Shown: in pieces, positions 1 through 64,000 of the stretch | How the letters are laid out: every line of letters starts with the position of its first letter | How positions within the stretch are numbered: the first letter of the stretch is position 1 | From: Polytrichum commune | Lineage: Eukaryota; Streptophyta; Polytrichopsida; Polytrichales; Polytrichaceae | Direction: 5' to 3' | DNA: 64,000 nt | Assembly (NCBI GenBank): GCA_950295325.1 | Contig: OX485805.1 | Coordinates: 30,429,501 to 30,493,500, forward strand | Position numbers and translations under genes: made by a program | The notes under the pieces: model-generated | Seen by the model: the letters and a program-made list of their open reading frames with translations, nothing else | What the model was told of the DNA's origin: nothing | Databases searched by the model: none

Positions 1-184
1 ATGTGAATATAAGCATAATGCAATCAAACCACTAACACCCAATCAAAATATCAATCTTGAAGTGCTTGATTCACTTGCATACATGAATTCATCAACCACA
101 AAATTTAGAATGGGGTGGACTGGAAAGATGAGAATCGACAACAAAAGACATATAACTGACGAACATTGAAGACATAATGTGTCA

Positions 185-400
185 AGATCCTATTGTTTCC
201 AAGTGCAACCAGTCACATGTCGACATCTTTCGGTTTTTTGTTTTTTGTTTTTTTTTTCTAAATTTTTACCAACATTGTAAGAGACTTATGTATACCTCTT
301 GCGGGACGGGTAATTTCATTTTCAAACCGGTTTTGGGACATGTTTTTTTCTCTTTAACCTTTCCATGGACCGGTTGGTTTAGAAATTACCGGTTTTGGGA
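185..400 (+). repeat. Fragment related to the AACCGGTT long-TIR repeat
   Basis: TGTTTCCAAGTGCAACCAGT and CACATGTCGACATCTTTCGG match the block at 15470. Further on are AAACCGGTTTTGGGACATG and GGACCGGTTGGTTTAG. The rest is T-rich and decayed; the 125-codon frame across it is not a gene. Confidence 0.45.
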
Positions 401-1432
401 CGGGTTGCAATTTTTTTTGCCTTTCAATTCAAGGTTTTTGGATGTGGACGGGCAAAAACTTTGTGAAAATTCAGCCCCGGTGCCTAAAGTCGCGTTCAAA
501 GATGGAACTTATTATACTAGAGGGAGTCGAGACTACTATGGTATTAGTAATTGATTTATGCAAAGAAATAAAACGTTTTTTTGGTATCATCAATTATCTA
601 CTTACATTCCACCGGCATGTCATATAAAGTACCTCAATTAGTACTTGGTTACCAGAGGTCCGGATCCCGGAGGAGCCTGCACATGGATGGATGAAAATCA
701 TCCACATGTATCATGAGATAGGCCCTAGAAGAGAACGGACTCTGGATGGTCGAGACTTTTTCTTGACCGGTCAACCATATGGGTCAAAGTCTTCGGGGTG
801 GGGGTGTTTGTAACTTTTTTATAAAAATTAAATTAAATTAAAAAAAATAAATGTACCATTCGGGTATCTATGATGAGGATTTTGCGTTTTTTTAATTCCA
901 TCAAGGTATGGGTGTTTGAGGACTTTTTGTGTTTTCGATATTATTTGGGTCCATGTACCATCTAAGAACTTACTATATAGGCAAAATTGTTGTAGTATCA
1001 ATATGGTATTGACCCAAATAATAGCTTTTGATAATAGACCTGAGTTATTCCATTTAGGTCTATTCATGTGTCAATCCTCATTTTGAATTGTAATTACTTT
1101 TACATCTCAACTTCAAGTTTGCCACTTGAAATGTCAATATAAGGTTCATGCATTCATAGTCGACCATGTCCATTTGAGAATTTACTAGGGTATTTGTAAT
1201 GTTGAAATGGATTAGATATGTTATTGGTCTATGTATTTTAAGCAAACGGAGTTGACAAAGTTTGCCGCTGCAGAATTTGTAGCAATTTCCATATTCATGA
1301 AACACAAATTTAAAAATTTGCATTCTCCTTAGAACTTGTTTCTCTTCACGACAAAAATAATTCTCCGCTATTACTCCTCCCAAGCAAATGCAAAATCTCT
1401 GTTTTATTGGGTAGAGACGCCTCAACCCCTGG
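401..1432. other. No gene seen
   Basis: AT-rich, decayed sequence with short frames up to 115 codons that lack motifs. Confidence 0.6.
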
Positions 1433-2150
1433 AGGATGGACTCTTCATGGAAAACCTAAGTGATGTGGGTGGGTCACTATGAGATTAAACCCCTACATAC
1501 AATAAGCTAATAGGGAAAAACAATTGTATACGTACTAACAATAGCTAGGCTAGAAAATGGACTCATGTATGTGTACTAAGCTTTTCAAATTATGCGATTA
1601 ATGCCACCAATACATATAGAAAATATGAATAGTGGAGTAAATGGACCTTTATTGCATATAAAGCCGCTTGCACTTTCCAATAGAAAACTCCATGAACATT
1701 TAAAAAAAATCCATAGCATGTATTTCAACGATTTCTTCAAACAGACAAAGACAAGAGCACACCAGCTTAGCCACAACATGGAGAGCAAAACTCAAGGGAG
1801 CCCATGAGCAATCCAAGAGCCTTCAGTTTGTGAATGCCTAGAACCCTAATGCAAACTTTAACAAGAACGAACAAGGTAGTCACTGAGGACTATCATCGTA
1901 TGACAATAATGGATGAAAATGTGAATTGCATGAAACTAGCACATCTATTGTTAAATTTTTCTTTGAACCTTAGGGCCCCCTTTTGTACAACTACCTTTAC
2001 TTCAAAATTTTGATAGCCTTCTTAAACGCACATAATAGAGAAAATAATACCTTTCTCTTACGTAAACTATGTACGCTAATATCTCAAATAATACCCTTTC
2101 TTACATTCATGTTAGCTCATACATGGTATGAAGAGTTCAACCAACATGCT
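1433..2150 (+). repeat. Dispersed repeat, copy paired with 20289-20715
   Basis: Shared blocks in the same order include GGACTCTTCATGGAAAACCT, TGTATACGTACTAAC, CAATACATATAGAAAATATG, ACTAGCACATCTATTGTTAA, CCTTAGGGCCCCC and TACATTCATGTTAGCTCATA. The family is unknown; both copies are heavily mutated. Frames inside are not supported. Confidence 0.6.
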
Positions 2151-2897
2151 TCAACCTTACATGATGCACAATTGCTAGCCAAATGAGACAATTTGTGATC
2201 TTATCCAAAGGTCCAAAGTGTATGTGGAGTTGGAAGTGCCCATTAGAAATCAAATGTCATGTCTTAGATTACAACGGCTCTCCCAATTATGTTAGCTAGG
2301 TATTACACTTAAAATGTTGTCCTTATGGTCCAATCTTGTTTTAACATTTTTTTGTAACGTTTGCGCTTAAGCACCCATAGTAGATGTTTCAACTCTACTC
2401 ATAGAGTAGTCAACACCCAAAGAAAGAAAAGGTGCATTATGATTTATCTTTTCAACAATTCTTGTAAGAACTTTTAAAATATACTTGTAACATTTCTTAA
2501 AATACTCAAACTCCTCTCATGCATTTAGAACTTATCATCTATATATGAACTCCACCAAACACACTACTTCTTAGAAACTACCATGTTATTCTTGCTTTGT
2601 TGAATCTATAGCCGACGACAATCAAATCACCATCCTCATTTTGTCACTTTGTTAAAAAAAAAAAACAATGACCACTCATTGCAATGATAAAATGCCAACA
2701 TTGATGTGCTTCCCAACCACAAAGAAGATACGAGCAAATTTAGTATATTATCTTCTTTTAGCCATGCCTAAGATTGCAAGGAAGGAAAAATATGAATTTT
2801 GAACATTCAAATGATTGTGTGGATAAAATAATGATTGGAACTTTACAAAATGCATAGGCATTGGGAATTGAGTTTGAGACTTTGCCCATTACACTAT

Positions 2898-3062
2898 CAT
2901 AACATTAGCAAGTAGTGCGTGTTCGTTCATGTGGGTCTTGAGAATACACCATGAATATTACAACTAGTGCAAATTTAATCTGAATATGCACTAGCTATAA
3001 CATCCCATTGTTATTTTCTCGAGGTTCACATGAACAAACGCACGCTGATTAATAATGTTATG
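2898..3062. mobile_element. 165-bp foldback MITE
   Basis: The left CATAACATTAGCAAGTAGTG, then CGTGTTCGTTCATGTG, pairs with the reverse complement of the right end, CATAACATTATTAATCAGCG then TGCGTTTGTTCATGTG, for about 45 bp. TAT stands outside each end. The centre is AT-rich. Confidence 0.65.
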
Positions 3063-4982
3063 TATGGCACCCCAAGTCCCATAAAATACATTTTTTTCTC
3101 ATTTGTTATTTCATATCTAAGTGGCACATTGCAAAGTGGCCCAACTTGGGACATGGAGTACAAACGCCTTGAATTCGGTTGCTATTGATCAATCAAGGGA
3201 AGCCACATGTGACGGCTATGGTGGGAGCCACCATGGGAGGAATACCAATGAACTAGAGACTAACACAATTTGGAATCCCACTCTCCCAAAAAGTATTAAT
3301 TGACCTATTATTGTAAACAACTATGATGATAGCTACTCGGAATTGAACAAATTGTTTTCCCCAATTATGTATAGCAAATTGCCAATGTTTAAGAAAACCA
3401 AGAGCACCCACATTGAGATAGGATTTTCCTACATAATAAATATGAGGCAAATTTGTGTCTAAGATTAGTTCAACACATGTCATGTCAACGCATGTATTAC
3501 AAACTGTCAAGATTGTAACTTAGTCGGTTTAGCAAGTTCAGTGTGACATGCATCCAACCTCCACGACACCTCTGATGAGATTTTAGCTATGTTTTTAGTT
3601 TTTAATGTGACATTTGTGCACATGTGGTGGATAAGCGGAAGAAGGGGTGGGAAGAAGGTAGACAAGTGAGCGGATAGGTTAGTAGGTCAAGAGGTAGTTC
3701 GTCAAATGTCATTTGTTTGGTTGTCAATTGTCACTTGCTAAAGCAAGCCATACTCTCTTTATAAGATTATAGGCCCACATGTTTTATAGCTTTTGGTGTT
3801 CTTTAATGATAGATAAATAGGAGGTGGAAGGTAGATTGTTGAATGGATGGGTGAGTAGGTTGAGAGGTAGTCCATCAAACATTGTTTGTTCAGTTGTCAT
3901 GTGTCACTTGCTCAAGCAAGCCCTATTTTTTCTTTTTTCTTTTTTCTTTTTAATTTTTATAAAAGCTTGCCCACACGCTTTGCACGTTTTGGTATTGATG
4001 TGCCAACTTCGATCAAAGTGTGAAATGTTATTGGTTCTAGCTCAGACCACAGTTTGTTATGTAACAAACATCATATTGATATGATTTTCAAATGAAGCGT
4101 ATGTTTTTGAAACCTCGTTCCTCTATGACATCTACCCTTATACAATAAAAAGAACAAAAGCTCATCAGTGTAATACACAAATGTGCAAAGTCCATTCACC
4201 ACCTTCTACCCGTTTCCAGTGGGGGCGCCTACCTTTATACAAGTCTTTATTCAAATTCAAAATACCGTAGATTGATGCAAATTCATCTAGAGTGTATCAA
4301 CAATAATGAGGTCCGATCGTGCTCTCGGGAAGTTTGAGTGCTCAAGCCTCGTGGTCATCACTACCACGAAGTGTCTTTGTTCTCGAGTGTTCATCACTAT
4401 CCCTATCATATTCATGCATGTCTAAGACCCGCACCATGTGATAAAAAGTTTTTGCAAGTGCCTATTTTTCTACCATTTTCTCGATTTTTTGCATATTGTG
4501 TCACCTTCAACATATATTTTTACTAGAAAATAATAAATACAAGGGAATTTTGAAATGACAAATAGGACTAACAAACAATTTTAAGATCGTTCAAATTTAA
4601 CCGTTCCCATGATTGACTAAACATAGGCGTCACTGTAATTGTCATTCATTGTTTTTTTTGGGGTGTTTTGGGAAATCGATGGCATTTTTCTTTCTAATGA
4701 GAAAACGTTTTTGGGTTACTATCTTCTAAAATTTGAATGACCACCAAATATCGTATATTTCATGACATGTGAAATTCCATGTCACTTTCTCATCCATTCT
4801 CTAACATGGGCAGCCTTATTTTAAAAGGCATTTTGTGAAAGTGGTGCAAGACCGCCACTCAAGCAATGAAAGGATTTAGAAAGCAATAATCACAACCCTC
4901 GGTTACTACTTAGTGTGAACATGTCTAAGGTACACGGGTGTTATTCGAGTGTTTTCTCTCGATCAGACCCTTATATTTGATT
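3063..4982. other. No gene seen; decayed repeats
   Basis: Two diverged copies of a phrase, GTCACTTGCTAAAGCAAGCC and GTCACTTGCTCAAGCAAGCC, occur at about 3729 and 3902, showing a local ~170-bp duplication. Otherwise nothing recognisable. Confidence 0.55.
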
Positions 4983-5090
4983 GGTGTGTGGTTCAGTGAG
5001 GATCAAAGAGAAATCATCATAAAAACACATGTTCAAAAGAGATTGGACTTTGTCTTCAAACCTTCTTAACTACCTCACACTCAATAATGA
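4983..5090 (+). repeat. Dispersed repeat with ACACATGTTCAAAAGAGATTGG
   Basis: The block reads GTGTGTGGTTCAGTGAGGAT, then ACACATGTTCAAAAGAGATT and GGACT, then words for AACCTTCTTAACTACCTCA. The same order occurs at 18311-18435, 19722-19835 and 20985-21105, reversed near 34205-34305, and in part at 11995-12050. It looks like an old, abundant transposon family. Confidence 0.5.
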
Positions 5091-5360
5091 ACACAATTGG
5101 GAGACCCTATGTAATTAGTTTGGAAATCAACAAACATGCGACTCTGATAACTATGACCAAATCAAGGGAGGTCCAATGTTCAGTTTGATTTTTGCCGATG
5201 CCTCAATGTAGAGTTGCTAATGCAACACGAAGTTCGTTGTGTAAAAATAATTAGTAGAAGTTGTCAAGAAAACACGAAAAATAGTTCAATAACATCTACA
5301 CACCATACCCTCGTATCATTCAAGAATTAAGATTTTTTGAAAGATATACATGAGTTCATT

Positions 5361-5416
5361 ACTTCACACTTGAGCCAAGGGCTGTGACCATGAAATTGTG
5401 AGAGCCCAAAAGAAAT
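5361..5416 (+). mobile_element. Relic end of the GGGCCACTTCACAC Harbinger-like MITE
   Basis: CTTCACACTTGAGCC, GCTGTGACCATGAAATTGTG and AGAGCCCAAAAGAAA match the left end of the MITE copy at 51670 after its first few bases. The terminal GGGCCA has decayed and the rest of the element was not found next to it. Confidence 0.6.
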
Positions 5417-7034
5417 ATGATGTGCATGTGTAACTATATGAAATAAAACCATACGACATATGAGAAATTTATGGAGAAAAAAAATGCATATGTACTAATG
5501 GTGGGCTGGATAGTAGACACGTGTATGTAAACTAAGATATCCAATATATTATGGTAAATACATGCATTGCATATACAAAATATAGATTGTGAAACAAATT
5601 GGTATTTTTTAAACAACTAAGATCTAAGTATATTTGGATCACGCATGAATTTTGGACAGTTCCAGTTGCCAATATACATACACTAGATCGCAAAACTACA
5701 CAAATATATGGTGGTTGGTCAACATGGAATACAAACATGTGAAGTTGTGATTGTTGTGTTGTTGCTTGATGTATTTACTATCCCCACAAGTGCACATCCT
5801 TGTTATGTTAGAGAAGTGGTTTTCCCAAGTATACTTAAATGTTAGTTAAATGTACAACCCACTTTCACTTTCCAATGAGAATAATATTGAATTGTGTTTC
5901 ATCATAAGATGTAACCTATAATAATCTAACCCATGGAACGATGTCATTGAAGCTTAGGCAAAAATAATATCTAGATGTACCATCATACGATCAGTAAAGT
6001 CATAAGTGCACTTTGATTCATTTTGACTTTTGATACCAATGTAACCCTATCTTCATATGCAAATGGTGGCCACTATGGTCAAAGGTTTTGTATATTCTAC
6101 CCACGTCTTACCAAATTTTTGGGCACATGTTATAAACCCTTCCAAAATACCAACTCTTGGTAGTCAAAGGATTCGTAGATTTAGACGGTCTGCGAGGGCA
6201 ATAGGGTAATTCATTTAGCAAAACTAAAGGGAGTGGAATTGCCTCCGGCTTGGAAAAAACCTAGAACATAAAAGCAAACGCTAATAAGAATGGATTGAGT
6301 ACTCACTAAACACGATAACCAAAAGCATAAACGAATGGTCTCATTGTTTTGATGACAACTCAATGTGAATGGCTAGAATCATAATTACCACAAAGTAATG
6401 GGAAGTTGTGTTATATGTACTTCAAGTGGTAGATTTTCAAATTCTCTTGTCAAATATGGAGATTTCTTGCGATATTGAGTGAAACCGTTGATTGTTTTTA
6501 TGATCTAGCTTTTGAAATGATACATAAGTTCAAAATCTACATGTGCAAGAGATACATGCTCGACGTTACCTCTTTTGAGGATGATCTATTCCTTTGAAAG
6601 TAAAAGTCCCATGTTTGGGACCTTTCATCATTTAAGGGTTGAGTGCTTGATTATTTTGATAAATATATCTATTGGGATCCAAGTGGGGACTTACCCTTGG
6701 TCAACCCATTTCCAAGAGTACACCCCAACTTCTTGGTGCCATATTTGCCACCATGTAGAGTATGGGACTCACGAATTGAAGCCTAGTAGTGTAAAGCCCA
6801 TAAACGATGGGACTTTGTTGTCCACCATTCACATTTCTTGAACAAAGTGGGACTTAGGAATTAGATCATATTGTAAAATGACCCATACTAAGCTTTCGTT
6901 AAGAAAATAGGTCAATGTTCAAACATGTAAACCTTAATATAATTATCATTTAAGTCTTAACTTCCTAACCATAACAAGAAAAAAACAGGATGCACAATGG
7001 ATTACATTGCATAGTGTTCATTTAGTGTAGAGCT
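5417..7034. other. No gene seen; decayed repeats
   Basis: AT-rich. It contains a relic of the 1433-2150 family at about 5485-5600. No frame has recognisable motifs. Confidence 0.55.
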
Positions 7035-7068
7035 GAAAGTTTGAATGGCAATTACCATTCAAACTTTC
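7035..7068. repeat. Perfect 14-bp stem hairpin
   Basis: GAAAGTTTGAATGG (7035-7048) and CCATTCAAACTTTC (7055-7068) flank the loop CAATTA. On the plus strand no T-run follows, and no gene is adjacent. It probably belongs to a decayed foldback. Confidence 0.6.
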
Positions 7069-7448
7069 TCCATACTATAGAGAGTATTTGAACGCTTTCT
7101 CCATACTACATGCTAACATGTAGGTATGCATTCTAGAGTAGTTGTTAAGATAAAGGGTGCTACAAATATCACTTTAAGCACTAATTATATACACTACTAC
7201 TACTAAACTATAAACGTGTATTTATTGCTTATTAGCAACTAAAAGGGGATTCATGTGCACAAAAGTGTGCCTTCTTTATGTTCCGTATGCAAAAGTTATA
7301 GGGTTCAGAGTTTGTTTGGTAGATTAGGGGAGCACGATGTTAAGGTGGTGAACATTCCGATAATCGTTGTGTACTTATTGTAAATGAGTGTGTAGAGTAG
7401 GTTACGTTTGTTCCACAACAATGAACAAGGAGAACGGACTACTAGTTA

Positions 7449-7781
7449 CAAACTAACTACACTAAATTGGATATTTAGTGTTTCATTATATTTAATGTTG
7501 TTACCACCCTACCTCGCTCAACACTAATTTTCAATTCCTCGACAATTAGTGTTAAACGTAAATGTGTTGCTACCTTCCCTACTACCACCTCCCTTATTAT
7601 ATCCATTTTTTTGTATCCTCACTAACACTAAATTCAAACATATAACTTCCACATATTACCATAGTTGATATTTAGTGTTTGAGTTTACATATAATTCTAC
7701 TAACTTTCATAGGTTTATTGAGATTTAGTGTATGTGTTCGTATTTAGTGTATCAAACACTAAATATCCTATTTAATGTAGT
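7449..7781 (+). mobile_element. DNA element with ACTACACTAAAT-type terminal inverted repeats
   Basis: The left end ACTACACTAAATTGGATAT, then TTAGTGTTT, matches the reverse complement of the right end, ACTACATTAAATAGGATAT then TTAGTGTTT, over about 28 bp. The interior repeats TTTAGTGTTT/AACACTAAAT many times in both orientations, like transposase-binding subterminal repeats. Inside CTA the termini read CACTA, and TA flanks both sides of CACTAAAT, so either a CACTA-type element or a TA-targeting element is possible. Confidence 0.65.
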
Positions 7782-9828
7782 CGAGTCTGAAAAATAACCG
7801 GTCCAAATGCAAGACTTCATGAAAATTACCGACCCATTTAGATGAATTCACAGAATATACCTCAATTGAAGCCAAAAATTTCCGGGACAATGTTCCACAA
7901 AGGCCTTGGTTAGTAGTGCGTATTACAAGGGAGTTAAGTAAGCAAGGATTGAGTGTTTTAATAAATGTCGAGTGTCATTAATAGACGAGATTCTTGAATA
8001 TCTTTTAAGTGAGCATTGATAAGTTCTTAATGCTCCAAAAAGGAAATAAATGCTCTCCAAAAAGATAGGTGAGCGGGATGGATGAATGCGATTCGACTAA
8101 AAGAGGATGTAATGTATCCATGTTGTAGCTAAAAGGTGTGTCACATGATGAAGCAAAGGACACGTGTGCTTAAGCCGGAGGACTATGAAGAGAACCGTTA
8201 AAAAGCAATTATAAGTCACGTTTCTTGTAGGTTGCGAATCATGAAATAGTATGAAACAATTGTCAATTCCAAATCATGTTGGTGGCTTTCGGAGCTCATA
8301 TGCATGTTTTATTCACTACCAAAGTGAAGATTCTCGGTGTAATTTAAATGGTCATTTAGTCATTTAGTGAAGAGTCTTGGTATAATTGAAAGGCCTCCGA
8401 TGGTTATAACAAGGGTCTAGTTATCTAGATTGTGTGTGTATAATGTTTATACACACACACACACCCTTTTTCCTCCTGGTCGTCGATGCTCAATCCTAAA
8501 CCCTAAGATAGATAAACTTTAACTTAGTTAGTTGTGTCATCCAATGTCATTTAGATCCCCCCCCCTTCCCCCCCTAAACCTTGAATGGTTATATTATTTT
8601 GAACATACAATCCAATCTCTTTTGAACACGTGTCTTCTTGGTGTGCTTTGTTGGCTCTGTCTATAGGATAGAGACTATGCATCAACTTCTTCGTTTCAAG
8701 AGCAAATTTCCTAACCACTTTGTGTTCACACTTGGACGTTACTTGTTCTTGTTATTTTTGGTCCACTTTATGTAATGTGGATGTTAACTATAGTTTATAT
8801 ATATATATATAAGTGCTCCCTAAAATGCATTGAAAGAAATCTAGTTAACTACAGTTATTTCGGTAGTTCTTGATTATTTATTTTAAAATTTTTGGGTGAT
8901 AAATGAGTAGCTTCAATCCTTGACCTGTATTTGAGAAGAAGGTGCACAAAATCCAAGAAAGGTTTGGTATAGTGAATAGCCATGAATTGGCATGAGCAAA
9001 GTGGACAACTACAATTATAATCTTTCATAATAAAGGACAGAGCCTCACGGTTCTACCGTTTTCTTGTTACATCCACATCTAACTACGCATCCCTCAAACA
9101 TAGCTTAGTTGTCCGATTAAGTAAAGTAAGCACAAGAGGCCCGCTTAGTGCCTTGCCTTAATTAGGAAACAAGAGGCGTTTTTAATGTTTGAAAAGCGAG
9201 TGGGGCTTTTGGTCACTTGGGTCATTAGGAGGTAAGAGAAGCAAATAAAGTTGGTGCAGAGAGGTTCAATACTTTCCCAAAAGAGGAGTGTTATTGAGAT
9301 GCTCAACATTGAGTATGAAGTGGGTGTGCTCAAGAGGTAGCCTTCATGAGGAGTTGGCGATCTTTAAAAGGGTTGGATGAGTAGGTGGTAACTTACATCA
9401 TCACAATCATCCATGTTTCGGGGCTTCTCAAGTTCCCTTCGTTTGGATGAAAGAGGACATAAAGTATTTGGAAAAAGTATTCGAAATCGATGACGTCTAT
9501 TTAATGAGAATATTCGATAATGTAGATTTCATTACGCCTTGACCCAAGAAGTCAAGTATGTGAATATCATCAACATTCATAGAGGGAAAAGAAAGGAAAA
9601 AAAAACTTGTGTTTAGAAAGAGTGACACATGAGTTAGTGTGGATTGTGACAAAATTATCGTATACAAATGTATCTCTCATCCATCCATCCATCCATTCAT
9701 CCAACATAATTTTTTTTTAAAAAACTCCCATAAGTTTGTGGTTGATCCATCTCAATTGACTTGGAGTAGATTAATTTAGGAGTTTAATATATAATTTCAG
9801 TATCCAATCAACTAGAACAAATCACACT
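7782..9828. other. No gene seen
   Basis: It contains a GTGTGTGTATAA/TTATACACACAC hairpin (about 8430-8463), a CCCCCCC-rich stretch (about 8557-8574), a TA run (about 8796-8810) and a CATC run (about 9678-9700). Confidence 0.55.
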
Positions 9829-10062
9829 AAACATCTTATTTAGTTTCAATTACTAGTTGGAATTACGCAATGCTTTAACTATGTATTGTATATCTCAAAT
9901 TAATTGTGTTTTGGTCAACAAAGGTCAAATTGGTTGCTTGGACATCATAGAACAATAACATCTTTACTTGGTACGAAATTGCATTAATACTAAGAAGATA
10001 TAGCGTTGTGTAGCCCCAAGTAGTAGGTGACACTAAAGATGCTATTTAGTGTAGTAGCCTCT
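9829..10062. mobile_element. Short CACTAAA-ended element
   Basis: CACACTAAACATCTTATTTAG on the left pairs with the reverse complement of the right end, ACTACACTAAATAGCATCTT. The span is about 234 bp, AT-rich, without coding potential. It belongs to the same terminal-motif group as 7449-7781. Confidence 0.45.
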
Positions 10063-10079
10063 GGGGTTGCACACTATTT

Positions 10080-10340
10080 ATCGTAGAGAGCATCTTGTGT
10101 TGGATGAATGGGAGGCCTGCGATCATCCCCTCCTCGAGACCCGCCCTGTAATTTACGTCGAGGAATATTCATCCACGATGTTCTTTCATCCATCAGGAGA
10201 AGAAGGTCACTCCCGTCCACCTTTCTCTTTCGGCCACGTGGAGCTCTCCAACTCCCCGCATGCGTCCATTCCAGCCGCTGCTCCGTCAAGAAAGCGTCAG
10301 CGTCTGTCAGCGGCTTCAGCCGACATATGCTGGCTTTACT
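10080..10340. other. GC-rich island of unknown origin
   Basis: It stands out from AT-rich surroundings and contains a G-box palindrome in GGCCACGTGGAG (about 10234-10245) and a CAGCGTCTGTCAGCGG tract resembling one at about 12660-12710. Frames of 107-113 codons overlap on both strands without motifs. It may be a promoter relic or a captured gene fragment. Confidence 0.4.
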
Positions 10341-11082
10341 GTCAGCGACACCCCATGATAATAATAACATTAAAAAACATTTTATTTTAATGTTTTCTAA
10401 TTTTATTTTCAACATTGCATTACACTATAAATTTTAATATATAAATTTTAAAAATATAAATATGTATAATGGTTTTTGTTTGTTTGTTTGTTTGTTTGCT
10501 GGTTGGTTGTTTTTCAAAAATATTTTAAAAATAATAATATGTTCATTTACGACAATTCAATATATTAGGAACCAATTACAATTTAATTGATTGCCACAAA
10601 CCTTGATATGCTTCAAACCCACGTTTGTTTGATGAGCCATCCAATGGATCCTGAACTATTATCCACATGTTGCCAAGCAGGACGTCGTGTACATTTTTCG
10701 TCTATTGTAGTTTTGTTGGTCCTGTAAGCATGTGTGGTCTAGTGTAAAGCACATTTAAACCGTCTCCGGCTTCTTGAACGTTCACCGGATTCTTATATCA
10801 TGTGTCAAGGGATCCCAAGCTCTAGTGGAAAGCGGCCCTTAGTGAAGGTGTTGAGTTTTGGATCACATATTGTCCCAAACGATTGGAATCAATGTTTTCA
10901 CATTCCCAACGGTTGAGTTGACGTAGACACCACAAAGCTTACAATGATTGTTGCATGTTAATGTCCTTATCACATGTTAATTCTTATACTCACTATAGAA
11001 TCGTCGTTGATATATGTCAACTAGGTTTTAGCATGATACTCAAATTCAGGTCTTTGAAGCTACACGGATCATACTTACTAGC

Positions 11083-11265
11083 GTGGGTTGAAAGCTAGCA
11101 TGGGCATAATAATTGTGGTTCCCTGCATTTTATGTGTGGGTTGAATATCACGATGGCTCATAGATTTATAGATTATTAGTATTCAAATACAAATGATATA
11201 ATGCCAACATTATTAACATTATTGGTATAATATTGAGATTCTATTGATATTATTTTTCAACCCAC
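11083..11265 (+). mobile_element. 183-bp MITE with GTGGGTTGAAA ends (copy 1)
   Basis: The ends are GTGGGTTGAAAGCTAGCATG and TATTTTTCAACCCAC. The interior motif GTGTGGGTTGAATATC and TAGATTTATAGATTATTA is shared with the inverted copy at 39486. No coding sequence. Confidence 0.6.
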
Positions 11266-12589
11266 AATAAATCATGTTCATGCAGAAAATTTGGATTCCT
11301 AGTTTTGAACATATCATATTGTCCGCTCAATAACGACATGGGTCAAGAAAAAATTATGCTTTCCCTAGTTATCGTGGTGTGTCAAAAAAGACTACAAATG
11401 AACCCCACCAAGAACTATCTCACATGTTGAGTGAGAACTACCGTAACATGACCAAGCAACTAGACGATGGTCTCTTTTAAAAAAGAAGAAGAGATTGCAA
11501 TTACAAAACTTTGCATTTATAGTCGTTTGTCGATACTCCACTACACATGGACGCATCCAAGGAGCCGAGTAATGTTATGATGCTCAAATACAATAATTTC
11601 CCATTCCAAGATGGATGGTCACTATTTTCACTTTCCAAGAAAGTTCAAAGATCCACCAACTCAAGTAGAGACTCTTTGGAGCAAAGTCCCAATGTTGCCC
11701 TACTAGAACTATATGTTGTGGTTAGATTTGGCCATGCTTAAGGTATGTGGTTGTTATTTAGTTTGTATTTCATGTCCTCCAACTTCTACCAATTAGATTC
11801 ACGCAATAAAAAAATGTGTTGAATATATAGAAGCATCAACAAAATCGGATGTAGAATAGGACCTCCACTCATGTAAGTATGATTATCAGGAGTGCATGTT
11901 TGTTGATTTCTTAAACTGCATATATAGGTTCTCTCAATTGTGTTTACTATTGAGTGTGGAGTAGCTAACAAGATCTGAAGATGTAGTCCAGTCTCGTTTG
12001 AACATGATTTTGTTCTTTGATCCTCACCGAACCACACACCATAGCTTTTGCCTAACATATGATCTCTTGAGACCTAGATGACATAGGCATCTCATTTGGA
12101 ATTTCCAAAAGTTTGGGCATGTAAAAATTACCAAATGATGAGGAGATGGATACTTATCACTTTGCACCCATTTCATGTAGAATATGAAACACACGATACT
12201 GCAAGATGATTAGCAAATCCAAATCGTGCATGTAGCCATTTGCCTTATAGTATTTGGAACTCGCAGTGAGTAGCAAGTCATCCGCTTGCTTGAACTGATT
12301 ATCAATCATAACCGATAAGCTCATGGACGAAATTTGGGAATTGTGGCTGATACATGCATGCATGCATGGATGTAAATGTGTGACAAGTTTTGATAAATCT
12401 TTCTGCACTTAGATGAGCATTTGGGTATGTCCCATAATGGACGACAGTTGATGGATGTCTCACGACTCATCATCCACTCTCCTCTCAACCATTATGTAGT
12501 CCCATAACCGCTCTAGTCATGGATGTAATTCCAAAAACCGCTCTAGTCATGGATGTAAATGAAATAGCATCCGCGTGGATAGAAAAGCG
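11266..12589. other. No gene seen; decayed repeats
   Basis: It holds the reverse-oriented relic near 11995-12050 of the family at 4983, and GATTAGCAAATCCAAATCG (about 12205), repeated at about 34045. CCGCTCTAGTCATGGATGTA is directly duplicated at about 12509 and 12539. Confidence 0.55.
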
Positions 12590-13229
12590 CGGAGAGTTGA
12601 TGAAGACGCCCTCCTATTGGATGAGCGACCGGGTTAGGGCGAGGTGAAGGAAATGGCGGGGCGTCAGAGTCAGTCAGCGGCACGTCGGCGTCTGTTTCGG
12701 CGTCTGTCAGATGTCGTCGGGGGTTCCGGACTCCGGACCGGCCAGCCGGCCAGCCAGCTTGCGTTGCGTTGGGATCGAGAAGCAGCCGCAGTCGATGATG
12801 CGTCGTTGGCTGCGCGGGCGGAATCATTTCAGGGCCACAGACAGGCAGACAGAGAAGGATGATGATGATGATGATGAAGAAGAAGATGATGCTCTCCTCT
12901 CCTCTCCTTCTCTCCTCTCGTCTCGTCGTCATCGCCATCATCCGCACTCTGCTAGGTGAGGAGCAGTACTGTTCGCTGCGCCCGTAACTTAACTTAGCAG
13001 CTTGCTCCGCTACTCTGCTCTGCTCTCCTGCCAGATAAGTACTTAGGCACTCAATGCCAAAGACACCAAACCAAAACCAAACCAAAACCAAAGCAAAGCT
13101 CGCTTCACCTCACACCTATTACTACTCTTGTTGTTGTTCTTCTTTCTTTACACTCACACCATCATCATCATCACAAATCTTCATCGCCTCTCCTCGCCAA
13201 AACAAGATTATCTCACAAGGAGCTCGGAT
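12590..13229 (+). promoter_or_regulatory. GC-rich promoter and 5' leader region of the DUF1191 gene
   Basis: Composition changes sharply at about 12590 from AT-rich repeats to CpG-containing sequence that continues into the gene. It holds a GAT/GAA trinucleotide run (about 12858-12890), CT-rich tracts (12890-12930 and 13010-13030), a CCAAAACCAAA-type tract (about 13066-13098) and CACACC/ATC tracts shortly before the coding region. Pyrimidine-rich and CA-rich leaders like this are common in plant 5' UTRs. I see no clear TATA box, so the transcription start is not placed. Antisense frames here are compositional artefacts. Confidence 0.55.
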
Positions 13230-13298
13230 ATGACCTCTAGGAACTTTAGGAATTCCTGCCACCTTGTTGCTGGACTACAAGGCGAATTACTGCAATGA
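13230..13298 (+). promoter_or_regulatory. uORF overlapping the DUF1191 start codon (ATGA)
   Basis: In the presumed 5' leader an ATG at 13230 opens a frame of 22 codons whose TGA (13296-13298) overlaps the main ATG (13295-13297) in an ATGA arrangement. The peptide would begin MTSRNF and end ELLQ. Overlapping uORFs generally reduce main-ORF translation or require leaky scanning or stop-start reinitiation. It matters only if this stretch is in the mature mRNA, which I cannot confirm without transcript data. Confidence 0.5.
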
Positions 13299-14302
13299 AT
13301 GTCCGCAATGGCAAGGCATGGCGAGCTGGTGATGGTCATGGTGCATCTTTCCAATGCCGTCACACATTCCGGCATTGGCTGATGATGTCACTGTTAACGG
13401 GAATGGTGATGACAATGGTGTGGGGAAATGGAGAGATGCCCGCAATGGTGGCAGGGGAGGTGTTGCGAGAGAGTTATACAGTGGCCCCTGGGGTTAACCT
13501 CAGCTCATACAACGAAGCAATTCAACGGGCGGCTTACGAAGCCGTAGTGGCCGGTGGAGCGCAAACAGGAATTTTATACTCCGCCAATCTGACAGGGGAG
13601 CTTGCCAATGTGACTATCCAAGCGGTGAGATTACGAGTTGGTAGCTTGCGCAAACGAGGAGTTAGTCTCGGGAGGTTCACCATCCCACCGGGCGTCAAAG
13701 TGCTCAACTTCTCTTCACTTCGAGTCATCTTGGTGTACCGAGACTTCGGGAACGTGACAACGTACACATCTCCCGTGCAAATGGAAGCTCTCGTCTCCCC
13801 CGTGGTTGGAATCAAGGTTTACAATGGTGACATTCTCAATACGACGACACCGTTGCCAAGTCTTGAGGTTACGGCGTTCGGGGAAGCGATACAAGCTGCT
13901 GCGGTTCCGGAGGCGCGAGCGAAGCCTGTGTTCTGCGTGGAATTTAATGAGAATGGGACCAGTGTTATTAGTAATGTGACAACCGTGGGGAACTACTCGA
14001 GCTGTGCGGCGAAGTCGTTTGGGGATTTCGTGCTGGCGGGGCAGGCGCCTCCGGGGAAGAAATCGAATGCTTGGAAAATTGCAGTTGGCACGGTGGTGGG
14101 AGCGGTGGGGTTAATTGCTTTGGTGTTGATTCTTGCGTTCTTGGTGAGGAGGAGGTTGCGGAGGAGGAAAATTGCGAGGATGCAGTTTCAGGTGGACCAG
14201 GGGGAGACTCTTCGGTCGCATTTGATCGGGAATAGTCGAGCGCCGGGTGCTTCTGGTACCCGAACTCGACCACAGCTGGAGAAAGATTACCTTGAAACAT
14301 GA
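13295..14302 (+). CDS. DUF1191-family type I membrane glycoprotein
   Basis: A single open frame of 335 codons with no intron. Residues 1-26 are polar. A hydrophobic stretch at about 28-44 followed by AMVAG (50-54) looks like a signal peptide. The extracellular part (about 55-258) carries the DUF1191 signature blocks TGILYSANLTGEL (91-103), VRLRVGSLRKRGV (111-123), LRVILVYRDFGN (142-153) and SPVVGIKVYN (168-177). It has nine N-glycosylation sequons (N68, 98, 105, 138, 153, 182, 220, 227, 233) and two cysteines, C214 and C237, that could pair. A transmembrane helix spans about 261-284 and is followed by a basic stop-transfer run RRRLRRRK and a ~45-residue tail. This matches the plant DUF1191 layout in length and order; the biochemical role of the family is unknown to me. 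The start is the first ATG of the frame. Met30 or Met31, just before the hydrophobic segment, is an alternative. A 22-codon uORF ends on the start codon and may lower translation. Confidence 0.93.
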   Translation: MNVRNGKAWRAGDGHGASFQCRHTFRHWLMMSLLTGMVMTMVWGNGEMPAMVAGEVLRESYTVAPGVNLSSYNEAIQRAAYEAVVAGGAQTGILYSANLTGELANVTIQAVRLRVGSLRKRGVSLGRFTIPPGVKVLNFSSLRVILVYRDFGNVTTYTSPVQMEALVSPVVGIKVYNGDILNTTTPLPSLEVTAFGEAIQAAAVPEARAKPVFCVEFNENGTSVISNVTTVGNYSSCAAKSFGDFVLAGQAPPGKKSNAWKIAVGTVVGAVGLIALVLILAFLVRRRLRRRKIARMQFQVDQGETLRSHLIGNSRAPGASGTRTRPQLEKDYLET

Positions 14303-14680
14303 ACTGATCCGGATGTGTGTCTGTCTCCACCGTGAATTTCTTCAGCGTTTACACCCAAAATTCCACATCCTTCATCCCCGCTGCATTTATTCAAGCATCA
14401 TCATATCTTTACATCCAACCCTTGCAATTCCGGAGCTGCCATGGTTGCATGATGTCCGAGGTGGAAAATACGGAGGAGAGCGCGTGGAGATTCATTCTTG
14501 GGAGAAATAATTTATCGATTTGGCAGCGGTGCATGTCACTAGTGTGAGTGCTGTGAATATTATTTGATGCATCGCCGCTGCTGCATGTTGTTAGGGTTTG
14601 GTAGGGTTTGATTGATTGATAGGTAGGGTTCCAGTTTCACCTCGATTTTTTCTTTCGGATGTTGATGTTCATATCATCAG

Positions 14681-14712
<32 letters not shown>

Positions 14713-14900
14713 TAGATAAATACATAACATTCCATCACATTACTTGCACATTGTCTGTCAACAGGCTCCTAGATTAGCTTGTAGAAGAGTGTAGAGGATC
14801 AGTGTAAGATGTGGTGTAACCGTCACAGCGCGGCGATCTTCAGGATTTAGCTCTTGAAGGCCATTTTGGGAGAGGAGAAGCAGATTGTGATGGATAATCA
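14303..14900 (+). other. Probable 3' UTR and downstream flank of the DUF1191 gene
   Basis: The composition resembles the gene rather than the surrounding repeats. It includes a perfect CAGA tetranucleotide run (about 14682-14710) passing into GATA. No canonical AATAAA was seen; AAATAA at about 14505 and GATAAATA at about 14713 are weak candidates. The end of the transcript is not fixed. Confidence 0.45.
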
Positions 14901-15423
14901 TTGATTGATCGATTTGTATGTGTATGTCGAAGCATCAGCGAGTGCTTCAACCCGCCCTTGTACTTCTTTAATCCAGGTAGTAGAATTCAAACACCACCTC
15001 CGGCATTTTTCTTTCTTAATAAGATTGGGGAGATTCGGGCCTCACATTACTATTATTGTCCACATTTCCTGGAGCTTGAAGGAGTCACTATGTGTATGGA
15101 TCATTCTCAAATATTGGTGAGGATGGAGCTGATAGGAAGGTAGGTTTTTTGTGCCTTGTGGTGATCACTCTTCTTAAATTGGACACCCTACAGTATATAT
15201 TTTGAGTGGTAAGGTGCGTGACCCTATGATTGCGATCACTTCCAACTCCACAACCATTTCTGGCCGTCGGATTGGCTTGGGAATTGTCTCATCCAGTTAG
15301 CAGTAGCAAATCACAAAGGTTGCCATTCTAAGTTTAAGCATCAGACTTAGAGATGCAAAAGCAATAGGAGTCCGAAGGTGATCACATACGCCCTCCTAGT
15401 CATGTGCACTATTCAACTTGGAA
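14901..15423. other. No gene seen
   Basis: Transition from the DUF1191 3' flank into repeats. Short frames of 71-80 codons lack motifs. Confidence 0.5.
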
Positions 15424-15595
15424 TCAGTGTCCAGGGAGGTTTTTGGGCATAATCGATTGAGATCCCAGTGTTTCCAAGTCCAACTGGTTACATGTTGACA
15501 TCTTTCGGTATATTCTCTAAATTCCTCTAAACCAGTTATCTCTCAAACTCGACCAGTTCATCTGTAACTAGAGGCCGATTCTCCCCATAGTGCGC
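15424..15595 (+). repeat. Solo copy of the AACCGGTT long-TIR repeat
   Basis: It starts GGTTTTTGGGCATAATCGAT and continues TTCCAAGTCCAACTGGTTAC, ATTCCTCTAAACCAGTTATC and CAGTTCATCTGTAACTAG. This is the same order as the arm at 23858, shortened by internal deletions. It lies about 1.1 kb past the DUF1191 gene. Confidence 0.65.
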
Positions 15596-16426
15596 CTATT
15601 TGTGCTTAGTCTAGTCTAGTCTCAATTCGTGTTCACTATGAAACCTATAAATGGTGTCTTTACTGATTGAGCTTATGGTGCAATCTCATCGTACCACATG
15701 TTGGTATCTGTACTTGCCTGCAAGTCTTGCTATGAGTGTACAGTCAAGTCTAGGCATCCAATTAAGAAGAGTGACCACTAAGAAGGGTGACCACATTGAG
15801 GCCACATATCTTACATGGTACAGGTTTTTGTTAAGGATGCGTGCTCAAAACATATGTATTGTGAGGAGATTTGACTATGTGGTTAAAATGATACAGTCAC
15901 AGTTGTATGTTAACTTGTTTATACGATTCGGGGAGGGACCTGTACGATCATCGCTTCTTCCAAGAGAGAAGCTCCTATAACTTTTGCATGTCAACTCCGT
16001 TCATGAAACTTGGAAGTGATCCTCTTTGAGGATCCGCGATCGCTAACTGGATGAGACGATTCTCGAGCTGATCCTATGGCTTCAATCGTCTAATCCAGTT
16101 GGAAGTGGCCCACGATCGAATGAATCGGTTAGGAACATCATCCTGATTCACCTCTCTACCCGCACCAAGATACAGTATGTGTTGGTGGAGAATGTCCTTT
16201 TACAATTACTTGTGTTTTTGTGGTAGACAGCTTCACTTCTTTTTCGCCTGGGTATCGATCTCGACACCTGAACACCGTACATGATTCACATGCTAAAGAG
16301 CAGGGGTGACGTGACTTTTGGGAAATTTCTAGCTGGCACCCGAGGTACACTGGGGAAAAGTGTGTTCCCTGGCTGGCTGGCTGGCTGCACTCATGTTACC
16401 GTTAAGTTTATTACCCAGCCGCTTCT

Positions 16427-17091
16427 GAAGGTATGGGATGATTTGGGTGAACCAACCCACACACTTGTTCCTTGTTGGATGCCTAAGCCCTTGCCTTCAA
16501 GGAACTAGTGTACGGGTTGGTTGGTTCGTCCAAGGTGCATGGGACTAGGTAGCCCTTGAGGGCGGAGACTCCAGAGGGGTTACTGGACATAACCATTTTG
16601 GGATGATTTGGGTGAACTAACCCATACACTCCTTCCTTTTTGGATGCCTAAACCCTTGCATCCAAGGAACCAATGTACGGGTTGGTTGGTTCGTCCTAGC
16701 TGTATGGGACTAGGTGACCCTTGAAGGGCCGAGACTCCAGAGGGGTTACTGGACATAACCATTTTGGGATGATTTGGGTGAACCAACCCATACACTCGTT
16801 CCTTGTTGGATGCCTAAACCCTTGCCTCCAAGAAACCAATGTATGGGTTGGTTCGCCCCAAGCGTATGGGACTAGAGAATCCTTGAAGGGCCGAGACTCC
16901 AGAAGGGTTACTGGACATAACCATTTTGGGATGATTTGGGTGAACCAACCCATACACTCGTTCTTTGTTGGATGCCTAAACCCTTGTCTCCAAGGAACCA
17001 ATGTACGGGTTGGATTGTCCCAGCTGTATGAGACTAGGTGACCCTTGAAAGGCTAAGACTCCAGAGGGGTTACTGGACATAACCATTTTAG
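16427..17091 (+). repeat. Tandem array, four units of about 165 bp, each with a foldback module
   Basis: GGGATGATTTGGGTGAAC starts at 16435, 16600, 16766 and 16928, so the period is 162-166 bp. Each unit holds an inverted-repeat module, GAACCAACCCATACAC to GTACGGGTTGGTTCG, around CCTTGCCTCCAAGG. It then has the linker CGAGACTCCAGAGGGGTTAC and TGGACATAACCATTTT. Frames of 71-106 codons in both directions are products of the repetition. The same foldback module occurs alone at 49082-49165. Confidence 0.88.
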
Positions 17092-18310
17092 TGCCCTCTT
17101 TTACGGACCCTCTGTTTATGTTCAACAATATATTAGATCGAGGGCGCTGGAATGAGATGGTTTATTTACTTAATTTATTAATATTTTTAAAATCCCAATC
17201 TGAGGTGCCACCTCATATGTCAAATGGTTACGAACCCTTCAGACTCTAGAGGATTGGAATTTCGGATTACGGATCCATCGATATGATTCTAGTAATATAT
17301 GAAAATTTTATGAGAAATATGTCAATCCGCAGTGACTTATTTGCATCTCATGGCAAAAATAAATAAATTGTGTTTTGATGTTGAATATATAAATTTGCCT
17401 GATGAATGTTGACAAGTTATTCAAAACAAGTGTTCTACCTCCTATCAAACTATCCGGCATGTTGTAATTATAGATTGGGCCTTGATCCCATTTGACCTAA
17501 AATATCAATTATTGAATAATATCTAATTAGTTTTTTTAGAGCTGGCAATTCAAAAACATAACAGTTTGACATCTCAGATGGCATGCCAAGACTAAAAAGA
17601 AAAATAAATAAAAAATCCTAGAGAATAACCATTGTCCTCCCCGCCCTCAATCTAAGCCGTTGATGTGCATGATCGAAGGGCTCACATGGGGGTCGACCTT
17701 TACAACTACAAAAATTGTCCATGTCCCTTAGGCTCCCGTCCTCAGGCATGGCCTTAATTTTTTTTCAAACCCTTCCCCCTCAAGGCCTTCTTGTATACAC
17801 AATTGCATTGGAAGGAACCAATATTAACGGCGAAAAATAACTTACGAGTGCTTTAATGTGAATTGGTCTGCCGTTTCGCAACATATGCTCAACTTCATGT
17901 GCTCGACTTCATCCTCAAGCATGATGCAGTGAAAACCCAATAAAAATAAACGGGCACACACTACACTTTTTTATTTTTATTTTTATTAAATTTCAAAAAT
18001 ACCGACATGAGGTGCTGAATTACTATGTAGAAGGGTGCGGTAATTACTATGTTTCTAGGCTTCAAAAGCTCACTCCATCCATTGCCTTGCCGGCAAAACC
18101 AAAACCAACCGAAGTTGCTTAAGGTAATCATAACAAATCACTCCTAATCTAAACTTAAACCTAATCTTAACTCTCTCTCACTCGCTAGTGCAAAGAAGAT
18201 CAAGAAATACTCATACTCATACTCATCACATCAAGCTGCCATGTCACAAAACCACCTCATGGGCTCACCTAACTTCAGCGACAAATCGTATTCGGACACC
18301 TGTATTATTT
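17092..18310. other. No gene seen
   Basis: AT-rich, without recognisable repeats beyond homopolymers and a TTTTTA run at about 17967-17990. Confidence 0.55.
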
Positions 18311-18445
18311 GAGCAGTGGGAGGGATAGGTGTGGAACTAAAAAGGCACATCAAATTGACATGTGTTTAAAGGAGATTGGATTGTGTGGTCAAAATTTGAT
18401 AACCGTTATGGGCTTGATAGTTAACATTAAGGGGGGGGGGGGGGA
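18311..18445 (+). repeat. Dispersed repeat with ACATGTGTTTAAAGGAGATTGG, ending in a G run
   Basis: A copy of the family at 4983: GGTGTGGAACTAAAAAGGCA, ACATGTGTTTAAAGGAGATT, GGTCAAAATTTGATAACC and TAGTTAACATTAAGG. It ends in about 15 consecutive G residues at 18430-18445. Confidence 0.5.
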
Positions 18446-19721
18446 GTGTACGATCATCTAATAAGGATGAGAATCTTCACTTTGACGATGAGCAAGATAA
18501 TTATATGAGCTCCAGAATTCATGAGGAACATGACCGTGTGCACGGTTTGGTTCATATCCTACAAGAAGTGGGTGCAAAGCTAGAAGTGTTTGTATAGGGC
18601 ATGCTTACCCTGTGCCCTTCACTATTGTCATTGGGTGCCTCCAATTGCTCATGCAAACTTGGCCGTTCGATCGGAATTATGTAAGTTGGATAGCCATCAC
18701 AATTTCTGAATCACAAAGATTGTTATTTTGTGAGCTAGAATTGAGGTTGAGATGTAAACCTTGTATAAGAGGTTGAAGTGAAAATTTCTCTCTCTTTTCA
18801 AAGGATCACATAGACCCTCCCGTGTTTGTGGAGGAGTTTGTTCTTGAATTAGAAGCATGGCCAGACACTACTCAAATGTGGGTGTCCAATTAAGAGGAGT
18901 GACAACTATAAGGCCCACATAATATAGAAAGGTTGAGATTTCAAAGAAACGAGGATGGTTATGACAAGCACTTGGTAGAACTCCTAAGTGACTTCATGGA
19001 GGTTGCAATGGAATGGCTATGGTTTGAGCTCTTGTTATGTGGACCCTATACCAATGGGGTTTCAAGCTTGTTTTTTAGTTGGTCAAGAAATCTCTTTTCT
19101 TTGGTACCCCCCCCTTGGATATCTCACTTTGAGTATGGGCAATTCATATTTGCTCAAATTGTTGAGAACTTGGGGAATGGTGAAGTTGTCAATAGTTTGA
19201 GCTTTTCGATGATACTTGGGTCATCAAATCCAAGTATCAAACGTCCAAATTTGCAAAGTTCACACTCTCAACTCAAGCTCTAGGATAAAGAGGGCGTTAA
19301 CCCCAAACGTCTGAGAGGTCCAAGGCTTCTCCATGCACAAAAATACATTTGAGCTACATACTTCCATTTTAAGCTAATCATGTCAAAATGACCCTATTTG
19401 AAATCAACTCATTCCCTTTGTGTATTTTTTGAATTGATTGAATACCTTGATGTTGATATAGAATTGGGTTCAATTACACAACATCAGTGCCCTTGGATGC
19501 AAGAGCATGTTTAGTATTTTGATCGTGAATTTCACGTATGAGTGTGTCTTTATTTTCTCCTTGACATAGGATAATGTACTTAATAAAGTTTCAAACCTAC
19601 TTTTATAGAAAAAATGTATTTTATAAGACTTGATGAGGCTTGTAGAGAATGTGTATAAATGTCATAATGTAAGTGTGCCTAATTTGGTTATTAATCTTAA
19701 GCAATCACCCATATTTGAGCA

Positions 19722-19835
19722 GGTATGTGTTTAGGTGTGGATTTAGGATCGGACCACTAAAAGACATGTGTTCAAGGAGATTGGACTACGTGCTCAAAAT
19801 TTGTTAACCATTTCACGCTCAAATATCAACATAAG
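19722..19835 (+). repeat. Dispersed repeat with ACATGTGTTCAAGGAGATTGG
   Basis: A copy of the family at 4983: GTATGTGTTTAGGTGTGGAT, CATGTGTTCAAGGAGATTGG, CGTGCTCAAAATTTGTTAAC and ATATCAACATAAGG. Confidence 0.5.
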
Positions 19836-20288
19836 GTAGAAATACCATAACCCGTGAAAATAAGGTGATTCGCAATGAAGATCTGCTTTGACAATCATGA
19901 GATAATTTCCAAGATAGACGAGAAGAATTCATGAAGAATGCAAGTTGTTTCAAATTATTTTGACCTGTACAAAAAAAGCTACAATTTTTCAAAGTGGAAA
20001 GTTGTCAAACCCCCTACTCGTTCACTAGATTCTCCCTACACCGAACATGGTAATGCGCATTTCCATACAGAACATCGCCTAAATCGGTTACCTCATGAGT
20101 ACATTAACACTTGACTCCCATTGGCTACACTAAGTGTGCACGCATTAAAGTTGCCACCGAGCCATGATCCGTTTCAGAAATGGCACTTCACCATTATGAC
20201 GGCGGTCTAGTGCACGGCTAGAGAATGGTTAACCGCTTATGGTATTTCTACCTTAATTGGGGGGAGGGGCTCTATGTGGTCCCCCTAG

Positions 20289-20715
20289 GGTGGACTCTTC
20301 ATTGGAGACCTAAATGATGTGCGTATGTCACTATGAAATCACCCCCCCATATAAGAGAAGCTTATAAAGAAAAACAAATGTATACGTACTAACTGCAAGC
20401 TACAAAATGGTATTCTATAATAATATTTTTAAAATTTTATGTGATAAATGCCTCCACTACATATACAAAATATAAATCATGAATTAAGTAGGCCTTTATT
20501 ACATTAAAAATTTCACTTTCACTTTCTAATCAGATGAAATTAGCACATCAATTGTCAATGCTTATGTAAACCTTAGGCCCCATTGCACATCTACTTTTAA
20601 TTCAGAATTCTTGATATTATTTTAAAATGTACACAATATGTATGATAATGTTTCGAATAATACCCCTTCTTACACTCACATTAATTTGTACGTGGCATGA
20701 AGAGTCCACCCCCCG
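20289..20715 (+). repeat. Dispersed repeat, second copy of the 1433-2150 family
   Basis: GGACTCTTCATTGGAGACCT, TGTATACGTACTAACTGC, TACATATACAAAATATAAAT, AAATTAGCACATCAATTGTC and ACACTCACATTAATTTGTAC follow the order of the first copy, with the middle part deleted. A shorter relic lies at about 5485-5600. Confidence 0.6.
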
Positions 20716-20984
20716 GAATGTGGGCATTTCATGGTCTAGACACTTTTGACATTGAAAAATCATTACAAGGGAGCTCAAAAAAATCCAAAAATTGTTGCTG
20801 AAATCTCATATCACATTTGCGGATCCAAGATAATCATGACTTTGAAATCCAAGCAAAAAATCGTCATGGCAAACAACAAATTCTAACCATGTAAGACACA
20901 CTTGCCTTGTATTGAGCCCTCTATCCTTGTATGTAAGGTATGCATGCCTTATTCAATTATTTATCTTAATTGGACACCTACATT

Positions 20985-21105
20985 TGAGTGGTGTGTGATT
21001 AGGTTGGGTCAAAGTACAAAAGTCAACATAACATACATTCAAAAAAGATTGGTCCACATGCTCAAAACTTATGAACCACTCTAGACTCATTGGTCAACAT
21101 AATCG
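20985..21105 (+). repeat. Dispersed repeat with ACATTCAAAAAAGATTGG
   Basis: A copy of the family at 4983: GTGGTGTGTGATTAGGTTGG, ACATACATTCAAAAAAGATT, CACATGCTCAAAACTTATGA and CATTGGTCAACATAATC. Confidence 0.5.
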
Positions 21106-22407
21106 AAGGACCTAGATATTCATTTATAGAATCTACACATATTCACTTGCGATAATCATGATTCATAATTAAATCAAAAGGAAGCCCGATTCTCAATCCA
21201 ATTGTTGCGCATACTTCATCATACATTTGTTGATGCAACACAAGTTTGTGTCGCGCAAATCTTGTTGAAAAACACAAAAGAAGAACGAACCGAAAACCAC
21301 CCACATACCTTAGTAAGAGTAAACCCGCCTCTCTATAGTATCCACCTTCAGAGCCCACCCACGTAAGGGCCGGTTCACACGGGGTCCCAAGTCCCAAGTC
21401 CCACTCATGTTGGCAAGTCCCAACATGGAGGCAACGTCCCACCTTTTGAGCCTCAAGAAACCATCAAAATATGGTTTTTCATCATTAAAGTCGGATCTTG
21501 ATTATTTCACGCAAAAAATTTCACGGAACTTGTGACGAGAGTCGGGTCCGACTTTCGCTCGACCCAACTCTCAACACAAGTCCCTCACCTCACCTCCAAA
21601 AAGCATCGCCATGTGGACATCCATGTCATACCTGACACTTTAAGGGCCACTTTATACACGGCCTGGGGCCAGCCGGAGCACCGGCCCGATTGAGGCCTCA
21701 ATCGGGACGCACTTTATGAACTTATTTCCGGCCCAACCTTGTCGCATGTAAAGTGGTGAGGCCCGATTCTAGGGCCCGATGGTCTTGAGGGTTAAGTTTC
21801 ATGGAACTTACCGTGGTCAATGCCCGGTGCTCTTGAGCATTAGTTACACGGCTTTTACTATGGGGGATGATCTCTATAGGCTTATGGTTAGGGGGTCAAC
21901 CTTGGGTCCCATTAGACTATATCGAGCCCTTTGAATCTAATTCCGGTGTCAAAATGCTCATATAAATTCACCTACCATGTACAATGGAATAACCGATGTA
22001 CCCGGTAACAAAAAAAAAACCAGAGTTGCAATGATACAATATTCATTATAGAGTAATCTATGTTTGTAGATATTAATTGGCTTCGTTCCGTTCGGGAACA
22101 TGACGACATTGAGCATATATTTTCGTGTGGGTTACTGATTGTAAGTAGGCATTGCGCCAACATTGTTGTCGTGCTTTTTATTTTTCAAGCTACATAAATT
22201 TATAAAACCATATCAACCTTTCTAAAGCCTCAATTAATTTTCTCTTTATAGATAAGAGATTTTATTTAAAAAATAATAATTCTAACCATAGTATAAGTTT
22301 ACATTATTGTTGGATCTAAGTGCGTGTAAACTTTTGAGCATGGCTCCACTTGGAAACTATCTTTGGCTTATTTTTGGAATGTGTTTGTTATGGTTAAAAT
22401 TGTGGAG

Positions 22408-23173
22408 TCACTTCACTAAACATGATATTTAGTGTGAGATACTATAAATACGATCACTAGACTAAATATCACTAACCCTATGAAAGTAAGTAACATTAAA
22501 TGCAAAATCAAACACTAAATATCATCCATGGTAATATGTGAAAGTTACATGCACGAATTTAGTGTTAGGAAGGATATGAAAAAAAATTAACAATGAGAAA
22601 AAAAGAAGGGACATGCCCGGGTACGCAACTCCCATATTATACGCAGGGGGCATCGTACTTAAAACGGCTTAGAGGACGGCTTTTGTAAAAATTATATCAA
22701 ATTATATCAAATTAAAATGATCAAAAAGTTGGGTGAAGACCAAATTAAATAAAATGAGATGAAAAAAAATTTGGGTTGCATATTTATTAAGCCTCCCATT
22801 AAAATTATAAGCCACGAATAGTTGCCTCCCATTAAAATTATAATTCATTCACAATGTTAAAATTTTATTAAAAAGTCCAAAAAGTTGGGTAGTTTGACCT
22901 ATGGTACCTGTATTAAAAAAAATCATAGAATTAGGTTTTAAATGCAATTATATGCTTCAAAATATATTCATTTCCTATATATAATTACATTTTTGGATTC
23001 CTTGTTAGAAGGGCTACAAGGGTTTCCTACATTAAAACAAATTGTATCACTCAATATTGGACTAAAACGCATTATAAGTGATTATAATCATGACCATATA
23101 ATACGGGAGTTGCGTACCCGGGGGGACATGGTAGTAGGGAAGGTGGTGGCGCATTTATGTCTAACACTAATTC
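22408..23173 (-). mobile_element. CACTAAAT-type DNA element, interrupted by the 507-bp MITE
   Basis: Outside the inserted MITE, this stretch matches the reverse complement of 7500-7781, for example CCTATGAAAGTAAGTAA, CATGGTAATATGTGAAAGTT and GTAGTAGGGAAGGTGG. The left end has the CACTAAACATGATATTTAGTG palindrome. The other end diverges after CTAACACTAATTC, so it is truncated or decayed there. Confidence 0.65.
22616..23122 (+). mobile_element. 507-bp MITE, CCCGGGTACGCAACTCC ends, 8-bp TSD (copy A)
   Basis: The element starts CCCGGGTACGCAACTCCC and ends GGGAGTTGCGTACCCGGG, a perfect 18-bp terminal inverted repeat, which continues as RTATTATA. It is flanked by the exact 8-bp duplication GGGACATG (22608-22615 and 23123-23130). 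Eight-bp duplications are typical of hAT elements, although these termini are not the classic CAGGG. The interior is AT-rich. A frame near the right end recurs in copy B but runs into the TIR and is not a credible gene. Confidence 0.9.
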
Positions 23174-23689
23174 TATGAAAAAATAATTAAGGGGAAGGTG
23201 GAAGGTGAGAAGGGGAAGGTGGAGGGGAGAGTAGTAAGGAGGAGAGGAAATGCTTTTACCCCTCCTATTGATTGATGGACAAGATTGGAACAATCCAACG
23301 GAGGAGCCCCATCCGGCCCTAGATGGCCATTCGGGACGAGGTAAAGCTCGTCCCGAAATCTCATCTAGGGCCCGATGGTTTGGCGCCAAAATTGTGCCAC
23401 CTAAGACGCCACATGGGATAGGTGAGTGTTCGGGCCGGCCCCAAGTATAAAGCCCTTGGGCCCGATTTGATGAAATCGAGCGATCCTATTGGTTCAAATT
23501 TTGAGAGTTCCGGCCGGCCCTCAATCCGGCCCCAAGTATAAAGTGGCCCTAAGACTTGGAACCCCGTGTGAAATGACAAGTCCCAACTTCCATGCTCTCA
23601 ACGGCTGAGATTGCACGGATCGACCTCCGGTGACTTAAGACTTAGCACTTGGTACCTGTACGAAGCGGCCCTACATTCACTTGCCACAT

Positions 23690-23845
23690 GATCAGTTGAC
23701 ATCCTAGTGTCTCCAACTCCAACCGCTTACATGTGGCGATCTTTCGGGTTCCGTTTATCAATTCGACGTAGATCAATCCCACAAATCCCACTAACTTTGA
23801 ACTTCTTCGACCGGTTCTTCCCATTCAGTGTACCACGAGGAGGAA
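23690..23845 (+). repeat. Partial copy of the AACCGGTT long-TIR repeat
   Basis: GACATCCTAGTGTCTCCAAC, CCGCTTACATGTGGCGATCT and ACTTCTTCGACCGGTTCTTC follow the order of blocks in the 23858-24094 arm in diverged form. It lies directly upstream of that arm. Confidence 0.55.
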
Positions 23846-23857
23846 GGAGCAGTGATC

Positions 23858-24094
23858 GATCGGGGGGATTTTTGGGCATAATAATCGGTTGAGGTCCTAG
23901 TGTGTGTTTGCAAGTCCAACCGGTTACATGTTGACATCCTCCAGTTTTCCTTTATTAAGTTGGGGTGTATATATTCTATAAATTCCTCTAAAACGATCGG
24001 TAATTTTCCTGCAGTCTTGAACTTCAACCGGTTATTTCTCAAACTCAACCAGTTCATTTGTAACTAACTGACTGCCGGTTCTCCCCCATCATTG
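23858..24094 (+). repeat. Left arm of large inverted repeat (MULE-like long TIR)
   Basis: The arm begins GATCGGGGGGATTTTTGGGC, continues ATAATAATCGGTTGAGGTCC and CAAGTCCAACCGGTTACATG, and ends CCGGTTCTCCCCCATCATTG. The reverse complement of 24507-24745 matches it almost throughout. The AACCGGTT motif recurs four times in each arm. Long TIRs of this sort are seen in Mutator-like elements; no clear TSD was found. Confidence 0.82.
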
Positions 24095-24506
24095 AGGAGG
24101 AGGAGGAGGAGGAGGAGGAGACGCAGCATTCAATCCAGTCAATGTGGACTTCACTGGCAGCACGCCAGAGGCCAAAGTTCCTTTTCCTTTTCCTTCTCCC
24201 GCACCCCAAGCCCCAGACTCTGCTGCCGCATTGCAGAGACAGGGGAGGGGACCGACACCATAGCCAGAGGCCACAGCCCAGCTCAGCCAGCTCCACTCCA
24301 CTCCATTCTCTCTCTCTCTCTCTCTCTCTGGATCAGAAGGTCGCTTCTCTGTTATGTTAATGGTATGGCCCGGCCCAGTAGCAGGCACTGTTGTCTCACC
24401 AGTTGCACTGCTGGGCCTCAACTGGCCTGGCATTGCCTGGCTTGCCCTAGCCTGGTCTGGTGGCTGGCAGGCTGGCAGGCAGGCAGGCAGAAGGCTCATT
24501 CCCACT
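24095..24506. other. GC-rich spacer between the inverted-repeat arms
   Basis: This spacer is compositionally unlike its flanks. It holds a GGA run (about 24097-24120), TTCC/TTTTCC tracts, a TC run (about 24308-24330) and GGCA/CTGG repeats (about 24400-24490). It resembles the upstream regions of the two real genes here. It could be a captured host fragment in a Pack-MULE-like unit. Frames on both strands are low-complexity and unconvincing. Confidence 0.55.
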
Positions 24507-24745
24507 CAATGATCGGGGAGAACCGGCAGTTAGTTACAGATGAACCGGTTGAGTTTGAGAAATAACCGGTTGATGTTCGAGAGTGCAGGAGAATTACCGA
24601 TCGTTTTAGAGGAATTTATAGAATATATATATATATACCCCAGTTTCATAAAGGAAAACCGGAGGATGTGAACATGTAACCGGTTGGACTTGCAAACACA
24701 CACTAGGATCTCAACCGATTATTATGCCCAAAAATCCTCCCGATC
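24507..24745 (-). repeat. Right arm of large inverted repeat (MULE-like long TIR)
   Basis: This is the reverse complement of 23858-24094, with the same order of AACCGGTT-bearing blocks and the ATATATATATATACC stretch slightly expanded. The arms are separated by 412 bp. Confidence 0.82.
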
Positions 24746-27125
24746 GCTGTTCCCACTGTGCTGGATCTGTTCTGTTCTGTTCTGTTCTGTTCTGTTCTCT
24801 ACTCTACTTTACTCTGCTTGGCTCTCGAACTTAACTTAAGTTAGGGGACCGCTTCGAGAGGTTTCCAGCGAGCCCACACCATGAGCGCCTGCTCTGCAAC
24901 GCGACTGGAAACGCAGGCGCAAATGACCTCACCTTAATGCCACAGCATGGCCTATCCATCGTAGCTACAGGGCAATCTGTTTCGATCCATGGTATAGCCA
25001 AGCTTTACTTTTTCTTTTTTCTCTTTCTGAGTTTTAGGAAGTGCAGCTTCATCTCTCTGGACATTCACAAGTTAAGATGTGTTGTCTGGATGATATGGCC
25101 ATCGAACAGAAGATAAGCGTTCAGTGGTAGGGAAGGTGGGTTTATACGATACGCCGATCTAACATGAAGTGCCTAGAATGAGATCAACCGGTGGCGTTTT
25201 GGATACTTCGTGTTAGATTAGCGTGTCGTGTAGACTCACTTTTCTTACGAGTGATTATGGTGTGTTTAGGTGTCATTTTGGATCATTTTGTGTTAGATGG
25301 TCGTGTCTTTTGGATTTCTTCTCTGTTGAGTGCAACATTGATAAGTGGACTTCAAAATAAATTAAGAATAACAAGACACACCCACTTCGAGGGTACGTGG
25401 AGCTCCTCGAGCGCACCCCACCACCACCACGTAAACAAGACCCAACAAACCAAACTCACCGAGGACAATCCAATGTCATATTCGTCTTATATATATATGC
25501 ATGCTCGACCATTGGTCGAGTTGTGGATTTTGCCTTGGACCTTGGAGATTCTCTATGTGGGTGTTTTATTTTGAGACTCAGCATGTTGAGAATATCCTCT
25601 AATATGTTCCTGAACATTTTAGACAACATTCCATAGCACATGGGGCAAGGAGACCATGTTGAGTAATGTTATGTTAGGTAGTCATTGGGAGGCATTTTGT
25701 TTTCTAAACCCATTATTTCATATGGGATTCAGACTTAGGGGACATAACATTCTTCAGCCTCTATGGATTATTCTATGGGCCCTTAAATCTTGTGACATTT
25801 TTCTCAAACATTGAGTTGAGCTCGGGATCTAATATTTAGTACTCTCATTTTGAACTTGAGCATGTATTGTGCCTCTTGAGAAGGGCAATTGATAGTTATG
25901 ATTGAGATACTACTGTATGTTGTGACTGCTAGCTCTCCATGTTTAACGCTACTTACTCTACTAGCCAATATTGAGAGCTAGGACTTACTCGACATTATGA
26001 TGCACATGCTAGGCTAGGCAAGGTCTTAGATAGAAAGTGAACATAAGATGGCTACTGAATAATGTTATGGAGATCTTCTTCTTCTTCTTTGTGAAAAATG
26101 ATACGTGTACCTTAAACCAACATCAAACCTAAACCCAACACTTTGTAGTTAGGCCATACATTACAGGTTCAAATGTATGACCTTGACACATACTGTCAAA
26201 TATGCCTACCTTAGTAATTATATCATTGGCGGACATGCTATTACACATGTGTTTTGTCTTTTGTGAACACTTCATTTTGCCTCCATCTATGTACATGCTA
26301 CCAATGGCAGTCCCTTCTCCTTTTCCAACATTCCATCCACTTTTTAGAGAGAGAAAACTCTTTAGGGGTGCCACATCATTGGACATATGACTACATAAGG
26401 TTTGAGGGTGTTTTGATTGATGGCGTTGCAAATGTTTCTCTACCATTGGTTTTCTAGGCCATTTAAGGGAAGGTTGCATCCTACTTCCCACCCATAAGCT
26501 CATGTATGTATCTAGAATGTTATTGCCCACCAATTATGTCATAGGGCCCCTCTCTTGGCTGACCAAGTCTAGTGAGCCGTAGGGCATTGGGTAGAGGGAA
26601 TTTGTCATACAATTTGTGGGCAATGAGAATTTAATATCTATGCATTTTGGAAGTGGGACATAGCATGTGGTCTTGCCTTTAAAGGCCCCAAAAGCCGATG
26701 ATAGAGACCCATTTGCGGCTCCAACACTAGAGATGCCTCAATGAAAATAAGGTCTTCATTGCCTCCCTCCAATCCTTTGTAGTTTTCTTTCTCTCCCTCT
26801 CTCCCTCTCCTACTTTATAAAAAAAGTAGGTCTTCTTTGTCCTCATGTGCATTTTGTTTATGCAAGCTCTAGTAATTTCAAGGATCTTGACTGCCTAGTA
26901 TGTATTCCAAGGAGAGTGCAGAAGCTTGCAAAATATGAGGAGATAACCAAGGAAAAAAAAAACGACATAAAACTTTAGTTTACAAAAAATTACTGTATTG
27001 ACGGCCATGATTGTTCAATGTTTCCTTCAATATGGTTTTATTGATCATTATGGTCCAAACAATGTGTACATGACTTAATAGGTCCCAACACCAATTCCCG
27101 TAGCCTTATCCCTTCCCCCAATCGG
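24746..27125. other. No supported gene
   Basis: It includes a TGTTC run (about 24768-24796). A minus-strand frame of 134 codons (26129-26533) has no motif I recognise and no neighbours to support it. It may be a decayed transposon protein. Confidence 0.5.
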
Positions 27126-27133
27126 TTGCTGCT

Positions 27134-27689
27134 CCCGGGTACGCAACTCCCGTATTATATGGTCATGATTATAATCACTTATAATGCGTTTTAGTCCAAT
27201 ATTGAGTGATACAATTTGTTTTAATGTAGGAAACTCTTGTAGCCCTTCTAACAAGGAATCCAAAAATGTAATTATATATAGGAAATGAACATATTTTGAA
27301 GCATATAATTGCATTAAAAACCTAATTATATGATTTTTTTAATACATGTACCATAGGTCAAACTACCCAACTTTTTGGACTTTTTAATAAAATTTTAACA
27401 TTGTGAATGAATTATATTTTTAATGGGAGGCTTAATAAATATGCAACCCAACTTTTTTTTCATCTCATTTATTTAATTTGGTCGTCACCCAACTTTTTTT
27501 TCATCTCATTTTATTTAATTTGGTCTTTACCCAACTTTTTTTTCATCTCATTTTATTTAATTTGGTCTTCACCCAACTTTTTGATCATTTTAATTTGATA
27601 TAATTTGATATAATTTTTACAAAAGCCGTTCTCTAAGCCGTTTTAAGTACGATGCCCCCTGCGTATAATATTGGAGTTGCTGACCCGGG
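27134..27689 (-). mobile_element. 556-bp MITE, copy B of the 8-bp-TSD family, inverted
   Basis: The left end CCCGGGTACGCAACTCCC is intact; the right end has decayed to GGAGTTGCTGACCCGGG. Flanks are TTGCTGCT (27126-27133) and TTGCTACT (27690-27697), an 8-bp TSD with one mismatch. It is opposite in orientation to copy A, about 4 kb away. It is longer because an ~38-bp unit (CCCAACTTTTTTTTCATCTC and following) is present three times at about 27447-27580, against once in copy A. Confidence 0.88.
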
Positions 27690-27697
27690 TTGCTACT

Positions 27698-30558
27698 ATT
27701 TAATTATGAAACATTATGGAGTTCTCACATTAATGATCCCTAATGGAACAAGCCCAATTGTTATGTTTTGAGTGAACTATTAGTCTTTAGGCTCTTTAGT
27801 GAACCACGTATTAAATGATTTTATGTCCTTCCATGAAGATTTATTTCTAGAGGAATTCAAAATTTTGTGAACCTTCAATGTCTAATCAAGATTTTAAGAG
27901 ATTAATTTGTATTGATGCACAAACAAAAATGTTAGCTTGCTAGTGAATATCCTAAATGAACAATGTTTCATGGATGCCTAAGTGATGGATGTTGCTTCAT
28001 TCAAGCCAATGAATTGTATTGTGGTCTTTAAAATAACATCATAAATATGCACTTCCAAGTTCATATTAGCAGTCACAGGCCTTGGAGTACACCAAACATA
28101 TGATTTTGTGTGGCATTGAGATTGATGTGCCATGTCGGTCGGAGTGGCTTTGGTAACTTGTCTTGCAACAACAAGTGTCATATGACATTCCCTCTAATTA
28201 CCACCCAGTGTGGGTCGACAATGAAATAGTGCAGCCCACACTAAATAAGATGCTAGTCTATGTCCATTATTAGGTGATCATATAAGGTCACTTAGATTAC
28301 GCATCTACCACAAATCCCAAGCCATTCATTTTGTTCGCTCTTTAGTTGCTTGAATAATACCAAATGTTTTGAACATTTCTAACTACAAATAAAGACAAGG
28401 CCTTGCCACTCGGTAGGGTGAAACATGAGTCCGGTCTTTGACATGGGATTGTGTTGTGTAGCAAAATGCCCATCTTCCATTTGTCTACTATGTGAGGAGC
28501 ATGTTGTTCAATATGTTTGGAGCTTCACACGGGCCACATATGTATTCATTTGGAAACCACATTTGACATGAATTGCAAGCTTTTACAACTTGGAGGTTAC
28601 GAGATTTAAAAAAATGTCAATGTTCACTAAATGTCCCAAAATGAGGCCCACAATTTCAAGTGACCGGATCTTGCTTAAAAATAAAGTGTATTTAAGGAAC
28701 CCCTATAAGTGCTATACATGGTGTATGAATTTACATGGCCCATGGGAAGCTCTAGCCACCCATTCCAATTGTGCTCACACTTTTGAAAGATAAACATTGC
28801 AATTTGGTTGAAAATATAAGCCTTGGAGGTAGGATGTTGCAATGGTAGAATATGGTAACATACATTAAAGAAATCTTCAAGTAGTCAAAGGGCATTTTTT
28901 TGGAAATGTTGAGATGACTCCAACCGGTGTTAACATTGCAAGAGAAAAGTTGTAACAAATTTACTTAAATATCACATCCGGATGGTTCAAAGCTAAATTT
29001 AAGAACACCTTGACATGCTTGATATCCATGGTTAAAATTATGATTGACGATGTTTTTGTAGAAATTACATCAAGGTTTGAACAATATTCAAACAATGTTT
29101 ACAAAATAATCATAACAACCCAATTTTAAAGAAAGACAAAATAAAAGCATGTGTAGAAATGATGGCTAAACATATTATATATTGCATGAAATTTTACGGT
29201 GGATTTTTTCATGTAATCCCTTATTTTTCAACCAAAGAATATTATTAAAATAATAAACCAAAATCTATAGAAAAAACACTATCCTACAATATGACTAAAG
29301 ATGAAGTGTTCAACACCAAACCTTAATTTTGTTTGACTCCAATGCCATGTGGCAACTTTCTCGACATTTAGGGTGTAAGTTATGTGACCTTATTGAAGGT
29401 ACGTTCAAATCCACATAAATATATGACGATTAGATCGGCTTGAGATCACAAGAGTTTGATCGAAAACTTGCCTCTGCGCCAAAAAAATTGTTTGGTATTC
29501 CTTGATTTCATCTTAGTTTAATGAACCTAGTTGAGTCTATGATGTTGATTCAAAACTCAATTCCACTTGACAAATAAATTGTTGGCCTAAGGGAGAGGGT
29601 TAAATCACCACCAACTTAAAACCAACACCCTAAAAAATTTCACAATAGGTATATATTGGTTCCAAGAATGCCCATCACCTTAACCCTATATATTTTGGGC
29701 AAATCTACCAATAATCCATACTATTGCATACAAAATCCAAAGAAAGCATATTTTGGTGCATTGGAATCCCCTTTCATTGCTAACAAGAAGAAGAAGAAAA
29801 CCATAAAGTTATTGTTTCTATACTTGGATCGTTTAAGTGACAGTTTTAGGGTGAGTTTTCATGTGGGTTGCTTGCCCACAAGATTCTAGATAATAATGGG
29901 TTGGAGGTGTTCTCATGTGGATAAACAGAAGCCACCAACCAGCCACATCTGGTGGTCTACTAGAATGTGGAGGAACGTGGACAAGGGCTGCTAGATTTCC
30001 ATGCGCCCACTAAAACACGATTTAACCTACAAAGTGCCGGTCACCGAAGGATTTGAAGACCGATGGTCTAGAACTCCATCCTTGGTAACATGGAGGAGGT
30101 TAGTAGGTGAACCCGGATTTGAGAAGATGAGAATAGCTATGTGGTTAAAAAAACTATTTGATTGAACATTCGAGACTTTTATATGCAACAAATATATTTG
30201 GTCTCCATGCTCTCAAGATTTCTTGATGGGACATTAAAGTTATCTTGTAAACATGACGTTTGATCATCAAAATCATGAGATTTGTGTTTATGTTAATTTT
30301 TGATAAAATCATATTTTGATCCTTAACCATATGGATGTGATCCTTTGATGGTCCCTCACAATTTCTCTTTTGTGAAAAATATTAAAGACCTTGAAGAATT
30401 TCTTCCTATAACACATCTCAAAATATGCAATACTCCCCATTCTTTAAAGGTTAAGTGCAGTGTATTTCCAAGGCTCCCTAAGGTAGTTAAAGATAAGTTT
30501 ACTTGTCATGAGATTCAATTATGTTAAACATACACAATGGAAATTGTAGTTCTTATCA
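27698..30558. other. No gene seen
   Basis: AT-rich decayed sequence. A relic end of the 58460 foldback family lies at about 29847-29882. Confidence 0.55.
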
Positions 30559-31002
30559 CTACATTGTTTCCGGTCTTTAGTGTCACATGCGTAATAGTGT
30601 CACTTACCCTATTGTGAGGCGTATGTTAGGTTACATTAATGATCACTTGGGTTCAAGTGCGCTTACTAATCTCTTGGCATAAGTATGTTGAATAATGTGA
30701 GGTGTACGCCTATGTTACACAATGGTCTACTAGTGACTAAAGTGTACACAAATGACACCTGACATGAGTATGCTTAAGAATATCTTCCTCTTGCATACTA
30801 AAATGCAAAAAAAATTCATCTCAAGTATCCCAATGTGCTACGCTAAATGTCATATTGTAATCATTCTTCACTTAAAAAGTTACTGATGTTAACAAATAGT
30901 ATCATATTGGCAATTAGCAGGCATATACATCACACTTTGAGACATGTAGTTAAGGCCCTTCGCTAATAATATACGTGACACTAAATGCCATGCACGGTGT
31001 AG
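30559..31002 (+). mobile_element. CTACA-ended DNA element, copy 1 (444 bp)
   Basis: The left end CTACATTGTTTCCGGTCTTT, then AGTGTCAC, pairs with the reverse complement of the right end, CTACACCGTGCATGGCATTT then AGTGTCAC. The interior GCGTAATAGTGTCACTTACCC and TTAGGTTACATTAATGATCA recur, diverged, in the copy at 38500-38921. No coding sequence was seen. Confidence 0.65.
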
Positions 31003-31020
31003 TTCTCCTCCACTACAGAG

Positions 31021-31681
31021 CAACGTCCGAAAAGTTTTTGAAGTTATTAAGGTTAACTGCCTACCTCTTTAAAAGGGCATAGGCTATTTCCGTCATGGCA
31101 TAGGTTGCATCCTACAATATCAAATTTTTGTAAGTTGAAAACCTTTTGAGTTTTTAGGTTACCCGCCAATTGCCTTCAAAACTAATTTTTAGTAGGTTAA
31201 AATCCTTCATATTTTTTAATGTTGTAGGCTTTAAATTCAAAATTTGAGTACTAAGTGGTATCCTTGGCAAGAATTGAACCTGGCTAAGCCCTTCACCATG
31301 TTTGAAGGCCAAGGATTAACCAACTCTTTTTTAAAGAGTTGATTATAAGTTATGAAAGGTTGCTAAAATTCAAATGAGTTTAAGGGTGAAAGTCCTCACC
31401 ATCTTATGATTCAACCTCTACTCTTCCTGCAAGATATAGCCTAAAGATATGTACTTAGGCCAACTAATTTCCCAATTTGAAGAAGGATGAATGGCTAAAA
31501 TCCTCTCTTTTAAAAAATTTGTAGGCAAAATTTCCTACATGTTTTTTATCACATAGGTTGATATCCTATGTTTTAAAATTGTCCATAGGCTCTTTGTCCT
31601 ACACTTTCAAAATTTTATTAGGCTAAGTCACAAATTTTGTAGGCTGCATTTGTATTAGCCTTAGGTTCTTGCCGGACGTTG
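31021..31681. mobile_element. 661-bp hAT-like element with exact 8-bp TSD
   Basis: The element runs from CAACGTCCGAAAAG to CTTGCCGGACGTTG, giving a perfect terminal inverted repeat of CAACGTCCG. CTACAGAG flanks both sides (31013-31020 and 31682-31689). Inside, short TAGGCT/TAGGTT motifs are scattered on both strands, resembling hAT subterminal repeats. No transposase is encoded. A tRNA-like stretch lies within at about 31262-31340 (-). Confidence 0.82.
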
Positions 31682-31754
31682 CTACAGAGGCTTGAAAGTG
31701 TGAATATAGACTGAAAATCTTCTAATTTAGTATATCATGAATCATGGAGGAGAA

Positions 31755-32098
31755 CTACACTAAATATTCCTATTAGTGTGGGAATATTAACATGGGCCAC
31801 ACTAATTTCCTACTCAAGGTGGATATAACATGGGTCCAAGACCCCGGGTCTTCCCTAAAGTCTTCATGAAGACTTTCAACCAACACATCAAACATTACTT
31901 TTAGGAAAGAAGTCGCAAAAAAAAACATCATCCAAATCAAATTTCTAGAAAAAAAACAATTAATGTGGCCCACAATAATTTTCTATTGAAAATTTAGTGT
32001 GGGTTGAAAATTAATGCAACCTACATTAACTCACATTATGAAAATTAGCACTGGCTCTAGAAAATTATTGTGACCCACACTAATAGGACTACTTGGGG
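31755..32098. mobile_element. Element with CACTA..TCCTATTAGTGTGGG inverted repeats
   Basis: The left ACTACACTAAATATTCCTAT, then TAGTGTGGG, pairs with the reverse complement of the right end, CACTACCCCAAGTAGTCCTAT then TAGTGTGGG. The interior repeats GTGGGTT and GGCCCACACTAAT motifs. No clear duplication of the target was found. Confidence 0.5.
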
Positions 32099-32325
32099 TA
32101 GTGGTAAGAAATTGTGATTCCGTAATTCTTACTTACTCCAAGGGAAAAAAATGAGAATATGGTCATATAAAATAAGTGACCAACACATGATATAAGTTGT
32201 TGGTCATTTGTAGCAACACAAACTTCCTTTCACATCCCTATAATGTATGATCTAAATGCAAGATTACAAAATTGAGGTCAATTTAAGATAGGACCAATTT
32301 TGATTTTTTTTTCATAATATTATTT

Positions 32326-32466
32326 AGATCCATAACATTGTGTTGTGAGACTGACAATATTCCGTGTAATATTCCCTGATATTCCCCACATTCAGTCTGA
32401 ATGTGGGGAATATCTGGGAATAGTATGTGAAATATTGTCAGTCCCACAAAACAATGTTATGGATCT
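32326..32466. repeat. 141-bp near-perfect hairpin with a one-base centre
   Basis: Arms 32326-32395 and 32397-32466 are 70 nt each and pair with about 8 mismatches, clustered mid-arm, and effectively no loop. The outer end is AGATCCATAACATTGT and the centre ATTCAGTCTGAAT. It could be a foldback MITE or a young small-RNA precursor. Flanks ATTATT/ATTAAT hint at a target duplication but are not conclusive. Confidence 0.85.
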
Positions 32467-35400
32467 GATTAATGGTATGTTTAGCCTCAAATTTTATTAA
32501 GTAAGCCTTAAGCCCGCATGTGTAACGTCATGAGAGCCTGGAGACATAAAGGGCTCCAGGCCATTTACTTCATTAAAGAAGGGCGAAGTAATTATATAAT
32601 CAACACACCTAATTGTCATACTTTTAAATTTTTAAAAATACTCTCATGATTCTGACCTAAATCTAAATGATAAAAGTTTATAAGGAACCATTAAACTCAA
32701 GAACTTTAAAAACAATCGCACAACGTAGGTGGGCCTTAAGTGGTAACTCTTCTAAAGTAAATACCTATACTTAGGGGTTGTTTACGTCATGGATCATGAA
32801 GTCGTCCCTTGCTCTTCTAAAATATATGATTGGTCATTGAACTCGTCCCAGGACCACTTCGGTTTACATTAAGAAACAAGTGTAAGAGTCACCATGGAAC
32901 GTGAGGTTCCCATAAGGTCCATTTTGAAGCCCACATTATCCACTGTCACGGTCCAACGGGTTTGGCAGTGAGTGAGGCAAAAGTCAAGAGACCATGGCAA
33001 AGAAATGTGTTTTAATCCTTTTAATATTTAAAAAAAATGCCAAACATTATTGCAATTAAGAGGAGAGAAGGGGAGAGGGTAATTTTTTTAAAATAGAATT
33101 TCAAAACTACCCTTTTTGGGCATATATTAAAAAGATCTTCACATCCACTTTTTGGTGCATGGTCACTCCTCTTGATCCACATTTGGTTTACACCTAGTGA
33201 AGGGCCAAAGGCTTTAAAAAAATTATATTTTCTAGAAATTTGATCACAAAAGTGTGACCATGAAAAAAGGCCACCAAGAAGACACACAATGTTATAACGA
33301 CATTGGATCACGTGCTAAAAATAAAACAAAATAAAATAATATCAACCATTAGAGGTTTAATTGTTAACACAATTAAGAGGACCTTTGTGATCACTTGAAA
33401 AGAAAGAGAATCTACGCTTTGACTTCCAATGGTTGTTTGCATCTACAATGTGATCATGAAACTTGAGATGACAATTCTCAATTTAATCCAATGGTTTTTT
33501 TTTTTGGTTTTTTTTTCCCGTGGAGTTGGAAGTGCCCACAATAGATCACATTAGGTTAGAGCTCACGATTGGTAAGTGGGAATACCAACATCATGTGATC
33601 TAGATATCAATAGGTAGGTATCCTTAAAATTTGTAGCAAAGCCTTAAACGTGTGTGTTTTAAGATGACATAGTTTTTAGATGGTTGTATATGTAGTAAAA
33701 GAAGGATGATTCCAACATTTGCCAACACTAGTATGACTTCAACGTGTCTCTCGAGCAATGGAGATATTAGGAGACCCTCAATCGAGCGGTCTCCTAAGTT
33801 CTTTTCTTTTCATTTGATTGCTTCAAACTAGGGCGATGTTTGTTGATCCCAATTGGAAATACAACCCCTTAATTTGCACCCTATTTGAATGGTTGATTCA
33901 CTTAGTGACCTCCACATTATTGGGTATTCATGCATACTCTAGGATAGTTTCTTGGACAACACTAAGGTGGATGGATCTTAAATGGTTACTTTTCAAACTA
34001 GTCTACTTCTCCGAGGATACCAACACACAATTAGTACAAGACGGTTAGCAAATCCAAATCGAGGCCATAGCCACTTCCGTCATATTTTTTGGAGCTTATA
34101 TGGACATCTTAGTCATCATCAACATGAACATTTCTTGTGCCATTAAATGGTCATATAGGTCTCCCCCTAAGTATATTGACTACTAAGCTTAAAATAGCTA
34201 TCATATTTTGATCACGTAGTCCGGTATCTTTTAAACGCATGTCTTTTCTATATTTGTTCTTGGAACCACACCAAACCATATACCGCTCAAATACAGGTGT
34301 TCAAATAAGATAAGCAATTGAAGCAAGCACATTTACCTTATGGGTATTGCGGTTCCTGAACATTGGTCCTCTTCCACTATATGGGTTTGAATATGAACCA
34401 GAAACCTCTTATTGTAGTAGAGCATAAAACCATCTAGTGAAAGAGAACTAACGATAAGGAAAAAATAGTGATCCTTGTCATGAACCCCACACCACAAATT
34501 CCCAAGCACTCAAATGATTGGCCTTGCTTTGTTCCATGAAAGGTCCTAAACGTCCAATTTGCACCTCATCAAAACATTCTACAAATGTGTTTTTTTTTTT
34601 TTTTTTTTAACGATTAATTGCTATGATTTTTAGTTTGTCATGCAAGAGTGACCCTTTCTAAAACGAAACTATATATTAACCATATTTTTCAATCGAAGGA
34701 AACAAATATGTAGAAGAAGATCCAATGAGATTCGGGTTCAATCGCATATTGAATACATGTTCTCATCAATTGTCGCTTCTACTTTTGCCATAGGTTGCAC
34801 TTTATATATTTTGAATCTTATAAACCAAGTAGATGAGTACGTCACTACTTGTTGGAGGATTGCATTATTCGGCATTTCATTAGTTCTACAATCAAAGTAT
34901 GTTGATGCGTTGAAACCTTGAAAGGCTAAACACTAATTGCTCAACATGTTTTTAACAACCGTAATGATTGAGGTAAATGGTTTTTGCAAGGCTAATTCTT
35001 AGTTGTCCTCAAAATATGCGCATGGTAGGTCATCTAACATGACATTCATAAGGGTGAAATCTACATTTTGTTTTTTTAACAATGTACAACAATCAACTAA
35101 AAAGGATCAACTAAAAACCTCTGATGTGGGTCCAATAGGTGGCATCTACATATTCATGAAATAATATATATCTCAAAAACATGGATCTGAGTAAGAGTTT
35201 AGTATCTTCTTCCATATATGTTAGAATGAGTGAACCTTATACTAAATGTTGTGAGGTTGTTTGCTTGTTTCAATCACAAAACCACCGTTTGGTGATGAGC
35301 ATGTACAACACAAATTAATTTTAGTTTTGGGCGAAGTGTCATGTGTTATTTTATAGTTACTTAAAACCTCCACAAAATTTCATGTGTCACATTAAAAAAT

Positions 35401-38400
35401 CATATTTTTGATACTAAATTGCCAACCCTACTTATCATCTATAATAATTAAATATTGAAACCCACGACCATGGAGTCGGCACCCTGAACCCCTAAAGACT
35501 GAGGTGGAAGTTTTTGTCCAAGCAATCACCGCATCCCAACGATCAGCATTTAACGTTTATGTTATGATCTTCCAATTTTGGATACGTGGACAACTAAAAA
35601 TTTGTATGAACAATCCTGCCTCGACAAAAACTCCATCCGTGCAATAAGATCTACCATAAGAGGTATTGATTTGTATTGATTGGCTTCATTGTTGGATAAG
35701 ACCAATTTAAGTCATTTTGGGATGATTTCTCTTCAACCTTTAGGGTGCAAGCACAATAAAGTGGACGGCTCCTAATCCATGCCTAGGTTCAGGTGAAAGT
35801 GATCAAAAAGTATACACTAACTTTGAATTTTGTGATGCAAAAAATTCATAGACATTTTTATATTGATTTACAAAGCCAAGCAATTCATGATGACGAAAAA
35901 AATTCCAAGAAAAGTCTACATATCTTAGAAGACGGTGCAAGTGGTTTGCAAGTAGGTGATATTGAACAAGTGATTGCTTAAAATTTGTTTAAAATATGAC
36001 ATATTTACATTAAATTGTTTTCTACATAATTTTGTGATGATGACCTCAAGCATATAATGAATTCGAAGAATATGAAAAAATAATTCCAACTTCAAAATGC
36101 TCAAGGTCGTGAAATTGACGCTCAAAACCAAATCCAACCATGTGCTTTCAAGCATCACTTCTAACAATAAGTTATGAAGATCTCAACTTGATATTCTACA
36201 TTTGAATATTTAACATAACAATAGGGGTCACCATGAAATTATAATCCAACACAAACATCAGTCTGCTACTACTTTTAAGCCTTTGACCCAAAAAAATATG
36301 ATTTCAGTATACCAAAACACTATTTTGGTCCACTGTACCATACTTGCACCCTTTAAGAAAACTTATAGACAAATTATAAACCACAATGTCCACCAACAAT
36401 ATGTAAGGTAGACTCCAACATACAAAAGATGGCTACAAAAAGAATTATGTTTAAACTTAAGTAGTCGATAAAATTCTAGGCCGGGGCCCTTGACCCATTA
36501 ATTTCTTGAGACTTAAAGCTCGGATACACTTGAGTGCTTTTGTGACGTGTGAGCACGGAGTACCTGCCCCTTGTAATGAATGTAGTGTGAAGGCCTTTAT
36601 GAAGGTCATGGTTGGGAATGGTTTAACACAACAAGCTATAACACTCCCTTCAAGTTCAAGGCCTTTAAATTCAATTCAATTCAACCTGACAGAGGAGTGG
36701 GTGCCACATTTATTTCTTTCTTCAGAAGTGCACTTAGGCATTGCCTGAGAATGCATGAGTCATAATTAATCAACTTTAATTGATGAAGTGTTTTAGGCCA
36801 CTTGGAGTCTTGGACCGTCTTATAAGTTAAGGCCGCTTTGCACACATGTGACCAAGGGTCGTGACAATTAATTTAATTTAATTTAATTTAAAATTTAATT
36901 TAATTTAACAAAAGATTTATGATTTCTCGTGGTCATGGTCAGCCATCTGAAGACCATGACCAAGACAAATCCATGTCACATTTTACAAGTTTTGGTCACA
37001 TTGGGTCATAGTACAAAGTGGATTCAAACCAGATGTAGTGTATTAAATGAAATGGAAAATTAGAACTAAGATTCAAGAGATGAAGGAAAATAATAATAAT
37101 AGTAATAATAATAATAACTATGACTAAAAGATCATTTTTTGTTATGGTTTTAAGACAATACGGAACACCCACAGGAGAGCTCCACATAATTGAACCACGT
37201 TTTCTTGAGTAAATCTTGAATAATTTCATGTTGGCCTTTAAATACTTGTTCAAATCTTCCAAGAAATGTGCAATAATTCTTGCGTCAAAAACACCGCAAA
37301 GGGTTAATTTGGGTCAACACTTTACGCATACATGGAATTCTAGATTGTCCGAGCAAATATTATAATGACACATAGAAATTTTCTTCCAAGAAGCATCCTT
37401 CTATGTCACACGAGATAGGCAACTAAGATGATTGATTGTTAAATTAGTGGTTCTTCTATAGGATTCTATTAGTGGAGTAGTTAACTAGAAAGCAATAACG
37501 CATCACTTGTAAAAGGGGGTTATCAAGCACTAAACCTTAGACTTCACCAAGACTTCACATGTCTTGACCAAGCACTGCCCCCCTTGACATGAGGGGTCAC
37601 CCGTTGGTGGGAAAGCACTCTAGACCACCATGTTATGGCATCATCATGAACCTTCACTAGGTGGAAAATCCTTGTATGTTTTTACGAATAAAAAGGTGCA
37701 AGTTTGCTAACATTTTGCATTTATTTGAAGAAGAATGTTGCTACAAAATGCATTCAAGCTAAGATGAGGAGACAAGCTTTTGTGCCTATGGATATTGTCC
37801 ATCTTGTGCCATCTTCAACTAAACATATCCTCAAACCAAACATGCTCTAAAAAAAACATCCAAGTTTTCATATGAGAGACACCCATCATCAACAAGTATA
37901 AGTCAAACAACAGTCTCGTCAACTTCCAAGTGCAAAACCTCAGTTTTGCAACAACTGGATACTTCATTACGGGAATCATCACATTTCTTTACCACCAATT
38001 CTCTTCCACCAGATGCTTTCATGATCTAATTCGAAAAATCAATTTCCAACCCATAACTCTAGATTTTGGACCCACCTAAAAAAAGAAAACCAGTGCTAAG
38101 AGACTGCAATTCCTATAGTGTTCTCACATGTTATTGAACTGAAGCATTTCTTCCTCCAACACCTTCATTATGGAGTTAACGTCCATAATTATGCAAACGG
38201 CTGCTCAAAAGAATGTTGGTGATTGTGTGCTCAAATGCCCTTGAGATCAAGGGTGGTATGAATGCTCCAAATTCACTCGAATGCACCCGTGGGCAATCAA
38301 TGTGGACTACAAGGCTCCATGACTTCACGTCACCAAGATTAAGGTGCCACACTTATCACTAAGTCTTTGACCACGGTCACTTAAACCCGGGGATTCATGG

Positions 38401-38499
38401 ATATTGCATTGACCCTTTTGTCCATGCATGGAAATTCAAAGCAGGCCGCAATGAGTTTCATCATTCAAGCACCTTAGAACTCGGTACTTAGCCCAATTT
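32467..38499. other. Six kilobases without a recognisable gene
   Basis: AT-rich. It has a reversed relic of the 4983 family (about 34205-34305), a T-run (about 34590-34608), an AAT run (about 37088-37116) and a GGCCGCTTTGCACACATG end (about 36830) that may be a Harbinger-type MITE relic. No frame over 97 codons. Confidence 0.55.
36866..36909 (+). repeat. TTTAA microsatellite
   Basis: Repeated ATTTA/TTTAA pentamers with one interruption. A shorter run of the same motif is at about 827-845. Confidence 0.8.
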
Positions 38500-38921
38500 A
38501 AAAGACCATGATATCCTTGAACGTAATGACATTGCCCTATTACTCCTCATCTTATAGAGGGTGGTATATTTCTAGTTTATGTAAGGTACAAATTATCCCT
38601 AGCTATGTACTTGTATGTGCATTTGAGATGATGGGTTTACGTTTTAGTGTGCAAGAGGAAAATCTTATTGAGCACATTGGTGTGAAGTGTCTTGTGTTCT
38701 CATATATGGTCAACTTGTTGACCATCACTTACCCTAAGCATAGATCTCATATTATTATGGAGCATTCTAATGCCAAGGCATTAGTAAGCACACTAGCATA
38801 AAGTGTCATGAGGTTACACTGATGATGAGCTTGTTGATCGTTAGTGTAACCTAGCATATGTCCCAAAATAGGGTAAATGACATTATTACGCATGTGACAC
38901 TAAATACCATGAATAGTGTAG
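38500..38921 (-). mobile_element. CTACA-ended DNA element, copy 2 (inverted)
   Basis: Read on the minus strand from 38921 it begins CTACACTATTCATGGTATTT, then AGTGTCACATGCGTAATAAT. It follows copy 1 through TTACCCTATTTTGGG, CTAGGTTACACTAACGATCA and GTGTGCTTACTAAT. The far end near 38500 is too diverged to place. The plus-strand frame here (38508-38801) has no recognisable motif and overlaps the element. Confidence 0.6.
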
Positions 38922-39003
38922 TAATTTCATCATTGAGCTTACCATTCGATTACAATAACTTGTGCATTTACAAATAGGTGTTGTGGTGTAGCCCAGTATA
39001 TGA

Positions 39004-39258
39004 GGGCTAGAGATCTGTGGTGTCTACATAACTCGTCCATTGTGAAGATGAAAATTCATCAAACTACTTCTTAGCCTACAAAGTTCAAATGGTTACTCTA
39101 GATATGTGAATTTGGAAATGCGTCCAATCCCCTAATTTAGTCTTAATGAAATCTAGTTGAAATGAACCAACTCTTCACTTATAAGAGACATTTGTCTTCA
39201 CTAAAGCCCCTTCACCCACGATGGATGAGTTTACAAAGATGCCACAAATCTCAAGCCC
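39004..39258. mobile_element. 255-bp MITE, GGGCTAGAGATYTGTGG ends (copy a)
   Basis: The left GGGCTAGAGATCTGTGGTGT, then CTACATAACTCGTCC, pairs with the reverse complement of the right end, GGGCTTGAGATTTGTGGCAT then CTTTGTAAACTCATCC. Flanks TATATGA and AATATGA agree in 6 of 7 bases and abut the ends. The family has at least three members of 254-256 bp in this window. Confidence 0.75.
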
Positions 39259-39485
39259 AATATGAGGGGGGGGAGAATTATCACATACGAGCGTACCTCT
39301 ATCAACATAAAAGCCTTGAACTTACACCTTCTACACCTATTATTGCGGCTCACTATAATGTTGTCATACCACAATAAGTTTGGTCAATGCAATTTATCTT
39401 GACCCACTCCATTTCTGAGCCCAGAGTACTATATGCTCAACTCTAGAATGTGGAATCAATGTCTTATATACGAACATATAGTACT

Positions 39486-39662
39486 ATGGGTTGAAAATAT
39501 CATACCAAGTTTATATCAGAATATCAATGTTGTGTTAAAATTTTGTCCATTTAGATTCAAACTTTAATAAATTATAGATTTATAGCCACCTAAATTTCAA
39601 CCCACACAATAAATATATAGTGGACCACGGTGTTTTTCTACCCATGCTAACTTTCAACCCAC
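39486..39662 (-). mobile_element. 177-bp MITE with GTGGGTTGAAA ends (copy 2, inverted)
   Basis: The reverse strand starts GTGGGTTGAAAGTTAGCATG and ends GATATTTTCAACCCAT. It shares GTGTGGGTTGAAATTTAGG and the TATAAATCTATAATTTATT stretch with copy 1. Confidence 0.6.
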
Positions 39663-40539
39663 AATACTAAGTGTAAAAGGTGCAGTATGTAGCCCAAAGG
39701 CTAATATTTCTAGTTTATTTGATACCAAAATTAGTGTCAAAGACCCCAAATCAATCTAGTCCAAGTCAGATGAATTGGCCACAAACTTATAGGGGGTCAA
39801 GTTTTTATGTTTAATGGATGCAAGGTATGCTCGTATGCAATAATTCCATCTCTCCCAACCCCACTATGAGCCAGTCTTTCAAATAGATGGACCCACAACA
39901 ATTTTCTCAAAAAAAAATCTTGTAACAGAGTTATTTGTAAAGTCCCTCAACGAAGGACGATACCGTGGGTTTGATCCTTCTTTGAAAAAAAAAACCTTCT
40001 TTTAAGAGCTCGTTAGCTCGTTGTGTATTGGAGCCTATTTCGAAAGCCGAGTGCAAACCTCGGGACCTCCTTTTTGCACCTCTCAAAGTTCAACAAAATT
40101 TTAGGATCTAAAATAGGCTATACACATGAGAACCACTGTCCTAAATCATGAACCAGCCTATGCAAGACTAGCATGGCCCACACATCCTAGTAAGACCAGC
40201 TAAAAAAACCAACGTTTAATAGTCCGACACCCACTCTTAACGTATGATACTTTAAGCATCAAAAACTCTCGGGTGACTTTGTGTGTTCTTGGCAAACCTA
40301 GAGACGGTGTTGTAAGAGTTCTCGGGAAATGGATCCGGGGTGATGGAAATCGTCAACTACGACACGATTCCGAAGTGTGAATGAAGTGAGTGAATATGCA
40401 TATATGCATATATAAACATAAAGATATTCATTCATTCATTCATTGGCACCGGGATTGAGATTGTGTGTGTGTGTGGAAATTGGGGCAACTACTTAAGTGA
40501 TGTTATGTTACTCCTACTATAGAGCCTCCCTCCGCCTGC

Positions 40540-41560
40540 TTTTGAGGATGACAAATTGCACCGCATCCATTTGCTATTGGGCCAGGCAAGCTCGTGCCAG
40601 GCTGGTGTCTTCAATTATTATATTGTACGTGAGCCCCCACTATCACCACTATTCACATCCATCCATCCACCCTTCCATCCATCCTTCCATCCACCCACCT
40701 TCATTCATGATGGTTTTCAAACTCCGAGTTCGGACGGAGGCCGATGGGGTCGAAAAATACCCTCTAGGACCCGAAGAATAATAAATACGACTCCGAATAA
40801 TATTAAGAAAAGAAGAAGAAGAGGAGGAAGAAGAGGAAGAAGACTTTGTCGTTTACCTGTCGTGTATTCAAGTTCCCGTTCCCGGTGTGGGCCCCGCCCC
40901 CCCCCCCACCAAAGTACCTTCCCTTGTATACGTACCCACATGTATGTACGTGAGATTCAAAAATGGCTTTTCGAATAATAAGAGTTGTGGAAGGCGCACC
41001 TATTCCCGCTCATATCCAAATGGATTCCATCATTTTTGGGAAGGGACCGTTTGTATGTAGAAAGCCCACCAGGGGAGGGAGGGAGGGAGGGGGGGTATGG
41101 ATATCATGAAAATATTCGAAATGAAAACGGAAGTCCACGAGCCATGTTGGAGAGAAGCGCAACTTTGTCTCTTCTTGTAAGCTTGTGGGGTGAAACTTAC
41201 AACCTCTATATTATATAATCGTCGTTTTTTTTTATAAAGCATATGAGCATAATGACGACATCATGAGATTACATTTTGAAAGGGGCACCCATTCCCGTTC
41301 GAATTTAAAATAGACGTTCAAGAACCTTTTCGTCAACTCGTGTCGGCAAGAGAAGCGGAGCTTTGTTCTTCACGTAGGCTTACCGTATTCATACACCTAG
41401 AATCATCGCCATCGAAAGATAATGAACGCGGTCACTATGAATTGGATCGCCCTAAATTTGTTGGGTCTTACCAATACTTGAAAGAGAGTTTCAACGCACC
41501 TCATGAAGGTTCGTTTGGGCATCATATGAATAACCCACGAATTTTTGGAAACGTCGATTT
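40540..41560. other. Low-complexity GC-rich segment with an internal duplication
   Basis: CATC/CATTC runs (40655-40705), a GAA/GGA run (40805-40848), a C-run (40894-40908) and a GGGAGG run (41070-41092). GGCGCACCTATTCCCGCTC (about 40994) and its downstream GAGAAGCGCAACTTTGTCTC recur in diverged form at about 41283 and 41350, so a segment of about 280-300 bp was duplicated. No credible protein. Confidence 0.5.
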
Positions 41561-41689
41561 GTAATTCAGTCCCAACCCATCGATCGAAGTCACTTATTAG
41601 CTATGGTGACTATGTATGTACATTTGAAGATGAGATTCGACATAAAGCCACTGGAGCATCACACTTTTTCCCCTTGGTCAAAATTCAAC

Positions 41690-41960
41690 ACGGTGTAGAT
41701 CAATCTCCAGGGAGACTACTGGACATAATAATCCCATCAAGACCCTAGGGTTTCAAAATCCAACCAGTCACGCGTTGACACCTTCCGCTTTCTCGTCATT
41801 TAATTTGAGGTATATTCCATAGATTCCTCTAAACATGATGGGTTTTTCCTTTTCTTTTCTTTTCTTTTTGTTTTTGAACTCTTGAACTCCACTCGCTAAT
41901 CCTCGAGCTCCACCAGTTCATCTGTAACAGGCAGTCGGTAGTTTCTCTCCCCTTTTTCCA
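41690..41960 (+). repeat. Diverged copy of the AACCGGTT long-TIR repeat
   Basis: TACTGGACATAATAATCCC, TCCAACCAGTCACGCGTTGA, GATTCCTCTAAACATGAT and CCACCAGTTCATCTGTAACA keep the block order of the 23858 arm. A TTTTC-rich microsatellite has expanded inside it at about 41846-41870. Confidence 0.55.
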
Positions 41961-42909
41961 TGGGTGTCGGTAGTTATAAGTATCGGTAGCCTGCCTTTTT
42001 CTCCTTGAAATGAAAATCGCACCATTGAAAAGGTGGAAATACGTGGCCGAGGCCAACCAAAAATGCCAGGTTGGACCTCAAACGCGGTTTTGTCTCTTTT
42101 GGGGTGTTTGATTGAGGAATAAGGAAAATGGTGCTTGACCCGTTCGTGCTCATGCTCATTTACAGCCTGGATTCTATTGCCCCAATTCTTCGTTTTTCAG
42201 CGTACTTATTTTACTTGAGAAGAATACCCTTTCTGTCTTGAGCTGTGTCTCCACCTATGAAGTGTCGCTTGCGCTTCTTCCCCACTACTTCCAATTCGAC
42301 CCCAGTTGTTTATTAGTCGTTCTCGACTCTCAATTCCCAGTGTAAAAAAAGAAAAAATTCCACCTCAGCTGTTGTTGTGAGCCCTTCCCCAACTTGGCAG
42401 GTGGTTTTTGGTCGTCGGATCAGATTGGGAGTTGCACGCATCACGAAGATTGTTGATTTTCATATTTCAAATTTTGGAACCGGAAATGAAGAGGTCGAAA
42501 TGAAGATTCTCTTTCTCCTGATTGTAGGCCCTCTCCGTTGTGTTCATTATTGAACACGGAGTGGTTTGTCTTAACTGTCATTATTTAAACATGTCCACTA
42601 GATTTTTTTTTGGCTTGAAGAGAAAGTCCCACCTCTCCGATCTGTGTTGTGCTCTTGCATAGATACATTCTTCCCTTCACTACCATGCAAGGTGTGCACA
42701 CTTGCAACCTCTACAGACAAATTGGGTTGTTGGATAGTATCAAGAACTGTCTCATCCAATTAGTGTATTCAAATCACGAAGATTGTCAATTCCAAGTTTT
42801 AAAATTGAAGTGGAGATGCAGAAGCTGCAAGAGGTGAAATGATCGCATTAAGCCTTCCCACTTGTGTTTGCTATTAAACCTAGAATGGGGTCTATGTTTT
42901 GAGCACGAG

Positions 42910-43075
42910 ACTATATATAGAGGGCTCTCTATTTCATCTTCGCATGTGCATGAATGAAGTCTCTCAACATGGGATACAAGTGGGGTCTTGACGAATGTTG
43001 ACACATGACACGTGACAAAATTTGAGGGGGAAATAATTGTTTTGTGTTGGAATGGAGAGAGCCCTCTATGGTAGT
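42910..43075. mobile_element. 166-bp MITE with TAGAGGGCTCTCTA ends (copy 1)
   Basis: The left ACTATATATAGAGGGCTCTC pairs with the right end GAGAGAGCCCTCTATGGTAGT. Interior GGGATACAAGTGG and TTTGAGGGGGAAATAATT are shared with the copy at 53255. If the TIR starts at GAGGGCTC, a TA dinucleotide flanks both sides, as in Stowaway/mariner elements. Confidence 0.75.
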
Positions 43076-43439
43076 CCAATTTCATCATACCACGTGTCGT
43101 TTTGGTGTCCATTCTTAATTACAATATAGGTGTACAATTAAGAATGAGTGACCCAAAAAAAAAAGGCCCACACAGCTGAGTAGTTAATGCCAGGTCTTGG
43201 AAAAGACCTTTCATATAGCATGGGTAAAGAGATGTACCCAACTTACTTGTGATGAGAATCTGCCGCTCACAGGAGGTGTGTTCTACGTGTGTTGTTGGGT
43301 TGCCAATGTTAACTCCCCTAAAGAGTTTGCAACTGATAAGAAACTCTATCAGATGACAAGAAGGAAATGAAAGAGAGCTTTGCAATGATCTAGACTGCAT
43401 ATGGGAGGGTGAAAATCGCACGTCGAATCCAGACCGTAG

Positions 43440-46285
43440 ATATAGGTAGCTTTGAAATCTCTACAAAGAAATTCAACTTAGTGAAACTGATGTAAAATGC
43501 ACCCCACCGATGCGATTCTAGCTGTGATTCCAGATCACCACATTCCTTCCCAAGCAATCATCAAAGATTTGAAGTCGTGTACCTCCCCACTTTCCAAAAA
43601 GTATTCAGAACCGACACCTCTCCGAGGTGTAGTTGCCTTCAAACTGGCAGCTCTGTCCGCTACATCAACCAACAGTCCATGGAAACAGTTAATATCTCTA
43701 GATATTAGTGTACTTCAGTTGCAATGTTTCAAAGTTCACCAGAACACATGTGCATTTCATCCTAATGAAACCCTATCCACGTCATTTACAGTCACCACAA
43801 CCAGGAGAACAAGCACATCGAAGACATTAGCAGAACACATATGACCCACTATAATGTTAGTGACACGTGAACTGCTATTACAAGTGAGGCAATAAAAGAC
43901 ACAAGGTGCCTGAAAAAAACCAGAAGTGGCCGCGGTTAATTGCAAAGAATCTAAAACTTGAGTAGGTACACAAAAATGTATGAATGAGACTGTTTGCCAA
44001 CCTGTTAAACAGTGGTTCTACCAACCTTTGTACCCTGGAAGATGATTTATGAAACCAGAGGTGTAGTAAAAACCGGGCGACTTATGAAAGACCGACAAAA
44101 TGCAATGAGTGCATCAAGTCACATGCTTCAAAGCAGTTTCTGCACTGCTAGTCCTCCACTCTGTGCACGGGAAAATCTCAGAACAGAGAATATGAAACAA
44201 AATGGCACTGACGAGCCAGAGTCACAATACAACTCAGAAACACAACAAATCTGCTGGACTTGGGAATTTGATTCATTATGTTACTGGACACTAGTCTTCG
44301 ATGGACATGAAATGAGTCTTCATCAAGGTTATTGGCATTGATCACCACATGACCAAGTATTTCCCGCCTTAATCTTTCGCCCATAAAGAGTACCAAACAG
44401 AACCATGTCACATTAATGACACCGGGCAAACCTTGTTGCACCAGAAGTCAGTAGTGGAGTAAGTCACCTGCACTTTAGGAAGACTAGAGCAAGGGTAAAG
44501 CAAGAACCTTCATGAGATACAATTTGCAGATGTATATAGATAAAAGATGAGCAGGAGATATGTACAAAACACACAGCTGTGGCTGACCCAACAGGGAACC
44601 AGATGGAGGACTAGATCAACCATGACGAAACAGACAGGTGTCTCCGACCTTGACTAAAAGAAAAGGCAGAATCGCAGTAAGGACATAACCTTGGGAAACG
44701 TCAAAGAAACTGGATATATTCAAAACAAAACGTATCAAAATTGTTCTTCACCCATTGTGCAGGTTCCTCACCAATTTGAGTTTCAATCTCAGTTAGAAGG
44801 GACTCTGGAGATACTGAAACAATCAAACAAATTGAAAAGATCCCACAAGAATCAGCCAATTCTCCGTGGCATTCAAAATCAAGAACCTTAATGTGGATCT
44901 GCGGTAGCATCATGATTAATTGAAGTAAGGATAATGTCGGTAGCGTGATCTTCACAAACAACAACACAATACGAAGAGGTGCACTCACTGATACCCTGTG
45001 AGATGCAAAAAGATTTGTAGGAAAGGGCAGATGCACTTTAAACTCTTAGCGCAACGACCTATGCAAGTTCATTTTGCGAACTCCATGGCATGACTATTGA
45101 GGAGAGGAACATCGTCAATTTTCTCCAGAAGCGATATTGGTAAGGACGCAGTTTTCAAGCACGTCGGAAGGAACGTATTCAACAAACACACAGCATACCC
45201 AGCCAAAAGCATCGATTCTGAGGTAAACACAACCACATATACTTGTCGACGTCTAAAATTTAAATAAAAATGGGAGCAGAGACAGAGGGAACTAACCATT
45301 CAAGAACCAGTGCCCAGAACGTGAAATCAGAGAGCAGCTGCGCACTTCCAGAAAATGGACTGGGAGGGGTTCAGAAATGGAAGGCACAATTACATTGAGA
45401 CCCACTTTTCTCATGGCACTGCGAAGAAGAAGAATAACACAAACAGATTGAGAATACAGGAAAGAGAACACTTTCGCAAGCTGATAATGGAAGTGCAAAG
45501 AAGAAGCAGTGTAAATAATCTGGCATCAGAGGTGACCAGTTTTTATTGCAACAACTGCCTCATACCTTTAGATGTTAATAATAAAAATAGAACTACAACA
45601 AGCAAGATCTGCTTGGTACTACATCGTGATGATAAACAGGGTCCAATTTTCCCTGGGAATAAGTCTGTTTGTAAGTTCAGGCTACCAGCCAAATGTCAAA
45701 TGCAGCCCTCACTTTGGGGAAAGAAGGCGTACGCGTCTTCCACAAAGTTATGCTATCTGTCGCGGCTGCTCTGCAAATTGAGTCCCTATTTTGAGCTTCA
45801 TCATACCTGGTCGCACCTCTCGAAGCTGCAAAGAACTAAGCCAAAAAACCCACAATTGTGGACCTGTCCTCACAAATCGGCTTGAATTGATCTACCTAAC
45901 TAACCAACCAGAGCATCATCATGGCCTCAAGTCACCATATCTGCAATAATCTTCATCAAAACTTCTTCGAGAGGAACTAAATTACTGAGTGTAAGACGCC
46001 TTGAGCAGCAGCTGGCAGCCATAAAAGAATCAAAGAAACTCGTTCCCATCCATCCAACTGTGAGACTTCAAATGTCTCAACAGGACTACTAAAGCACTAA
46101 CGGCTTTCCTCATCCTCAGGCAAACCCAATTGCCATGCAGGGATGATGATAATGATGATGATGTCGTGAAGCATTAAGCCGGAAAGAGCGACTACTACTA
46201 CGGGAAAGGGAGGGGGCGGGGGGTAACTGTTTCGATACCAAAAAATGTGTGAGGATGGAAAATAATTCAAGGACTCTTTCAACAA
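43440..46285 (-). other. Probable transcribed 3' flank (long 3' UTR or non-coding RNA) downstream of PLATZ
   Basis: For almost 3 kb after the PLATZ stop the minus strand is T-rich and unlike the flanking repeats. It contains acceptor-like polypyrimidine-CAG sites, for example TTCTTCTTCTTCGCAG at about 45421-45436 and TTGCATCTCACAG at about 44997-45009. This suggests a spliced 3' UTR or a tail-to-tail non-coding transcript. No conserved protein frame was found on either strand. A 176-codon plus-strand frame at 45355-45885 has no recognisable motif and is antisense to this region. RNA data would decide. Confidence 0.35.
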
Positions 46286-47065
46286 CTAACAAAATGGCGA
46301 TCTATGAGGTGTGCCTTTCCTTCTCTTCACAGATACCGGTACAATTACAGACTTCGGAGAAGTCACAATCGCGGAGAGACGTCCGCTACGGACCTTCTTC
46401 GGCAACAACAGCGTTGAAGCTGTGGAGGCTACTCCTCCAAACCCAGTCCCGTCACTTCCCGTTGAAGTGGAGGAAGTTTGCGCTCCTGTTTGCAGATCAT
46501 CAAACGGCGAGTCAGCGAGAAGCTCCTCCTCATCGCTGTCGTTCTTCTTCAAGCTGTGGGTAGGCGAGCAAGAGAAGAAGCCGTAAGGCGGCTGCTGTTT
46601 GTTATCAGGAAGGAGACTCGCAATATCTTTTCCCGATCGAATTACCGCGTCTACCTTACACGCCACGGAGCAGTATAAATAACCATCTTGTAGACTTCTG
46701 TCGCAGGTTGCACAAGCGTTCCCAAGCCCTTTCGATGGGCGTGGCTGCGGCCGTTGGTTGAGAAAGACCACTCTGGCGCTGTTGATGATGTATGTTTGCA
46801 CTTGCTGGCAGTCGAGTAGCCGTTGAATGTCTTGTAGACGTATCACATCGTGGTAAACATATCGCCGGATCTGGAGGAGACAGTGCTTGTGGTGGCTGGG
46901 AACACAATGCTGACAGACTCCCCCATTGCAGTCTACACAGAATACATTGCGTTCGTTCTTTTTCAGTGCGGCGTGCTTCGTGCAGGGGACGAAGAATTTC
47001 TCTGTCAGCAGCGCGTCCAACCACGCTGGCTTCTGAGGTATCACGGATAAGTCGTATCCTACCAT
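46286..47065 (-). CDS. PLATZ-family zinc-finger transcription factor
   Basis: A complete, intronless frame of 259 codons. PLATZ proteins are plant-specific zinc-dependent DNA-binding proteins that bind A/T-rich sequence and act in the nucleus, often as repressors. The start AUG sits in a strong context (GCCATGG) and is soon followed by the family's KPAWLDALL. The first zinc module is C28-x2-H31-x11-C43-x2-C46-x4-C51-x2-C54-x3-H58-x2-H61. Then come the conserved LLQIRRYVYHDVIRL (63-77) and INSARVVFLNQRPQ (94-107). The second module is C118-x2-C121-x10-C132-x3-C136. A Ser/Thr/Asp-rich linker (about 166-220) leads to KRRKGTPHRSPFC, the canonical PLATZ C-terminus and a likely nuclear signal. All metal ligands are present, so it appears functional. 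Many seed-plant PLATZ genes have introns, so the lack of one is notable. The specific orthologue is not assigned. Confidence 0.96.
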   Translation of the reverse strand: MVGYDLSVIPQKPAWLDALLTEKFFVPCTKHAALKKNERNVFCVDCNGGVCQHCVPSHHKHCLLQIRRYVYHDVIRLQDIQRLLDCQQVQTYIINSARVVFLNQRPQPRPSKGLGNACATCDRSLQDGYLYCSVACKVDAVIRSGKDIASLLPDNKQQPPYGFFSCSPTHSLKKNDSDEEELLADSPFDDLQTGAQTSSTSTGSDGTGFGGVASTASTLLLPKKVRSGRLSAIVTSPKSVIVPVSVKRRKGTPHRSPFC

Positions 47066-48050
47066 GGCTCCAATAGCAAGCTTGCAACGAGGGTGTGCAA
47101 CGATTTGGTCAGGTCAAGTCAGGTCAGGTCAGGTCAGGTCAGGCCTTCTTCCTTCAAAGAAGGATGATCTCTACCCGACGAGGAGCGAGGAGTGTGGTTG
47201 ACCTTGTCATAGATTTGGCTGCTGAGCAAGATGAGTTGCAGAAGAATAGCCTGCGAAGACGACTGTAGAAGACGACATGAGCTCCAGCCACCTTTATGGC
47301 GCGCAAGGTGGAGAATCTAAGGCGCGCAAGGTGCTGAGAGTGTCCAAGACAGTCTTAGAGGAGACATCTAAGTCGTCCAGAGTTGCCAATTGAGGAAGCC
47401 TTCCCATATGAGACAGATCAGGCCACTGAAGATCAGCAGCTTCTTTTATCCACCTTGGTGTAGCCTCCAGTGGTCAACAGTGCCAAATTGCCCTCAAGAA
47501 CTAACCAAAACCACTACTAAACTCCTTCCCCGCGAGTGTGTCTAAACAGTCTCAATTGTACTACCAAGTCACCTCAAGAAAGCCGCTCTCACCTCTAATT
47601 CCCTGAGCACACACACCAACACACGCAAACCTCTTGAGAATGTGCCACTTCTTTCAACTCATTCACTCACTCACTTCCTCACTACAATTGCGCACCTGCA
47701 CCACTCCCCATCACACAATTTCCCGCACTCCCAAGAGCTCACACCTCTCCAACTCACTTCCAGCCGCCTCCTAGCTCTCCTTACAATTCAAACAATCTAA
47801 GATCTCCCAGTCCACACTAACCCCCCTCCCAATTCAAGAAGCCCGTACCAAAACTCAAGCGCAATTGCCTCAATTACCAGCCTACACTTTCAGATCCACT
47901 GAGCCACTCCACAGCACAGGCAGATCCCCTCCTAGTAAACCACTCCCTTGGCAATTGACCCAACCTCCCCCCTCCTCTCACACACTAGCGCTCAACCACT
48001 CTTGACGCCTCCAATTGCTCCACAACAGCTCCCAACGGCGCAATCGAGCG
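47066..48050 (-). promoter_or_regulatory. Upstream (5' UTR/promoter) region of PLATZ
   Basis: On the minus strand this is the immediate upstream sequence of the PLATZ start. It has a pentanucleotide GGTCA run (about 47108-47142), a duplicated GGCGCGCAAGGTG (about 47299 and 47322) and then a long stretch rich in CACTC/ACAC on the plus strand. No TATA box was placed. Beyond 48 kb it grades into a GC-rich, then pyrimidine-rich, region that may include the distal promoter. Confidence 0.4.
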
Positions 48051-49070
48051 AGTGCAGCCCCCGAGCGGCTCCGAATGGCGCAATCAAGCGCGTGGCGACC
48101 CTAGGGCGGCCCTGGCGGCGCAATTGAGCAGCTGCAGAAGTCGAATGAATGAGGCGCGAGCTCCGCCTCCAGAGGCAGCTGGTAAACTAAGAAGGACGGA
48201 CAGAGTGCGTGAGCAGGCGGGAGAGGGAGGGAGGGAGAGGGGAGTGCGGCGGTGGTGGCAGAGCGAGGGAGAGAGCGAGCGAGCGAGGGAGGGGAGCAAG
48301 TGCGGGGCGAGGGGGAGCGAGGCGGGCTGAAGAGGGGAGGGCGAGGGGGCGTGAAAAGAGCGGCGCGGCGAGGTCTATGGGCTCGGAGCTCTTCTGCCCT
48401 GCTCTTCCGCTACTGCTACCCCGCCCTGCCTGCCTGCCTGCCTGCCTGCTCGCCCTGCGGCCGCTGCTGTCTTCTCGGCTGGCCATGGCGGGAACGCGGA
48501 ACTCCACTGTTGCTGCTGCTTCTGCATCTCCACCACCACCCCCCCTCCTGCATCTCTCTCTCTCTACCCATCCTCTCTCCTCCATCCTTGCTGTAGGCAT
48601 CTTCTCTCCTCTCTCTCTCTCTCTACATGTCCTCTCTCCTCTGTCTTCGGTGGAGGCATCTTCTCTCCTCTCTCTAGTCATCCTCGCCCCTCTCCCTAGG
48701 CCTCTTCTCTCCTCTATCCTTGGTCTACGCATCTTCTCTCCTCTCTCTACTATTCTCTCCCCTATGTCTTCGGTGGAGGCATCTTCTCTCCTCTATCCTT
48801 GCTCGAGCATCTTCTCATCCTCTCTCTACTCATCCTCTCTCTAGACCTCTTCTCTCTATCCTTGCTCGAGCATCTTCTCTCCTCTCTCCGACGTCTTTGG
48901 TGTAGGCATCTTCTCTCCTCTTTCTAGGCATCCTCTCTCTAGACCTCTTCTCTCCTCTATCCTTGCTCTAGCATCTTCTCTCCTCTCTCTATACCTCTTC
49001 TCCCTCCTCTAGACATCCTCTCTCCTCTGTCTAGGCATCTTTTCTCCTCTGCATTTTCGACCAGGGCTGA
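48020..49070. repeat. GC-rich block followed by a pyrimidine minisatellite
   Basis: 48020-48500 is GC- and CpG-rich, with loosely repeated GGCGCAAT-type units (about 48035-48130), a purine-rich GAGGGAG stretch (48210-48350) and a TGCC run (about 48428-48448). From about 48560 to 49060 the plus strand is nearly pure C/T. It consists of irregular repeats built on CATCTTCTCTCCTCTCTC and CTTGCTCGAGCATCTTCTC. Frames in this block, including one of 211 codons, are low-complexity artefacts. Confidence 0.7.
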
Positions 49071-49081
49071 AAGAGGCGGCT

Positions 49082-49165
49082 GGGGCAAACCAACCCATAC
49101 ATTGGTTCCTTGGAGGCAAGGGCTTGGGCATCCAACAAGGAACGAGCATGTGGGTTGGTTCGCCC
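49082..49165 (-). repeat. Single 84-bp foldback module, as in the 16.4-kb array
   Basis: The left arm GGGGCAAACCAACCCATAC pairs with the right arm GTGGGTTGGTTCGCCC, and the pairing continues into TTGGTTCCTTGG and CAAGGAACGAG. The sequence is the reverse complement of the module in the 16427-17091 array. Confidence 0.75.
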
Positions 49166-50801
49166 AAATCTTAGAGAGACATGGTCCTAGAATGCATAGT
49201 GAAGGTAAGGGGACCCAATCATAGTCTTTTCTTAATACGCCTTTTCAATCCTCATTATCGGGGAGGCATTACCTCGATCTATTGATCTACCTATCTATCT
49301 ATCCATATGCACCAATTTCACGTGCAATTAGGTTGTCCCACGTTCATTTATCAACGTTCCACACTACTTTGAGTTTTTAGTACCACGGTAACTAAATACA
49401 AGTATTGTTTTCTTATTGTGGTTTTTATGGGTACGATTGAACAAAGTTGTAATTTTGGTATATTGATTTTGACACCAAGTGATTTGCATGTGTAAAGAGC
49501 AACCTAGTTGCGCATACCAATGTACCCATTGCATGCTAGGGAAAGCATCCAAGATCAAAGACACTGCAAAATCAAGCAATCATGTTGGTCAAGAGTAAAA
49601 TCTTGACCCAAGAATTTTGGACACTAGGGTCCATGTCCAAGGTATGAAAAAATGGGAGTAGTGTTAATGTGGAATCACTCTCCCATCAAATTTCGGCAGC
49701 TTTAATTCGTATAAATACTCCACCTAGTTGGAGTAACCATTCTTCAAGCTTGGGTCCCATCTTGAGTTTGAAAATAAGGGGTGCATTGGACCCGAACTCT
49801 AATGTAAACCTACCTTAAGTTTACATGTTTCATTTTGGTATCTATGACCTTTTTGTATAGTGTATTGCATTTAAATGACCATGTTCCCAATATTGATTGT
49901 CATACGGAACGGGCCACATCATAGAAACCTTACGCATCGAGGCACTTGAAGTGTTACTCTCATGCCACATCAACATTGCATCTTCTAATCAACAATTACA
50001 TGGCACATGGAATTGCCTCTCAATAGAATAACTATTACGTGTCCCAGGAATGGGAGGGGGGGTAAGATATTTTGTGCCCCTCTGGGACAAAGGCACATTA
50101 AAACCTTAAGGTCCATACATAGTTGCCTTATGAGTCCATGCACTTTAATTTAATCTCATGCCATGTCAACATTTGCATGTCTTCTAACCAATAATCACAT
50201 GTCACCTCCTCTTGAAAGAAAATAACTCATTTGTGTCACCGGGGGGGGGGGCATGGTATACATTATCACATGGATCGGCACATATATGTATGGACAAAAT
50301 GTGAACGGTGTCTTTTGCTACGATGAGCATGTTTTCTTAATACCTCGCACATAAACAATATGAGACCAGGCGTGAACATAAGAACATACACCCAAAATAC
50401 ATCATGTGTTCAAAAGAGATCGGACTACAAATTCAACATTCATTAACGATATTAACAAATCATCTCGCACTAAGTGTATCATGCGAGAAGTGATGGTTTG
50501 GAGGAAAGTGTACGATTAAGGCCCGCTTTGGTTAAGTGTATCTTCATTGTTCAAGGGGCTTTCTTCTATGGTATGGTGTTTGATGGGATGCATGTGAAGA
50601 TGACATAGTGAGAACTTCGACATAGAGGGGTCATAGGTTAGGGAGCGAGACACACAAAAACATGCAGGTCATGGGGCCCGAGCTCATACTCGGAAGAGTA
50701 CTGGCTTTGTAATCCAAAAGGATCCAAGGGAGAGTAACTTACTTCACGTCGGGTCAGGGTTCAGAGCAGCAAGGCTCACACAGAGTTTGGGCAATTAGAA
50801 T
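49166..50801. other. No gene seen
   Basis: Decayed repeats with a G-run (about 50240-50250) and a CTAT run (about 49292-49302). No supported frame. Confidence 0.55.
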
Positions 50802-51089
50802 TTAGGGCCACTTCTCACACACATAAGCCCAAAGAGCTTTGTGCGATTGTGAGATTGTGAGATTGTGAGAGCCCGAATAAAGTTTCCGAAGGCCGTCCCA
50901 AGACACTTTTCAAAATCGTGTGAATTTAGGGTGGTCACGGGCCCTCATGTGTGGTGTGAAGTCATATGTGACGGGCCTCTCAACCGAATGTAATTTCAAT
51001 GAATTTCTATTCATGCATGGTGCTCACACGTGATAAAATAGAGTGAATTGATGGTTAGGAGTGCCATGGTCTCCTGGTTTTTTTGCTAA

Positions 51090-51576
51090 GGGCCACTTCA
51101 CACCAGAGATTGAGAGCCCATGACCAATACACTTCAAGTGCTCTTGTTGGTGGGAAAGGCGGAGCCGGTCCAAGTTCGTTGCACACTACACTTGAGAGAT
51201 GAACAGCGTATGCGAATGCAAGATGGGTGTAAAGTCGACATGGATTCGTGCATGGCTGCAAATGGATCATGTGTCACTTGGACTATTTTCAAAAACCGCC
51301 TCTTGGAGGTAGGCCTCACACAAAACCGGGAGACCATGGCACTCCGAACGCTCACAAATATTGATTTATTGTATTTTATCAAGTGTGAGGACCTACATGA
51401 ATAGAAATTCATTGAAATAGAATTTGGTTAAGGGCCCAATCACATATGACTTCACACTACACTTGAGGGTCCATGACCACACTACATAATTTTGGAGGTG
51501 GGTTGGGACGGCCTTTGAACACTTACTTTTGGGCTCCCTCATGGTCACGGCTCTTGGCTCCTGTGTGAAGTGGCCC
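51090..51576 (-). mobile_element. PIF/Harbinger-like MITE, inserted copy 1 (inverted)
   Basis: A 487-bp element, GGGCCACTTCACACC at the left and GTGTGAAGTGGCCC at the right, with imperfect TIRs of roughly 38 bp. It is flanked by TAA on both sides (51087-51089 and 51577-51579). It lies in reverse orientation relative to the copy it interrupts and to the copy at 51670. The interrupted host sequence resumes cleanly: the intact copy reads GTTAAGCCTACC where this insertion sits. Confidence 0.88.
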
Positions 51577-51669
51577 TAAGCCTACCTCCAAGAGGTGGTT
51601 TGTAAAAATTGACCAAGTGAATATGAAACATAGTCCATTTGATGCCATGTAGGAATTCATGTAGACTTT

Positions 51670-52168
51670 GGGCCACTTCACACACAAGCCAAGAGCCGTG
51701 ACCATGAAATTGTACGAACCCAAAAGAAAGTGTCCAAAGGCTGTCCTAACACACCTCCGAAATCATGTAGTGTGGTCACGGACCCTCAAGTGTAGCGTGA
51801 AGTCATATGTACCTGGGCCCTCAACCAAATGCTATTTCAATGAATTTCTATTCATGCCAGTCCTCACACATGATGAAATAGAATAGATCAACAGTTGTGA
51901 GCGTTCGGAGTGCCATGGTCTTCCGGTTTTGTGTTAAGCCTACCTCCAAGAGGTGGTTTTTGAAAATAATCCAAGTGACCATGAAACATGATCCATTCGA
52001 TGCCATGTAGGAATCCATGTAGACTTTACATCCATCTTGCATTCACATACTCCGTTGGTCCCTCAAGCGTAGTGCGAAGCGAACTTGGACCGGCTCCGCC
52101 TTTTCCACCAACGAGAGCGCTTGAAGTGTAATGGTCACGGGCTCTCAACCTCGTGTGTGAAGCGGCCC
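51670..52168 (+). mobile_element. PIF/Harbinger-like MITE, inserted copy 2
   Basis: A 499-bp element, GGGCCACTTCACACACAAG at the left and GTGTGTGAAGCGGCCC at the right, flanked by TTT (51667-51669 and 52169-52171). It is inserted in the same host element at the sequence that reads GTAGACTTTACATCC when intact. With copy 1 it makes two ~490-bp inverted arms 93 bp apart. Confidence 0.87.
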
Positions 52169-53254
52169 TTTAACATCCATTTTGCATTCACTTAACTCTA
52201 CTAGTCCCTCAAGCATAAGTGTGAAGCGAACTTGGACCGCCTCCACCTTGTCCACCAATGAATGAGAGTGCTTGATGTGAAATGGTAGCGGCCCTTATAA
52301 AAGTATGAGTCAAATATTGCATATAATATAATACGGTAGCCCGAAGTTTACCATGGCTCACTGCTCGTTTCAAATTTTATCCAAAATTGGAAACCAATTA
52401 TCACAGAACATTGCATTAGATTATTCAGCTTCTCTGAAGTGTTTATGTGGGTCCAACAAATCCAGGTAGGTCACTTATTCTCGAGCCTTGAGCATCGATT
52501 CAAATATTTATGACACTCATTCTCAACTTTTAAGAATGGTTTAGGCCTTCTACAAATGGCGGTTGCTAATTCGGGAATTTGGGTATTGTAGATCTTAAAT
52601 GGTTTACTAGTAGACATAAGGTCTAGCCACACATCTCAGTTAAGGTTCCAGTTAGAGTAAGTAACCACTCAAATTAGTTATATTGTGCCCGCACTGCATG
52701 GTTAAGAGACTTTGTTAACATATGAGGTGGCTAATCTATGTGAGAGCTAATCCTTCTCTGGGTCATACCACCTAATTCTAATCAAGGTTTAAATAAAATT
52801 TATGAAAATAGAAGTTAGCTAACTTTCGAGACTTTGTTTTTGTGAGGAAATCTTGATCATCCATACCCCTACTGCTAACAAATATGAGTAGCCCAAGTTT
52901 TTGTCTTGAATGTTTGCCTTTCATTTTTCCCATCTCTTCTCCGTTCCGCTACAAGGTGGACCACGTTGTTTCTTACATTATCCCACATTAGCATACATTT
53001 TAATAATATAAAATAATATAAAAATATCATATTTTTTCAATGTTCCAATTTAGATATTTAGTATTACATAATGGTAATGTATTTTAATTGTAATGGAACA
53101 CAAATGATGCGGGCCGCATAAATATAATGTATCATAATTAGTGTCATTTTCAAAACTTGGGCAAGTTGAGCAAAACTTTGGTCAGTCAACCTTAACTCCT
53201 CTCTCAAATTGATCATCGTTCGGTTGATGCGATTGGTTAGCTCACATGTGAGTT

Positions 53255-53397
53255 ACTATAGAGGGCTCCCTAAAGTGCCGGAATGTCGTCTCCATGTGGG
53301 ATACAAGTGGGTCATGGCAAACGTGAGCACAACATGTGGCAACATTTGAGGGGGAAATAATTCTTTTGTGTTGGAATAGAGAGCCCTCTACGGTAGT
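53255..53397. mobile_element. 143-bp MITE with TAGAGGGCTC ends (copy 2)
   Basis: ACTATAGAGGGCTCCC at the left and GAGAGCCCTCTACGGTAGT at the right. The interior TGGGATACAAGTGGGTCATG and TTTGAGGGGGAAATAATTC matches copy 1 with an internal deletion. TA lies at both sides of the GAGGGCTC core. Confidence 0.75.
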
Positions 53398-55399
53398 TGA
53401 TTTCACAAACTCACATTGTTAGCTAATTCTCCTAGGTAAACGATGTGACCATGAGTTTAGTTAGCTAGAGTTTTGGTTAGCTAATCCACACTAACTCGTA
53501 AGTTAGCTAATTCTCTTAGCTAGGTGGTGCAGTTGGACCCACACAAATCTAGTCCCGCTAGCTTAAACTGGTTGAGTTCCTGTCATTTAAAACATGACTT
53601 CATCACGACTTTATCAATATTGAATTGTTACCACATTTTGATACCCACGGATAGGTTCTTCAATAACGATACTTAATGTTGATACCTATGTGTTCACCTA
53701 TATACCGGTCCAACATCAAACTTATGAACACTATCACACAACCATTCAAATCCCCACTCGGGATGGTGAGGCCCACAAATGGGCCTCCATGCATGGGAGA
53801 TGGGAGATGGAAGTTGGAAGGGTTTTGTAATGGAAAAGTATCCGGCCCATGGTTGCGGGTAATAGGAATAATTCAGCTATGGGGGGTCCCAAACCAATTG
53901 CGTTCTCAAGCCATGATATGTGAGCCCGTGCATGCCAAACACCTCCGTGTATTGTAAGTACATATCATGCACACATCCGACATCATCATATATGATATCT
54001 TAGGCCTAACTTTATACAAAGCGGCCTTCAATAAGTTCAACCCTTTGAAGCGATACCACAATTCAAGTATTTGAATTTTGGTGAAATGATTTCATGCCCT
54101 TTTTCCCTAATTCAAGGAATTCACGATGTTTTTTTTGTGACGACCATTTAAGTTTACTTCCCTATCGCCCATATGAATTGTAACATTATTTAACCTCATG
54201 TTGAAGTTTTGGTGGGTCATGTGTTATTTATGATTTTTTTTTTGACATGTCCATGTTTGTATTTGACAAAATTCGGTCACCTTAGAAGTACATCTAGTTT
54301 GCAAGGTTTAGGGCTGATCACATGGTCAAAATATTTTATTTAACATCCGTGTTACAATTGATTGTGTGTTTACAACCATGGAAGTTCAGTATGAAGATGA
54401 AAAATGTTATGTTCATCATTGACCCACAATATTGTCTTACATTCACTTGGTGGTAATTGGAGAGGGTGTCATATAACACTTGGTGCTACATGACGAGTCA
54501 TGAAGGCTCCTTCAAATTAACATGGCACACTAAATCATATAAATAGTCTAGTAGTTAGGTCATCACCGTGTTGTGGCATGGTTCAAACAAACATATTTGT
54601 TGTGTTTCCACATGGACGGGAACTACATAGCTTTTGCGAATCTACCTTTTACTCGTAGTTAACAATCACTTTTTGCCAACTAAGGGACAATGTATATTCG
54701 TGTTGTTGAGAGGGAATAGTTTCATACAAGTATACCCCCTCCTCCATTCATTGAGAATGCCTTTAAATTGTACGTAGCATGTAGGTTGTTTTTTCTACAA
54801 TCGACTTGACAATGAGAAGAGCTTCTAGGACTCTTGACAAGTATATCGAGGCACGTTTGGGAGCAATTGATCATAACCCCATACGGGGGCGTGCATTTAA
54901 CATGGATGAATGCGATGTTCCCTCTCACAACGCGATGTTATGTAGCACAAAGGTTGTTTTTTTGAAGACAATCTAAGACTACAACTGAATTCAAAACTCT
55001 CGATTAGTTCAATTTTTAAAATAATCAAGATAACCAACTACAAAATCCAAATCGTTTTGTCACAAACGCAATCGCCATGAACATCTTGAAAACCATAACT
55101 TTGTTTGTTGTGGATAAACATACTCGTATTTAGATGAGAACATCGAATAACACTCACTCATGGCTTCATCACTCCAATGATTGTCACCCTTAGGACTTCC
55201 TTATAGATTCGATAAAAAAAAAGGAGGGGTTGGTTTTGTATACCTACCCATGCTACAAGAGTAGAGGAGAAAGAAACACCAACGTGGAAGATCCCGAATT
55301 GACTCTCTCAATGTGCGAGACACGCAATGGAGTGAGCGATTCAATTCACGTAGGTTAGGTCCAACTAGGTTACGCTTAGGTACGGCCAAAGGGAATGGC
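53398..55399. other. No gene seen
   Basis: AT-rich. A TATACAAAGCGGCC end (about 54013) resembles Harbinger-type termini but has no partner that I could place. Confidence 0.5.
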
Positions 55400-55510
55400 T
55401 TCGGCTTCGGCTTCGCGTGCCATGTGTCTCTTGAAGAATTTGAACCCGGGACCCTATGAGATTGAGGCTTCCATTGCCTCGAAGCTCCTCGATGGCCCGG
55501 GCTTGCTTCA
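55400..55510 (-). repeat. tRNA-derived SINE-like head (A box and B box)
   Basis: On the minus strand, AGGCAATGGAAGCC (A-box-like, about 55469-55483) is followed some 30 nt later by GGGTCCCGGGTTCAAATTC (B-box-like, about 55434-55452). This is the arrangement of a Pol III internal promoter. No clean cloverleaf forms, so it is a tRNA-related retroelement relic rather than a tRNA gene. A conserved protein reading is not supported. Confidence 0.35.
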
Positions 55511-55640
55511 AATTTTCAAATGGGGAAGGAATTGGGAAGTCAAAATGCTTCCACTTACTTCGGAAGATTGCCGGAATCATACCATACCCCCCTCGTGGAC
55601 TTCTTAATACTTCGATTTGAAACTTAGATGCATGAGTGAA

Positions 55641-56435
55641 GGCTCGGGGTTCGTGGCTCTATATAGACTCGTCCTTCGTCGATGAAGCGACTCTAGAATG
55701 AGCAAGTTCCCAACGTGTTCATCACTTATTCATTCCGATTTGATTCTTGTAAATAGATTTGGAGGTTTCGGTGTCATTTTCATGTTCAAGACGTTCTTCG
55801 TGAATGAGTTGTTCATAAATGGATAAACTCTAGATATGGCATCAAAGAACCCCAATTAATCTAGTAGGATTCAGCTAGAATGAAATAATAATTGTTTTTA
55901 TTTATTTTTAAGTGCCACCCATTTATCTACGATGAATGACTTCACATAACTAGTTGCTCAATAAATGGAGAGTATTTTCAACAAATCTCATTTTTATTTT
56001 TTTTGTTTTTGTTTTCTTATCCATGCGATGCACATTCCATCCATACCTTTAATTTATGTCCACGAGTGTACTTGAATGGTCTAGATAGATGACCACAAAT
56101 AGGAGGATAGATGACGTGACGAGGGAGTAGTTGTTCATCGACTTACACGAGCTAATTATCATTCATAACATATAAAGTTTTTAACAAATACGGGGAATAC
56201 GGATGACTATCACGCCTTAATGGATGCAAACTCGTGATTCGTCGTGATAAGCATTATGTTACGGACGAGCGACCGGTTATATTCTAAAAACAATCCGCTC
56301 CTCTAGACCAAGCTGACATATCCGATGCTTAGGTCTAGAGTAAAATCGTCGAATCCAATCCGTTTTTGATACAATCCCATCCGTTTTCATCTTCGCAACG
56401 AAATGAGTTTACATGGACGCTGCGAACCCCGAGCC
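55641..56435. mobile_element. 795-bp element with the same family of ends (copy b)
   Basis: The left GGCTCGGGGTTCGTGGCTCT, then ATATAGACTCGTCCTTCG, pairs with the reverse complement of the right end, GGCTCGGGGTTCGCAGCGTC then CATGTAAACTCATTTCG. It is about three times longer than its relatives, so it may carry an insertion or be a longer subfamily. No coding sequence was recognised. Confidence 0.6.
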
Positions 56436-56684
56436 AAAGATTCGCGGTCTACGTAAACTCATCCACCGTGGATTCCACGACCCTCTAGTAAAACAAAGTC
56501 CCCCACAAGGTCAAGGACTAATTCTCATGGGGAATCCGCCAGACTAATTTGGAGCCTCCGATGCTATTTTCAACGCCATTTCGTATTAAATTAGTGGTTC
56601 CCGGACTACCCACAAAACAAGGTTTTTGCTCCGTTTTCACCTTGCCAATGGATGCGTTTCCGTAGACACCCGAAACCCTAGCCC
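56431..56684. mobile_element. 254-bp MITE, same family (copy c)
   Basis: The left GAGCCAAAGATTCGCGGTCT, then ACGTAAACTCATCC, pairs with the reverse complement of the right end, GGGCTAGGGTTTCGGGTGTC then TACGGAAACGCATCC. It abuts, and shares GAGCC with, the end of the longer element at 55641-56435. Confidence 0.7.
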
Positions 56685-57078
56685 GTATCTCTAGCCCCAA
56701 CACTTACACACACACCCCCCCCCCTAGCATACGGAGGAAAGCATGTACGTTCCGGGTAGATTCTATGGAGAGATTGGGTTTTCCGGGGGTGGGGCCCGAT
56801 TTGGGGCACGGGGCCCACAAGTGCCAACTGGCCGTGGCTCTTGGTAGTGTTATTGCCTCCCGAGCCGTAGGTGATCTAACCTAAATTTGGGCCGCTTCGA
56901 GGCCCACCTTCTATCATGCAGATACTCAAACCTCCCTCCCTCCCGATTTCACTTTACTTTACTTTACTTACTTCCCTTCCTTGCTCCCCCCTATAAGAAC
57001 CTAAGCTAGAACCCAAGTCCCTTCTACGAATTAGGCATGGGTTTCATGGACACGGTTTATGTGGCTCCGGAAAGCACG

Positions 57079-57337
57079 GCTAGGGATTCGTGGTGTCTAC
57101 TTAAACTCATCCGTGGCGTAGGTGACAACTTAGTAAATTACTTCGTCGCTTGTAAACGAGTATTTTCGATGATTGACTCCGAAAATGGCATCAAATCTCC
57201 CATATTAGTGTAACAAAGTCTGGATGGATTGACTCGGCCCTCGACCTTGTTTTTTTGGGGGGGAGGGTGAGGGGGGGTTTGTTTTTACTACAGCCCCTTC
57301 ATCCACGATGGATGGGTTTACACGGATTCCAAACCCT
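57079..57337. mobile_element. ~256-bp MITE, same family (copy d)
   Basis: The left GGCTAGGGATTCGTGGTGTC, then TACTTAAACTCATCCGTGG, pairs with the reverse complement of the right end, AGGGTTTGGAATCCGTGTAA then ACCCATCCATCGTGGATG. A G-rich run interrupts the right half at about 57257-57280. Confidence 0.7.
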
Positions 57338-58459
57338 GTAAGCACTCCTTATTATGTGGTTTATGGAATTTGAATGTCACGTTCTAAAGGTGGGTTTTTA
57401 CAATAGGGTCCAAGACCGAATTGATTTCCAAGTTTAAGACTGAGAGATGTTATTGGTTGAGAGCAAAATTTTGGATCCAAAGGTAATATTGGGTCGATAA
57501 CACTAGACACCGTAATCGCGCCCCCCTTGTTGAGCCCCCTCTTCGTTAGGCCCGATTTGTGATGGGCATGGTTTGGATGGCCCCTTTAAGTTGTAGGAAT
57601 TGAATGAAGTTTATCGTCGTGTGTTTTGTTTGAGTAGTTTATTACTTCAAAAATTTAATGATGTGGTGGCATGGTGATTGTATCGGTCCTCTTAACCTCT
57701 TGCCCATTTCATGGATCAAGAGTGTCCATAGTCTTGTCTAGACGGACATATGCGTTCCATAGCACAACTCACGTGCAATTAAAGAAGTATTGTTTCAAGC
57801 ACAAAATAATTGTGCAATGGGGTTTGTCTGCTAGTAAGTACACTAAAATTCCCATTTCCTGTGGGTTACCAATAAGGGTTACATGTTGTAGCAACACTTT
57901 AAAAAACAAATCAAGAATATCAAATATTAACACAATTATTTCATGTCCCTTGACGTGCATGCTACACATGCATTTTACAAGTAGTATTGAGCAAGACAAA
58001 TAAAATTGGTGACACCAAATACAATATTCATGAAGTTAATTTGTCTCATTTGGGTAAAAAAATCTATATACTTAGTAAATGTAACTCCAAATGGTGACCC
58101 ACACCAAATGGACTATCAATACATTGTGTGACCTAAGGATAGAATAGAGGTGCCCATAACCGATCACCTAAGAGATTATGCTTCAAACCTGGAGAAGTGT
58201 AAGGCAGTGCAATTTATTCCCATGTAGGAAGATAGAAATCAAGAGGATTACGAAAAATTGGTAATTTTATTCCTTAAATTGAAATCACTATGAAGGTTAT
58301 AAGCATAAAGTTGGCCCGAACACATTACCAATGTCTAGAGTTTGCCATACCCGCTCATCTTAAGACGGATCCCTCCTCACTTTAGCACTCAATACCGGAG
58401 ACACATGTCATGGCATTGTTGATGCCATGGTGATACCATAACCGGAGTTGGAGACTTAG

Positions 58460-58557
58460 GGTTAGTTTCCATGTAGGCCATTCGTCCACTGTATTCTAGT
58501 GGCATCTACGTTTCCACTAGAACATGATGGGCGAAGCGGCCTACATGAAAACCAACC
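58460..58557. repeat. 98-bp foldback element
   Basis: The left arm GGTTAGTTTCCATGTAGGCC, then ATTCGTCCACTG and TTCTAGTGG, pairs with the right arm ending CGAAGCGGCCTACATGAAAA, then CCAACC, leaving a short central loop. A related decayed end, TTAGGGTGAGTTTTCATGTG then GGTTGCTTGCCCACA, lies at about 29847-29882. Confidence 0.6.
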
Positions 58558-61500
58558 TTGGAAACCATGAACCCAGGAGCCTCAGTTCAACCACCCACAA
58601 AATACAACTTCCCGAAACCAGTCCCGACCAAAATCGAAATTACGACACCCTATAGATTCCCGATGGGGTCGTGATTGGGAATAGGTGCCTCTACTCGGAA
58701 CGAGGCGATTGGTCGTTCGAGATGTGCATTGGAGTATGTATGGGAGTCAAAATTTGAATTCAAAGTTTGTTGTTGTCGAGTGTAATGGACCTCCAAGGAA
58801 AGGCCGCATGGGATGGTGAGGGTGAAAAAACGATACTTAATGCACGAGTAGGGTCATGCCATGTATGTCTCATTTCCATCTCGTCAAGTGAGGGGTGTGG
58901 GAGTCCAAATTTAGCCTTTGCTTATGTCAAATTTGGACTTCTTGGACCTTGAACGGACCACTTTATCGCCAAACAGTAATTGTGCCTATATAAGTTAAAG
59001 CAGCCATGTGGATTCCCAAGACGTAGGTGGAGGCGTTGCCATTAAGTTAGTAAAGCACTTCTTCATCACCACACATGCGGCCACCAACAACACCCGAACC
59101 GCCATGAAATGCTTCCTTGACTTGCCCCCATCGTCACAATGTGATGAGTTATGACTCGTATTGGCGCTCGATCGTATATAGCTCGCCCCCGATTAATTGG
59201 GTGAGAGAATCAACCCCAATTGCACCGAACCGAAATTGGTTGCCATGAAGAATAATGTGTTTAATGAAAACCGGTGGCCAATGTGGAGGAGTTCACCGTA
59301 TATGGTGTCACTAGTATAGTCGCGCATTCGTTACCCGTCATCAAAGTCCTATCGTCCACATGCAACAATGTTTTCGCTCCAAACATTTGAGCCTTTGGAT
59401 TTGTCAAATTTCGACATGGATGGTGGGGTGGTGACATCAAACGGTTGGTAGTCATCAAGTGACGTCCTCGATAATAAACCTTGCTCCATTGGCCGTATTG
59501 TGTAACTCTTCATTGGCCACCTCGTTAGCACTTCTAAGATGAATGAAAAATTATGGTGTGATATAGCTCATGGGTTGAGAATTTTAAATGGTGCAAGGTG
59601 AAGGAGGTCGATCATGAACTTTGAATGGATGATTTGGACATGCCATTGTTGCTCCCACGGCATACTTTTGCTAGGTGTTAGAGTCTTTAAACTAATCCGC
59701 ATTTTACAATACAAGATAATAATATAGAGGATATGTGTGTGTTGGTGCCAAAATGCTAGTTTTTTGAACTTACAGATGGAATTTTGTATTTGCAATTTAT
59801 GGAAAAGTAGCACGTGGCACTTTGTTTGAAAAATTGAACTAATGTCCATTGAACATGCTCATCACCTACAATGCATTCAAATAGAGTCTTGGATGTCTCA
59901 ATTAACAAACTTAGCGTGAGACTAAAAAATATTAGCATGGCAGTGCATCGCATGTCAACACATCAAATATTTACACCTAGCTTGCAGAAAAAGGAGGCTC
60001 TTCATTTATGCTTGTTCATAGGGAGATTGCATATACATCTATGTATCTACACATGCATACATACATCTATAACATAATTCAAAATTTGTTGATAACCATA
60101 ACATCATAGACATGTACAAAGTACAAACGGGTAGGGATCTTCCCAAATTCACATAATAATAACCTTGAAGTTTTCCCACTCACACTTGAGGAGTAAAGGT
60201 CAATGATGCCCAAAATGGAAATATGATATCATAACTTATTGATAACAAGAAAAAAATTCAAGGGCGGTTGTAGAAACCTAAAACTTGGTGATATTTTTTG
60301 GTATTTGCCTCACCCATAAGGAATCACAAAGTGAACCAAAGGTTTGCTTACAACATTGTTGTCAAGGATCGTCATTGGTTCAACCTTGTGTAGATTGTCA
60401 ATGGAGTTTTGCATATAATAATGTCAATTGACAATGACTACTATTACAACTTATGTGTTATGCATTTATGGACTAAATTAGATTAAAGTCAGAGAAATGG
60501 TTGCATTTTCTAGCCTTGAATCTAAAAAAATAAGAATGTAGGAATTATTATATTTGGGTTTAGGTTTAGGGTTAGGGTTAGGTTTGCTTATTTAAAATTA
60601 TTATTGAAATTTTTTAAGTCAATATCTCTCATGGCCACGCAGTCATGGATAGGGATTGGTGAACATACAATTGTGACAACAAAAAATACTTTCCTTTTTC
60701 TTTATTCTTTCTTTGAAGTTAATCCCGGGACACCAGTGGTTGGGTAGTTTGGGGTTATTAATCAGAAATTGTATGATGATAATGTGGATATTATAAACTC
60801 TACGATGACATGTTAGTGCAACACTAGTTTCTGCACTCGCCTTTTTAGAAACTCGTGGTCAAAATCCCCACAATTTTTCTTGTTAAATGGTCTAACAATG
60901 GCAGGAAAATGAAATAATGCAGTGGCCATAAACTCAATAAAATATCAATATAAAAAATCACATGCATTATAGTTTTGTGTGCACCTTAGTTCACTCCAAA
61001 GAAAATCAATGCATGGCCACTAATTCACCGACTACATTTTTTGAGAGAGCCACTATGGCACCTTGGTCACAAGTAGGAAAAACTAAAAGAAAGACTACAT
61101 CAATGGCCGGGATGCATCAAATAACGGTGGGGGGTATCCGAAACCAAGGCCCCTCCAATTGCTCGCTCTCAAAGTCTAACCTCGGACTTGGGAGTTGTTG
61201 GTTTAGCCTCACTTGTTGGGATTAGGACATGAATTAGAAGTTGGATTAGGAGCTTGGTGTGAGCTCGTGCTAGATTGGAGGCGGGGAATTGAGATTTCCG
61301 AGGTGGAATTAAGAATTAGTTTATCTTGAATGTGCACTTTAATTTTCCAATAATCTCTAGCATGTGCGGAAGCCAAGCGGAAAGTATATCATTTTATGTT
61401 TTTTTGCAATGCCATTTGCACATGAGGAAGCCGTGCTAAAATCTTATCAATGTTATTTTTTAAAACTTTTTTTCTTCCAAATTCATATACACATGCTGAA

Positions 61501-61689
61501 GACATGCTGAAATTCTGTTACGCATGGTTTTTGTTTGGTTTTTTTGGTTTTTTTGATTCTTTACATATGTAGAAGTCATTCTAACTTTTTATGAATGCAT
61601 TCTTGTTTTTTTTTTGTTCATTTACATATGCCCAAAACATACTTTGAATCGAGACTAAAGGTCGTTACTCACATGTGGTTGGTTTTTGT
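58558..61689. other. No gene seen apart from the telomere-like repeat
   Basis: AT-rich decayed sequence. Frames up to 93 codons are without motifs. ACATATGTAGAAG and ACACATGCTGAAGACATGCT phrases repeat loosely at about 61360-61640 in a GCACATG-GAAG-rich segment with period about 60-100 bp. Confidence 0.5.
60556..60582 (+). repeat. Short interstitial telomere-like repeat
   Basis: GGGTTTAGGTTTAGGGTTAG followed by GGTTAGG gives about four degenerate units of the plant TTTAGGG type. It is too short to imply a telomere fusion. Confidence 0.6.
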
Positions 61690-62515
61690 GGTAGAATGGC
61701 ATGGCCATGGTTGACATCACTGAACTAGGAGAGCTTGATAGATTTTGAGCTAGCTCGCAATCATAATCACCACTTCAATTTGGATGACGTTGAGGTAATG
61801 CTAGAGTCATTGCCAAGGGAGGATGAGGATTGCCGAGTTATATATGACATGGGAAACACTCGATTAGGTCAACCACCTATTCCAAACTCAACTCTCCACA
61901 TGACAACACACCCCAAGATGCGCCGACTTCAAAGAGATCGCGGAAGGAAATCAGATACAAGCCTACTTTGGAGTTGGATATGTTGGCCAAGATGTCTCAT
62001 TCCTATTATGTGCATTTTGCATGAGTATTCTCGCCTAAGGAAGAATGATACTCAATTTATGCCACATCTAGTCTGACAGAATGTCTCGAGCAGAATGTGT
62101 ACGGTGAGTTTTGTAATGAGTTCCCTAATATCACATATTAAGAGGACACCTTGAAAGAAGGTTGATACGCATTGAACTCAACCAAACCGTGGATATCTAA
62201 TGATTAAGGTACCAATAATGCCTTACCTTAATGTGATGAGATGCTGCAAAGATTAAGGTGCACAAATGAGCATGCAACTAGGAATGTTCTTAAGCATAGG
62301 CAATCCACTTTGCAAGGTTTTGCATCCACTTCAAGAGAGGACCCCCCCCCCCCCCCAAAAAAAAAAAAACATGTTAAAGTAGATGACAATGTCTCTAGTC
62401 TCCCCGCCACACCGGATGTTGCTAGCACCACATCCACACAAAAGCATATAGAGAGGCTTATGACAAAGGGTGAGATGTTAGGAGCATTAACAAAGAGAGC
62501 TTTGAAGGACTAAGT
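61690..62515 (+). pseudogene. Decayed ORF facing the Harbinger transposase, possibly the element's second ORF
   Basis: Protein-like fragments lie in shifting frames. One at about 61905-62143 reads SKRSRKEIRYKPTLELDML, then KMSHSYYVHF, and after two stops TECLEQNVYGEFCNEFPNITY. A last piece (62241-62513) runs from RLRCTNEHATRNVLKHRQS to LTKRALKD. It is interrupted by a C-run followed by an A-run at about 62342-62370. It converges with the transposase relic 300 bp away. PIF/Harbinger elements typically carry a second, Myb-like ORF, so this is a candidate, but I do not recognise a Myb/SANT signature. It could also be an unrelated relic. Confidence 0.35.
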
Positions 62516-62824
62516 AAGGGTCTTGACGTCCACATGTATCAATGTGGATATGTATCATTTTTATTTTTTTATTTTTTAGTTGAAGTACATCATTATGTCC
62601 ATGAACATGTGATTGCAACTGTGAAAAATATTGGTGAATGTGATATGTAGCATCATCTTGTATTCATGGAAATGCTTACATTCTATCTACCATAGTGATT
62701 CCTTGATAAGGCTCAAGTTGTATTAGTTTATGTATTCACATGTGCTTCGAATGTGCTATGTCAAAGCAATGTACATCTTTATCCACAAACTTACTTACAT
62801 GTACAAAATCAAAATGTGAACATG

Positions 62825-64000
62825 CTAGTAATCTTCCTCCCACTCATGAGTTTCTAGGTCATTCACTGTATTTCCAATTATCTCTTGATACAAGTTCATC
62901 CTTCTTTGATGAAGAAAGTTCGTTAGAGGGCACAAGACCTAAACAAGTGTGTGTACTTGGATTTTGTAGCATCGAATCACTTCATCAATCTTGCAAACTT
63001 TCTCTTCAAGCATCCAATGCCCAACTCCACACAAGCCTTGTAACATGCATGCATTTTTTTTTGAATGCATTTTTTTAATTTCTTTTTGCACAAATTGAAT
63101 ATTTTGTTGAATGCATCAATAGCATTGCAAGGCACAGTAGGTGGACTCTCATCCACTCTAGTCCAACAAAGAATAAACATATTTGCATCAATATGTTTGG
63201 GATCCCCAAGAAGGTATTGAAAGTTCTCATTTCCGTATTAAAAATGTGTACACTAGTTTTTGTACAAGCAAGAGTGTCTTACAATAGAGGCATCGTGATA
63301 AGAACTTGGATAAACCAAGTTCACATACAACAACAAATCCTCGTGAGGTGTGGCAACTACATTATTCAAATAATACATCTTCTTAGGGCCATTGAACCAT
63401 TTTGAGTACTCCAAACTGTTCCAAGGTTTCCTTATTTTCACAAAGGTTCCATTAATAATACCACTACATCTAGGAAGTGAGGGTGTAGGGTATTTTAATG
63501 AGCACGCTCCACTGCATTAGACCATACCATCTCAACGGCTAGAGCATGGTTAATGCAAGAAGATATGAACAACACATTATCATTCAAGGTTGAACAAGAC
63601 CAGTTTCACTGAAATGCATTATAACTAGTGACATTCTCACGTTTCGTGTAGAGGAGGGAGTTGAGGAGGCATTGTTGCAAACACAACTTCATATGACAAT
63701 CCGAGAGCTTATGAACCTCGCCAGTGGACCGAGCATGAGATGCAATAACTAGCACAACAAATCCAGAAAACTCATCAAGATCAATTATGGTAAAGTTTGT
63801 AAGGGTCTTGAAATTTTGAGAAATGGGTCTCATATGCAAAAAGACACCATGCATATTGTGGTTGTGATCAAGCACACATTATCCTTTATCCTCTAGCTCA
63901 CCATAATTGAAGAACTCATAGGTGTTAATGCAAAAAAAATCATGGTGTAGATAATCGTGAACTCATTCTCCCACTCCTCAAGAATCTCACCATTGGAGCT
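62825..64000 (-). pseudogene. PIF/Harbinger transposase, decayed, 5' end beyond window
   Basis: Reading the minus strand from the window edge, several frames join into a HARBI1/ALP1-like transposase. An N-terminal part (63609-63875) includes LHMRPISQNFKTLTNF and SHARSTGEVHKLSDC. A DDE part (63256-63470) has CSGIINGTFVKIRKPW, where the family has IDGT, so the first catalytic Asp reads Asn. It continues with KWFNGPKKMYYLNNVV and YPSSYHDASIVRHSCLYKN. The next frame (about 62977-63225) has FQYLLGDPKHIDANMFI with the second Asp, and VELGIGCLKRKFARLMK with the Glu. The end reads FDATKSKYTHLF, then HQRRMNLY and a final HEWEEDY before a stop at 62825. At least five in-frame stops (for example at 63606 and 63253, and after ARLMK) and several frameshifts show that it is dead. 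This is remnant DNA-transposon coding sequence, not a host gene. Confidence 0.87.

Follow-up and report, generated by a model that had tools for sequence, protein, structure and literature searches.

Three copies of one repeat family, two of them inside the third, form a nest at positions 50802-52297 of the window, the term used here for the whole 64,000-nucleotide stretch of Polytrichum commune DNA under analysis. The host MITE is read on the forward strand and is left in three parts. Its left part (50805-51089) starts with GGGCCACTTCTCACAC and is preceded by a TTA target duplication at 50802-50804. The middle part spans 51580-51669. The right part (52172-52294), whose terminal repeat has lost 25 bp and keeps only the end AGCGGCCC, is followed by the second TTA copy at 52295-52297. 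Without the inserts, the three parts add up to 498 bp.

Between the left and the middle part of the host lies an inverted MITE insert of 487 bp on the reverse strand (51090-51576). It is bordered by TAA on both sides: the left copy (51087-51089) consists of the final three bases of the left host part and the right copy is found at 51577-51579. The third MITE copy, 499 bp long and oriented as the host (forward strand, 51670-52168), separates the middle part from the right part. Its TTT duplication occupies the final three bases of the middle host part (51667-51669) and, on the right, positions 52169-52171. A preliminary description of this DNA had reported three copies with TTA/TTA, TAA/TAA and TTT/TTT duplications, and each of these is present where it had been placed.

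The coding content of the window was surveyed with Pfam. Only two of the 71 stop-to-stop frames of at least 90 codons score above the curated cut-offs. A PLATZ transcription factor frame (46289-47113, reverse strand; E 2.7e-30) lies ~3.7 kb from the nest. The other frame (13250-14299, forward strand) matches DUF1191 with E 1.7e-32, besides a weaker TNFR-type match (E 1.1e-5). The distribution of the PLATZ and DUF1191 families suggests a land-plant source. A pattern for the PLATZ protein matched 53 prokaryote stretches; tblastn identified no relative among them, an outcome which is expected for a plant and carries little weight.

Termini and target duplications

Both inserts are bounded exactly by the GGGCC...GGCCC termini, which are in agreement between the two inserts and also match the left end of the host. 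In the inverted insert the terminal 14 bp are identical at both ends (GGGCCACTTCACAC), while in the third copy 15 of the first 16 terminal bp match between the ends. If mismatches and gaps are admitted, the terminal repeats reach ~36 bp; the repeat of the host is damaged. The GGGCCRCTTCACACA pattern, searched with up to three mismatches, gave 14 matches compared with 1.75 expected (100 shuffles, maximum 6), and five of the 14 are ends of the nest's three copies. The sixth end, on the right of the host, was missed by this pattern search and by the paired-end scans, strict or relaxed. Damage to its right terminal repeat explains why the host copy is absent from these scans.

The paired-end scan combined all 38 GGGCC with all 56 GGCCC places lying 80-6000 bp apart and required identical 3-bp flanks as well as at least 11 matches among the 16 terminal bases. 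It returned four pairs: both inserts, a 1906-bp element at 21644-23549, and 51432-51576. The last of these was rejected as an element, since it pairs a GGGCC from within the inverted insert with the insert's own end. When one mismatch was allowed in the duplication, the number of pairs rose to 15 and the sole new one retained was 21367-23671; the other pairs were mostly mixed ends of different elements or had flanks bearing G or C. Furthermore, a scan for TWA-flanked repeats starting with G (80-800 bp, 12 of 14 bases matching) found only 51090-51576 in the window, and none in five of five shuffles.

Repeats of the right-end module inside the element might have been bound by the transposase or might have been older nested copies; this idea was discarded in the absence of a signal above shuffles. 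In ungapped comparison the inverted left end agrees with the 36-base module at 19 positions, as does one internal place; a best ungapped match of at least 19 was reached in 87 of 500 mononucleotide shuffles. In gapped self-comparison the terminal pair scored E 1e-4, and the short internal matches (E >=0.014) were too weak.

In this window the chance of a 3-bp match at such distances is 0.019. Three duplications out of three would arise by chance with a probability of ~7e-6, assuming independence and ends that are fixed by the terminal repeats. The corresponding sites in the other copies were also inspected. At the TAA site, the third copy is continuous (GTGTTAAGCCTA) and retains the TAA itself, and the inverted insert, which reads GTGTGAGGCCTA, is continuous as well. 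The TTT site is continuous in the third copy (GACTTTACATCC) and in the inverted insert (GACTTTACACCC); the host minus its insert reads GACTTTAACATCC, which has one extra A relative to both. As aligned, the TTT site appears slightly less clean than the TAA site, and a TTT duplication remains the simplest reading. The alternative of a TTA duplication altered later was set aside: by our count by eye it needs about three changes, compared with the one extra A. Boundaries, duplications and continuous paralogous sites together confirm the earlier claim that two inserts belong to the same family as the copy which harbors them.

Family relatives and superfamily assignment

The family displays the attributes of a MITE: a length of 487-499 bp, terminal inverted repeats, three target duplications and, within the window, three copies and two fragments. 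Its copies fall inside the range of 50-800 bp which a passage of PMC12550479 states for MITEs. Neither of the two open frames (96-97 codons) within the inverted insert has a Pfam match.

The two fragments were recovered with an nhmmer profile built from the nest's three copies. One represents the left end (profile positions 6-60; 5361-5415, forward strand; E 1.7e-10) and is also found by blastn. The other is a diverged right end (profile positions 300-499; 10639-10838, forward strand; E 1.9e-10) that finishes with GGCCC, followed by TTA. With these two further fragments in the window, the MITE family is therefore dispersed. A profile match at 4736-4798 (E 0.12) was left uncounted as a family member. 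An exact 25-mer from the family interior had no match among viral contigs, and the third copy matched no plasmid at E <=0.01; both results are expected for a plant and have little weight. Three terminal strings of the family occurred in none of the papers covered by a literature text search. This absence from print leaves the family possibly described, because families are rarely printed as strings.

A second nest is located at 21367-23671. Its outer element of 396 bp has the ends GGGCCGGTTCAC and GGGCCGCTTCGT and the flanks TAA/TAC, and is interrupted by the 1906-bp element (21644-23549; ends GGGCCACTTTATAC, TAA/TAA). In blastn comparisons of these elements with the three copies, the best E was 0.24 and the terminal 14 bases were among the matches. 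As nothing better than E 0.24 was obtained, the elements of the second nest are different families with like termini. Two further sequences, 22616-23122 and 27134-27689, are inverse copies of each other with ends like CCCGGGTACGCAACTCCC. The former lies inside the 1906-bp element; an 8-bp GGGACATG duplication apparently borders it, so that the nest would have three levels.

The family of the first nest is likely a Tourist-like PIF/Harbinger MITE, a fit that is based on the 3-bp duplications and the termini starting with G. Membership is likely rather than proven because no transposase was found in the window: all 71 stop-to-stop frames of at least 90 codons were compared with Pfam (E <=0.01), and none matched a transposase. 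The preliminary description had called the elements Harbinger-like, a character that is supported here, short of proven superfamily membership.

The three nest duplications, TTA/TTA, TAA/TAA and TTT/TTT, all have the 3-bp length expected of PIF/Harbinger elements. In passages of PMC4482050, PIF/Harbinger duplications are given as TWA and PHIS groups are distinguished by duplication type. Two of the three duplications in the nest are TWA, or three of four if 21644-23549 is counted; 21367-23671 has TAA/TAC, and the TTT of the third copy lies outside TWA, as had been claimed. The termini can be compared with a screen in Medicago, in which, according to a passage of PMC2213677, complete PIF/Harbinger-like elements were selected by terminal repeats that are 14 bp or longer and contain G(N)5GTT. 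The nest termini GGGCCACTT have CTT instead of GTT at positions 7-9, although this motif is the search criterion of one Medicago study and may not hold throughout the superfamily. The nest elements are like mPing and the MtPH families in having 3-bp duplications, usually TAA/TTA in those families, and terminal repeats starting with G (passages of PMC2836001 and PMC2213677). Unlike them, they have termini (GGGCCACTTCAC) without G(N)5GTT, one TTT duplication and no transposase source found in the window.

These same differences (one TTT among three duplications, duplication type being what separates PHIS groups, termini without the motif, and no transposase among the 71 frames) would suit another superfamily with 3-bp duplications, such as CACTA-like elements, or another PHIS group, rather than a strict-TWA PIF/Harbinger family. 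We consider such an origin unlikely. CACTA elements start with CACTA or CACTG. The nest elements, in contrast, start with GGGCC. In addition, among the window's GGGCC-ended elements, three of four perfect duplications are TWA (TTA, TAA, and the TAA of 21644-23549), and the left end of the outer element at 21367, GGGCCGGTT, fits G(N)5GTT.

The inverted pair and the age of the copies

The inserts form inverse arms of 487 and 499 bp with a spacing of 93 bp (51577-51669), in agreement with the preliminary description, which had given arms of ~490 bp at this distance. An RNA covering 51087-52171 is predicted to fold with -799.9 kcal/mol and 86% of its bases paired, and the other strand with -825.1 kcal/mol, whereas 12 mononucleotide shuffles of the same segment ranged from -297 to -324 kcal/mol with 58-62% paired. 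Per base, the predicted energy is about -0.3 kcal/mol for a single copy versus -0.74 for the pair. Perfect stretches of 27, 25, 24 and 21 nt are common to both arms. The nest could in principle act as a hairpin locus, at which read-through transcription would produce long double-stranded RNA and thereby silence the entire family; for maize, a passage of PMC10004981 describes siRNAs likely derived from a MITE. This role seems improbable to us. The predicted fold is strong because the arms are inversely arranged, and any inverted pair of equal length would fold likewise. Moreover, the arms are 12% diverged, and Rfam yielded no match at the gathering threshold in 48000-55000. Double-stranded RNA from the nest is only a prediction of folding.

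Comparison of the arms also addresses how the pair arose. The two inserts are 87.9% identical, with differences at 59 of 487 positions (K2P 0.134), and the inverted insert is without two 6-bp pieces relative to the third copy. Just outside the arms, the flanks have inverted-similarity scores of 9 and 9, compared with a 95th percentile of 10 for 500 random pairs. A local inverted duplication, for instance by template switching during repair, would explain why the arms are only 93 bp apart and in opposite orientation, but it is very improbable for arms that stop exactly at their termini, carry separate duplications (TAA, TTT) at separate host sites, have diverged by these substitutions and two 6-bp deletions, and are flanked by sequences no more similar in inverse orientation than random pairs. 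Two independent transpositions do explain the pair, in which each insert has its own duplication and site. An alignment had been proposed in the preliminary description as the check between local duplication and insertion; with distinct sites, duplications and divergence, it came out for insertion.

The host is more distant from both inserts. Mismatches with the inverted insert number 99 in 452 positions (78.1% alike) and those with the third copy 87 in 464 (81.2% alike), the host being one base short at a join in these comparisons. Relative to the third copy the host has deletions of 1, 9 and 25 bp, 35 bp in total, and insertions which sum to 34 bp. The host length of 498 bp restored in the preliminary description is therefore a correct figure, yet its match with 487 and 499 bp is no evidence: it is a coincidence, because the indels of the host offset each other.

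The host is older than both inserts, so that this part of the relative insertion history proposed earlier is retained; the nesting itself gives no order between the two inserts. In 452 ungapped columns, private substitutions number 62 in the host, a count that takes in the common branch of the other two copies, 33 in the inverted insert and 18 in the third copy. The difference between 33 and 18 (p = 0.049) is a weak hint that the inverted insert may be older than the third copy, weak because the substitutions may predate insertion.

Nesting as a process and further repeats

The nest was very probably formed when an old non-coding Tourist-like MITE, residing at a TTA site, was later struck twice by its kin via cut-and-paste transposition. 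The family, probably that of a land plant, would be non-autonomous and would depend on a transposase supplied in trans. This enzyme would make a staggered 3-bp cut, and repair would duplicate the cut site. After insertion of the older copy at TTA, two members that are more similar to each other entered the host, one at TAA in inverse and the other at TTT in direct orientation. MITE nests are probably seen because existing MITEs would be tolerated targets that offer AT triplets.

Nesting of MITEs within their own family is common, according to passages of PMC3695323 and PMC10664404 which cite Jiang & Wessler 2001 (Plant Cell); the same passage of PMC10664404 reports 11% of rice MITEs in multimers. 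The nested and multimeric MITEs of rice and maize described in that work, as related by the citing papers, are likewise self-nesting. They involve other families and other termini, whereas here a single host carries two insertions, one per orientation. In carrot, DcSto1 with a nested DcSto2 and a nested Tourist-like MITE was likewise read from target duplications (a passage of PMC3695323). The DcSto1 host is a Stowaway element with TA duplications, unlike the host here. Excerpts of PMC12550479 and PMC2997013 contain nothing on self-nesting. The nest is an ordinary, well-preserved example of already documented behaviour and leaves the known picture of own-family nesting unchanged. It cleanly records two insertions by members of one MITE family into a third copy and supplies reliable ends for family annotation.

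A preference for kin was also considered. All three elements of the window that combine well-matched GGGCC termini with a perfect 3-bp duplication sit in older GGGCC-ended elements, and the two host elements make up 1.4% of the window. It is conceivable, if improbable, that the family's machinery is drawn to elements whose termini are alike; new copies would then preferentially enter old ones, and the resulting inverse pair would become a self-made source of RNA that silences across the family. Two of the three elements come from the preselected nest; the unbiased count is therefore one of one, in a host covering 0.6% of the window, and proves nothing by itself. If true genome-wide, preferential insertion into kin would bear on the harmless spread of MITEs and on their silencing.

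Several other repeats were observed in the window. At 32313-32479, a near-perfect fold-back with 83-nt arms (86% complementary, 1 nt apart) resembles a small hairpin MITE. An inverted repeat at 23857-24746 has arms of ~220 nt in two pieces, 93-94% complementary, and encloses an open frame of 165 aa that lacks a Pfam match. A unit of ~165 bp is repeated four times in tandem at 16434-17055, where two overlapping frames match Pfam families only below the cut-offs (E 0.006 and 0.009); related inverse sequence occurs at 49079-49170. Lastly, another dispersed repeat family is represented at 1433-1654, 5543-5611 and 20287-20501, with 61-80% identity.
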